Made by a program: the position numbers and the translations under genes | The notes under the pieces: model-generated | What the model was told of the DNA's origin: nothing | Database searches by the model: none | The model's input: the letters and a program-made list of their open reading frames with translations, nothing else | Assembly: GCA_032622095.1 (NCBI GenBank) | Contig: CP136067.1 | Location: 83,292,705-83,356,704, forward strand | Origin: Siphonodentalium dalli | Lineage: Eukaryota; Mollusca; Scaphopoda; Gadilida; Siphonodentaliidae | Direction of reading: 5' to 3' | DNA length: 64,000 bases | Part shown: piece by piece, positions 1-64,000 of the stretch | How positions within the stretch are numbered: the first letter of the stretch is position 1 | Layout: each line of letters begins with the position of its first letter

Positions 1-54
1 CACGAAATTGAGACATGATTATTATAATTATTTATACTTAAGTAAAAGCGTACC

Positions 55-178
55 CGCTTTTCACTTCCGGTATATTTCATAACTACGGGTACAACGTTTT
101 CACTTCCGGTATATTTCGTAACTACGGGTACGAACGTTTTCACTCCCGGTATATTTCGTAACTACGGGTATGAACGTT
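55..178. repeat. Short tandem repeat, ~40-bp unit, three copies
   Basis: Three near-identical units with a CACTTCCGGTATATTTC core recur every 39-40 bp. They differ by a few substitutions. No gene is associated with them. Confidence 0.85.
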
Positions 179-179
179 T

Positions 180-956
180 TTCTTCAGCTCTTTAGTGTGA
201 TTCATTTAGATGGCACCGTTTACTGAACTATTTTTATACTGTATTGATGACATACAGTAGGTAGCTATCAGTAAAGTAAATACAATAACTTCTGCACAAT
301 TCCCTCTGAAATTGATACTTATATACATACGTTATACGTCTTCAATAAATATGCCAATATCTTACTTCTTTCCCATACTGGCCCTAGGGAATGTGGTGTC
401 CTACCTTGACCCGGGAATGAACCTGCCCCAGAGGGTCATGACCCACTAACCTCCCTGCTCATAGGACCCCCAGTATACTACAGTAACAACAAATCTATCA
501 ACATCAACTCAACGCGCAGACAATAAGTATCTCGCACGCAAAAGGATAGTCATTGAATAAGCTGGACAACATCATGATGCACCCGAACACTGACAAAGGA
601 ACAGACCACCCGATTGCGACTACATTTTACCAATATAGACCAGTCAAGAAATCGCCCATTATTATTATTATTATATATTCATTTAAGAAACGCATTCTAC
701 AGTAATTAGTTTCAATGCGCAATTGCATACACAAATATACACAAACAAGATAACATCGCGCATATTTACACATAAAAAAGCAATACAAGCTTCACCGATA
801 TATATGGCTGATAACTCGGAAAGATGACTGAAATTGGACCTACAATTAACAATAAAATATCCAGTATATTAAAAGACCTGATTAAAATATTAAGTTAAAT
901 ATTAATTTCCAACTATAACGGATAATCCTAAAAAAAAGGTAAAATTACAGATGGTG
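180..956. other. Intergenic stretch, no gene recognised
   Basis: I see no coding signal or structured repeat apart from a short ATT-rich tract near 658-675. The right part (about 700-956) may be the 3' untranslated region of the minus-strand LINE fragment that follows, because that reading frame ends near 957. Confidence 0.4.
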
Positions 957-2510
957 CACTTATAACGAATAACACATTCTGAACAGGTGAGTTTTAAGAG
1001 CTGTTTTAAAAGATGATACGGAGTCAATCTTCCTCATATCAACGGGTAGGCTATTCCAAATAGAAACTGAGACATTTTGGAATGAGCACTTTCCATAGTT
1101 CACATTTAGTTTATCTGGTATATGAGACAATTGAACTCCACTTCGGCCATTTCGAGTAACTGAGCTGTGTTAGGTAAACATTTCAGAAATGTAAGATGGT
1201 GTATCTCCGTGCAGAGACTTGAAAACAATTAGGGCACATCTGTATTTGACACGGTACTCAAACTTCAACATGTGTAGTTATTTCATGACGTGTGTTATTG
1301 TGCTGTATCTTGGTACATTAGAAACGAGACGAGCGCAACTTTTCAATAAAAGATCAATCCTCCGGACACTTCCCGTTGTAAGGTGTGTTAATAATGGATT
1401 AAAAGTGTCAACTTTAGAAACAACCAGAGATAGAACGGCATGTTTCTTCGCACTTTGGCTTAGATGACATTTCACTCGCCTCAATGCTTTCAACTGCGCG
1501 TAGCTCGAGCGTAAAACATTCGAGACCATAGCATCCATTTCCATATAGTACTACCAAAGTACGCTCCTAGGTTACGTAAGGAGGAACACGATGACTATTC
1601 GCAAGCAGAATTTTGAAAGATCCATCCGAATCACTGCACCCATTGTCGTGAAGTAGACTGAGATAATATTTGGAACCAATAACAATGTATTCAGAGTTAT
1701 TATCGTTTAGTTTCAACTTATTGCATTGCATCCATTCTTTGACATCCGTGAAACAGTTCTCCAATTTCGACCTCGCTGTTTTATAACCGGCTGAGTCATT
1801 TCGAGGAAAATCTATATAGATTTGAGTGTCGTCAGCGTACATATGGTATCGCACAGTATCTGTTTAAAATATCTGCCAGTGGTATGGTGTAAATTAGAAA
1901 AAGTAGAGGAGCCAATATTTATCCCTGTGGCACCCCAACGTCAAGCTTAGTCCCAACAGAACAAGAATCTCCTATCAACATCTTCTGAGATCTGTTGCTC
2001 AGGTATGATCTGAACCACCCAAGAGCACTTTCTCGCAAGCCAGTTATGTTGTGTAGACGCGCCAGTTATATGTTGTGGTCGCAGGTGTCGAATGCTGCAC
2101 TGAGATCAAGCATCAAGAGCAGCACGATGTCACCCTTATTCAGAGATAAATCAATGTCATTCTTCACCTTTATCAATGCAGTCTCACATGAGTGTTTCGA
2201 TCGGTACCCTGACTGGAATTTATTGAAGAGTCCATGTTTATTTACGTGTTGCAATAATTTTTCACTGATGACTTTTTCTAACACTTTTGCAATAAATGGC
2301 AAATTAGATACTGGTCTATAATTTTTATATTCTTCACTGTCAAGCGTAGCCTTTTTGATGATAGGAGTAACAACAGCTGTTTTCATCTCCTCAGGAACAA
2401 CACCATCACACAGAGAATTATTCACGATCCTAGTCAATGCTGGAACCACATATTCTGATATTGTTTCATGTTTCATGCATGTGATATATTTTCTGCTACA
2501 ATTCGCCCAT
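957..2510 (-). pseudogene. Truncated LINE (Jockey/CR1-like superfamily) reverse transcriptase, broken
   Basis: Read on the minus strand from about 2510 down, the pieces follow the usual order of a non-LTR reverse transcriptase. Residues NYRPVSNLPFIAKVLEK and the LLLMLDLSAAFDTCDH segment (first catalytic Asp) lie at 2066-2476. The YADD box lies at about 1840 and the KLKLN segment just after it. A C-terminal region with a WNSLP motif ends near 957. The frames are interrupted near 1860-2066 and 1545-1567. The endonuclease is absent, which fits the 5' truncation typical of LINE copies. It is a dead copy of a different family from the intact element at 22120-25524. Confidence 0.85.
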
Positions 2511-3590
2511 ATGCATGCGGCAACACTATATCACATGCAAACGGGTAGTTGAAAACCATGTCTTCATGACGATCACACACAAATGTTCTCCACGAATACG
2601 TGAAACCACATAGAAATATTGAAAATGAACGTTCACTATCAATACAGTTGGTAGACAGTTCATTTCATGACAGCCAGGTGACAATACACCACTGCTGTGT
2701 GATAGGCGTTCATACTCCGATAAACTATTGTTATCATGGGCATTACGAACATTATTCTCCATTAGCGTCATCGTCGAATGTGGTGTAACGTTAACAATAT
2801 GTAGCCACTTGAACAATCGACACTTCAATCAGTATGGAACATCGCAGACACACGAAATGTTTAGCTCTATAGAACATGACTGCCAACGAAGCAAATACAC
2901 ATCCGTGCGAGTACAGTTACTTACGCATTGGCGGGAATTGAGACATATTTCCTTATAATATCGTGCATTTCGTTCTGGAATTGATTACATGAATAATATG
3001 TAGTAAGAGGATGAGTGGATGTGAAAGAAGACAAAGGCGCGAAATCGACGAGTTTTCAGCGCCAACCGAAAAATATTGGTCTTCTCCATCGGAGACAGCT
3101 ATTGCCTGAAGAACGGGAACACAGTTTTATTAAATTAGCAGTCAAAAAACAACAACCTTTGATCCAAACCATTTGTTTCGATTCTCCCTTCCGTGCTAAC
3201 ACGATTTCCCATATACCCCGAACAGATCATTATCACTGGGTGATACACAGACTAAGGGAGGAATTTTGTAGCTGTCAGTGGAGTACATAACCGAAGCAGG
3301 AGGAGACCACCAGAGGTCCACGGTTCTGCGAGGGATGTGACCACCGAAGCAGAGATGGGGAAGAAGATGAAGACACAGGGACGGAGCTCGAAGGGCAGAT
3401 TGGAGAAAGGGGGCAGCAACTGTTGATCGACCGGCTGTCCCTTCCCACTCGGCTGCGACGACTGATGTTAAGCAGCCCTCGTCCACGAAGCTGTCGAGAG
3501 ACAGGAGTATTCTGAGAGACTCCCAAATAGCTCATCCTACCCATATATCAGATTCAGTGGACCAGGGTCCCCTGTCGCTGTCTTCGATGT
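2511..3590. other. Unassigned stretch between two LINE fragments
   Basis: Short open frames exist on both strands, for example about 90 residues at 3015-3290. None shows a domain, a conserved motif or plausible splice structure. I treat this as non-coding or as unrecognised repeat. Confidence 0.35.
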
Positions 3591-3599
3591 GGAGATTGA

Positions 3600-4275
3600 T
3601 ACCATACCACAAAAGACACCGGAATTTCAACACATGCGGTACGTGGAAAGATCACATCACTGATATTGAAAATCGAGCCTCAAGTCGAATGTATAAATTT
3701 AGAAATTTTAAATTCACACTGCTGGAAAGGAGAACTCTTGAGCGTATATACTTGTCATATATCCGTCCAGTGTTCCTCAGTATGGGGTAATTGCTCAGTT
3801 GAAGATTCAACCTTTCTGGAAGATATTAATTACGAGGCTACTAGATTAGTGACGGGAGCAACTAGAAGCTGTAGTAAAGAGTCACCATTACAGGAAACCG
3901 GTTGGGACATACTATCTAGTAGGAGAGAACGCACTAAACTTGTGCAATTTGTTTAATTGATTACGAGAACCCCACCCCTTACTTATATACTCTCGTTCCT
4001 ATTGACTCTAGAAGTCTAACCAATTATATTTTCAGAAAAAGTCTCAGGAATCCCGGTGTTTACGCGACAGCTACTGTCAAATCGTGGAACAACCTTCCAC
4101 CAGAGGCGAAAGAATGTGAATCAGTATCTGATTTTAAGAATTGTCTTTTAATCGATCGCATTATCATACCGTCATATTATTATACAGCGTATCGTAGACC
4201 AAGTCAAATCTACCACTTTCGCCTGCGAACGAACTGCAGTAACCTGAAATATGATGTTTTGCATGCATTTGAATA
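3600..4275 (+). pseudogene. LINE C-terminal fragment, frameshifted
   Basis: On the + strand, two overlapping frames read as one LINE C-terminus. The first part (to about 3785) has ERRTLERIYLSYIRPVF. The frame then shifts, giving YEATRLVTGATRS and an ETGWDILSSRRER segment to about 3956. Further on come SLRNPGVYATATVKSWNNLP (4030-4100) and FRLRTNCSNLKYDVLHAF (about 4215-4275). The order matches residues ~840-1080 of the intact LINE at 22120-25524, but the sequence is clearly diverged. At least two frameshifts or stops make it dead. Confidence 0.8.
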
Positions 4276-4762
4276 ATAGTCCATTTTGCGACTGTGGAGA
4301 ATTAGAAACTGCCTAATGGATGTCAAAATGCTACTGTATGGATCTATATATATAAAACATGCGACATGTTCATCGCCGAACAACTGTTCATCGACTATAC
4401 CAAACGATTTATCTGACATAATATGGTTACGAACTGTGAGACGTGAACCACAAGCCTACACAAAGGTGTGCTCTCGTATACTCATACATGCCAGACATGC
4501 GATTTTTGAGGGCGGACATGTAGCAATTGGGCACGGGACATTTTACGGGTGCTTGTGGAATAGGTAGTTCATTATTGAGACGCAATCAAACCATATTGCA
4601 ATATATATACCAAGGAAATGGCTACCGATAAGCCCTTGGCTTACTGCCAAATCCTTTTATCTAATGTTGAATTGTGTTTGTCTTTATATAATGTCTTATA
4701 TGTGCTAGCTCTTGAGAATAAAATATTGGTTACACTAAAGATACCGGAGTACATCACAAGCC

Positions 4763-5059
4763 GTGTCTGGCACCTCCACCTCTACCGACATCAACACCAG
4801 CAGCGTGTCCACCATCTCAGCGGCAGATCTAGCAGAAATAGTTAACCAAATCAACGAGCTGGTGGCTTCATCCAAAACTCAGAGCGAGAAAACAAAATAT
4901 GCAATAGCATCGGCGAAACAAATCACACTTGAAACCACCAGACAATTAATAGCAACAACAAAAGCAATAGAAAGAACAAAAATAAACCCCCCAAAAAATA
5001 AAGAAATTAATCACATGTCTCGATCATTTCTCATCATCTTTCACCATCATGTTAAATGA
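4763..5059 (+). CDS. Small open frame, 98 residues, doubtful
   Basis: The predicted peptide begins with a Ser/Thr-rich stretch. It continues as a helical, coiled-coil-like segment (about residues 20-75) rich in Ala, Thr and Lys. It follows the LINE fragment ending near 4275 and has no recognisable domain. It could be the start of a LINE ORF1 or a chance frame. I do not recognise it. Confidence 0.15.
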   Translation: MSGTSTSTDINTSSVSTISAADLAEIVNQINELVASSKTQSEKTKYAIASAKQITLETTRQLIATTKAIERTKINPPKNKEINHMSRSFLIIFHHHVK

Positions 5060-7331
5060 TAAACCATGTCGTGGTAATATCAAAAACATCCAAATTGTCC
5101 TCCCGGATCCACTCACAAGTTCCCAACAAACGACTGTGCGCTTATTTCAGAATTAAATATTGTGTACGGCTTTGTATTAGTCAGTATAAATTTTCCTGGT
5201 TCAGCCATTTATGTCTTGTTCATGGGTCCGTTAATTCGTGGGTGGACCCGTACTATTTAACCCAACAATAACAATCAAATCATGTAATAGAGGTGAAGCC
5301 GTCGGTGAGCGTCGGAAATTCGTCATCCACACTGTGGGCTTGTCGCGTGTCCAAGCTTTTGTTGCCGACTATCGAGAATGTCATCAACGGGATTGTATTA
5401 CATAAGCCTGCATAAGCTAGGTGAACGTCACTCTCTTCTCCAAAAACAAGAAAACCATAGTCAGAAATGCTAACACCGTATAGATCATATTATTACGCAT
5501 ATATAAACTATATTGTAGCTTTAATGTAGTGATTTTGAAAAATGTCTATATAGGTAATGGATATGTATATATAATTCATTATATGTAATTTTTGTGTATA
5601 TGTGTAAAGTACAATGTATGTGTTTGGTGAGAAAGCATATGAACACCATGTTTTAAATCGGACGTGCCAAACTAAAGTTATGATAATTATGAAATAAGTA
5701 CACATATGTGACGTATGATGTGTTCACAAAGGGTGCATACATTCCGATTGGTTGAAAGGTTCATCGCAAACATGCAACAGCGATTGCACTGATACTCCAA
5801 TATTTTTATTGGTTATATTCAAACACCCATTGCCAACAAAATGACAAACGCCTTGACGATTAACATGTTATTATGTTGACTTGTTGCCAGCTGGCGGCAA
5901 ATACACCAAACTGTTATTTTCTCGGTTCTCTTACACGACATTAAAAAAAATTTCGGCTGGCATGTATCTTTTTTTTTTTTTATTTGTTTTAAGTTGTATA
6001 AAAATAGAGGTCTGCAGTTGACTGACAAAGCCAATATACGGCGTCTGAACAATGAATGATTTACCAACAATCTCGAGTGTCATTATGAAATAATTTCCGA
6101 TAAGGTTTCATTCACTACCGATTATGGAGACTAATTAATCATAATGCCTTCAAGGTTTCATGAAAGCACCACCTCCGAATTCCGTTAAAACAACTAATCA
6201 TTCAAATCATTAAAACAACTGCGGCTAATCACTGAAAGTTTCTCATTTACCACACCAGAAAACCCAAGCTGCAAAACAGAGTTCAGTCCCCTCACTACGC
6301 GATGTCTGAACGCTGCCGGCATGTGTATTTTATTATTTAAATCTAACATTTTTTTAATTGCAGTGTTTTGTCAGTTACATATCATTCTGACTTGATCTAG
6401 ACCAATGTTGAAATGAATATGGACAGTTCAATTTCTCAGAATAATGCAGAATGAATTGTACATACATCCTGAATTGCTACCCGTTTAATCACATTTCTAT
6501 AAATAGATCCAACATGTCGCCACTAACATCCCCAGAACACGATCACAGAAAACACCATAGATAGCGCAATGAGAGAATGGGGATTATTTTACCGAAGCCA
6601 ACATCTGATTAAGTTGTACCGTATGAAATATTCCCCAAACGGCCAACTACATAATGGAAATATATCTCTTAAAACCTGGTTAAAAACAGTAGACTTGTGA
6701 TTGTGTTTCACAAAAGCTGGACTGTGGTATGTGAATATTAATAGTTAATTTGTTATTCTTATGTTATTTATTTTCATGAAGTTAGATCGATTAAACGATA
6801 CATTAGACCGTAGTTATTCTTCCATTAAAATACTCACATATCGATAGATATACGTCTCTAGACTTCGAATGTTCATTGTGTCAATATATGTACATCCCGC
6901 ATGACATTTCTCAAAATGGCGACCGCGATATTTTCGAAGATAATTTGTTCGTGTGGTTTTTAATTTCGTATGTTATCAACAACCACGATAATTGAACCAC
7001 CACGAATACGTGTACTTTTTCCAGTAAGTCCAATATGAACATATCTGAATATTTATCTTCACGAATATGTTGGCCAATCAATGCTTGCGTAAAATCCTTT
7101 CCGTAAATACTATTGTCATTTCCGACCAAGAGGAAGAACTCAAAATTCTTAGTTTGTACATGTATTGTCCTGTTATGTGTGCGACATATTTCGATCGCGG
7201 GGCGCGACAACAGAGAAGAATTGGTAAGTCTAAATGCACTTGGCTGTTCGGGGGTTGACATCATGCTCCTTTTTGTCACATCGATGTCCGGTTCCAGGGA
7301 TCAACAAAGGTCGATAAATACGTTAACATTC
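5060..7331. other. Intergenic stretch with traces of a dispersed repeat
   Basis: No gene is recognised. Two segments (about 5440-5510 and 6175-6290) resemble parts of 44240-44460 in transporter intron 3, in the same order. This suggests copies of one low-copy repeat, with the intervening ~650 bp missing in the second copy. The rest is AT-rich and featureless to my eye. Confidence 0.4.
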
Positions 7332-7334
7332 TAA

Positions 7335-8844
7335 CCCTTGGAACAAACGTCGCACTACCGACGAATCGAATTCAATTATTTGAATTAGATTCGTCGGTAG
7401 TGCGACGTTTGTTGCAAATAAATGCGGGTAGACGCACTACCGACGAAGAATGCGTGTGGTCAACTCGAATTTAATTGCTGATGCGTCTGAGATCCGTGTT
7501 TGAAACAAACGTCGCATCACCGTCGACTCGAATTTAATTCGGAGACATGCAAACGAGCTGCATAATGATATGCTAATGAGGGAATTCCAATTGAAACTGG
7601 AAAACACCAACGAGCATGGCGTAATTTGGTGGTATTTGAATTCGAGTCGACGAAAGTGCGACGTTTGTTTCAAATTAAATGCGAGTAGACGCACTAAATA
7701 AATATTTATTCCGTTTGGATATACACGCTATACTGTGCATGGACGTGTGCAAATTTAACACCAACGATGGGTTGAAATTGTTCTTGTAATTTGATTTTCC
7801 AGCAATGAATTATTGGGGAATTTGTTGTTTTTAGACCAACATTTGCATATTTTCCTACTATTGGTCCAACATTTTGACTGAAATGGCCTGTGTCCTGGTC
7901 CCTCATGACCCCCGTGGCCAGCCAAAAAAACTGCTAATTATTTTCCTATGCTTCTGTTCAAAATTATGAACTTAAATGGTCATCAGTTGGAAATTTTCCA
8001 ACCTTCGTGGGGGTGTTAGGTTGGAATTGTCAGCACTTGGAAAGCTTGAGGCCAGTCTAATGCTATATAGGTTTCTGCGGTTTTCATGTTCAAAGTTTTC
8101 TCCCGCTGTGCCAAACTATGATCGGATTTTCAGGTTCAGATCTCTTATTTTTCTTCTACTGGCAGAACCATGCTCCACCCAGTGCATGATCACAAGTCTA
8201 CTGATCCATTCAGAATATAGGCTATTATCCAGGCATGTGAAGGAACAGCCAAGGGGGTGCAAATTGAATTACGCAAATGTATTAGCCCCCCCCCCAACCG
8301 AGACCCTATAGCCGTACGTCCCTGCCCGCCATGGTTATTTTACCACGTGGTTTTAGATAGGCATACTGGCGCAATATATAGTGATATAGCGCGTTGACCT
8401 CAACTTGCTATTAAATTGTTAAAACGGTACAACGTTTTCGTATAAAAATAAACTGGACCTGATTTCTTTCAGACAAGTTCAAAGCAAAATAACACCTAAA
8501 GAATCATGTCCGACCTAAAAATATGTATCAAATACCTACGAAATAGCGATATAAAACCAATAATTTCCACTCCTCAGAATAGTAACATTAATTTCGTCGC
8601 TTGGAAGTCAAAAGCCACATTTTCTCACTAAATTTTACGTTTTAGAAATGATATAAAACTTCCTATTTTAGCCGTTTTGACGAAAACCCTTATGATCGCT
8701 TTATGCCATTTTAAGAAATCATTCAGATTCGTCTTGAATTAAATGTGACGTTTGTTTCAACAGACGAATTATGAATTAAACTCGAGTCTAATTCTAATTG
8801 AATTAGATTCGTCGGTACTAGTAGTGCGACGTTTGTTCCAAGGG
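7335..8844. mobile_element. TIR DNA transposon, non-autonomous, 1.5 kb, TAA target duplication
   Basis: The ends are inverted repeats beginning CCCTTGGAACAAACGTCGCA and extending about 35 bp. The right end carries a small insertion (ACTAGT) relative to the left. Both sides are flanked by TAA (7332-7334 and 8845-8847). A three-base TAA target site is typical of PIF/Harbinger elements, but no transposase is present to confirm this. Extra copies of the terminal motif occur inside, at about 7380-7445, 7503-7545, 7628-7690 and 8735-8780. The first pair (7335-7418) can fold into a hairpin. Confidence 0.75.
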
Positions 8845-8847
8845 TAA

Positions 8848-10491
8848 TACGGACTTTATATGGCGTAAAGACTAAAGATTTTGTTTAAATAATATTCTGT
8901 ATGAACTAAACAGAACAAAAGTACAAATAATGTCAAATTGGGGAACTATATTTTTCGTTGCTGGTCAGAGCGCGCAGTACTGTCGGTTGTGAAGCGTCTC
9001 AGCCAAAGCTGTGCGTGTATGCATTTTACATGCATTTTTCAGCTTCTTTTAAGATTTTTATTTGTTAAAAAGGCATAAAGCTGTAGTTTTTTTTCGTGTC
9101 GGGATATATATCCACTATTTAGACTAAACCTCAGAAATAGTAAGTGATTTCGGTGCCAAATTAATTATAAAAGGCCACTAGTCCTCCGAAGAATGTAACT
9201 TTATTTGACCGGTGGCTTTTTTAGAAATGAAAAATATTATTCTGGGAAAATAATTGAATAGAACTTTGCTTCTAATGTTGTTAACACACCTAGTTTTACC
9301 GGTATATTTTGAGCCATCAAAATAGTCAGTAAATTCTAAGTCGACAAGGGTCATAAAAATGGGCGGACCTAACCCAAATTCGCACTTTGTCCGCATATTC
9401 ATGTGAGAAATCCATATATTAATTTTGGAAACAATTTGATAACTGTAACTAAAGTTATCATCTGGAAACAACATACTCGTTGACATATAACTCTGGTAAA
9501 AATGGCTGACCGCACCCATATTCAAACTTTACCTGTGCCCTTTAACCGCAAGCCCAAAAATATTTTGACAATTTTTTTTTTTTTTTAAACGTTGGCAAAA
9601 GTAAATCCTTATTTTATGATCTTCAAATTAAATGCCTGGGAAACTTAAGCACGCAACCCTCTTGATCAGGGACCGTCATTGAAATTCTTCCTAGCGTGAA
9701 AAATTCAAAAACTAAAAACTTCCCCTTTCGAAAGTCGATATATGACCATGCATCCCTCCTATTTTAATGGGCTTATTGGTACGATTTATTATGTTCTGGT
9801 ATAGAAAACATATCAATGGTAACTTTATGTTTTCGAATCGGACAGAGGATGTTTAAGTTGAATAGGTTATGAAGATATTGCCCGAAACGCACTATATAAT
9901 GGTGGCAAATACACGCTTGACCCTTTGAACAATATACAACCATATATGTGGTAGTTTTGTGTTTATTTAAGACTGTCATGTAGTTTCCAATGACACATTG
10001 GGACGTGCCGATCGAGATATATTAGAAGCATAATAATGCGGTACCGCGCATTAGACGCCCCAATACACGTACATGACCTATGCAAAGTAAGGAGTAAATT
10101 TTCACTGCGAGAGAATGGAAATTAGTGTGACCGACATTACCTGTCGCGACGACGGAGATTCCGAGAACACTACCAAACCCGGTTACAAGCCGGAAGCGAG
10201 ATAAGTACACAAGCAATTATTTTCCAATCAAGGTAGCGCAGATATGGCTAATTTCTACATTGTTGCCATTGTAAATATTTTTCAAACACTTAATCTTCCA
10301 GAATTGAAGCTACATCATCAAATATATGGGTTCATCGAAAAGCTGGATCACTTATCTATTGCGAGTATTGGTTTAATTTGCATTTTGTTTTTTAAACAAC
10401 GCTTCCTGGTTTTCAAAAGAAATTCATTTGTTGATTTAAGTATGTTTTGTCGAGGTTTTGGATCGTGCAATAAATAGAATCTACAACTTGT
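8848..10491. other. Intergenic stretch, no gene recognised
   Basis: Scattered short open frames on both strands show no domain or conserved motif. No tandem structure was seen beyond homopolymer runs near 9570. Confidence 0.4.
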
Positions 10492-10598
10492 CCCCAGTTT
10501 ATAGCGGAATTTACAAAACTCCTTCAGTAAATTAGGTCCGGACCTCGCCAAATACTCGGTCCAGACCTAATTTACTGGACTCGTTTTGCAAACTGGGG
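10492..10598. repeat. Inverted repeat (hairpin), arms ~45 bp
   Basis: The left arm starts CCCCAGTTT and the right arm ends AAACTGGGG. Inside, AGTAAATTAGGTCCGGACC pairs with GGTCCAGACCTAATTTACT. The arms are imperfect around a short loop. It lies about 110 bp left of the large foldback element. Confidence 0.75.
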
Positions 10599-12089
10599 AT
10601 TCTTTGTGGATCCTCTATATAATAAACCAGTGAAGGTAGATCACAATATTAGCTTTGGTTTTGTTGTCATTTTCATAAGGATTCAACTAAAAATGTATGT
10701 TTGTTGTAGTGGAGTAGATTAAGTAAAATTTTCAAGGCAATTGTTCAAATTATGACTAAAACATGAAACTTTGCACATATGTACATATTCACATACTTAT
10801 AGCTATTAGATATGGAGCCACGCTGAAATTTTACGTTAACCCCTCTTTTAATGGATTTTCCGAATTTAAAGAGCGTTTCGTTATTATATAATTTTTTAAA
10901 TGTCGCAATTAATCTTACCATGCAATATGCGAGATTTAATATTCGGTATATACAGTAAGTATGATTCTTAGAGATATAATGCCACATTTTTAGGGTAAAA
11001 TTGGAACTGCCATCAAGATGGCCGTCAAAATGGTAGCCGTAAGTGGAAAATGTGACATATTTTCACTAATATCTTCTAGATCAGTTTCTGCTGTATGAAA
11101 CTGGTTCAGAATTGTGACTTTATTTTTGTATAATTCATATTAACTGATCATTGGAGTAATGAAATATGCCATTCATGAGGTCCTAGTCCCTTCCGATCCC
11201 TCAAAAATTATATTTTACAGAACTCGGTATAAAATTTTACCAAAAGTCACCGGTAGGATTCTAGTCATATTTTAACAAGAAATTGACATAATTGTGCAAT
11301 CTAAGTGAGGCATACCATGACTTATGAATATTTCAACCCAATAGAACCAAAATTGTCACTTGTTCTGAAAATGGCTGCCAAAATGGCGACTAAAACCTGG
11401 GAAATGGTCAATATTGGCCCAGCATGCCATGTAATCGCTTACAAGTTGTGGTCGATGAATACAATTGGCTATTCTGTCTTATATACTTTAAATTCTAACA
11501 TTTCTGATGCACATGGTTAAGTGTTACTAATGTAACCACTGATACTACCATAATTATTGGATTTTTCTATCACAAACTGACATTAAAATTGGCAAAAATT
11601 AACTTTTCAGGTTTGGGCCATTTATTCAAGTAAATGGAACTATCTTTGGTATCAAAGATGTTTATTGTTTTGATCTGTCTTAAATGCGTCACACGAATGT
11701 GTTTTTAGACAAAATTACTCAAGATGGCTTCCAAAATGGCAAACAATTTGGTAAAACAATCATTTAATTTTTTTTACATATATCCCGAACATTATTCTCT
11801 GTTCCCAAGAGTTAGCAAATTATAACTCACTTGGTTATTATCGTATTTTGCTTAATCCAATGACTACTACATGTTATATTCTCGTTGTCCCTGCACTTTC
11901 TGAGGCATGACAAATTCCTTTTAAATGATGAACTGTAGTATGGAATTTTGCCAAAAATGTCTTCTGGGACTCTGGCCATAATTTTGAATGGAAATGGGCA
12001 GAACGTCTAAACGGAACTGAGTGAAACCATATTATGTGGCTGCTCTCGACAATTAGCATGGAAATCAACTTAATATATGGTGTATGTTC

Positions 12090-13625
12090 AAATGGCAGCC
12101 ATGGAGTGAATGTGCGGTCATAGATAAGGTGAATAGTTCTACAGGGAGCTATTGTATGTCATGAATGTGCGAAGGAGTGGCTATATGGTGATGGGGTGAC
12201 TGTATGGTCATGTGTGAGGTGAATATATATACAAGGATTGTTTGTATGGTTAATGAAGTGGTGTATGGGTGTAATGATAGTAGCTGCATGTTCATCTGTG
12301 TGTTGTGTATTTATATATAGAGTGACAGTATGGTCATGTGTGGGATATACATGCGTACCTTATGTGACTATTGTCATGGATGGGTTTATATGTATACATA
12401 TGTTGGCTGTATGATCACATGTGGACTGTGGGTGTGTGAATAATTAGGGAGTGGTTGTATGCTTATGTGTAATATATATAGGTGTTCATGGAATGACTGT
12501 ACAGTCATGATTGTTGAAGTGTTCTTGTATAGCTTGAGTATAGATGTTTGGTCATTGGAGGTGTGTGGGTATATATGAAGTGTCCTTGTGGTCATGGTTG
12601 TATATGTGATGTATATGCATCTCTGTCGTGGCTGTATTGTCTTTGGTGTGTGTATAGGTATACAGAGAGTAGCTGTATATTCATGGATGGGGTGTGTGAG
12701 TATACATCGAGTGCCTGAATTTTCATGGGCGATGTGTATATGCAAATCTGGAGTGTACGAATTGTCGTGTGGGTAGTGATATACCCATTGGTGAGATGTA
12801 TACGTATACCTTGATTGACTCTATAGTAATAAGTGGGGTGTATATGTATATCATGAGTTGGTATATGGTCATGTGTGTGAAGAAAATGTATACAGGGTGT
12901 GACTGTATGGCCAATGGTGAGGTGATGTGCGTCGTATTGCTATATCTAGAAGGTATGCATGGTCAATGATGAGGTTTCGATGTATACCTGGAGTGAGGCA
13001 TTGGTGGGTGTGTATGTACATTGTATATATTTATTGGTTATATGGCCATGGGTGCGACCGATATGCATACAGGGAGTGATTGGATGCCAATGGTGAGGTG
13101 AATTGTTAAACAATGCTTGACTGTATGACCACGAATTTTGTGGCTGATTTGTCTTGAGTGAGGAGTAGATTCAAACCTGATGTGTGCCAATGGCCATTGT
13201 GTGGGGCACTGGTATATATAAAATGGTTGTATGTCCATTGGACAGGAGTATATGCATACAAGGAGTTACTCTACGGTTATGGCTGCAGTGTATATGTATA
13301 TTTTGAGTGGATATATGGCCATAAATGTGGCAACTAGATACAGAGAGTGAGTGTATGGCCAATGGTGAGGCGAATAGGTATACAAGAAGTGACTGTACGA
13401 TCACGAATGAGGTGAATATATGGTCATGTGTGAAGTGTAGGAGTATACATGGTGTACATGAATGGTGACCATGGCTGTGTAGTCATGTGTGTGGTTTACG
13501 GGTAACCCCAATTGTGGTTGTATGGTCATAAGTGGGGTGTATGTGTATAAAGGGAATGGCTACATGGTCATTTGTGTGGTGTTCATGTATAAATAACATG
13601 ATTGCATTGTCATGGGTGAGTTGTA
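12090..13625. repeat. Degenerate minisatellite, ~50-60-bp unit, in loop of foldback element
   Basis: GTATGGTCATGTGTGAGGTG-like units recur irregularly with GTATACA-type spacers. They are G/T-rich on the + strand. The reverse complement of the same minisatellite occurs at about 54310-54620 beside another copy of the element core. Open frames through this region are by-products of the repeat. Confidence 0.75.
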
Positions 13626-14689
13626 CAGTTGGACCTTTGGAGGCTATCACTTTCCATAATAACTCAAGTATATCTTAATCGATTGGGAAATAATGTCAGA
13701 GAGTTCTTCATCATGTTGGCCTTTTATATGCACAATGGAGGAAACAGTGTTCATGACATTAGTCAATCACTTTTGATGCCAATGGCCCAGAATTTGATGT
13801 TATTAAGCAGTTTTTCATTAATCTCCTTGTTTGTCTTTCTAAAATGCCTACAGAAGAGCAGAGAATGTCCGTGATATATTTGAAAATATAAACTTTTCTA
13901 CCAAATTTTTTGGACATTTTGCAAGCCAGCTTGAGTATGTGAGGCATTTAAGACGAATCAAAACAATAAACACCACAGATAGTTCTCATTGTGACGCATT
14001 TAAGACGGATAAAAACAAACACCAAAGATAGTTCCATTTCACTGGAAAAAATGGTGCAAACCTGAAAATGATATTTTTGCCGATGAGAAAATTCCAATAA
14101 TTTTGGTAATGTAACAGTAACACTTAATCAAAATGCACCATAAATTGAGTATTCAATGTAATTTATTCATCATCCACGACTTTTGATCGATTGCATGGCA
14201 CTCTGGGACAATATTTACAAATTTCCATATTTTGGCCGCCATTTTGACAGCCATTTTGAGCCAAAGTGACCATTTTGGCTCCATTGAGTTGAAATATTCA
14301 TGAGCAATGGTATGCCTCAATTACTTTGAAGTTTGCACAGTTCTGCTCATTTCTTGTTAGTCCAGGAGATCGACCCCAAGAAATAACAAATGTTGCTCAT
14401 TTTGACGGACAAGTGCTATCCGGTCTAATTTTGTAGTAAAATATATGTAGATTACGAAAATCCATGATAGTAGTGGTGAATTTGTATCTTAATTGGCGAA
14501 AAACGTGTTTTTATTGACCTACCCGACGACCGAAAATGAAAGAATTTTCCGGCGACGTCATAGTACTACTAGATAGTCCGGGAGCTAATATGTGTACCCT
14601 TGCACCCCCTGGGACTTAACTTCTCCCCACTCATTTTGTTCCTTATTATGTCCTTCAACTTTTAAGCAATGTTAACAAGAAAAAAAAGT

Positions 14690-15540
14690 GGCCGTATAGA
14701 CTCCAGACAAAATGGCGTCCATCATGGCCGCCGTTTTTCAGACCAGACCCTAAGTCAGTTTTATGCAAATTATAGCGGTGAAAATCTTGTAAAATGTATA
14801 CAAATGTATATATTTTCGTGAAGCTAAGACATAATGTAACTTCTTTGGGGCAAAATTGAAACTCACCATTCAAGATGGCCACCAAAATGGCCGCCGGAAG
14901 TTGAAAATATGACTTTTTTTTACAAATATCTTCTAGATCGATTCATGCTGTTTGGAACTGGTTGAGTAATGCGACTTTATTTTTTATTTTGTATATTAAC
15001 TGATCATTGGGGCAATTAAATATGCACTTTTTGGGGTCCTAGCCCCTTCCGTTCCCTCAAAAATTCGAATTTACAGAACGCGGTATAAAATTTCACAAAA
15101 CAATCACAATTGGGATTATAGTCATATTTTAACAAGAAATGAACAGAACTTTGTAATGTAAGTGATGCATATGATTATACCTATGAATATTCCAACTCAC
15201 TGGAACCAAAATTCTTACTTTGGCTCAAAATGGCTGCCAAAATATGGAAAATGGTAAATATTGCCCCAGCGTGTCCTGCAATCGATTACAAGTTGTCGAT
15301 GATGTACAAAATTGGCTATTCTGCCTTCTATAAATTGAATACTAACATGTCTGATGTACCATGGTTAATTGTTACTATTGTCACCACTGACATCACCAAA
15401 AATATTGGACTTTTCTCTCAAAAACTTGACTTAAATATCGGCAAAAATTAACTTGTCATGTTTGGACCATTTTTTCAATTAAAATGTAACTATCTTTGGG
15501 TTGAAAGGTATTTATTGTTTTGGTCTATATTAAATGTGTC
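14690..15540 (+). repeat. Copy of dispersed core repeat (direct orientation)
   Basis: This matches the left arm of the foldback element (about 11000-11700) and, inverted, 55430-56400. Landmarks are CAAGATGGCCACCAAAATGG, the GGTCCTAGCCCCTTCCG block and ATGGCTGCCAAAAT. An open frame starting MAAK..KMVNI is shared by several copies, but length and stops differ, so I do not call it a gene. Confidence 0.75.
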
Positions 15541-15574
15541 ACACTGCGGGATTTATAGACCAAATTGTTCGCTC

Positions 15575-16660
15575 GAGAGAACTGTATACTCTCCTTAATT
15601 AGACATGGATAAACTTTTTGTATGCAGCCTGTGTCAGGGAGGACGCATTTATATAGGGGTGTGTGTAATATAGTGTGTCATTTTGACATATTTCTCGATG
15701 GGTTAATATATAATGCTAATTATGGTCTGAAATGACTAATATCGAGATTTCTGGAGACCATTCAACGTTTGATACCATTTGATGTGCCGATGGGGTATAT
15801 TTTAGAAGTTCTGACAAGCTTCGGTACATGTCACGAAGCTTCGGTACATAGGGTGAAAACCCGCCACAGATTTGGTGTTAATGATGCAAGGTCACATTTT
15901 TCGCCAGATTTCGACAGAACTATATGCTCTCATTAAGTAGACATGGATAAACTTCTTGCATGTAGCACTGTGTCAGGGAGGAAGCCGTTACATAGGGTGG
16001 ATGTAATATAGTGTGTAATTTTGACATAATTACACCATGGGCTAATATATAATTCCATGATAGTTACGATCTGAAATGACTGATATCGATGTTTATGGTG
16101 ACCGTTCAACGTTTGATGCCATTTGACGGTACGTGTCACGAAGCTTCGGTAAATTGGATGACAAATCGCCACAGATTTGGGATTAACGATGCGAGGTCAC
16201 ATTTTTCGCCAGATTTTGACGGAACTGTATACTCTCATTAAGTAGACATCGATAAACTTCTTATATGTAGCCCTGTGGTAGGGAGGGAGCAGTTATATAG
16301 TAGGTGTAATATAGTGTGTCATTGTGACATATTCCTCGATGGGTTAATATATAATTCGATGCTAATTATGATCTGAAATTATTAATATCCGGGTTTCTGG
16401 TGACCATTCAACGTTTGTTACTGGTACCATATGATGTCCTATGGTGGTATACTCCTGGATCTCTGACACGTCACGAAGCATCGGTACATGGCACGAAGCT
16501 TCGGTGCATTGGATGAAAACCCGCCACATGTTTGGGTTTAAGAATGCATTGTCAATTTTTGTTTTGCCACAGCGCTGGGAGATAAGTACCCAGGGCCACA
16601 TGTTTCATCTGATTTTGATAGTACTGTATACTGTTATTAATAAAGATACACCTTGATTAA
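15575..16660. repeat. Tandem repeat, ~300-400-bp unit, three to four copies
   Basis: An ACTGTATACTCTC..TTAA..AGACAT..ATAAAC block recurs at about 15579, 15918, 16221 and, degenerate, 16620. Between them lie repeated ACGAAGCTTCGGTACAT motifs and a GTGTAATATAGTGTGT motif. Unit lengths vary (about 339, 303 and 399 bp). Confidence 0.8.
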
Positions 16661-18867
16661 CTTCATGTTGAATGAACCAATCACAGTATAATTTTCTATT
16701 ATTGAACATTTAACTTGAATGTCACGAATAATCAGTACATTCATGTTTTTGTTTCGACGCCGACTATGCATAAATAAGATTTAAATATAGTAATATATGA
16801 ATAATAATTAATGTACCGAAGCTTCGTATCTATAGGTTACAAGCACCTAATTATTTTCCATAGGCGACAGTGTTAACTAAAAGTCCCGCCGGCTATGGGT
16901 TAAGCCTATTTGAACTTCAAGTTGTCAATTTTCCCTTAGAACGTCATCCGCTGCACAAGTGTGTTACAACAAACGCGCCATTTTCGGTATTTTTTTCGAA
17001 CGATAATCTTGCATTTCCACAACTACCCCATTTACTGCACAAAAATCAGCAGCATAAACATACCCAGGCCACTTCCGTAACTTCTGGACACCACCAGACT
17101 CTTCCTGGACATCTAAACATACACGATCGCCATATTTACGTAGGCTATGATTTTCTGTTCCCGATTAGGGATATTTCCCTCAATGATAATCAACCAATCA
17201 GCAGCCAGATTTTTTTGTTATGCTGACTCGAGTTTTAAGAAGCGTAACTCTATATAATTAGTTGCTTGTAACATATAATTGTAAAGAAAATCGAACTTTG
17301 ATCGTGTAAACCGCGGCAATTTTACAAAAAAAAGCTTTACTGTGATACATAGAAATATAGGAGTCATTGGACATCCTATTATCTCCCAGTGGTCCTTTGA
17401 CCCACATACCCCGTTTTAAAATTGACCATTTTTGGGGGGTAAGAAATAACACCAATACTCGATTCCTGATAACTCTGGATGCACAGTTTAGTAGAAAGAT
17501 ACTAATGTCTCATATCATGCTTGTTATATACATATATACTGCACAGTGTCGCATGCCCCATGTCCATCCACTCTCTAATCGGAATATTATGACCACAAAT
17601 GTGACCACACCCAAAATTCAGGGTTTTTCATCATAATTTAATTTGTAAAATCCGACTCGCGTGCATAACGCACAGGATAGAGAGGCATATGTATACGTTT
17701 TGAAAACTAGTTACGTATATCTACCATACGCCTTAAGGAATTTATCTAATTTTGAACAGTACAATGTTTAATTGGATTTGAATTAGACCCCCCCCCCCCC
17801 CCCCTCAACTTCGAAAACAAGTAGAAACCTTCTTAAATCCATTTTAAAACATTGTAGAAGCCAAGTTGTAAATTATTTAACAATATTAAAATAATTATGG
17901 TGAATTTAACCTTAAAATCATACTAAGATGAAATGGTTGCAATTTGGACAATTTTGCGTTAAAAAAAATTAAAAAATGGTAAATAAATTGAAAAAAAAAC
18001 ATTGAAATTCTTCAATGTTTTTAGCCCAATTAGTTATTTAACATTATTAACACAATTACTATTCAACTTAATCACCAAAATCATACTAAAATTAAATCTT
18101 TACACATTGAAAAAAAAAATGAAAATTTTGGGCTTAAAATGTAGAAAAATGCCCAAAAAATCGAAAAAAAACAAAGAAGGCTACAAATTTGTTCTTGCTA
18201 TCATGTTTTTTCTTCATTACCATACCTAAACATTAAAAATAACATGGTCGCAGCTTGTCCGTCAATATGAGCAACACTACCTCCCGATCTCCTGGACTAT
18301 GTGGAAATATGACTCCATATGTAGAATCCAAATGGTGATTTTTGGTGAAATTTCATACAGCGTTCTGTAAAATCGAATTATTGAGGGATCGGAAGGGGTT
18401 GGGATCTCATGAATGGTATATTTCATTGCTCCAATGGCCAGTTAACATGAACAATACAAAATAAAGTCATATTTCCGAAACAGTTCCATACAGAAGAAAC
18501 TGGTCTAGACAATATTAGTGAAAAAACGTCAAATTTTCCACTTCCGGCTGCCATTTTGACGGTCATCTTGAACGGGGAGTTCCAATTTCGCCCTAAAAAT
18601 GTGCCATTATATCTCACGGAGACATACTTAGTGTATATGCCTAATTTAAAATCACAGATTCCATGGTAAGATTAATTGTGACATTTAATAAATCATATAA
18701 TCACGAAACGCTCTTTAAATTCGGAAAACCCCTGAAAAGAGGGGTTAAAGTAAAATTTCAGCGTGGCTCCATATCTAATATCAATTGGTATGTGAATATG
18801 TATATATGTGCAAAATTTCATGCTTTAGTCACGAAGTGAACAATTCTTTTACTAATCTACTCCACTA

Positions 18868-19555
18868 TTGTTCAAAAAGTCACTTTGAACAGTATATATA
18901 GTGCCAAAAACAATGACTAGTTTACAATTAATACAGTTCAGTGGCATCATGTCTTTTAAATATCCATCTGATGAACTGTGCAACATATCCTCGCGCAAAC
19001 AGGTTCATAATCGACCTATAATATGAGCCACCAGCGCCCGTGGTTATTTAACCACTAGGCGCAGGTGAATGAGGTCATATAATGTTTTCTATATTCATCA
19101 GTAATTTTTCAAAGATCACGGGTATGCATTTTGGAGAAATTGTCACGTAACTTCTGGTTAGCAACTATTTGGAGATTGCCAAAGCGGGGATTCGGAAATG
19201 GACCATCGCGATGAAAATGAAATTATCTATACTTCACAACTCCCATGAGATTTTTGGCCTACTAGTTTCAATTAGACCAATTTCGTTGGTTAGCTTAATG
19301 AAAACCAGCGAGGACGTCATGACACGTTTTTTGGCGTCATTTGCATCATTTTGGATTTGAGGGCCAGAATCCAGACAAAATGACCAAGTTTGCACAATCT
19401 GCGACAAGTCCTGTTATGTCGTCTCCGCCGGGACCACTGCATGATGTTACTTTAATTATTATTAGGGTTATGTCGCCGATAAAAGGCAAATTTGAGGCAC
19501 AGCATGTGTGGTTGCCCCTCTACGTGTCACGTACGATTCATATTATTCACATAGG
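18868..19555. other. Intergenic stretch, no gene recognised
   Basis: Several short open frames occur on the + strand with no domain or homology that I can name. Confidence 0.35.
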
Positions 19556-19980
19556 TTCATATTGGATTACTTGAGTCTGAAATAAGCCGATAGTGGGCTT
19601 ATATCCGTTATCCCGTTCTATTGCACGGGTCACAGTGAAACCACGTTTTAAAGTGCGTAGACATGGCAAGTCGTGAATTGATACATTCGCGTTATTGTCA
19701 GCCCATTTGTTATCACAATAATCGCTTGTACCAAATTTCAAAAAGAAATTCCATACCAACATATCCACGCATATATACACACATAATCGACATATAATGT
19801 GACATAGGTGCATATCATGATTATTTGTTTCTGAAATAAGCAGATACTAGGCTCTTACCCGTAGTTTCTTTTTATGGTGCGGGCCACAGTGATAAAAACC
19901 TGTTACAGAGCGTACACCTGAAAAGTCGTGAGTTGGCTTATTTGTGTCATTTTCCGCACGTAATCTGCTTAGAAATGTCT
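19556..19980. repeat. Degenerate ~260-bp tandem duplication
   Basis: TGAAATAAGC.GATA..GGCT followed by a GG.CACAGTGA block and an AAGTCGTGA.TTG block appears at about 19580-19700 and again at about 19830-19960. The copies are quite diverged. Confidence 0.55.
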
Positions 19981-20905
19981 AATTGTGAGTCGATAATGCG
20001 ACTAAAATATTCTCATTGTCAGCACATTAACGACTCAAAGTGGAGGCGATTCTAAGCAGATAATGTACCTAAAAAGTTTATTTTAAGCAGAACATGCGCT
20101 GGTTTTCGGGAGAACAGGCTGTCCAGACAGGGTTTTTGGAAAATTATTTTTGAAAATTCATCATCATATTATCACATATTCGCTCTATGTATACATATGA
20201 ACTCTTTCATGTTAGATCTGGAACGAAAAAATCTCCATTACACCTGTAGTTGGTTTTGCAGTCTAAGTTAACTACAGACCCACACATTAATATCAGTGTG
20301 CATCTGAGTGTATGTTAACAGTCTGGTAGTTTAACAAAGGCTCGATACGGTTTTGACAATTCCCGTCCAAATTGACATCGGTACGTTTTATACACCTAAA
20401 AATAATTAACTCCTAACCGGGACCCCATTAAAATGATGTTTTGATGGTCAGGTATCGGCGATCAAAACGGAGAATAAGATTTTTGGTCGGAGAATGGGAT
20501 AAACGATTTGACATGCAAACACGTTCCAGACGGCCACATGTATTGGGTCATACTCTCACACATCCGCAATCTTTAGTTCCTATCATATACGTCTACATGC
20601 ACAGCCACTCACTTCAAACATTCGTCGTGCACAATCCAGTAAATGCATGTCATTAATTATAATATAGCAAAACAAAAGGCACACGCGACAAACTTAAACA
20701 TAAAAACATATGTGCGTCAACATATTGTAGCAAACCAGCTGCAAAGTCAACGATCGACCGCGCTGGCGACGAGGCGAAACAGACTGTATATATGGGACAG
20801 TTTTTTCATGCTGGTTCCTGTTTCGTCACTTGTATCAGACGAGGATAATTTGTCAAAGGTTAATGTGCTCATTGGCATAATCGAACTACATTTGTAAAAT
20901 TGGTA
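19981..20905. other. Intergenic stretch, no gene recognised
   Basis: There are no domains or strong repeats. A short segment near 20285-20330 resembles one near 48910-48945, which suggests an old dispersed repeat. Confidence 0.35.
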
Positions 20906-21108
20906 TATATGTATATATATACTAGAAGGTGACCCGACTCGTCCGGGCTTTGACCTTGAATTGTCCATTTTGAAGGTCAAGGTCAAGTGGGGTCACTGCC
21001 CGGACAAAAGTACCCGACAAACGGGCCCGTCGAAATCCATCCGGTTTTACCCGATTTGACCTTGAATTGATTATTTTGAAGGTCAAGGTCAGGTCGGGGT
21101 CACGATAT
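20906..21108. repeat. Copy of ACTAGAAGGTGACCCGAC repeat with TGACCTTGA/TCAAGGTCA pairs
   Basis: After a short (TA)n tract the sequence matches the head of the repeat cluster at 35964-36170. Two units each carry TGACCTTGA facing TCAAGGTCA. It lies just left of the hAT element. Confidence 0.85.
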
Positions 21109-21300
21109 CTGTTTGAGATGGATAGAGGGAGATAGAGTTGGAGAGAGCGAGCGTATTGGAGAGGGTGTGGGTGTTGTTGTATGTACGAGTTGACGCATAT
21201 ATATGTTTGAGATGGATAGAGGGAGATAGTGTTGGAGAGAGCGATAGCATGGGAGAGGGTGTGAATGTTGTTGTGTGTACGAGTTGACGCATATATCTGT
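21109..21300. repeat. Tandem duplication, ~95-bp unit, two copies
   Basis: TGTTTGAGATGGATAGAGGG starts near 21109 and again near 21206. Each copy is followed by a GAGAGAGCGA tract and ACGAGTTGACGCATATAT. Confidence 0.9.
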
Positions 21301-21418
21301 TTGGATATTATTGCTGCTAATATGACGTACGTGTGATTATATGGACGATTTTGGAATAATATTCATATTGTACATATTGTTGGTGTTGCGTTGTCCTAAT
21401 CTTCCGCACCTCATATAT

Positions 21419-21426
21419 GCCTGTAT
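21419..21426. repeat. Target site duplication, left copy
   Basis: GCCTGTAT, identical to 35797-35804, directly abuts the left terminal inverted repeat of the hAT element. Confidence 0.88.
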
Positions 21427-21600
21427 CAGGGTTGGGGTAATTGTAATTTGTAATTGTAATTGAATGTAATTAATTACATTTTCCCAAGTAATTGGATGTA
21501 ATTTGTAATTGAAGGTTTTTTCAATTACATGTAATTGAATGTAATTAATTACATTGAGAAAAGGGGTGTAATTTCAATTACATTTTCAATTACATTCCAA
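21427..21600. repeat. hAT left terminal and subterminal repeats
   Basis: The terminal CAGGGTTGGGG is followed by about a dozen TGTAATT/AATTACA words in both orientations, including palindromic TGTAATTAATTACA. In hAT elements such subterminal motifs are usual transposase binding sites; binding here is inferred. Confidence 0.85.
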
Positions 21601-22060
21601 AAATACAGACCAATATAACAAGTTAACACATCAGCATTTGTATCTGAAATGTGACATGACTATGATATGTTAATAGTATCAGGTAAAACACTTGGTTACT
21701 AACTTACTTGACTAGTGTTATACACATGGGGTCATTATCCTCATATTTTCCTTCTATGTTAGTAGTTTCATTTTAAACATATTTTATTGTAAATTCATTA
21801 CAACGGGATTGGGGTACAAGTTTTAACAACTTACAATGTCCCTGCTCCCAGATACAATATATATATATATTTAACAAGATGACAGAGAAAATATACATGA
21901 TAAGGTTGCAAATTTGGTCTACAAAAGAGAAGATAACTTGTGTAAAGAGTGTGTGATAATCCGGTTCTGTGTTTGTATAATACTAGCGTTCTGCCCGCCT
22001 CCTCTCTCTCTCTCCATGTAAATAGAAACTGAGAAATAGTGGCCTTTGTTTTGAAGGGTA
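21601..22060. other. Spacer between hAT left end and LINE 3' end
   Basis: AT-rich sequence with a short (TA)n at about 21857-21870 and a CTCTCTCTCT tract near 22003. No gene was seen. Confidence 0.4.
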
Positions 22061-22119
22061 TTATGTGCTATATGTTTACATTTATTTGGTCCGTAGCTTT
22101 AATGTAGTCATACAATTAT

Positions 22120-25100
22120 TTATTCAGTATCAGTATCAGTATTGTCCGGTTCAAAACGCTTTGTTGCAGCTATATATGCCTGAACAATGCGGAACATCTT
22201 TTCATTCCTTGATGGAGTTTCACTTGAGTTTCCCCAAAGTAATTGCTTGTAATTGTTAATTTTAAAGTTGAGGTCGTCCAGTTTACGGTATAGTTCTAAC
22301 CTTTGTACATTATATAGGGAGCAATTTAGGAAAAAGTGCATATCACTTTCATATTCGTATCCACATTTACAGTTTGGGGTATCTGCTATATAATTTTCGA
22401 ACATATCTAAGCGGAGATCACTGCAGGAGTTTCTTATCCTACAGTGGAAAATACTATATTTTCGGTTTCCTGATTCAAAATATTTAGGCGGCTTTCTGGT
22501 GGGCTCTATCATATTTAGGTTATCCTTAAAATCTAGAAGATTTTCAGCATCCGTTATATATGTGGGTAGTTTGTTCCATGAAGTTGCAACGAAGGGGAAG
22601 AATGATTGCTTAAAATGTTCAGTTCTACTATAATATGAATGGAATCTGCCCGGATTTCGCATGTTATAGCTGGAGACTTGTACCGAGCGTGGTGGGAGTA
22701 AGCAAGATAAATAATATGGAGTTTCGTTATTTATAATTTTGAACATAGTTTGTAATTGGTGCTTCTCTCTGCGAATGTTCAGAGAAGGCCAGCCAGCTTC
22801 GCATAGGACCGCATTATTGGGAACTGAGCGCGTGAGCCCTGTAACTATTCTAGCGGCATCAACGTGAATCCGGTCAAGTTTATTTAGTAAATATGTCGGC
22901 GCGTTTTCCCAAATTACGTCCGCATAATCTAGGAGAGGCAAGATATAGGCCTTGTATATCTTATCGAGTGTTCTTCGATCTAGGTTGTACTTGTATCTTC
23001 TGAGTATCGATAGTCGCGGGACAACTTTTTTGACTATAGATTCAATTTGGATATTCCAATTTAAATTGCTTTGTATTTCGAGACCAAGGTGTTTATGCGA
23101 CTCAATTATGTCAATTCTTTTATTTTGGAAGGTTAAATCTAGAGGGACCTCTCGAGGGGTCAGGGAGAACAATATTGCCTTAGTTTTGGTTGGATTAAAG
23201 TTTACAAGCCATTTGTTGGCCCAATCTGATATTTTATTAAGGTCTTGGTTTACACTTCTTTCTAGCAGCTTTATGTCATAGTGTTTGGACGTGAGACATG
23301 TGTCATCTGCGTACATTCTTGTTTCGGAATTTAAATTATCTGGGAGATCATTTATATATACCAGGAAAAGGAAAGGTCCGAGTATCGATCCTTGGGGCAC
23401 TCCGGCTGGAATGGGTTGGAAGTTGGAATATGAATTGTTTATTAAGACTCGTTGTTTTCGATTACTGAGGTAATCTTCCAGCCATTTCAATAACGGACCG
23501 GATATGCCATATTGTTCTAGCTTATATATCAGTCCCCTATGCCAGACTCTTTCAAATGCCTTTGATATATCGCAAAAAACTGAACATGTGTATAAGTCAT
23601 TATCGAGAGTCTGACAGAGGTTATGATATAGATCTGTTAATTGGAAGGTCGTGCTATGTCCGGGAATAAAACCAGATTGATGTTGGTACATTAGTTTGTT
23701 ATCTTGGAAAAATGACATAAGATGTTGGGTAATTATTTTTTCAAACACTTTGCCGAGGCTCGGAAGGAGGGAAATAGGACGGTAATTTATACAATCGGCA
23801 GGATCATCTTTTTTAAATATGGGGATAACATTTGCTTTTTTCCAGTCTGATGGGAATTGGCCGAGCTCCACTGACTTTTTAAAAATAATTTCTAATGGAA
23901 CAACAATCGATTCAGCAGTAGCGTGAATCATTTTTGGGCTTATGCCATCAAATCCATGGGCTTTGTTAACTTTAAGTGATTTAATTGCAGTAATGATCTT
24001 ATCTCGGGTGAAAATAATATTGGATAGCGATTTGGAGCATCTACGGAGAAGGGTTGGAATTTCGTGACCACGATCATCGATATTTGAATTTAAAATGAAG
24101 GCCTCGTTTAAACACTTCGCTTTCTCGCGATCATCTGTCACATAGGTTTTTCCATCAATAGTGACATCTCCGTGTTGACTATATAATGGTGGGATGCATG
24201 TGGATTTCTTTTTGTTCAGCAAATAATTTATTGTTTGCCAAAAGTCGCGAGGGGATGGGGATTCATTTACTCGTTCTTCAAGTTTAGAATGAAATTGTGC
24301 TTTCGCGTATTTCTTCATGTTGTTTACTTTATTTCTGATATCTTTATAATTTCTCCATGAGACATCTGAATTTCGTTTTATGGCTATTTTTCTCAATCTA
24401 TCTCTGCGTCTGATCTCCCTTCTTATATCTGAGTTGAACCAAAACTTGTCATTTGTTCGTATCGTGACTGTTGATTTGGGGACTGTCTCTTCCATTACTG
24501 AGATGAATAAATTACAGAATCGGGAGACAGCATGGTCTAAATCTTCAACTGTATTTAATTCTTCTTGCCAGTTAATAGCATCTAACATACTGTTAGCCCT
24601 GGTATAATCTCCGTGTTTATATTTCCATATAGTTCTCTTAAATGATGTAGTTTCATATTTTTTGAATTTTAATATCGCATAAACACCATAATGATCTGAG
24701 AAACCAAGATTTAGAGTGTCGGCGTCGTACACTTGTAAGTTATTGCTCACGATTATGGGGTCCAGAAGTGTTTGGGATGTGAGCGTGACTCTTGTTGGTT
24801 TTTTAATTACATCCTTGAATGTATAATGACCAACTATTTCACTGAGTTTCGAATGCGGATTTAACAGATTGGAGTTAAAATCACCGAGTAGAATTAAATT
24901 TTCAGTTATTTTCAAGGCATTATCTATTGATTCTTCAAAGAGGTCCCAATAGTTTATGTTACAGAATTGCTCCGATCTGTAGGTTAATGCGAGGAGGACT
25001 CGATTCGATTTATTCGCGATCTCAAACCAAAAGATAGAGGCGTCAAACTCGAGTTCGGTTCTCCGTTTGTAAACCAGATGCTTAGCGAAATATACACAAA

Positions 25101-25524
25101 TTCCACCGCCATACGAGTTTCGGTCAGATCTAAACGGACGATGGAAGTTTTCAATTAACAATTTGTCCGTATGGTAGGTTGGGTCGAGGTGTGTTTCAGT
25201 GAAGCAAAGAATGTCATATTCGTTTATAGCTTCAACTATTTTATGTAGCTTATTTCTAATACTGCGGATATTATATTGAAAAACAGTTATGTTCCCTGTT
25301 ATGTCAGTTTGTGAATTTGGTCCCGGATTGCTATGAACGGATCCAGAACTTAGAAGCAGCATTGTTATTACGACAAGGACAAGTGGCAGTCTTAGGTTAC
25401 ATCCCTTGGGGATTTTATAATATTTACTTTTTCTATGTAAATCCATTTTCGGCCTGTTTTTATACTTTATGTTATTAAAGCTGCCAATCGCGGCACGGTG
25501 CTGCATCGCTGAGATCCCCATCAA
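22120..25524 (-). CDS. LINE (Jockey/CR1-like) endonuclease-reverse transcriptase, intact
   Basis: A single open frame of 1134 residues encodes a non-LTR retrotransposon polyprotein that nicks target DNA and reverse-transcribes its own RNA. An N-terminal hydrophobic stretch (47-59) is followed by GSVHSNPGP (61-69), resembling the 2A-like signature of some LINEs. An APE-type endonuclease spans about 80-286: N85, E110, GDFN at 214-217, SDHYG at 276-280. The reverse transcriptase spans about 515-790: catalytic D652 in CDISKAFERVWH, GVPQGS at 708-713, YADD at 738-741. The C-terminus has Cys/His residues (CKCG..MHFFLNC, about residues 1073-1092). All catalytic residues look intact, so it may be active. 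No ORF1 precedes it. Clade placement within the Jockey superfamily is uncertain. The true start may be M1, M2 or M27. Confidence 0.93.
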   Translation of the reverse strand: MMGISAMQHRAAIGSFNNIKYKNRPKMDLHRKSKYYKIPKGCNLRLPLVLVVITMLLLSSGSVHSNPGPNSQTDITGNITVFQYNIRSIRNKLHKIVEAINEYDILCFTETHLDPTYHTDKLLIENFHRPFRSDRNSYGGGICVYFAKHLVYKRRTELEFDASIFWFEIANKSNRVLLALTYRSEQFCNINYWDLFEESIDNALKITENLILLGDFNSNLLNPHSKLSEIVGHYTFKDVIKKPTRVTLTSQTLLDPIIVSNNLQVYDADTLNLGFSDHYGVYAILKFKKYETTSFKRTIWKYKHGDYTRANSMLDAINWQEELNTVEDLDHAVSRFCNLFISVMEETVPKSTVTIRTNDKFWFNSDIRREIRRRDRLRKIAIKRNSDVSWRNYKDIRNKVNNMKKYAKAQFHSKLEERVNESPSPRDFWQTINYLLNKKKSTCIPPLYSQHGDVTIDGKTYVTDDREKAKCLNEAFILNSNIDDRGHEIPTLLRRCSKSLSNIIFTRDKIITAIKSLKVNKAHGFDGISPKMIHATAESIVVPLEIIFKKSVELGQFPSDWKKANVIPIFKKDDPADCINYRPISLLPSLGKVFEKIITQHLMSFFQDNKLMYQHQSGFIPGHSTTFQLTDLYHNLCQTLDNDLYTCSVFCDISKAFERVWHRGLIYKLEQYGISGPLLKWLEDYLSNRKQRVLINNSYSNFQPIPAGVPQGSILGPFLFLVYINDLPDNLNSETRMYADDTCLTSKHYDIKLLERSVNQDLNKISDWANKWLVNFNPTKTKAILFSLTPREVPLDLTFQNKRIDIIESHKHLGLEIQSNLNWNIQIESIVKKVVPRLSILRRYKYNLDRRTLDKIYKAYILPLLDYADVIWENAPTYLLNKLDRIHVDAARIVTGLTRSVPNNAVLCEAGWPSLNIRREKHQLQTMFKIINNETPYYLSCLLPPRSVQVSSYNMRNPGRFHSYYSRTEHFKQSFFPFVATSWNKLPTYITDAENLLDFKDNLNMIEPTRKPPKYFESGNRKYSIFHCRIRNSCSDLRLDMFENYIADTPNCKCGYEYESDMHFFLNCSLYNVQRLELYRKLDDLNFKINNYKQLLWGNSSETPSRNEKMFRIVQAYIAATKRFEPDNTDTDTE

Positions 25525-26600
25525 ATACTTTGGGCGAGATCAAAGCTAAGCAGCCCGAAACCGGTTAACAGCTGTAATAACTGATATCCTGGAGTGAGAG
25601 AAAGTCGGCAGTTTGCTAGCAGAATGTATGAGAGATACAGTTGTTTTTGTGGGTCAGAGAAACGGTGGCATGATTGGAATGTATCAAACATGAAAAAAAC
25701 ATGATAGACAATGGTGAAACAATATATACACAAAATCGTTGATAAAACAACGAAGAACATGATTGTAATAAGATGAAGTGTCAATGGGACATGTATGGGT
25801 ACATGTAGAAAGAGTCCAATCATGTAGAAGGTGAGTAGAAACAAATAAAAGAAATCCGTTTTTTTTTTTTTGGAGTGGGTATTTCATAATGTCATGTGGC
25901 GGTACCGATACTGAAATTGAGATTGGTCGCTACCCCAAAGCCAGGGGGGGGGGGGCAACGACCAAACTCAGCTGTATCGACCCCAGAAGATCGGTTGGGT
26001 ACATATTGCTGCATTTATGCGTAAAACGCCACACTGTCATGTCGCTTACACGAAAGGATGAGGGATTTATACATGTGCGGAAAAGCAGAATAGTTATATA
26101 AACGGGTTGCCATATATTGACTGTTTTATTATTGCCGGCATGTCGTTGATAATTATGTCAGAGGTCACGCCCGTGAAACACGTGCCGTTGGACGGGAAAT
26201 TTTCGACAGACACATGGATCGGTATACATTTCATCCGGTTTCTATTTATTATCATTTATATAATTCCATTGCCAATAGTTTAGATTTGTGCATAAATGGG
26301 ATAGTTTTGTGACATGACAGTGCGTGCAAGATGCTGAACGGGGATCATTCACAGTACCGGTACCTACGGAATTATGGAGTTTTGGCTTCAGTTACTGAAT
26401 TTATAGATGTGACTTTTAGTGCTAAGTACTGTGCCAGCAAGGTTTGTTTTCTCTTTGCTAGAGATAGTGTTATCAATTTTGGCGTGATGAAACGCGTTAC
26501 GTGAGTGTCGAAGACAGTTCGAGCTTGGGGTATTTATATTTCTAATATCTATATGGTGATACTGAAAGAGGCGATGATTTGATGAAATAAATAAATTACA
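25525..26600. other. Region upstream of the LINE, no gene recognised
   Basis: It probably includes the LINE 5' untranslated region next to 25524. On the + strand, 25545-25575 contains AAGCTAAGCAG followed by CCGGTTA, which resembles the internal promoter of 5S rRNA genes, but the match is short. A poly(T) run lies at about 25859-25871 and a 12-G run at 25944-25955. No coding sequence is evident. Confidence 0.35.
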
Positions 26601-28230
26601 GATACATGCAAATCAGCAAGGTTATTTGTCAAAGCATTTTATATAGACATATAGTCATAGTTTGTTTTTTATTTTTTATTTATTTTTTAAATTGTATTTA
26701 TTTTTTAAATTGTATAGCCCATGATTCAGGGACGCGGCCCCGTGAAAAAAGGAGGGTGTATATATACGAGTGGAACGGGGTATCAGACTGGCTATTTTTT
26801 ATTTTATTTATTTATTTATTTTTTTTTATTTTTTTATTTTTTTTAATTGAAATTGGGCATATCAGTGTTAAAGGTGTCATTCCGGATTTGAAGCATTCAG
26901 TTACATAAACATGCCAAATATAATATACTTTTAATTTATTTGGAAATATATTTTGTGATTATGTTTGTTTTTTATTTTGTTTTTGTTTTTTCAATTGGAG
27001 AACAAAATTTGGTGTTACATATAAGCTAAGTTTCATCATGTACACTTGTAAAATGAATTATGTTTATGATCATTTTTTATGATTGTTAAATCTGGATTCA
27101 TGGAAATATGTCCGGAAAGTGAGAGACACCTTTAAGTAAATTGGAAGTACTCATTGCTGATTGGCTTGCAATTAATTGGTACTTTCACACATATTGATGT
27201 GAGATTTTCAGAGTGATAGTTTGTTCCAATTTTTTGTTTTTTTTTGTTTTTGTTTTTGTTTTTGTTTTTGTTTTTCCACGGTTTCGCATTCTGGATGCAG
27301 GAATTTTTGAGTTGGTATATGGTTCTAGGGTTTAATATGTACATTGTTAGTTTGAAATTACCTTTGTAAAACTTAAGGAATTTGCGAGGCCAAACCAAAT
27401 TTAACTTCACTTAGTAAAGTTCTTAATTTGTTTGAAAAAGTCATGTACATGTGTTATTGATTAGGGTATCATGAATTGATTTAACTGAGTGGTGATGAGC
27501 TTTGATTAGAATGAGTTATTTTCAAGTCTGCATTGTTCCATCAAATTAATCAATTGGATTTTCATCATTTTAAATGAATTAAATTGTTACAAAACAAATA
27601 TATATATATATATATAAATATATATTTTTTATTATTATTTTTGTTTTCTTCTATCCATTCTCAAAGTTGATGAAACTCATCACCAGCCAGATTTACCTTT
27701 GCTCCTTTGTCTCATCTGGTCACAGTTTGGACTGAAGATCTGGAGATTGGATTTTGTAAATTTAAAATTGGAAGTATTTTGCAAAATATTTGCTTGATTG
27801 TTGCAATGAAAAGTGGTGGATTGGATGTACCAAAAGGAACCACCAAAATTCTCTTATGTGTTATGCACCTTGTCTCCAGATCTCCCTTCCGATCTGTTTT
27901 TATACATATAAAGTTTTCATGTCCAGCTGAAAATTGGTAAAAATACATATATTCCGTACCTACATGTATGACAAAAAGGTATCCTGGATTCACATTCTAT
28001 GCTGTTAGTTAAGACATAGATTTAGAAATGTATACTCAGAGTCTCAGTACAACTTAAAGATATGTTCAGGGTTCTAGGTCCAATTTGAATCTGTAGATTT
28101 TATATAAAGTATTTACATGTGGTGAATAGGGTAATGACTTTAACAATGGTTGATGAAATAAGTTGAGGATAGGTATATACTATATAGATGTTGCTAATTC
28201 AGCCTGTAATGAAATATAAATAATGAGTTT
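26601..28230. other. AT-rich stretch with simple repeats, no gene recognised
   Basis: It contains TTTAT-rich tracts at about 26665-26850, a (GTTTTT)n array at about 27236-27275 and (TA)n at 27598-27622. Small open frames show no domain. Confidence 0.45.
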
Positions 28231-28234
28231 AGCA

Positions 28235-29255
28235 AATTTGAATCAAGTAACTTGGTTATAGGTAGTTAGCTGCTACTAATTTGGGCCTTGTGGCCCTGAA
28301 CACATATTTAATGCCTTGGCATGTGAACCAAGTAACTTGAAAATAAATAATTAGCTGTTTCTAATTGAGCCCTGTGGCCCTGAACACATATTTAATGCCT
28401 TATCATGTGAACCAAGTAGCTGGACTATAGGTAGTTAGCTGTTGCTAATTTGGGCCTAGTGGCCCTGGACACATATTTAATGCCTTATCATGTGAACCAA
28501 GTAGCTCGACTATAGGTAATTAGCTGTTGCTAATTTGGGCCGTGTGGCCCTGAACACATATTGAATGCCTTATCATGTGAATCAAGTAACTTGACTATAG
28601 ATAATTAGCGGTTTCTAAGTGAGCCCTGTGGCACTGAACACATATTTAATACCTTATCATGTGAATCAAGTAACTTGACTATAGATAATTAGCTGTTTCT
28701 AATTGAGCCCTGTGGCCCTGAACACATATTTAATGCCTTATCATGTGAACCAAGTAGCTTGACTATAGATAATTAGCTGTTGCTAATTTGGGCCTTGTGG
28801 CCCTGAACACATATTTAATGCCTTATCATGTGAATCAAGTAACTTGACTATAGATAATTAGCTGTTGCTAATTTGGGCCTTGTGGCCCTGAACACATATT
28901 TAATGCCTTATCATGTGAAATCAAGTAACTTGACAATAGATAATTAGCTGTTTCTAATTGAGCCCTGTGGCCCTGAACACATATTTAATGCCTTATCATG
29001 TGAACCAAGTAGCTTGACTATAGATAGTTAGCTGTTGCTAATTTGGGCCTTGTGGCCCTGAACACATATTTAGTGCCTTATCATGTGAATCAAGTAACTT
29101 GACTATAGGTAATTAGCTGTTTCTAATTGAGCCTTGTGGCCCTGAACACATATATATTTAATGCCTTATCATGTGAATCAAGTAACTTGTCTATTGGTAA
29201 TTAGCTGTTGCTACATGTAGTTGAGCCTTGTGGCCCTGAACACATAGTTAATGTC
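28235..29255. repeat. 85-bp tandem array, about 12 copies
   Basis: Each unit carries GGCCCTGAACACATATTTAA, CTTATCATGTGAA, CAAGTA.CTTGACTATAG and TTAGCTGTTGCTAATTTG. Units alternate between a GCTAATTTGGGCC version and a TCTAATTGAGCCC version, so a dimeric higher-order pattern may exist. The array lies inside the hAT element. Confidence 0.93.
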
Positions 29256-29628
29256 TTTCTTGTGGCATATCAATACAAATTGTTTTTGGTCCATCAAAGA
29301 CTGAGACTCTGTTTCAGTAAACAAGTTTAAAAATAGTCTTTGATTTAATTCATTCCATTGTTTTATCTCAATTAGAATAATAGTGAGGCCCTCTGTCCTG
29401 GACGGGTATTTATTCTGGTGCAGTTTTCAAGGATTAACCATTTCATGTAATGAACTGCACTGGTGTAGATTTAAAGATCATTCTTCCATTCATGCGAGTC
29501 CCTTCCCCACAGGGAGCCCCGCACTCACTCGAGAAAGCACCGGCTTGCAAGGTCAGAGTAAATATTGATTGTCCAATGAATTATTGCATATATGACCCTC
29601 AAGACAAGGCATCAGAAAAAGTTTTTTT

Positions 29629-29654
29629 GGGGGGGGGGGGGGGGTGAAATTCAA

Positions 29655-29689
<35 letters not shown>
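29629..29689. repeat. Poly(G) run followed by poly(A) run
   Basis: There are 16 G at 29629-29644 and about 34 A at 29656-29689. The poly(A) could be a retroelement tail on the + strand, but no element body to its left is recognised. Confidence 0.8.
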
Positions 29690-29691
<2 letters not shown>

Positions 29692-29699
29692 CAAAAGTC

Positions 29700-30685
29700 T
29701 CCAAGTTGAGTGACAGTTGAGTCATCAAACGAGTGACAGTTGAGTCATCAAACAGAGGACCACACCAATCCTAATATAGACATTCATGTTACATGTGATG
29801 TTATAAATTTTAAGGCATATTATATAATCATTTGAATAAACATTTGTATAAACATTTGTGGTGGTAACATAGCAAAGATTGTTATATATTAGGACTTGTT
29901 GTCAGTTTTTTAAACAATCTGTTTAAAAGGATGGGAAGGGGAGATAGTTGGTGGTTTATTTGGAGAAGCTTCATATTGCCAGTGAATGTTTGGGCTCTGC
30001 TCAAACTTTTGGTTCTTTTACAAGCATTTTCAGGAAAAGCAGCACAACTATGGGAGCTTTGCCACTCTTTAATATTTCATATAAAGTTTTTCACAGATGG
30101 GCATATCATGGGGTGAAAATATTTAGAATGAGCATTCTCCCGCGCATGCGATTAATAGAATGATAGATAGTAAGATTTTTTCAAATTGGGTTTTTTTGTT
30201 TGTTTTTTTTTATTGGGTCTACATATAGTGCCTGTATACATGTATGACTCTTGCCAGTTACCACCACCTGTTTACATTTGGAATAAATTCATTTAATTGT
30301 GACAGCTCTATAGTATATACATATGCAGATACTCTGCGTGAATTCAAATAATAAAGAAAATTCATTTTTATTATTCGCTCATGATAATTTGTGAGCAATT
30401 CAGCTTTCATATTACTTGAGGGGGGGGGGGGGGGGGTATCAGTTATCTGTTGTGCTTATCATGTTGATTTTTTAGTTATGAGTAACTGATTAAATAATAA
30501 TTATATTATACAAGACATTTAGATGCGGGGTATATATGATGATTGGCTTGGTCGTAATAAAATTATATTAGAACTATGATTTTGGGGACTTTTAACTAGC
30601 GAACTAAACAGATACTGATTTCAGCAATAAGGTACATGTATTTGAATGGTGAGACTTTTATACGTTTGAGATCACAAGGTCGCTT
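29700..30685. other. Non-coding stretch inside hAT element
   Basis: A 20-bp direct repeat (GAGTGACAGTTGAGTCATCA) occurs twice at 29709-29752. A run of about 17 G lies at 30420-30436. Short open frames near 29931-30163 look spurious. Confidence 0.4.
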
Positions 30686-30689
30686 CTTG

Positions 30690-31070
30690 GTTTCAGATAT
30701 TACATTGCAAGATTGAAGTGACGGGGGGAGGGGGGGGGTGGCTACATAAAGAAAATATATATATATCTATATTTGCAACTGGGTTACTCAAGGTTTATAA
30801 AATATGAACGTATACATTTTCATCCCAAGTTTTTTTCAGGGATATTTCAATGTTACATTGTATGAATGAAGGGAGGGGGGGGGGGTGACGGCATAAATTA
30901 TTTTATCTATATTTGCAAATGGATTACTCAAAGTTTATGAGATGTGAACGTATACATTTACATTTCAAGTTTTATTAAAATATCACATTGCAAGAGTGAA
31001 GTGGTGGGAGGGGGGGGGGGGGGGGTGGCCGCATAATTTTTGTCTATATTAGCAATTGTGTTGTTTAAAG
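30690..31070. repeat. ~145-bp tandem repeat with G tracts, three copies
   Basis: Each unit has TTGCAAGATTGAAGTG (or a variant), a long G run (about 30723, 30871, 31010), then TCTATATTTGCAA, a TACTCAA..TTTAT block and GTGAACGTATACATTT. The last copy merges into the next array. Confidence 0.85.
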
Positions 31071-31079
31071 TTTATAAAA

Positions 31080-31600
31080 TGTGAACTTGTACATATAGTA
31101 GAGTACCTAGAATTGGCAATTTTATGAGATATTAGTTCAGATTTATGAGATATGGTTTTATACATTTAGTAAAGTACCTGGAATTGGTAATTTATGAAGT
31201 ATTAGTTCAATATTTACTTCAGAAATTATGAAATGTGAGCTTATACATTTAGAAAAGTACCTAGAATTGACAATTTTATGAGATAATAGTTCAGATTTAT
31301 GAAATATGGTTTTATACATTTAGTGAAGTACCTGGAATGGGTAATTTATGAAATATTAGATCAATATTTAATTAAAAATTTATGAAATGTGAGCTTATAC
31401 ATTTAATAGAGTACCTAGAATTGACAATTTTATGAGATATTAGTTCAGATTTATGAAATATGTTTTTATACATTTAGTAAAGTACCTGAAATGGATAATT
31501 TATGAAATATTAGTTCAATATTTACTTCAAAATTTATTAAATGTGAACTTATACATTTAGTAGAGTACCTAGAATTTGTGGTAAGCATTTTTGACAGTCA
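31080..31600. repeat. ~78-bp tandem repeat (156-bp dimers), about seven half-units
   Basis: TACATTTAGTAAAGTACCT recurs near 31092, 31153, 31234, 31315, 31396, 31468 and 31551. Alternate copies read CCTAGAATT and CCTGGAATG, which implies a dimeric unit. It lies immediately downstream (minus sense) of the ORF1-like gene and could be part of its 3' untranslated region. Confidence 0.8.
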
Positions 31601-31661
31601 GGACCTGCAACAAAAGGGTTACTATAATATACAATATTGTTCATTTGATGAAAAGTCAGAT

Positions 31662-33050
31662 TTAACTAATTGCCTTGGCTTCTCCAATCGACTTTAGTGA
31701 GAGTTTAGTCCCACTTGCACTCTTCTTGTAGAATATTCTTCCATCGAAGGTCCAATAAGAGTCAATTTTGCCATTTTTCTTTAGGTCTGATAGTTCTTTA
31801 ACAATTGCTTGTCGTGATTCAGTTAAGCTCTCAGTTATTATTACCGAACTTCTTCCTTTCAGGCCTTTCTTGTTCATGTATACATCAAATTTGGTTGTCC
31901 AAAGATTGAACCGAACAATAATTTGTACGGTTCTCTTAGATGTACTAGAATGGGCTGTAGGTGGGTTCCCATATCTGTTTGGACGTACACGAATTCCACC
32001 TAGAGGGTGGGCTCTACTAATTTCATTCCTCTTCAGATCTGAATTTAAGAGCTTTAAGTCATTCACAGTCCCTATTATGAGACCAATCCAGTCAAACTTC
32101 TTGAAAGCACTCTGAGTCAGATTATCTGGAATTTCTACATTGTGGAAAACAAGGCAGTTTCGTCGACTGTACTGTTCTGATCCTTCAAAGAGATCATTAG
32201 CATGGCTGATGGCCTTGTTGAATTTAGTGTCAACTAGCTTTTCAATTTCAACCAGATTTGTTCCTTGTGTCTTTTTCTGTATTTCCAGGGTGTTCCCTTG
32301 TACTTTATTTCTCAAATCTTTGTTTTCTTCTTTGAGTTTGTTTACTTCTTCCTTCAAGTATATTATCTCATTTTTTATAACATTTACATCATTTTTTACA
32401 TCTTCTACTTCATGTTTTGTGTCAATCAAGGTTTTCTTGATGGACTCTTCAATGTGTGTATTTAAATTGGTGAACATTTTTGTCATATTAGAAATTTCTT
32501 TACTGATTGAGGAAAACTCTTCTTTGATGGATATTTTAATTTGGTCTTTAATGGATTTGTCTATATGCTCTTCCATGGATTCATCCAGCGTTATCTTTCT
32601 TCTTGTCATTCTATTTGGGGATTCATCATCGTTTCTCTTTCTTACCAGTTTTCGTTGTCTCAGAGATTGGAGACGCTGTGCTGTTACATCTAAATTTTGA
32701 AGAAAAGATGATGGAGATCCAATTGGAGAGTTTACTGGTGTGAAAATTGGAGTGCTAGTTTGGCTCAGGGGAAGATATGTTTCATCTGCCACACTGTTAA
32801 TAACCTCCATTATAGTGTCCTGTGTTTGGTCATTTTGTTCTTCAACTATTAATTTGGGACTGTCACAATCAGGATCAGTATTGTCATTTTGTGGCACATC
32901 TGCAGTTTCTTTGTTTGTACATGTAGGTAATGAATTTGATACCTGGATCATGCTGTTTTCCTCTTCTTCTGTGGTCATGTTGTCGGAAGACGAAACTTTA
33001 CATTCAGAACCAGATTTATAGCTTTCGCTTGTGTCACCAACGTCCGCCAT
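31662..33050 (-). CDS. ORF1-like protein of a LINE (coiled coil plus nucleic-acid-binding region), intact
   Basis: A single frame of 462 residues. The first ~120 residues are acidic, Ser/Thr-rich and probably disordered. Residues ~130-160 are basic. About 165-285 is a Lys/Glu-rich coiled coil. From about 285 on, an SRRNCLVFHNVEIPDN segment and a compact C-terminal region (VQIIVRFNLWTTKFDVY, then a run of helices ending YWTFDGRIFYKK) fit the RRM-like plus C-terminal domains of LINE ORF1 proteins, which coat element RNA. No reverse transcriptase follows on the same strand for 6 kb. It may be an ORF1-only derivative or belong to an element split by other insertions. The frame is open and has no obvious damage. 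Confidence 0.75.
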   Translation of the reverse strand: MADVGDTSESYKSGSECKVSSSDNMTTEEEENSMIQVSNSLPTCTNKETADVPQNDNTDPDCDSPKLIVEEQNDQTQDTIMEVINSVADETYLPLSQTSTPIFTPVNSPIGSPSSFLQNLDVTAQRLQSLRQRKLVRKRNDDESPNRMTRRKITLDESMEEHIDKSIKDQIKISIKEEFSSISKEISNMTKMFTNLNTHIEESIKKTLIDTKHEVEDVKNDVNVIKNEIIYLKEEVNKLKEENKDLRNKVQGNTLEIQKKTQGTNLVEIEKLVDTKFNKAISHANDLFEGSEQYSRRNCLVFHNVEIPDNLTQSAFKKFDWIGLIIGTVNDLKLLNSDLKRNEISRAHPLGGIRVRPNRYGNPPTAHSSTSKRTVQIIVRFNLWTTKFDVYMNKKGLKGRSSVIITESLTESRQAIVKELSDLKKNGKIDSYWTFDGRIFYKKSASGTKLSLKSIGEAKAIS

Positions 33051-33717
33051 TTTGTTACTATTTTTAGAAAATAAATTAGTAGCTCTGTTTAAAGTCTTTA
33101 AATCATCATTTGCTAGCTGATATTTAGCTTTGTACTAACATTCGTCGATTATTCTGACATTAATATATTACTGTGCACGATTATTTCATTTTGAAGCCGC
33201 TCCTATTCTCCAATAAAACGGAAAATTCTTCACCGAAATTTACTCTGTTCTTCTCGGTTCCGCCATTTTGTTTTCCATACATGATTACACGGCTTGTTGA
33301 GGGGGGGGGGGTCGCATCGGGGGACACGAGCCTCTACCGGGGCATACCACACAGTATGTAGTTTCATGGATACATGTTCTAAATTAAAACTTCAAAGATG
33401 GAGTCATGAAACCCTCTCACTATAGAAGTCACACAATGTTTCATGGATACATGTTCTAAATTAAAACTTCAAAGATGGAGTCATGAAACCCTCTCACTAT
33501 AGAAGTCACACAATGTTTTGATAGTCTAAATGTGGTTTGATTTAAAACAACTCACAAGTTGTGGGTCACAATAGAATTAATATGAACAATGTTTTGATAG
33601 CCCCCCCCCCCCCCATAATGAGATGGTCTCATCATTTGTTGTTACAAGTTTGTATATAACTGCATCACTGACTATCAAGCAATCGTTATCTCTTTGCCTC
33701 TATTAGAGTCATTAGCG
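33051..33717. other. Region between the ORF1-like gene and the hAT transposase remnant
   Basis: It holds an 11-G run at 33301-33311 and a perfect 77-bp tandem duplication (33361-33437 and 33438-33514) starting GTTTCATGGATACATG. A 14-C run lies at 33601-33614. The right end should include the transposase promoter, but no motif stands out. Confidence 0.6.
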
Positions 33718-35449
33718 ATGCCTTCTCAAAGTTTTTCATTCATGAGGCAACATTTTACCTTGCCCAATGATATTTCTGACAAATTCAAAGCTACATGTAA
33801 ACATTGGCCAACACTGATTTCGGGTTCAGCAAAAGCAACTTCAAATTTCATCACACATCTAAAGGTAAGTCATGTTGAATTTTATTTTATATTATTTATA
33901 TATGTTATTGTTATTATTATATGTATATGTTTTAATACACCTACAATAATGTGTATATCATCATGACAATATGTACATAATTTGCTGAGTAATACTTTCA
34001 CTAGTAACCGTGTTAGTAAACCCCCTGGAATCGGATGACTCAATATTATAAGGCCTTCCGTCGCTCGTTGAACTGGAACTAAAAGGCCCAACATTAAGCT
34101 CAGTATTATGACAGTCACTCACGATCTCGCGATTGATTTTGTGCACTGGCTGCAAATAACTTGGATAAAAATATTCAGCCGACGGATCTAATTGCCGACA
34201 TTTAAGATGACCTAGTCATTTTTTAAGCATGTCGGGGCATGCCGAAGACGATTCAGGATGGGAAACTTTCTCTTTCCGTTGACGATAACAAGTAGCGCAA
34301 AAATGTTCAACCATTCTAGCTTGCCCACGAATTTCAATCTGATGTGGAGCGGATTGAAAACACCGATTCCGTTGATACAACGGGCAGTACCACGACATGG
34401 CATTGCCGTTTGAATGTTGACCAGCTGTGACTTTAGGGGAAAAGGTACTTGTAACTTTGGTACGAACATGCCGCGACAAAATTGGCAATTCAATTATACC
34501 AGGGTCATCACTCCACACATTCTTCCCCAACTCAATGCGCCGCAACCAATCGGCATAAAATGTTAAGAGAGCCTTCCACTCATAAATGGTGTAATAATAT
34601 GCCATTTTCTTTAGCAAGGTCATTCGACCAATGCTCTCGACATTCGTAAACTTTGTGCGTTCCCGCATAGAATCTTCAAGAAAGGCCGGATGTCGTCGTG
34701 CATGACGTTATATACTACGCTATAGTCTGCATCTATAAAGTGAGATATGCTCAATGCAGATTCCCTTATCCGCAATTATCCTGTTTGACTAAGTCAAACA
34801 AATACAATTAATACAAGTACATGTATTGGATTTAAAAAAAAAAAAAATTCCTAAACATTATTGTTGTTTCTGAACATTCCCGGAATATATCTTTAAAAGT
34901 AATACATTCATTTTAAAACAATAATTGTTTTATAACATTAATAATAAATGCATTTTGTCTTCATAACAAAACCTAATTTAATCTATTTGTTTTGAGCTTA
35001 ACTGTATTCACCTCCATATCTGGTCAGTGTTGTGCACTTAATCTGTGTTGCTGTCCTAATTATATGACTCCACTGCAGTATTTTATCAATGCGTTAATCC
35101 CCTAACAAAGGCAGCATTAGGTGCACCTGTGGCCTGTTTTACTTCATAATCCTGATTATGTCATTGTGTGTGATTTACAACCCTAGCTGGCTTGATTGTT
35201 TTAATCCCTGCTATTAGTATGTAGGCAAATTATACATAATGATGTATCTTAATGTTAATTATTTTTGTTTCAGCGGAAACATAGGGATCAATATGAGCGC
35301 CCTCTTCATACTGGCGACTTAATTGTACAAACTTTCCTGGGTTAAGCCTGCTAGCTGCAAAGCACCTCTGTGTCCCTGCCTCATCGGCACCCGTTGAGCG
35401 GCTCTTCAGTATTGCAGGCCAGACCCGACAGGTGTCGAATGACAGATGA
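33718..35449 (+). pseudogene. hAT transposase remnant: BED zinc finger joined to dimerisation domain, core deleted
   Basis: Exon 1 (33718-33864, 49 codons) encodes a BED finger: QHFTLPNDISDKFKATCKHW, then a Thr/Ser stretch and ITHLK. A GTAAGT donor follows. The acceptor TTTCAG ends at 35273, and the next exon begins RKHRDQYERPL, completing the His-x4-His half of the finger. The second zinc Cys is replaced by Trp. Within about 10 codons the sequence jumps, out of frame, to the C-terminal hAT dimerisation domain (35303-35446: YWRLNC, then LAAKHLCVPASSAPVERLFS). The DDE catalytic core and the insertion domain are absent, so no active transposase can be made. If translated, the in-frame product would be about 72 residues. 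Confidence 0.82.
33964..34730 (-). pseudogene. Gag-like retroelement fragment antisense in the transposase intron
   Basis: On the minus strand, one frame runs from about 34730 to 33964 with a single in-frame TGA near 34213-34215. Residues in the middle include NGNAMSWYCPLYQRNRCFQS, then H, RGQ, VEHFCATCYRQ and HPESSSACP. This is a Cys/His pattern like the zinc-binding C-terminus of some retroelement gag proteins. The family is unclear; a DIRS-like or other tyrosine-recombinase element is one guess. It probably represents an insertion into the intron between the two transposase exons. Confidence 0.45.
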
Positions 35450-35649
35450 CACATTCGAAAGAATGATGATGGTCAGTTGTAACCAGCACATCAAATGAAC
35501 AATTTGTGCTCGACATGTAGTTGTTGTTTTATTGTTTTGTTTACATTGTTTCACTGTGTTACATTAATTTGCTTTTATATTTTATGTATATCAATAAAGT
35601 TCATCAAACACAAATGACTTTCCTCCTTGAAGCTCTTCCGATTTTCATT

Positions 35650-35796
35650 AACCAAAAGTAATTGTAATTGAACCAATGTAATTGTAATTGTAATTAATTA
35701 CATTGCATTTCCAATGTAATTGTAATTGTAATTGACATATTTAAATGTAATTGTAATTGTAATTAATTACATTGCAATGTAATTGACCCAACCCTG
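35650..35796. repeat. hAT right terminal and subterminal repeats
   Basis: The AATTGTAATTGTAATTAATTACA words mirror those at the left end and finish with CCCAACCCTG at 35787-35796. Confidence 0.85.
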
Positions 35797-35804
35797 GCCT
35801 GTAT
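35797..35804. repeat. Target site duplication, right copy
   Basis: GCCTGTAT directly abuts the right terminal inverted repeat and is identical to 21419-21426. Confidence 0.88.
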
Positions 35805-35902
35805 ATTATAATGTATGGTTCGTTTGGCATGTGTTCCTTTGTTTTCAAGTGTAGATATATTACATATGTATCTTTGTGAGCTCTTCGTTAATGGAGGAAG
35901 TA

Positions 35903-35903
35903 A

Positions 35904-35963
<60 letters not shown>
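35903..35963. repeat. (TA)n microsatellite, ~60 bp
   Basis: A pure TA repeat ends directly at the ACTAGAAGGTGACCCGAC head of the next repeat, the same junction seen near 20925. Confidence 0.95.
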
Positions 35964-35965
<2 letters not shown>

Positions 35966-37384
35966 TAGAAGGTGACCCGACTTCGTCCGGGCTTTGACCT
36001 TGAATTGTCCATTTTGAAGGTCAAGGTCAAGTGGGGGTCACGATTAGATCAGTCCAAAACTCGACCCGGACAAAAGTACCCGACAAACGTGCCCGTCGAA
36101 ATCCATCCGGTTTTACCCGATTTGACCTTGAATTGATCATTTTGAAGGTCAAGGTCAGGTCTGGGTCACGACTCGACCCGTCCAAAACACTCAGTTGACA
36201 AAAGTACCCCCATGTATCAAATTTCGTCGAAATCCCATCAAAATTGGCGATTTTACCTTGAATTGACCCGATTTCAAGGTCAAGGTCACGTCGCACGGAC
36301 AAACGAATATGCTTATGAGACTCCCCACATACCAAGTTTCATCGAAATCCCGTGATATTCGAGCGTTTGACCTTGAAATGACCCGATTTCAAGGTCAAGG
36401 TCACGTCGCACGGGCAAATTAATAGGTTTATGCCACTCTCCGACCGAAGGTACCACCACATACCAAGTTTCATCGAAATCCCGTGATATTCGGGCGTTTG
36501 ACCTTGAAATTACCCGATGTCGCACGGGCAAATTAATAGGCCTATGCCAGTTCCCGGCCGAAAATACACCCACATACCAAGTTTTATCGAAATCGGTTCG
36601 GCCATTTTCGAGTCCATCGCGAACACACAGACACACAGACACACATACAGATCTTCCAAAATATATAATAGACTAGAAGGTGACCCGACTTCGTCCGGGC
36701 TTTGACCTTGATTTGACCATTTTGAAGGTCAAGGTCAGTTGAGGTAACGATTTGACCCGTCCAAAACACTGCCCGGACAAAAGTACCCCACACAAGTACC
36801 CGTCGAAATCCATCCTGTTTTACCCGATTTGACCTTGAATTGATCATTTTGAAGGTCAATGTCAGGTCGGGGTCACAATTTGACCCGTCGAAAACACTCA
36901 GTGGACAAAAGTAAACCCTATGTATAAAATTTCGTGGAAATCCCATCAAAATTAGCGATTTGACCTTGAATTGACCCGATTTCAAGGTCAACGTCACGTC
37001 GCACGGGCAAATTAATATGCTTATGAGACTCCCCATACGAAAGTACCCCCACATACCAAGTTTCATCGAAATCCCGTGATATTCGGGCGTTTGACCTTGA
37101 AAAGTTGAAATGACCCGATTTCAAGGTCAAGGTCACGTCGCACGGGCAAATTAATGGGCCTATGCCACTTCTCGGCCGAAAATACCCCCACATACCAAGT
37201 TTCATCGAAATCCCGTGATATTCGGGCGTTTGACCTTGAAATGACCAGATTTCAAGGTCAAGGTCACGTCGCACGGACAAATTAATATGCCTATCATCGA
37301 AATTGGGTTGGTCGTTTTCGAATTCATCGCGAACACACACACAGACACACAGACAGACAGACAGATCTTCCAAAATATATAATA
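35964..37384. repeat. Cluster of ACTAGAAGGTGACCCGAC repeats rich in TGACCTTGA/TCAAGGTCA hairpins
   Basis: Two head-to-tail copies start at about 35964 and 36671. Each ends with GACACACAGACA-type and ATATATAATAGA tails, which suggests a SINE-like or other non-autonomous repeat. About ten sub-units of ~125 bp carry TGACCTTGA facing TCAAGGTCA. In several (for example 36368-36398) TGACCTTGAAAT and ATTTCAAGGTCA form a perfect 12-bp stem around a 6-base loop. TCAAGGTCA is the known extended half-site of ERR and NR5A nuclear receptors; activity here is untested. Confidence 0.85.
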
Positions 37385-38105
37385 GACTAGCCGATGAGCC
37401 CGACGTTGTCCGGGCTATTCAAAAACCAAATTTCAAGTCGATAGCTATTCAAAAACCAAATTTCAAGTCAATAGATCCACCCGTTTCCGAGATCTGGTCT
37501 GCGCATGCGCGAAGCTGAGGCCCGACGTTGTCCGGGTTATTCAAAAACAAAATTTCAAGTCGATAGCTCTACCCAGCACGACGTTCCAAATTTCAAGTCG
37601 ATAGCTCTACCCGTTTCCGAGATCTGGTCTGCGCATGCGCGAAGCTGGCGTCGCACGGGCTCGGCGACCCGATAAAATTCGTATCCGGGGCAAGATACAT
37701 TCACATAGCAAATTTCAAGTCGATAGCTCCACCCGTTTCCGAGATCTGGTCTGCGCATGCGCGAAGCTGGCGTCGCACGGACTCGGCGACCCGATAAAAT
37801 TCGTATCCGGGGCAAGATACATTCACATACCAAATTTCAAGTCGATAGCTCCACCCGTTTCCGAGATCTGGTATGCGCATGCGCGAAGCTGGCGTCGCAC
37901 GGGCTCGGCGACCCGATAAAATTCGTATCCGGGGCAAGTTACATTCACATAGCAACTTTCAAGTCGATAGCTCCACCCGTTTCCGCGATCTCGTCTGCTC
38001 ATGCGCGAAGCGGGCGCCGCACGGGCTCGCCAATACGACAACGTCCACCGCCTGGTCAAACTACACACACGTACCAAGTTTCGTCCCGATCGGTCGAGAA
38101 TCGTA
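37385..38105. repeat. 122-bp tandem repeat with GCGCATGCGC palindromes
   Basis: Units starting CAAGTCGATAGCTC recur every 122 bp (37594, 37716, 37838, 37960), with partial units to the left. Each full unit carries CTGCGCATGCGCGAAGC (changed to CTGCTCATGCGCG in the last), CpG-rich sequence and GATAAAATTCGTATCCGGGG. GCGCATGCGC matches the core of the NRF-1 binding consensus. Small open frames on both strands follow from the repeat. The array ends about 130 bp before transporter exon 1. Confidence 0.88.
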
Positions 38106-38239
38106 GATTTGTATTAATGACAAACATACAGACAATATATATGAGATATATGTAGCGTACTCATGGAATGTTATTTTTATCGTGTCAAATCGGATAATGT
38201 ATCATGTAACCGAGTTTCCCTTTCTGTTACAGGCGAAGC

Positions 38240-38536
38240 ATGGCCCATTCTGTTGATAAAGTGGTCGAAGATGCCATCAGCATGGTTGGCGGCATGGGTC
38301 GATTTCAGCTGATGGTAATAGCTCTGGTGACAGGAGCCAAACTACCGTTCGCCCCGGCTATGCTGCTAATGTCTTTTGGCGGAAAGATTCCAGATTGGTG
38401 GTGTTTAGACGAGCTTAGCGATGACGATGTTGGTAACTTGACTTCAGACAGTCCATATTACCAAAAGTGCAGCATCAACGGTACTTCTTGCACACGGAAG
38501 CTCTTCGGTGATGATATGAGAACTATTGCAAGCGAG
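38240..38536 (+). CDS. SLC22 transporter exon 1 (coding part)
   Basis: It encodes residues 1-99: a cytosolic start, TM1 (about 23-48) and most of the first extracellular loop, with Cys in PDWWC, YQKC and TSC and sites NLT and NGT. A pyrimidine tract and CAG at 38230-38232 just before the ATG look like a 3' splice site, so a non-coding exon probably lies upstream. The donor GAG|GTTAGT is at 38537, phase 0. The start Met follows the splice site by 7 bases. Confidence 0.9.
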
Positions 38537-41500
38537 GTTAGTTGAAATTATATGGTATTAAAAGATGTTTTATTATCCCCATATTATATCGATAATGACA
38601 TGAAACAAATGCTACGCATGACTTACAATGGGATATTAACTTTTAAGGCAATCAAAACATGTCTTTGTTGTTAAATACGACATCGCATAGTTTGAGGAAA
38701 TGTGCTTTGATGGCAAACGTGATGTGCTTTTAGCATGAAGATAGGAAGTTCAAACTCCATATACGAGAGAACTATACACGACACGCGCCCGGAGTGGGAT
38801 TTTTACCCAATTGAAGAAACACATGACAATATACGTACCATTGTTAGTCTGAGGTGAGCGACTTTTTTAAAAACAGTTTACCGCAGACCATGTTGTGTTC
38901 ACTTCCATCCACACACATCGAACTGTTTGAAAACCGCATATACGTCGACAAAGTGACTTTTCACAGGCAAAATATTGTTCTCGGAGATGATTTGTATCAA
39001 ATAGGTGAGTGTTACCACCCATATCTCATTCCAGAAAACATCATGACTCGTCTTCTCGGAATAGTTTAATTCTGAGTTGTTTGAAGGAGGCATTTTATTA
39101 GACATGGGATGCGACACAGACTAATCTTGTCAGCCCCAACACCCCCCCCCCCCCCCCCCACCATGAGCTGCTCTCGTTTTGAGCTTTTCAAAATGACCAA
39201 CTAGTCCCATCCCAGGAGTACTGTAAGATATTAGAGGTCAGGGTATTGGTCCCACCCCTTCCAAAAAGAGATACGACATTTTAAAATTACGATTTACCCA
39301 ATAAACTATGCGTATACGACATTTTAGAACTTAGCATATCATCTTCGCATGATGGTAGTCAACCAATTATGGATTGACTAAGCAAATTAATGTCGAGTAA
39401 CATGTTCAATCTCATTTGCTCCAGTTTTTAGGTGCTTTTCTCGAGGATAAATAATGTTATATTATTTTAATATAAATGTCTCAAATTAATTTACCCTATC
39501 CTGAAATGCTTCTGAATTCGGGGCAAATTATTTACTCTATCAAATAAACGAATGTTCCCCCTTTCCAAAGGTGTCAGACGTATTTACCACATGAACACGT
39601 CTCTCGCAAGTTGATCTGTTTGATTATGTATTTGTCAATGCATTGATCTGTATCGATTTCTATTGACACACAGAACAAACACTACCCACTCGTCATAAAC
39701 GTGTGCCCTCTGATATTTCTCTAACCCAGGAGTGCTTGGCTTTTCTATTTTTTTTTATTTTTTTTAGGAAACGGGGATACATTGGTCTATTTGATAATGT
39801 CTATTATTTAGTACGCAATTTCGTTGGGGCACCCCGAAAAGTTATGCAACGGGCTATGTGCCCAGGCAAAGTCCAGATTATAGCACCAGCCATACCAACA
39901 CGAGTCCCTCACCTCCTCGAAGGGATGCCCGGTGGCTCAACCTGCGAGGTGCATCCCGCTGGCATAAGTCGTCCATCACTGGCGAAGCTGGTTCCTATCC
40001 CGATTGGCTCGGAATTGTACTCTTTGTAAAGGGAGGGTATTCTGGAAGTCGGTATCTGGGTAAGATGGCAGTTTCCTTCCGGGGGTCATATGCAATACTG
40101 TCAAATGCATTACTTAAGATTGTGCACCTTTTTGTGGGCGTTGTGCTCTGGCTCTCACCAGACAGTGCATGTAGCATGGATGACCAGAGGAAACTAGGTC
40201 TAGACTCTACAATAGACAAAGTACTTGACATTTTGTAAAGTGTGTAGTATACCACACTCTTATTGTCGGGTTAATAAACAATCACAATTTAGTCAAACAT
40301 GTGAAAACAGTCCCGAAAGTATGCAATACAGTTTATCTTTATTACTAAGCATTAAAAACAATGTTCATGCCGAGTTCTTTCCGGCAGGTATATCGGGAAA
40401 GCAGTTTTTCACCGAATTGTCCCATATACAACAGGCCATTTACATGTAGTTGAATATCATCTCCGCTAAGGCCTCTATGAGGTCCGAGTAGCATACATAT
40501 GGTGTTTTCATAGTTAACATATGTTTATAATTGTTTCATAAATTATATAGGCTACATCTGGGATTTTAAAGTGTCCAGTAAAACATTTAAGAGAGGGAGT
40601 TAAAAATGTGTTTTTGGCAGTTTCAAACGCCCACCCACCTCGGCATACCTTCGTGCACAAACTTTCAACCCATATTCTGCACCGTACATATATGCACTTG
40701 TACCTGCTACATGCAAAATTATCTCAATCGATTTTTACAGTATGACTTGGTTTGTGACAAGAAGATGCTGGCTGGTGTGATAACGTCAATCCAACTGGCG
40801 GGGCTCTTCGTCGGAGGCATGGTAACAGGACAGATTGCTGAACTTATTGGTAGAAAGAAAACAGTTTATCTTCTCATATTTTCGAATATCGTGTTCTGTG
40901 CTATATCACTCATTGTTATCGACTGGAAATACTTTGCATTTGCGCGTTTCCTCATCGGATTCGGAGTTGCAGGGATAAATGTAGTGGACATCAGCGTTCC
41001 TGTAGAATTTACTAGTCCAAAATGGCGACCGTATATTGCAGGGACGCCGTCGTGGTCACTTGGAGCATGTTTCTTCTCATTGGCGGCGTACCTACTCCAC
41101 GACTGGAAATATATAACAGTTGCCACCATTGTCATCACGATACCATTCATGTTCGGGTGGTTGTAAGTTGTTTTTTGTTTTCTTCAGCGCGCTCACATGC
41201 AAGCTAGATTATCATATCTTAACTACAAACAAACACCATATTTATGTTACTCGGACATCATTTAGGCCTTAGTTTTTCTACAGACGTGGTCTAAATGGTC
41301 TTCATTGAATCACACAGAAATTTCGAGGCTCCGAGAATTATATTTGGTCCGCCCTCTTTGGGTTATAGCTTTCCGAATGGGAAAATTCCAGCTCCAATTA
41401 TGATGACCATTCAGTCCAAACATTTGAAAGTAGAAAATATTTTAATTATTCTTAAGCAACAATGTCACACTTGTTGCAATATCAAACAATCAAATTTTAT

Positions 41501-44500
41501 TTGTTTGGTCTCAAATTTCAAACTGATGATGGATGATGCGTCAGGCAAGTAGTTCGCAACCACGCGTGGAACCCCCATGTCTCCACTTGTCTACCCTGTC
41601 GAGGTTTACTGTGATGTACAGCTCTGGTAGATGTAAACATGGTGACAAAGGAGTTTGAGTGTCTACCCATCTTTGGTTAAATTTTTCAACAGTTGGATAT
41701 TTCATGGCTGACACAATATTAGTTGGAAATTTTACACCACATATAGAATTAAATTATTTTCATTTCCAACCAGTTAGTATGGGATATGTTGTTTTTTTAT
41801 AGAACAACAGCAGCATTTGTTTTTCTCGATTTTTGGTCAAAATGTTTGTCCGAAATGGTCCCATCAATTGAAAATTTGTCCAACCTTAGGGGGTTGCCTT
41901 GTTGGAAATTCCCAAACAGTTGGACAGTTTGAAGAAGTATGGATGGCTTGGTAGCGTCAATTGTTAATGTTCTTTAGCGTCAGTTGTATAATGTTGTCGG
42001 GCGTTAACGTTATAATGTTCTTTGTGTTCATTTCTAATGTACTTGTGCCCATTGTAATTGAGTGTCAAATTGGGTCCAACTTATCACAGTAGAGGTCGGG
42101 GTTCTTTGTATACAATTATGACACTTGGGGTCGACTATTTGCATACCTGAGATATATAGAATACACATATATAGTAGTCGAGAGTACCAAAGTTTCGGCA
42201 CGAGTGGAATTGTGGTTTTAACCACAAACCTTCTAAGTTACAACTTTATACTAATAGAGCTTTCGAAATTTGAAAGAATATTTTAAATGCTAAGAACTTC
42301 CTGGGAATCGTTGTTGGTAGCACGATGTTCCGATAAGTCATCTGTGTAGCCTTTTTTGAAGGACTGGTTCCTTGTATTTTGGGTGTTAAAATTGCTTTCG
42401 AAATTTAAAAGTAAATTTAAAATGTTATAAACTTCATATTGTTTTAATGTCCTTCGCACCAGCTTTTCCTTGGCTTCTTTATATGACAATCCAGTTGATA
42501 TGTACTTATTTACTGTCGTCCGCCGACTATCTTCGCTTTTCACTACACAATATGAGGTCAGCAAATGCTCACACAGCTAATTACATAACGTTGGATTGCA
42601 AGAAATTATGCGAGGATATACTCACACCTTGAAAATTATATACAAACAAAGATATCAGAATTCGTTCATATATGTCCCAATGCATGCGACTAAGTAATTA
42701 AGGTACAGTTGATGACTATGAGTTATTTAAGAAATGAATATAATGGTGTGTGTCTTATTTGTGGATACGGCGCTGTGGTCTTTGAGGTAAATTGTGTGAA
42801 CCGCAAGGCGGCTATCACTTTATATGCCACCAACGATCACAGCGCCGTACCCCCCCCCCCCCTCCTCTAATAATATATCTCGAATACGCGAACATTATTA
42901 CCCCCCCCCCCCATCTCTCTTCTCTCGCCTCTCTTTCTCCTGAGATATTTTCCTCCGTCTGTCACTCACTTGCTCGCTATACCTCTATAGCTCTGTCTCC
43001 AGGACTCTCGTTTTTCCTCACTCTACCTTTGCCATAAAATATGTCTGTATTTCCCTGCAGCGTTGTCCCGGAGAGTATGCGTTGGCTCATCACACGCGGG
43101 AGGGTGAACGAAGCGAAATCCGTCCTCCGAAAGATTGCCAAAATGAACAGAAAACCTGACCCGGATCTGTCATTGATCGACGATGTGACAAAAATCTCGA
43201 GGGCGGAAGTAACAGAAAAGAAGTACAGTTATCTAGATATGGTCCGGACTGTTAGTATGGCGAAGAAAACTATTCCATGCATCATCATTTGGTGAGGAGG
43301 GGAGATACATGCCCACAACATTTTTTATTTTATAACCGGTTTACCAATAGCTATTCGCGTGCATTGAGCACACCCCCCCCCCCCACCAGTTTCAGTTCCC
43401 CAGTTCTTAACACTCGATTTTGAGCACCTGCCACAAAGTTCGCTAACTCCTATCTTAATCAATATTCGGACCCTAAGTGTGGAGCTCATACACTTAGATA
43501 AATATATTTCGCATTGCAGTATAAATCATGTGGCAATTTTATTTGCAAAGCGTCGATATCTGCAGACATAATATTTTCAAGGTTACAGTATAGACCTTTC
43601 ACAGATTGTGCTATAATAATATATTTACATATTAAGTGTGATCATCACTAAATACAGCATTCCGATTGGTCGGCGCCCACGTGGCTAGTTGCAATTATGT
43701 CTCGGTGAATGCGCAACAGCTCATAACTGCAAGCTCATAACAACATCGATACGTCATTTGGGTTTGGAAAGACGAACGCGTAATGTTTTGGGCGCATTTG
43801 GATTCGCGCAGGTTGACTTAATAAATCATCGGGTTTCAATTGTTCCTGTTAACTTTTGCCAAGGGTGCTATGGGATATTTTGGGCTGGTTTTGTCACGAT
43901 ACACTTTTCGATTTAAATGCATTTACAAAAGTGGCTTTTTCGCTAAATGTATATAAATATAAGGATTAACTGTCATGTGGACTGTTTTTATGGAGATGTA
44001 ACCGTGGGGTAAGTGGTCATAACTTGTATTTACACAAGTTATGACCACTTACCTCACGGTTACATCTCCATAAAAACAGTCCACATGACAGTTAATCCTT
44101 ATATCACTCCCCGATTTCGTCGATGTGGAACGGAAGCAAATACCATTGCACGTGTTTGAGGTCATGAGGCACCAACTCAAATGCATTTCGTGGAATCACT
44201 GTACCATCACCTCGCTGTAACAGATTAGTTTCCGACCTTATATATAAACAAGAAAACCATAATCAGAAATGGTAACGCCCTCAAGATCATATTATTAGGC
44301 ATAAATATAAATTATAATACAAAATATTATGGTTACATGAATTCCGTTAAAAGAACTAGTCCTTCAAATTATTACAAAAAAACTACGGCTTAAATTATTA
44401 CTGCAGGTTTCTCACTCACCACACCAGAAAGCCTCTAAATGCGGATCAAAACTCGGAGACATTGTGTTCCCGCCATAAAATCTTCAAGAGTGGCCCAGTC

Positions 44501-47500
44501 ATAATTGTTCATACCTAAACATCGAAAGCAATTAACGCGGTCATAATAGTTACACACTGCAACTATCAGATATCCAGCGAATACACACCCCACGAAAACC
44601 CGAAATGTGTTGTCCTGCAAGATATCCAATCGCTATAGCTAAATTTGACACGGCCAGATTAGCCTCCATACAATATCCTAAACAATAAAGCTTCTCAAAT
44701 CATCGGCATAGTCAAAAGAACTTTCACGAACTTGGACATCGACACTTTCCGATCGCTCTACATATAAGCATTGTCAGACATATCATCGAATAATGTAACT
44801 CTGCATCGAGCCCACGTCACAAATATCAAAGCATTGTGTTTCAGAAAATACAAAGAAAAGCAACGAAACTAGTTCGTCAAATCAAAACTCTATGCTACCG
44901 AGACCGAATGATAAGACTCAATCTGATGTCTTTAAAATATCGAAGATTTAGAGGAGATCTAATCGAGGTATATAAACTGTTGAACGGTCATTACAATACC
45001 AATGCCTGTGACCTATTAGATAGATATTCATCAGGAAGAACAAGATGACATAATAAAAAGCTACAGATGCGCACTGTTAACAAGGACATAGGAAAATATT
45101 TCTTCACGCAGAGGGTGGTAAATAGGTGGAACTCTCTGCCAGACTTCACTGTTGAGGCTCCAATACCGATCAATTCAACATATACATAGACTCATTCTTC
45201 TATTATATAAAATACGAGTTCGACGACAAGTAATATGTTCAAGTGACTCACAAATATCGAATGACGATATATATATTTGTAAACAAACATTGCAAAGAAT
45301 GTTATTGGGACGAAAAGTCGCAAGACTTGTTCCGTATTATGATGATGATGATATAATTGATAGAACAAACCATTATTAAGATGATCGTGTCGTTATTTGT
45401 TTAAAATACGTATCAATTGACATATACGCACCCGTCCCCTCATTAAAATCAACCTATTTCGACCATTTTAGGGGACCTCCGAGAATTCTGGGACCTCCGC
45501 AAATAGGGACCTACTACAAATTGTCACACCGATTAGCACCTAATTAACGAACCGGTGACTGACTCGGCTGTATCCGAGTAGCTTCTTTAAAATACGTATC
45601 AATTGAGATATACGCACCCGTTCCCTCATTAAAATCAACATATTTCGACCAATTTAGCGGACTTCCGCGAATTTGGGACATCCGCAAATGAAATCCCCGC
45701 AAATAGGGGATCTACAGCAAATTGTCACACTGATCAGCACATAATTAACGAACCGGTGGCTAACTCGGCTGTCTCCGACTACACTCTTTAAAATACGTAT
45801 CAATTGACATATACCCATTTTACAAATTATCTTTTTCATTTATTCTATTTGTAATTGGCATAGCTTATCACAAACCAAAATCAACGACAATAAACGAAAT
45901 TGAAATTCCAACTTTTACCGGACTCGGGGTCGCACTACAACTGTTAATGCGTCACAAAACAACCGGATCGGGGTCGCACTACAACTTTTAATGTGTCCCA
46001 AAAAAACCCCATAATCTATAAATAAAACGCCCAGCGAACCATATGTATATATCTAGAATTTGTACATTGGTATACACCCGAGGGCGTAACTACAAAACGT
46101 ATTCTTTAATTATTCCAAATTCACGTCGAACTCAAAATCTTATTAAGACTACTTGTTTGGTCACCTTTGCTTTATTACATAGTATGTATATATGTGACCA
46201 CCAGGATTCGCTCCACAAAATTATCTCTTTATCTACGACATGTATATACAACTATTCAGGTTTACGGTAGGGTTTGGTTACTATGGAATAATCTTCGGCG
46301 TTGTCGCTCTCTCCGGGGACTTCTACGTCAATTTGTTTCTGATTACGATGGTCGATCTACCGAGGAGTATCGTCATCATCGCACTTAGTAACGTGTGAGT
46401 ATCGTCATCATCGCCCTTAGTAACGTGTGAGCATCGTCATCATCGCACTTAGTAACGTGTGAGTATCGTCGTCATCGCACTTAGTAACGTGTGAGTATCG
46501 TTATCATCGCACTTAGTAACGTGTGAGTATCGTTATCATTGCACTGAACAACGTGTGAGTATCGTCATCATTACTGTCCATGGTCACAGCCATTTTACAC
46601 CTGTTTTAAAATTTTCGCACAGAAGTGAAAGAAACGCTTTTTAGTTCCACCATATCAGGAATGGACTAACACGGAACGCTCTTTTCTGTTCCATGCCTTG
46701 CAAATTGCTGTTTTGTGTTTGGGACCCAAACATCGTGTTCAAATTTGTATTTGTTATGATTTCAATTCGTCTTTCTGGGACATATAATGCTCGTAGAAAG
46801 GTAGTCCAAGTATTTATCGACCTATTTCGATACCGGGAACAATTCAAAAGCGAATATTAATGGTTGTATTTTGAAGTGCAAACCGTCAAGTGGCTATAAT
46901 CATTCCTTCCATGTGTACATTATAAGCATATATGTGACCCGCCATATCAAATCCAGTCGTAAGTCGGGATTTTTTTACCGTGTGCCAATGCATTCTCTTA
47001 TATATGCGAGTCGACCATAGGTCGCCTCGCATATATAAGAGAATGCATTGGCCTAACAATTTTAATAATTTTTTCTTGTATTCTTTAACAATTTTATAAT
47101 TTCACCCATACAGAGCCCCAGACAAATATGAGCAGACGACACTCTTATATATGCTTCTATATATGTGTGGGGCTCCCTGCAGGGTAATGGATGTTTGTTA
47201 TTTTATGTCCTAAAAATTGTCAGAAACATTTATTTAAAAAAAATGATAAAAACTTGTTAGGCCAATGCATTCTCTTATATATGCGAGGCGACCTATGGTC
47301 GACTCGCATATATAAGAGAATGCATTGGCACAGGGTAAAAAAAATCCCGACTTCCGACTGGATTTGATATGGTGGGTCACATATACGCGTGTACACAGCA
47401 ACAAATAATCAGATCGAAATATACCTAATTTAGTTCTATAAACTTTTATTCACGACCATGGAACCATATGATTCCTCCTTAGCATGATGGAGAACCTAAT

Positions 47501-50500
47501 TCAGAATGTATTGGGCATACATGTACGCCACATAATTGATTGGTTTATACATGTACGCCACATTTGATGTAGAACCAAACTAAGCACCGATTGGTTCAAT
47601 TTTTAACCACGTATATATTTCGTTGAAATCGATAAGTGTTATGCAACATGTTGGTTATATTTAACATTATAGACATAACGTAATTTAGCTTTTCTCTAAA
47701 TATTTATGTTAAGCATACTTAAGTTATAAAATATACATTGGAAGTTATAAAATATACATTGGAATTGTCTGTTATTGGTCAGAAAATATAAGCAGACGAC
47801 AAACATCTGAACAGATGAAAACAAATTCAGAAGAATTCCTATTCATTCATATAATAAGTTCAACAAACGGACAATGATCGTGTGTTGAACTTATTCGCGG
47901 TAAGAAGGATAGGATGTGACCCAGTCTGGAGTAAACTACATACCCACATATAAAAATAGTGGGTCTGACTACCTTTCGTTCAGTTTTCATTTCCCAAACC
48001 CGGGATTCCTTGTAATCACCGCCAATCAAAACTTAGCTCCAAGAAATGTGTGCCCCAATAAAAAACTAGTAACATGTCACGTGCTCTCGGTGTGGAAATT
48101 CCGAAGGTGTGGCTAAATGTTGTTAAAATAGTATCCATGACGTCATGTTATACCGGAAGAGAAATTCACAAATCTACAAATAAAGTAGATTGTTGACGAG
48201 CGGTCGAAAGTTTAAAATCAAGAATCACCGGAATTTGGATTGCAGGCAACTGTAATTAGGGTACAACTGGCCAATCTTTGGAGGTACTAATACGGCTGTG
48301 TAAGGTCGGGATGGTTTCGGTGGGGTTGGTGTAGAATTGTGTTGCTCTTCGCTCGTTTTGGCTGCGGTGGTACTACTGCCGGTACTGGGGAACTGATAGA
48401 CCGTTTTGTTATGTCATTTAACTTTTTTTTTAGTTCTGTAGTTGTTTTAGCAGATAGTCCCGACATTCATGTATTTTTGATTCGTGGCCGTTGATTTGTG
48501 TTATTTTATGACAACATGGGCGACAAATCGCCTGGCCAATCTAAAAAATAATTCGTTCCGAGTCCAAGAGATCCACATAAATTGACATTTTTTATAATTT
48601 CAAGAAGATCTGTGATCATCTGTCTTAGTTATTGTACATATTATTTTGGATCCCGGAAGCTAGCTGTTCCCTTTATTGTCAGTAAAACAACCGCCGAACG
48701 AAAAGTCACAAATCCTGCAACTATTCATTCCGATTCTTAGAATCGGCTTCACATGGTTGAAGCGGCCATGACGGCACTGGCACGTGACCATGTTTACGCC
48801 TGTCAATCACAACTAATTTCAGATTTATATTTAGTGCGGTGTGACGTAATTTGGGGGAAGCCCACCACCGTTCAGAAATGAAAAGTTGATGGGAATGCAA
48901 TAGACTCAGTATCAGTATGAATCTGAGTGTATGTTTACATAGACTGGATGTGACCGGGTATGGTAATATGATGGGTTGAATCATTGTTTGTGATATTTAC
49001 ATTATGCAAGTTTGTAAAGAGATGGCGGGTGGGAGTACCGATGTGGAGACAATCATGTAAGCGATTTCTGGTCGAAGTTTCGGCATGACAAACGTCGCAA
49101 ATCGTCCAGACTAGGGAGCTGATTATATTTGAATGCAGTTTTCTATATGTTTGCGATTGTTAACTGAGAATTTAATTTCCACGTGGAGCTTATTTTGTGC
49201 CGACTTATACATGCATCCTACGCGTAATACTTTCTCGAGTATACATTAATGAAATGTTCAGCAATGTCTATATCACCATTATTTTGGGACATTTTTCGTT
49301 TCAGAATCGGTCGGAAAGGGACACTTTTTATAACTCTGGTCGTTTCGTGCCTGGCAACAATGGCAATAGTTTTAGTCTCTTACGTTGGTAAGTGTGTACA
49401 CATACCAAACGGGGAATTAAAATAAATTACCTTCCGAACCCGGTGTAACAGTTGATCCCCACCCACTCCACGGTATATCTCCATAACAATTTTTGTTTTA
49501 CTTATTTTATATCATGGTTCGAAATAACAAGAAAATTTCTTTTTGATTCACAAACATGCAATTAGCGTAGTCTAAATATCACCTTATCATTTTCTCACTG
49601 AATTTGCTTTATATATAGTCTCATTGAAACGGCGAGGTGGGATTTTGGTGGGGGGTACCCAGGCCTGGGTAAAGTTGTTTGAGTCAGGGTTTGGGTGTGG
49701 GGTGGAGATCTCCCCATGTTTATATTTATGAATCGGCGAGATATTATAAATAGTTGTTTGAGTCATGGTTTGGTGTGGGGGGATACCCAGGCCTGGGAAT
49801 TCCCCCACCAGCAGCTACATATGAAAAATCTTACCATTTTGTCGCTTATTTTTGCTTTATATATATAGTCATGAAACGGCGAGAAATTAACTTTTCCCCT
49901 CAAAAAAGTTATTTGAATCAGAAAATTTGGAAGGTGTGAAGCATGGGATCAGGGTTTGGGGAGTCGGGGATTCTCCCACCCCCCCCCCCCCCCACCCAAC
50001 AGAAACATATCATAAAACAATCTTCTGATTGCATATATCGCTTATTTTACTTTATATAGTCATGAAACGGCGAGAAAGGTTTTGGGAGGGGAATAACCAT
50101 GCCTGGGTATATTTCCCCCCACCCATGTATCCAGCAGCTGACAAACACTCACCTTATGATTGTATCGCTTAATTTATATATTCATGAAACGGCGAGAAAC
50201 TAACTTTCTCTGGAGATTTCATAATGTTATCGCTTATTTTGCTCTGTATATATAGTTATGAAACGGTGAGATATTAACTGCATGTTTTCAAGAATAGTTG
50301 TTTGAGTCAGGATATGGGGCGATCATAAATCAACTGGTTCAGTGGTCCTGCTAATTCGCTATGATGTTGTTGGGTTCTGCTGAATTGCTATTTGCCCGTG
50401 TACCAATTCTCAGAAAGCCTATAGTTTTGAAGTTGGCTGCACCCCCTCCAACAAAGGTTTCTATACATAAAATTAAAGGTCATTATATGACGCCTCCAAT

Positions 50501-53271
50501 TTTGCTTGTTGCCCGCTACTTGACATGCGGCATTCTAAGTGTAAATTATACAATTTATTTTTTTTCTGATAAAATTATATGTTATGGGGTGGGGTTAAAT
50601 TTACGCCCACAGCGCATTTTCACAGAAATATAATTGGTAATCCATCCGACGGATGGGGAGCAATTGTTTTTAGATATGTTGCGGGTCAATAACCAATAAC
50701 CTATGCCGTTCACAGGTTATATTAATATTTCGCAATTTCAGAATATATAAATTGGTCCAGTATTGTATCTCATGCCGTTTTATTGTCATTTATAATTAAT
50801 ACAAACGGTACCTTGTTTTATAACCGCAGTAATGTTTGTATAAGCTGACACTTGTACTCGATGAAAGTTCTATTTTATTTTAGGGCTAAGTGCTGTCTTC
50901 CCGAAAATATATTTCGGGACATTTTCTGAAACTGACAACAAGCACAATCGGATGAATCATGTATGATGACCTTTAATATATAGAAACCTTTGTTCGAGGG
51001 GGTGCAATGGGTGCATCCAACTCGAAACAATATCTTGTTTGGTCCACGGACAATATGGTGTGCGTCAGAGTAATATGATGCTGTTAAGAAAAAGCACCTC
51101 TATGTTTTCTAAATTTAACATTTTTTAGCGATTTTTCGGCTAATCTGATCGAATCGAGGAAAAGCCGTTTATATGCATTAAAACATTCAAAAACATGTAT
51201 ATTGTAAAATATATTAATAATAGCTGGGACAGTCAGCGTCAGTTGTTTCAAAGGGAGCATAATTGAGATATCTATATTTATGTCGTTTTGCAAACACCAG
51301 CCCCGCCAGTATTCCAATATAACACCACCCCCGCAATTATTCCAATATAACACCAGTCCCGCAATTATTCCGATATAACACCAGCCCCACCATTCCAATA
51401 TAACACCAGCCCGCCATTATTCCAATATAACACCAGCCCCACCATTCAAATGTAATTCCAGGCCCTCCATTATTCCAATATAACACCAGCTCCATCATTC
51501 CAATATAACACCAGTCCCACCATTCCAATATAACACTAGCCCCACCATTCCAATATAACACCAGCCCCACCATTCCAATATAACACCAGCCCCACCATTC
51601 CGATATAACACCAGCCCCACCATTCCAATATAACACCAGCCCCACCATTCCAATATAACACCAGCCCGCCATTATTCCAATATAACACCAGCCCCACCAT
51701 TCCAATGTAACACCAGCCCCGCCATTATTTCAATATAACACCAGCCCCACCATTCCAATATAACACCAGCCCGCCATTATTCCAATATAACAATAGCCCC
51801 ACCATTCCAATATAACACCAGCCCCGCAATTATTCCGATAAAACACCAGCCCCACCATTCCAATATAACACCAGCCCCGCAATTATTCCAATATAACACC
51901 AGCCCCACCATTCAAATGTAATTCCAGGCCCTCCATTATTCCAATATAACACCAGCTCCATCATTCCAATATAACACCAGCCCCACCATTCCAATATAAC
52001 ACCAGCCCCACCATTCCAATATAACACCAGCCCCGCCATTATTCCAATATAACACCAGCCCCACCATTCAAATGTAACTCCAGCCCCTCCATTATTCCAA
52101 TATAACACCAGCTCCACCATTCCAATATAACACCAGCCCCACCATTCCTATATAACACTAGCCCCACCATTCCAATATAACACCAGCCCCACCATTCCAA
52201 TATAACACCAGCCCCACCATTCCGATATAACACCAGCCCCACCATTCCAATATAACACCAGCCCCACCATTCCAATATAACACCAGCCCGCCATTATTCC
52301 AATATAACACCAGCCCCACCATTCCAATGTAACACCAGCCCCGCCATTATTTCAATATAACACCAGCCCCACCATTCCAGTATAACACCAGCCCCACCAT
52401 TCCAATATAACACCAGCCCGCCATTATTCCAATATAACAATAGCCCCACCATTCCAATATAACACCAGCCCCACCATTATTCCAATATTTTAAAATAGGC
52501 AAGTCATGCTCTTGAATGTATCATTCAGACACTGGGCTATTCCACCCCTGGGAACCGGTCCTGCTAGAAACGCTTACACCTGTTTGGATCAATGTTAACA
52601 ACTGGTGATTTTCTTTAAAAATGTAAACAAAAACAACCCAACCTCAGAAGAAAATGGCGTGCATCTCGTTCGACAACAAATGTGGTTTTTTTTTTCGTCT
52701 GATGTGGTAGCAGGAGGTTTAATACATGACATATATTTTTTCCATTGATATTCATTAAATAACCACTCTATAAATTAATGTTTTATTGAATATTTGCCTG
52801 TATTTGACACTAATGACAAGTTTAGCTATACCGATTCGTGTAATAGAATTATGTAAGCATAACCTTGGAGTGGAGACAATGATACTGCTATGGTGTTGTT
52901 GTTGTTTTATTGTATATATCGAAACATTAACGAAGTTATCGTCGAAAATATTTTTTTTTAGATGGTAACGTTTATCTTGTTCGAAGATGCAGGCTACATC
53001 CGTTTGAAAGATACAAGCGGTAGCGCTTACAGCGGACCTTTCTTGTGGACATAAAATCTCCCGTATGATATCGCCCTTAAATTACCTCACTCTCTTATAT
53101 TGTCAGAGTATTATATGCAAACATGTATCTCTTCAAGTGCTACTATTGTGTCTTATAAATGAGGAACAAAATAACATGTTTTACTCACACGAACACAACT
53201 AAATAATATATATAGCGATGCTTGTTGGGACATGTTTTTCATATTTTATGTTCACTTGCATGTGTCTGGTC

Positions 53272-53333
<62 letters not shown>

Positions 53334-56232
53334 CCTCTCTCTCCTGTGTCTTGAAAGACCCGACCAGTAAGCATAATTTTTGCCACATGCGCAGACAAAA
53401 TCATTGCAAGACCACGGTTATGATTGGCTTTAATGTGATCAATCAAACTTTGATTGTGTCTATATTCAGAACCGCACACATCACATATGTGTTTTCGCAT
53501 GTCGCATCAGGGACGTCCGTTGTGCAAAATTTGCCTTGCATAGGTTGTAACTGTACGGTCGGTGTTTAGATGCACATTCATATGGTCGAATAATTTGAAT
53601 TTACGAATGAATGTTTTCTCACATGCGGTTCTGTCAGTGCTTTTTTCTTTTCTTTTGGTGCATATAAAGTCAAATTTGACCTCCTTGTTGAATAACTCTT
53701 GCCGCATATTTCCCAAAACATTTGTTGGTGATGATCTTTGTTAATTCGGTTCCGCGCATGGTGTGTACCTTTAAATGCGATAATCATTCCGTGAAATCAA
53801 TCCAACAGCCTAGTATAACGTCTCAAAATCAACTTATAACTTTGTTCCACGTGACATTTAATATATCAAAAAGACGATAATTTATATGGAAAAAAAGAGA
53901 GAGAGAAAAAAACCGGATCCGGACATGATATCTACCTTTAAATATGATCAATAATTACGAGATAATTAATTCGGATCCGGACATGGTGTGTTCCCTTAAA
54001 TGCCATCATGATCACGTAAAGTCAATCCAACCGCCGTGTCTATATGAAAAAATAAGAAGTATGCTGATCCGGGCACGATATGTACCTTTAAATACGATTA
54101 ATCGGGTTGAATGAGCACGACAGCCCTATATTGGTTTAATCTCACCTCCTAACCAGTTTCCGCGTGTCAGAAACGGCTTTTAATGGGTTAAATGTGTGAT
54201 AAAACAAGCATGAAATTCATACCCGAATCCGGGTCGAAATCCGGTAAAAAGACACCTAAATCCGGGTCGAAATCCGGGTCGAAATCCGGGATCCGGAATC
54301 CGGTAAAAAGACACACCCCCAATGTACGCATTTACATCACACCCATGACCACACAGTCACTCCATATATACATACACAACACAAATATGGACAATGTAGC
54401 TAATCTCGCTATACACATACACTACTTCAATGACCAGACAGCCACTACCTGTATACATGTTCACCTCACACATGGTCATAAGCTACTCCTTATATACCTA
54501 TACATCTCAACGTGGACACCCCATACATGACTATATAGTCACACATTGTATAACTATTCACATCATTCATGAATACAATAACTCACCGTATACGTACTCA
54601 CCTCACCTGTGACAGTCAACAGACATACACACGGTATTAAGATGATCAATGTTTGATTCTAATGGGTCAGAGTAGCCACATACTATGATCCATCTCAGTT
54701 CCGTTTCAACGTTCTGCCCATTTCATGGACAGAATCCCAAAATAAGTTTTCGGCAAAATCCATACTGCATCCCTTAAAATGAACTGTTCATGCCTCTTAA
54801 AGGGGTACTGTACCCCAATTTCAATAAATTCCTGGTGACAATAGCTATCTAATATCAATATTATATTTTAAAATAACTAATTTTGAGTCGATGATGTCTA
54901 CTGAAAACCTTCCGGTTAACAGGCTATCATAAAAGTAAAATTTAATTATTTAATATAAATCAATTTATGGCTGGAGTCATAAAATGGAGAATTATGCCAT
55001 TACGAGTTACCGTTCTTGAAATCTCATATGTTGGGTGACTTTTATCGACGGCCGTTCGCGAACATTATTGAGTTGCAAACAAAACATGTTACCTGCAAAA
55101 GAAAGGCCCGCTATAACCGATTCGGAAAAAAGGAGAAAGAAACAAGAGTCAAAGCGTCAAGTATTTATATAGGGAGTGAGATTGTTCGATGGAAGAGATT
55201 GAAGCTGTGAACATACAGTCAACAGACATACACATGGTATTAAGATGATCAATGTTTGATTCTAATGGGTCAGAGTAGCCACATACTATGATCCATCTCA
55301 GTTCCGTTTCAACGTTCTGCACATTTCATGGACAGAATCCCAAAAGAAGTTTTCGGCAAAATCCATACTGCATCCCTTAAAATGAACTGTTCATGCCTCT
55401 TAAGGTACTGAGATAACCAGAATAGAACACTTAGTTGACCAAGTAGCATGTTTAATAACCAAGTGAGTCACAATCTGCTACCTTTTCGGAACAGCAGAGA
55501 ATGATGTTCGGAATATATGTGACAAGTCAACATTTTACCAAATTTGGTTGCCACAGTTAGCACATATCAAAACAATAAACACCTTTGATACCACAGATAG
55601 TTCCATTTTACTTAAAAAAATGGTTCAAACCTGAAAAGTGACTGCCGATTTTGATGTCAAGTTTGTGACAAATATTCGATTAATTCTGGTTATTTCAGTG
55701 GTTAAAATAGTAACAATTAACCAATATGCATCAGAAATGTTAGTATTCAATGTATATAATACAGAATATTCAATTGTTTTCGTCAACCACAACTTGTAAG
55801 CAGTTGCATGGTACGCTGGGCCAATATTTACCATTTTTCATATATTGGTCGCCATTTTGGCAGCCATTTTGAGCCAAAGTGACAATTTTGGTACAACTGA
55901 GTTAGAAGATCCATAAAAATAGAAAGCATCACTTACATTGCGCAGTTCTTCCGATTGGTTGATTAAATATGACTAGAATCCCAATGGTGATATTCTGTGA
56001 TATGTTATACCTCGTTCTGTAAAATCGAATTGTTGAGTGATCGGAAGGGGTTGTGACCCCATGAATGGCATATTTCATTGCTTCAAGTGTCAGTTAACAT
56101 GCTTAATACAAAATAAAGTCACAATTCTCAACCGGTTACAAACAGCAGAAACTTATCTTAAAGATACTAGTAAAAAGGAGTTCAAATTTTAGCACAGAAA
56201 GGTGGCGTTGTGTCTTAGCTTCACAAACATGT

Positions 56233-56311
<79 letters not shown>

Positions 56312-57654
56312 CATATGAGAAGATTTGCTCACTATAATTGCATGAAACTAACTTAACTGAAATGGCAGCCATCTTGGACTCCATCTTAATTACAAAAAAT
56401 GCTCAAAGCGGATTTTAGCGGATTTTGGCTATGTTATAGAGGATATATTCCTCTTCAATATGGTGTACAAACCAACTTAGTCCCAATTTCTTCTAGGTCA
56501 AACCTTTTATCGACCAGACTAGATAAGGCTGCATATATAGCCGTATCAGTGGTAAGTCTTCTGTCATGAAAAGTGCGACTGCATCCTAGAATAATTAATT
56601 CTGTCGCGTATCAGACGGTCAGATGTAATCGATTTGGCAGGATCCAAACAGGTGTAAGAGTTTCTAGCAGGAACGGTTCCCATGGGGTTTATTCTCAAAT
56701 CGCTTGGATTAGCCAAACACTGAAAAACTTTAGAAAAAATAACGGTACTTGGTCTTAACTGCATGTGTTTACCCCACCAGCATTATACAAATTTAGCAGG
56801 ACACACCAGCACTATAACAAATTATTACCACGTTATAGGTGTTTTCTAGGCCATTGATAATGTTTTTTCGGAGCGTTCCAAATAGCTTATTGTTACCAAA
56901 ACACCGGGCCGCGGGCCGATAACGAAAAGCTCTGTCCATTATAGGCCCGTGGCCCGGCAACTCAGTGACCGGAAGTTAGATCTCGTGTGTTATCACGCGA
57001 GTTACGTCCCTTCAACATCAGACATACCGTGTTTATTTCAAGAAAATATTTCGTCAAACTGTAGTGGTTTTATGATTGGAAATCACGGTATATGGTTGAA
57101 TTATTGTCTCAAGCGTAAATATGCATAAATAACTTTAGCTGTCAAACTCTCATCGTTTGTCGCTCGTCTTCAATGCTGGTTTTTATTTATTTATATGTTC
57201 TTTGAAATATCTCTCTTAATCTAGACCTACTTCATTATTCCACTGGGTCAAATGTCCAAATGTGTGGTAATAATACTAATAACATGATCGTATCGGACAT
57301 TATGGTTTATTAACGGCCCTCTGGAATGATTAACAGCCTTCGGGTATATTAGCGGCCCTCGACTTCGTCTCTGGCCGCTAATAGGCCATTGGGCTGTTAA
57401 TCATTCCTGCCGGGCCGTTAATAAACCATAACGCCCTCAAAAATCATGTTATTGTTATATTAACAGGTCAATTTACCCATTGCGTATTTAGTAAAGAAAT
57501 GGTTACACGCGTGTGTTCTTATACATTTAGTGCACGACGAAGACACCAGAGCCAGCGCAATCAGTGGTCTGGCGATGACGTGTAAGTTCGGACTCGGGAC
57601 AGCCTGGTTGGTCATCAAATTACACACGTCCGAAGTGTTTCCAACAGTTGTTAG
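38240..57654 (+). CDS. SLC22-family organic ion transporter gene (six exons; 3' end beyond window)
   Basis: Joined exons give about 430 residues of a major-facilitator transporter for organic cations, anions or zwitterions in the plasma membrane. Hallmarks occur in order: TM1 in exon 1; a luminal loop with four Cys and two N-glycosylation sites (NLT, NGT); [10 protein letters not shown] across the exon 1/2 junction; [11 protein letters not shown] at 129-139 (MFS motif A; Glu instead of Asp); VPESMRWL at 242-249; IGRK at 363-366; and [11 protein letters not shown] at 421-431. All introns obey GT-AG and the phases match (0, 2, 2, 2, 1). The loop after TM1 is short for the family. The last part of TM10 to TM12 and the tail (about 100 residues) are not found before 64000. 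The substrate subtype (OCT, OCTN or OAT) cannot be assigned. Confidence 0.92.
38537..40740 (+). other. SLC22 intron 1, no gene inside
   Basis: It contains an 18-C run at 39142-39159. Frames at 39703-40238 appear to be chance: no domain, no splice logic and no link to the transporter frame. Confidence 0.5.
40741..41162 (+). CDS. SLC22 transporter exon 2
   Basis: It encodes residues 100-240: the last loop Cys (LVCDKK), TM2, the motif A loop [11 protein letters not shown] (129-139), and TM3 to TM6. The acceptor TTTTTACAG ends at 40740 and the donor TT|GTAAGT begins at 41163, phase 2. Joining to exon 1 restores the [10 protein letters not shown] motif, the usual S/T-E-W-D-L-V-C pattern with Tyr for Trp. 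Intron 1 (38537-40740) has only a poly(C) run and spurious frames. Confidence 0.93.
41163..43060 (+). other. SLC22 intron 2, no gene inside
   Basis: A segment near 41865-41935 resembles 7975-8050, suggesting a dispersed repeat. C runs at 42850-42862 and 42901-42912 are the only other notable features. Confidence 0.45.
43061..43291 (+). CDS. SLC22 transporter exon 3
   Basis: It encodes residues 240-317: [14 protein letters not shown] opening the large intracellular loop, a basic helical stretch, and the start of TM7 (TIPCIIIW). The acceptor TTCCCTGCAG ends at 43060; the donor TG|GTGAGG is at 43292, phase 2. Two poly(C) runs lie in the preceding intron near 42850 and 42901, and another follows at 43373. 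Confidence 0.92.
43957..44104. repeat. Near-perfect hairpin, 71-bp arms, 6-base loop
   Basis: The arm starting ATATAAGGATTAACTGTCAT at 43957 is repeated inverted up to 44104, with about one mismatch and an ATTTAC loop. It lies in sense orientation in transporter intron 3. It could be a MITE-like foldback or a template for double-stranded RNA. Confidence 0.93.
44240..44460. repeat. Copy of dispersed repeat shared with 5440-6290
   Basis: Blocks such as AACAAGAAAACCATAATCAG, GATCATATTATTA, ATTCCGTTAAAA and CACACCAGAAA occur in the same order at about 5445-5500 and 6178-6272. No coding content. Confidence 0.55.
44836..45229 (+). pseudogene. LINE C-terminal fragment in SLC22 intron 3
   Basis: The + frame reads [16 protein letters not shown], then after an in-frame TGA at about 45045 continues [19 protein letters not shown]. 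The frame is then lost, with a matching tail in another frame ([10 protein letters not shown]). This arrangement is typical of C-termini of non-LTR reverse transcriptases. It is a third, distinct LINE family in the window, dead and 5'-truncated, in the same orientation as the host gene. Confidence 0.8.
45402..45815. repeat. ~190-200-bp tandem repeat, two copies plus a partial
   Basis: AAAATACGTATCAATTGACA recurs at about 45402, 45590 and 45790. Each full copy also contains CTCATTAAAATCAAC, ATTTCGACCA and TTAACGAACCGGTG. Confidence 0.9.
46260..46394 (+). CDS. SLC22 transporter exon 4
   Basis: It encodes residues 317-362: the rest of TM7 ([13 protein letters not shown]), a short loop and TM8 ([20 protein letters not shown]). 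The acceptor CTATTCAG ends at 46259. The first and presumed donor is GT|GTGAGT at 46395, phase 2. The last ~29 coding bases plus this donor are the first unit of a 32-bp minisatellite that continues into the intron. Confidence 0.9.
46366..46575. repeat. 32-bp minisatellite spanning the exon 4 / intron 4 boundary
   Basis: The unit GTATCGTCATCATCGCACTT plus AGTAACGTGTGA repeats about six times. Each copy carries a GTGAGT or GTGAGC donor, at 46395, 46427, 46459, 46491, 46523 and 46555. The first unit is coding (SIVIIALSN). Copies differ by one to a few bases, and the fifth intronic copy is most diverged. Confidence 0.93.
46934..47380. mobile_element. MITE with two internal hairpins, ATAT flanks
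   Basis: The ends GTGACCCGCCATATCAAATC and its near complement (GATTTGATATGGTGGGTCAC) form TIRs that extend over 100 bp with small indels. Inside each TIR is its own near-perfect palindrome (about 46985-47052 and 47264-47331) built on CCAATGCATTCTCTTATATA. ATAT lies on both sides (46930-46933, 47381-47384). It is 447 bp, non-coding, in transporter intron 4. Confidence 0.85.
47385..49304 (+). other. Rest of SLC22 intron 4, no gene inside
   Basis: It contains a 21-bp direct duplication near 47723-47763 (AAGTTATAAAATATACATTGG). Otherwise I see no structured feature. Confidence 0.45.
49305..49387 (+). CDS. SLC22 transporter exon 5
   Basis: This 83-bp exon encodes residues 362-390: IGRKGTL (the second motif A-like loop between TM8 and TM9) and TM9 ([20 protein letters not shown]). 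The acceptor TCGTTTCAG ends at 49304; the donor TTG|GTAAGT is at 49388, phase 1. Exon 4 joins it to give NVIGRKG, matching the family pattern. Confidence 0.9.
49600..50290. repeat. Degenerate tandem repeat in intron 5
   Basis: A block TTTGCTTTATATATAGTCATGAAACGGCGAGA recurs in variants near 49605, 49720, 49850, 50046, 50172 and 50240. It is separated by G-rich GGTTTGGG or C-rich stretches, including a 15-C run at 49979-49993. Confidence 0.7.
50291..51290 (+). other. Part of SLC22 intron 5, no gene inside
   Basis: A short exon-like segment at 50892-50968 was considered and rejected because its phase does not fit. Otherwise nothing is recognised. Confidence 0.45.
51300..52490. repeat. 25-bp satellite array, about 45 units, in intron 5
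   Basis: The unit CCATTCCAATATAACACCAG plus CCCCA repeats, mixed with a 28-bp form containing GCCATTATT. A variant block (CATTCAAATGTAATTCCAGG) occurs three times (about 51447, 51908, 52064), showing higher-order duplication. The minus strand lacks stops through most of the array, which produces spurious Gly/Trp-rich frames. Confidence 0.95.
52491..53245 (+). other. Part of SLC22 intron 5, no gene inside
   Basis: AT-rich sequence with short homopolymers. No gene or tandem structure was seen. Confidence 0.4.
53252..53790 (-). pseudogene. Degraded C2H2 zinc-finger fragment, antisense in intron 5
   Basis: Minus-strand frames keep pieces of C2H2 fingers in order: [14 protein letters not shown] (about 53660-53710), [19 protein letters not shown] (about 53560-53620) and a complete-looking finger [20 protein letters not shown] with NH (about 53418-53484; Cys-x2-Cys-x12-His-x4-His). 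The frames are separated by shifts and stops, and several zinc ligands are lost. A (CT)n tract at 53271-53342 follows. It is probably a dead copy of a multi-finger gene. Confidence 0.6.
53271..53342. repeat. (CT)n microsatellite, ~70 bp
   Basis: Nearly pure CTCTCT with a few interruptions (CTCG, CTAT, CTCC). Confidence 0.95.
53900..54310. repeat. Degenerate GGATCCGGACA and TCCGGGTCGAAA repeats
   Basis: GGATCCGGACATG followed by ACCTTTAAAT-type words recurs at about 53755, 53915, 53972 and 54066. At 54225-54305, ATCCGGGTCGAAATCCGG units repeat several times. Confidence 0.65.
54613..55403. repeat. 188-bp direct repeat flanking a 415-bp segment
   Basis: 54613-54800 is repeated almost exactly at 55216-55403. 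Both start CAGTCAACAGACATACACA and end ATGCCTCTTAA. The segment between (54801-55215) starts with the palindrome GGGGTACTGTACCCC and has no clear TIR partner at its right end. Confidence 0.88.
56237..56307. repeat. (TA)n microsatellite, ~70 bp
   Basis: A pure TA/AT repeat inside the inverted dispersed element. Confidence 0.95.
56401..57298 (+). other. Part of SLC22 intron 5, no gene inside
   Basis: GC-rich GGGCCGCGGGCCGATAACG and CGTTATCGG-like words near 56905-56960 suggest small imperfect palindromes. No gene was seen. Confidence 0.4.
57299..57431. repeat. Imperfect hairpin, ~58-bp arms, just before exon 6
   Basis: TTATGGTTTATTAACGGCCC at the left pairs with GGGCCGTTAATAAACCATAA at the right. 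GGAATGATTAACAGCC pairs with GGCTGTTAATCATTCC, and TTAGCGGCC with GGCCGCTAA. The loop is about 15 bases. It ends 99 bp before the exon 6 splice acceptor. Confidence 0.9.
57531..57654 (+). CDS. SLC22 transporter exon 6
   Basis: It encodes residues 390-431: a short extracellular loop with acidic residues, then TM10 ending in [12 protein letters not shown], the family signature. The acceptor TACATTTAG ends at 57530; the donor AG|GTACGT is at 57655, phase 2. Intron 5 before it is 8.1 kb and repeat-filled. No further exon was found to the right, so intron 6 is at least 6.3 kb and contains the 40-bp satellite. Confidence 0.9.
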
Positions 57655-58730
57655 GTACGTGGCGTAATTGGCGGCATAGAACACGTTATACTCGTATAAT
57701 GATCATGAAGAACATAGTTTTCATTCGCTTATCACAAGACGTCTAAGCTGATACTGATCGACGTTCTATAACACTCCCTTATGGGAAAGACCAGAACTCT
57801 AAGTGGTTACTTATCTGTTAGACATAATCTTTCCTTTCGTATTACATAATTTTCACGTGAAATTGAATAAAATCGCGCTCTCATTAAATACAATGTGTAT
57901 TTGTCATTATGGTGTGACCACCTAGTTTTCTTTAACCATACTATATAGCATGCTGCATCTCCTCCAGTATCAAATTGCAAACTTGGTGAAATTTCATTAT
58001 GTTAAAGATGCCCGGTCCGATTTAACACCCTCAAACAGGTCAGGCACACCCTGAATTCAACTATTATAGTTATTTTCAACTTTAATATATAAATACGGAT
58101 ATTGTTATTTTGTGAATTCGATACAAGAGGCATAGCGCAAATCATATTTAAAAATAAGTCGGTACCATGTTTGTTGTGTGACAAAATAATTTGTCCCGAC
58201 CCGCGCGAATGATTAATCATGATGACACATGCTAAGAACGTCAAATATCATTCAATTGGTCTAAATATTGTTATGGGGGAGCGATTGAGTGATTATGTTA
58301 ATGTCATTTAGAAAGACCTCCTTGTGTAATTATTAACTAACTAACGCGACGCAAAACGAATTATATCTGGAGACTGTTCATTTGCTGTAATGTTGATGCC
58401 AGTGGAATTTGGCTACCCGATCCTTACAATGCTATGCGCTACCATGGCAACCTGTTTAAACTTGTATAGGCCCTGGCAGCGCTAACAAGACCTTATCTTT
58501 ATAGATTGAGATCCGATCTCCAGCTGCTGGCATCGCTAACATTGTCAACACTTTTTTCAGAAGTCACATTTTAAAGAGCGACCCAAACTTTCCCCAAGCC
58601 CACCCACCCAATAGGTGAATTTGACTTAAGTAAGACCGAAGTTTCTCGTTTGTGGTGTTATATATAAATGTTTCAGACAAATCCGTTATTTAGCCGAAAG
58701 TACGTTATATATAGTTATATATACACTCTT
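57655..58730 (+). other. SLC22 intron 6, left part; no next exon found
   Basis: I searched for the expected TM11-TM12 coding segment and found none. A block near 58440-58550 (TAGGCCCTGGCAGCGCTAAC, GAGATCCGATCTCCAGCTG) recurs at 58960-59125 and 59650-59810. Confidence 0.45.
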
Positions 58731-58734
58731 AAAC

Positions 58735-58922
58735 AATAGGTACTCTGGAGTACCTACGTAGGTACTGAACTTGTCTCGTTGGGAGTACCAAACCTGTTGG
58801 TACTCTTGAGTACCTAATATCCAGGTACTGTTACTCTGGAGTACCCGCCTGGGTACACTGGGGTACCAAAACTGTTGGTACTCTGGAGTACCTATCTGGG
58901 TACTCTGGGGTACCAAATATCT
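58735..58922. repeat. GGTACTCTGGAGTACC palindrome array
   Basis: Variants of the 16-bp palindrome recur four to six times with CCAAACCTGTTGGTAC-type spacers. Minus-strand frames through it are spurious. Confidence 0.85.
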
Positions 58923-59125
58923 AGATATAGTTCTTTTTGTTAACAAAGTTATAGATGCCAACAGAAGAAGAGCGGATCTCTAGCTAGAAAGATCAGATCT
59001 TGTTAGCGCTGTCAGGGCCTAACATTTAACAGATTTCCGTGGTGACGTATATATGTAACATTTTGTTGACAATGTTAGCGGTACCAACAGACAGAGATCT
59101 GATCTCAAGCTAGAAAGATCAGATC

Positions 59126-59646
59126 CAGGGTCCGGGCTGGACCAAAATTTACTTTTGCCAAATAATTTGCCAAATGAAAATATTTTTTGTCAAATTCTTT
59201 TAGAATTTGCTAAATGCTATCCCTGATAGTATAATTTTCTGCAACATTGAGTGTTATTTTGTGGTTTATCACACAACAATAAACCAATCACCGAACAATA
59301 CAATTGAACAAGATTTGCTTCACCAGAAGGGCACATTACACGAGGATTAGCTATGTAAACACCACTACCACATTAAATACGGGTAATCCCTTCACCCAGG
59401 CACCCATACTAATATTATCAGATTAACTGCATCTTAATAAAGGTGTTAACTTTTCCTAGACCTTATAAAACACCACTAATACGATTGTGAGAGTTTCCTG
59501 AAATGCATTGATTGACCAATATTTTTCAACTTTCTTTAGGAATTAAAAAGTTACTTGCCAAAACGTTTGCCATATGAACATATTTTTTGCCAAATGTGAA
59601 TTATTTTTGCCATTGGCAAATTTGGCGAGTGGCAGCGCGAACCCTG
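59126..59646. mobile_element. Small hAT-type MITE, 521 bp
   Basis: The ends CAGGGTCCGGGCTGG and (opposite strand) CAGGGTTCGCGCTGC are inverted repeats. Flanking 8-mers ATCAGATC (59118-59125) and ATCACATC (59647-59654) match at 7 of 8 positions. It has no coding capacity, and TTTGCCAAAT-type words recur near both ends. It is inserted in the repeat that flanks the satellite. Confidence 0.72.
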
Positions 59647-59811
59647 ATCACATCTTGTTAGCGCTGCCAGTGCCTAACATTTTAAAACAAATTTCCGTGG
59701 TAGCGCATAACATTTTGTTAATAATATTAGCGGATCAAGCAAACTGAGATCGGATCTCAAGCTATAACGATAAGATCTTGTCAGGGCTGCCGGGGCCTAT
59801 CTTTTTAAACA

Positions 59812-62800
59812 GATTCCCCGTGGTAGCGTATAACATAGTAAGGATCGGGTGGATTCCCCGTGGTAGCGTATAACATAGTAAGGATCGGGTGAGTCCCCGT
59901 GGTAGCGTATAACATCGTAAGGATCGGGTGGATTCCCCGTGGTAGCGTATAACATCGTAAGGATCGGGTGGATTCCCCGTGGTAGCGTATAACATCGTAC
60001 GGATCGGGTGGATTCCCCGTGGTAGCGTATAACATCGTAAGGATCGGGTGGATTCCCCGTGGTAGCGTATAACATCGTAAGGATCGGGTGGATTCCCCGT
60101 GGTAGCGTATAACATCGTAAGGATCGGGTGAGTCCCCGTGGTAGCGTATAACATCGTAAGGATCGGGTGGATTCCCCGTGGTAGCGTATAACATCGTAAG
60201 GATCGGGTGGATTCCCCGTGGTAGCGTATAACATCGTAAGGATCGGGTGGATTCCCCGTGGTAGCGTATAACATCGTAAGGATCGGGTGGATTCCCCGTG
60301 GTAGCGTATAACATCGTAAGGATCGGGTGGATTCCCCGTGGTAGCGTATAACATCGTACGGATCGGGTGAGTCCCCGTGGTAGCGTATAACATCGTAAGG
60401 ATCGGGTGGATTCCCCGTGGTAGCGTATAACATCGTAAGGATCGGGTGGATTCCCCGTGGTAGCGTATAACATCGTAAGGATCGGGTGGATTCCCCGTGG
60501 TGGCGTATAACATCGTAAGGATCCGGTGGATTCCCCGTGGTAGCGTATAACATCGTACGGATCGGGTGAGTCCCCGTGGTAGCGTATAACATCGTAATGA
60601 TCGGGTGGATTCCCCGTGGTGGCGTATAACATCGTAAGGATCGGGTGAGTCTCCGTGGTAGCGTATAACATCGTAAGGATCGGGTGGATTCCCCGTGGTG
60701 GCGTATAGCATCGTAAGGATCGGGTGGATTCCCCGTGGTGGCGTATAACATCGTAAGGATCGGGTGGATTCCCCGTGGTAGCGTATAACATCGTAATGAT
60801 CGGGTGGATTCCCCGTGGTGGCGTATAACATCGTAAGGATCGGGTGGATTCCCCGTGGTAGCGTATAACATCGTAAGGATCGGGTGGATTCCCCGTGGTA
60901 GCGTATAACATCGTAATGATCGGATGGATTCCCCGTGGTAGCGTATACCATCGTAAGGATCGGGTGGATTCCTCGTGGTAGCGTATAACATCGTAAGGAT
61001 GGGGTGGATTCCCCGTGGTAGCGTATAACATCGTAATGATCGGGTGGATTCCCCGTGGTAGCGTATAACATCGTAAGGATCGGGTGAGTCCCCGTGGTAG
61101 CGTATAACATCGTAATGATCGGGTGAGTCCCCGTGGTAGCGTATAACATCGTAAGGATCGGGTGGATTCCCCGTGGTAGCGTATAACATCGTAAGGATCG
61201 GGTGGATTCCCCGTGGTAGCGTATAACATCGTAAGGATCGGGTGAGTCCCCGTGGTAGCGTATAACATCGTAATGATCGGGTGAGTCCCCGTGGTAGCGT
61301 ATAACATCGTAAGGATCGGGTGGATTCCCCGTGGTAGCGTATAACATCGTAAGGATCGGGTGGATTCCCCGTGGTAGCGTATAACATCGTAAGGATCGGG
61401 TGAGTCCCCGTGGTGGCGTATAACATCGTAAGGATCGGGTGAGTCCCCGTGGTAGCGTATAACATCGTAAGGATCGGGTGGATTCCCCGTGGTAGCGTAT
61501 AACATCGTAAGGATCGGGTGGATTCCCCGTGGTAGCGTATAACATCGTAAGGATCGGGTGGATTCCCCGTGGTAGCGTATAACATCGTAAGGATCGGGTG
61601 AGTCCCCGAGGTAGCGTATAACATCGTAAGGATCGGGTGGATTCCTCGTGGTAGCGTATAACATCGTAAGGATCGGGTGGATTCCCCGTGGTAGCGTATA
61701 ACATCGTAAGGATCGGATGAGTCCCCGTGGTAGCGTATAACATCGTAATGATCGGGTGAGTCCCCGTGGTAGCGTATAACATCGTAATGATCGGGTGGAT
61801 TCCCCGTGGTAGCGTATAACATCGTAAGGATCGGGTGAGTCCCCGTGGTAGCGTATAACATCGTAAGGATCGGGTGAGTCCCCGTGGTAGCGTATAACAT
61901 CGTAAGGATCGGGTGGATTCCCCGTGGTAGCGTATAACATCATAAGGATCGGGTGGATTCCCCGTGGTAGCGTATAACATCGTAAGGATCGGGTGAGTCC
62001 CCGTGGTAGCGTATAACATCGTAAGGATCGGGTGGATTCCCCGTGGTAGCGTATAACATCGTAATGATCGGGTGGATTCCCCGTGGTAGCGTATAACATC
62101 GTAATGATCGGATGGATTCCTCGTGGTGGCGTATAACATCGTAAGGATCGGGTGGATTCCCCGTGGTAGCGTATAACATCGTAAGGATCGGATGGATTCC
62201 CCGTGGTAGCGTATAACATCGAAAGGATCGGGTGAGTCCCCGTGGTAGCGTATAACATCGTAAGGATCGGTGGATTCCCCGTGGTAGCGTATAACATCGT
62301 AAGGATCGGGTGGATTCCCCGTGGTAGCGTATAACATCGTAAGGATCGGATGAGTCCCCGTGGTAGCGTATAACATCATAAGGATCGGGTGGATTCCCCG
62401 TGGTAGCGTATAACATCGTAATGATCGGGTGGATTCCCCGTGGTAGCGTATAACATCGTAATGATCGGGTGGATTCCCCGTGGTAGCGTATAACATCGTA
62501 AGGATCGGGTGAGTCCCCGTGGTAGCGTATAACATCGTAAGGATCGGGTGAGTCCCCGTGGTAGCGTATAACATCGTAAGGATCGGGTGGATTCCCCGTG
62601 GTAGCGTATAACATCATAAGGATCGGGTGGATTCCCCGTGGTAGCGTATAACATCGTAAGGATCGGGTGAGTCCCCGTGGTAGCGTATAACATCGTAAGG
62701 ATCGGGTGGATTCCCCGTGGTAGCGTATAACATCGTAATGATCGGGTGGATTCCCCGTGGTAGCGTATAACATCGTAATGATCGGATGGATTCCCCGTGG

Positions 62801-64000
62801 TGGCGTATAACATCGTAAGGATCGGGTGGATTCCCCGTGGTAGCGTATAACATCGTAAGGATCGGATGGATTCCCCGTGGTAGCGTATAACATCGTAAGG
62901 ATCGGGTGAGTCCCCGTGGTAGCGTATAACATCGTAAGGATCGGGTGGATTCCCCGTGGTAGCGTATAACATCGTAAGGATCGGGTGGATTCCCCGTGGT
63001 AGCGTATAACATCGTAAGGATCGGGTGGATTCCCCGTGGTAGCGTATAACATCGTAAGGATCGGGTGGATTCCCCGTGGTAGCGTATAACATCGTAATGA
63101 TCGGGTGGATTCCCCGTGGTAGCGTATAACATCGTAAGGATCGGGTGAGTCCCCGTGGTAGCGTATAACATCGTAAGGATCGGGTGGATTCCCCGTGGTA
63201 GCGTATAACATCGTAAGGATCGGGTGGATTCCACGTGGTAGCGTATACCATCGTAAGGATCGGGTGAGTCCCCGTGGTAGCGTATAACATCGTAAGGATC
63301 GGGTGGATTCCCCGTGGTAGCGTATAACATCATAAGGATCGGGTGGATTCCCAGTGGTAGCGTATAACATCGTAAGGATCGGGTGAGTCCCCGTGGTAGC
63401 GTATAACATCGTAAGGATCGGGTGGATTCCCCGTGGTAGCGTATAACATCGTAATGATCGGGTGGATTCCCCGTGGTAGCGTATAACATCGTAATGATCG
63501 GATGGATTCCCCGTGGTGGCGTATAACATCGTAAGGATCGGGTGGGTTCCCCGTGGTAGCGTATAACATCGTAAGGATCGGGTGGATTCCCCGTGGTAGC
63601 GTATAACATCGTAAGGATCGGGTGAGTCCCCGTGGTAGCGTATAACATCGTAAGGATCGGGTGGATTCCCCGTGGTAGCGTATAACATCATAAGGATCGG
63701 GTGGATTCCCCGTGGTAGCGTATAACATCGGAAGGATCGGGTGAGTCCCCGTGGTAGCGTATAACATCGTAAGGATCGGGTGGATTCCCCGTGGTAGCGT
63801 ATAACATCGTAATGATCGGGTGGATTCCCCGTGGTAGCGTATAACATCGTAATGATCGGATGGATTCCCCGTGGTGGCGTATAACATCGTAAGGATCGGG
63901 TGGATTCCCCGTGGTAGCGTATAACATCGTAAGGATCGGATGTATTCCCCGTGGTAGCGTATAACATCGTAAGGATCGGGTGGATTCCCCGTGGTAGCGT
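59812..64000. repeat. 40-bp satellite array (39/40-bp units), ~105 copies, continues past window
   Basis: The unit is GATTCCCCGTGGTAGCGTAT plus AACATCGTAAGGATCGGGTG. A 39-bp form has AGTCCCC for GATTCCCC. Point variants (CATAAGG, GTAATGATCGG, GTGGTGGCG, GGATCGGATG) recur in fixed order every 358 bp on the right (markers at 62615, 63331 and 63689), so higher-order repeats exist. All three minus frames are nearly stop-free, giving chance frames up to 925 residues built of a 40-residue cycle. These are not genes. The array lies in the last visible intron of the transporter. Confidence 0.97.

Follow-up and report, generated by a model that had tools for sequence, protein, structure and literature searches.

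A small hAT transposon of Siphonodentalium dalli interrupted by two later insertions, one of them a LINE of about 11.5 kb with a long array-bearing spacer between its ORFs

The window analysed here, a 64,000-nucleotide stretch of Siphonodentalium dalli DNA (contig CP136067.1:83,292,705-83,356,704, forward strand), holds a hAT transposon that is an ordinary non-autonomous element of ~1.87 kb, struck by two later insertions. This follows because ten of ten sibling copies, sought in the same 2.23-Gb genome, are without the inserts, and those with two ends measure 1.71-1.94 kb. We are highly confident of the order of events, in which the small hAT came first and a LINE of ~11.5 kb and an 823-bp element then went into it. 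Across copies the LINE retains a 6-kb spacer with tandem arrays between its two genes, and this makes the expression of its distant ORF2 a testable question.

The hAT superfamily typically produces 8-bp duplications and has inverted repeats of 5-27 bp, according to the accessible part of one report (PMC12506042). In the window, the left copy of the 8-bp target-site duplication, GCCTGTAT (21419-21426), is followed by the left part of the element (21427-21771, plus strand), with its terminal CAGGGTTGGG and subterminal TAATTG/TGTAATTAATTACA repeats. The right part (34806-35796, plus strand) carries a C-terminal transposase remnant, subterminal repeats and the terminal CCCAACCCTG, and it abuts the right copy of GCCTGTAT at 35797-35804. 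Both parts are also delimited by alignment to the siblings. The inverted termini are perfect over 10 bp, and TGTAATTAATTACA occurs twice near the left end and twice near the right. Short inverted ends of the CAGGG type are a hAT motif. A search for inverted termini that match perfectly over 10 bp, lie 200-20,000 bp apart and are bordered by a perfect direct repeat of 8 bp, with low-complexity words excluded, gives three cases within the window, namely this one and two that belong to one palindrome at 46995-47318, and none in 20 first-order Markov sequences; when the termini are shortened to 8 bp, the same 20 sequences yield nine cases. The pattern at 21427-35796 is beyond chance. The initial annotation had described the identical termini, the subterminal repeats and the 8-bp duplications, and all of them lie exactly where it placed them. 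Its assignment to hAT, with a genuine 8-bp duplication, also holds: the frame at 35297-35449 matches Dimer_Tnp_hAT in Pfam (PF05699; E=2.5e-10, 40.4 bits against a cut-off of 21.4), and five siblings end alike, with CCCAACCCTG directly before perfect 8-bp duplications of their own.

At the other end of the former gene, a first-exon remnant (33622-33864, plus strand) is BED-finger-like and runs into a GTAAG donor-like sequence; its match to the Pfam zf-BED profile (PF02892; E=7e-4, 20.0 bits) falls just below the cut-off of 20.6. A complete transposase gene is absent: between 33622 and 35498 there are only the N- and C-terminal pieces, and no listed frame joins both. Of the transposase, the window hAT keeps just the BED-like piece from the N-terminus and the Dimer_Tnp_hAT piece from the C-terminus, and it is therefore non-autonomous. 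A direct repeat search also reveals a 77-bp perfect tandem duplication inside the hAT (33361-33514, plus strand), which adjoins the LINE insertion and is present as a single copy in the aligned siblings. Internally deleted non-autonomous hATs with a BED finger and Dimer_Tnp_hAT are alike in their 8-bp duplication, short CAGGG-type ends, subterminal repeats and dimerisation remnant, and the window copy differs from them by the two nested insertions alone.

The larger of these, insert A (21772-33357, minus strand; 11,586 bp), is made up of the ~11.5-kb LINE and an 81-bp chimeric piece at its 5' end. It is missing in the ten siblings, and four other genomic copies share its inside as far as they were read. 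At its junctions in the window stand two copies of a 10-bp target duplication, GTAGTTTCAT (21762-21771 and 33358-33367). There are no LTRs around this copy and no bounding direct repeat of 25 bp or more. Insert A is a single minus-strand LINE with an L1-type ORF1, an array-bearing spacer of ~6.1 kb, and an ORF2 that combines endonuclease and reverse transcriptase. LINEs are usually 5-7 kb long, with a short gap between their ORFs. Insert A is an APE-type non-LTR retrotransposon, having an AP-like endonuclease and a reverse transcriptase in one frame and, in this copy, the 10-bp duplication.

ORF2 (22120-25539, minus strand) is an open frame of 1139 aa, with YADD and, near the N-terminus, NPGP. 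Pfam places in it an endonuclease domain (PF03372, E=1.1e-12) and a reverse transcriptase (PF00078, E=2.6e-34), and the protein matches human L1 ORF2p (8sxt, E=5.6e-19), with 8c8j at E=7.8e-19. At E<=0.001 it has 85 relatives, the named ones including Pinctada imbricata, Mytilus edulis and Candidatus Thiodiazotropha MAGs, with 34-41% identity among the named ones cited. Candidatus Thiodiazotropha bacteria live in clams. The N-terminal consensus is SGDIExNPGP, of which NPGP is at least 90% conserved in ten aligned ORF2s, and the window copy reads SGSVHSNPGP. LINEs bearing a 2A sequence have D(V/I)ExNPGP near the N-terminus of ORF2. A stretch near the ORF2 start looked 5S rRNA-like by eye, and an RNA-gene origin was discarded when 21000-36300 gave no Rfam match at E<=1. 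Downstream of ORF2 lies the 3' UTR (21772-22119, minus strand), ending in ...AATAAAATATGTTTAAA and read in the window copy only.

ORF1 (31662-33050, minus strand) is open over 462 aa from its ATG, or 490 aa from stop to stop. Its predicted fold is of type II (L1-like), with a coiled coil, an RRM and a C-terminal domain. Confidence in the structure model is intermediate (mean pLDDT 66.8, from six sequences), and long helices can raise Z. According to the accessible part of one study, type II ORF1 occurs in the L1, CR1, L2 and R1 clades (PMC4120745). With ORF1 as the query, the PDB sequence search returned nothing at E<=1, PHROGs gave weak matches alone (E 0.025 or worse), and none of 17 pattern matches in viral contigs was confirmed as a relative. 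Between copies there are 10 synonymous and 33 non-synonymous changes in ORF1 (ratio ~0.87), a comparison that shows little sign of selection, and the frame is unbroken in one of four other copies. LINEs of the L1 type and the Jockey superfamily with a type II ORF1 are alike in ORF1 fold, in an ORF2 with endonuclease and reverse transcriptase, and in their short target duplication; insert A differs in its ~11.5 kb, with the 6.1-kb spacer and its arrays between the ORFs.

The 5' end of the LINE was located with a probe covering 33050-33357, for which 40 matches were scored of 487 candidates. Seven other LINE copies (89-100% identity) all stop at 33270-33276, and this fixes the 5' end at ~33271, where the usual end reads AAAATGGCGGAACCGAG and a 5' UTR of ~220 bp begins (33051-33271, minus strand). 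On the minus strand AAAATGGCGG appears twice, once at the LINE 5' end (33260-33269) and once at the ORF1 start codon (33044-33053); we take it to resemble the YY1 site at the 5' end of human L1. The remaining 81 bp (33277-33357), joined to the 5' end of the LINE, come from an abundant repeat that is unrelated to it. This part alone is covered by 32 of the 40 scored matches, so that the piece has at least 32 genomic matches (90-98%), and at three fetched loci the repeat extends to both sides.

Between ORF1 and ORF2, the spacer (25540-31661, minus strand) occupies the same place in other copies. On its sense strand the window spacer lacks any open frame that reaches 130 aa; one of 120 aa lies at 25521-25883. 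Tandem repeat search and copy comparison reveal two sets of arrays in it: an 85-bp array of 12.0 units (28239-29264, minus strand), inherited by the copies, and arrays of ~140 bp and 154 bp (30697-31576, minus strand), whose unit number differs among copies. Four of the seven other 5'-end copies were fetched (L037, L038, L039 and L040; four loci on three contigs). L037, L038 and L040 match the window from the LINE 5' end to 23432, 23789 and 23592, respectively, these being the ends of the fetched stretches, within ORF2. L039 (C8:134346171-134356170) matches down to 28271, inside the 85-bp array, where its fetched stretch ends. Its spacer also contains an insertion of ~4.8 kb, with a 213-bp unit repeated twice.

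The 85-bp array counts 12.0 units in the window, 12.0 in L037, 10.9 in L038, at least 11.6 in L039 (where the stretch ends) and 12.1 in L040. It is collinear among copies at 98.4-99.1%, against ~88% likeness among the units within an array, which argues that it has been handed down whole rather than regrown. Counting substitutions only, the rest of the spacer is 96-100% identical among copies, and ORF1 together with the ORF2 part 98.8-99.5%. Differences in length also occur: two copies have a shorter 154-bp array, and at most ~440 bp of partly TATG-rich sequence near 25949, present in three copies, is missing from the window copy. A spacer probe gave 33 genomic matches in total, every candidate being scored. 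By coordinates alone, it lies 6.7-11.8 kb further in, on the expected side, in six of the seven 5'-end copies (split in one); the older copy at C4:137.4 Mb (89%) has no spacer match with this probe. Full-length matches number 16 with the window, the 15 others being at 96-100%. Ten of these 15 are not among the 5'-end copies found with the 33050-33357 probe, as 5' truncation of many LINE copies would lead one to expect.

These comparisons bear on what insert A is. The unusual 6.1-kb gap from ORF1 to ORF2, and the different repeat that supplies 81 bp at the 5' end, could point to two or more independent elements, an ORF2 LINE and a separate ORF1-bearing or spacer element, which became neighbours by chance. 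We consider this improbable, as the order and the arrays recur in all three copies whose reading reached ORF2, and throughout the part read of the fourth, at four loci on three contigs, and one 10-bp duplication encloses all of insert A. It is still less probable that copies of the 11.5-kb unit were spread by segmental duplication instead of retrotransposition. The repeat-rich window and the small number of full-length spacer-probe matches would fit such a spread, but similarity ends at 33270-33276 in seven of seven copies, the flanks beyond the LINE 5' end are unrelated in the three copies where they were compared, and the window copy sits inside a hAT with a target duplication.

The size of the hAT is settled by its siblings, since it is sibling copies in the same genome that decide whether a long interior belongs to a transposon. 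The initial annotation proposed to look for other loci by their terminal sequence and to compare interiors; this was run with the left end. With this probe (21411-21611), 40 of 1,335 candidates were scored; counting the window itself, the genome contains at least 40 matches, which are 95-100% identical. The siblings are the ten best non-self matches of at least 39, with 20 kb read at each. Neither insert A nor insert B is present in any of the ten over the 20 kb read. The siblings align to 21427-21771, 33438-33982 and 34806-35796 of the window, or to parts of these; the first of these segments aligns over its full length to seven of them (94.8-99.7%), and to the remaining three over 21427-21639 only. 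Both ends are kept in five siblings, together with perfect 8-bp duplications of their own, and these elements measure 1,938, 1,845, 1,879, 1,714 and 1,878 bp. The remaining five showed no right end of that form within the 20 kb read; in one, the 8-mer recurs after a right part whose last ~80 bp are missing. When both inserts and the 77-bp tandem duplication are subtracted, the window hAT comes to 1,870 bp.

Both insertion sites are also seen empty. That of insert A appears by exact word in six of the ten siblings, as an uninterrupted TTAGTAGTTTCAT[G/C]GATACATG with one GTAGTTTCAT copy. The exact word was not found in the four others, three of which are without the surrounding stretch in the alignment. 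Insert B (33983-34805; 823 bp) is flanked by an AATT duplication, and its minus strand has an open frame of 163 aa; the insert is absent from the siblings, and its empty site ACATAATTAATACAAG is seen in seven of ten. One end of this 163-aa frame is Cys/His-rich, and we take the frame to resemble a DIRS gag; it has no Pfam match above cut-off and no PHROGs match.

The giant cargo-carrying hAT that the initial annotation envisaged, should other copies share the interior, accordingly falls away: its interior is carried by none of the ten siblings, and the two-ended ones are 1,714-1,938 bp long. The mixed interior that it listed, with an intact LINE, an intact ORF1-like gene and tandem arrays, is real: the frames are open and the arrays exist. 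They are parts of one later-inserted element and not separate contents. That a hAT could move as one 14.4-kb unit, with LINE, ORF1 gene and arrays as cargo, has in its favour the perfect ends and duplication that enclose this length, and it is nonetheless the least probable reading of all, given the ten siblings read out of at least 39, the 10-bp duplication and empty site that belong to insert A, and the presence of the LINE at other loci, with no hAT part among the matches listed for the fetched stretches. ToxhAT/ToxTA, as described in the accessible part of its report, is a 14-kb cargo transposon first named a hAT, then refiled as Tc1/Mariner by its TA duplication, with a 14-kb unit conserved between species (PMC12506042). 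In that account its length and nested transposons are similar, and the window element differs in having no 14-kb unit. With the false giant transposon removed, it is evident that perfect ends around a long interior are insufficient evidence. The hAT with nested insertions is itself ordinary, and its length does not characterise the family.

The nested structure has the following history. The ~1.87-kb hAT, from a multicopy family, inserted first, making the GCCTGTAT duplication. As only the two ends of the transposase gene are left, it would have been mobilised by a transposase supplied from elsewhere. The 11.5-kb LINE then entered the hAT on the minus strand, with its 10-bp duplication, and the 823-bp element also entered it, with a 4-bp duplication. 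A single full-length RNA was probably the source of the LINE, copied into the site by target-primed reverse transcription. At the 5' junction, either the reverse transcriptase switched template to 81 bp of another repeat or the cDNA was joined to it, presumably within the same duplication. The spacer recurs in other copies, which suggests that the template RNA was unspliced across it, at least in the portions read of the fetched copies. Expression of ORF2 from a second promoter, placed near ORF2 within the spacer, or from a spliced subgenomic mRNA, would be more likely than reinitiation over 6 kb. Tentatively, and with less than even confidence, we propose that the whole ~11.5 kb may be the replicating unit of a bivalve-type LINE family, and the 6-kb array-bearing spacer a part of the working element. 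The spacer might then be a second promoter or subgenomic module for ORF2, with ORF1 and ORF2 made from different mRNAs and the unspliced full-length RNA serving as template.

Parallels exist for both the length and the 5' end of this LINE. The Drosophila telomeric LINEs HeT-A and TART are six to fourteen kb long, and TART has perfect non-terminal repeats, according to the accessible part of one report (PMC5537684). In that account they are very long, with large non-coding parts and, for TART, internal repeats, and the insert A LINE is similar. That account stresses a 3' UTR of exceptional length and a telomeric site, whereas insert A carries its added length from ORF1 to ORF2 and lies within a contig. 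In size the LINE is comparable to these Drosophila elements of 6-14 kb, and what sets it apart is the placement of the extra length between the ORFs. Among the literature matches listed, which leave subscription papers outside the search, no title concerns a LINE whose ORFs are separated by a long spacer. Chimeras that L1 forms at its 5' end with other RNAs, in the accessible descriptions, have unrelated sequence there within one target duplication, as in insert A. In insert A the partner is 81 bp long and comes from an abundant genomic repeat, known here from genomic sequence alone.

Elsewhere in the window, the tRNA scan of the 64 kb found none, and megablast against a phage collection gave no match. 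A 40-bp tandem array of 105 copies at 95% occupies 59812-64000 and reaches the window end; long open frames with Pfam matches that derive from it look spurious. Another array, of 25/53 bp and ~46 units, lies at 51293-52478. The frame at 40591-41166 encodes part of a sugar/MFS transporter (PF00083, E=1.7e-8) and is probably either an exon of the host or a fragment of a gene. Finally, the palindrome that surfaced in the chance test belongs to a larger one (46921-47393), whose arms at 46970-47063 and 47250-47343 are 98% complementary and each contain an inner 33-bp palindrome; it is likely a foldback or MITE-like element.
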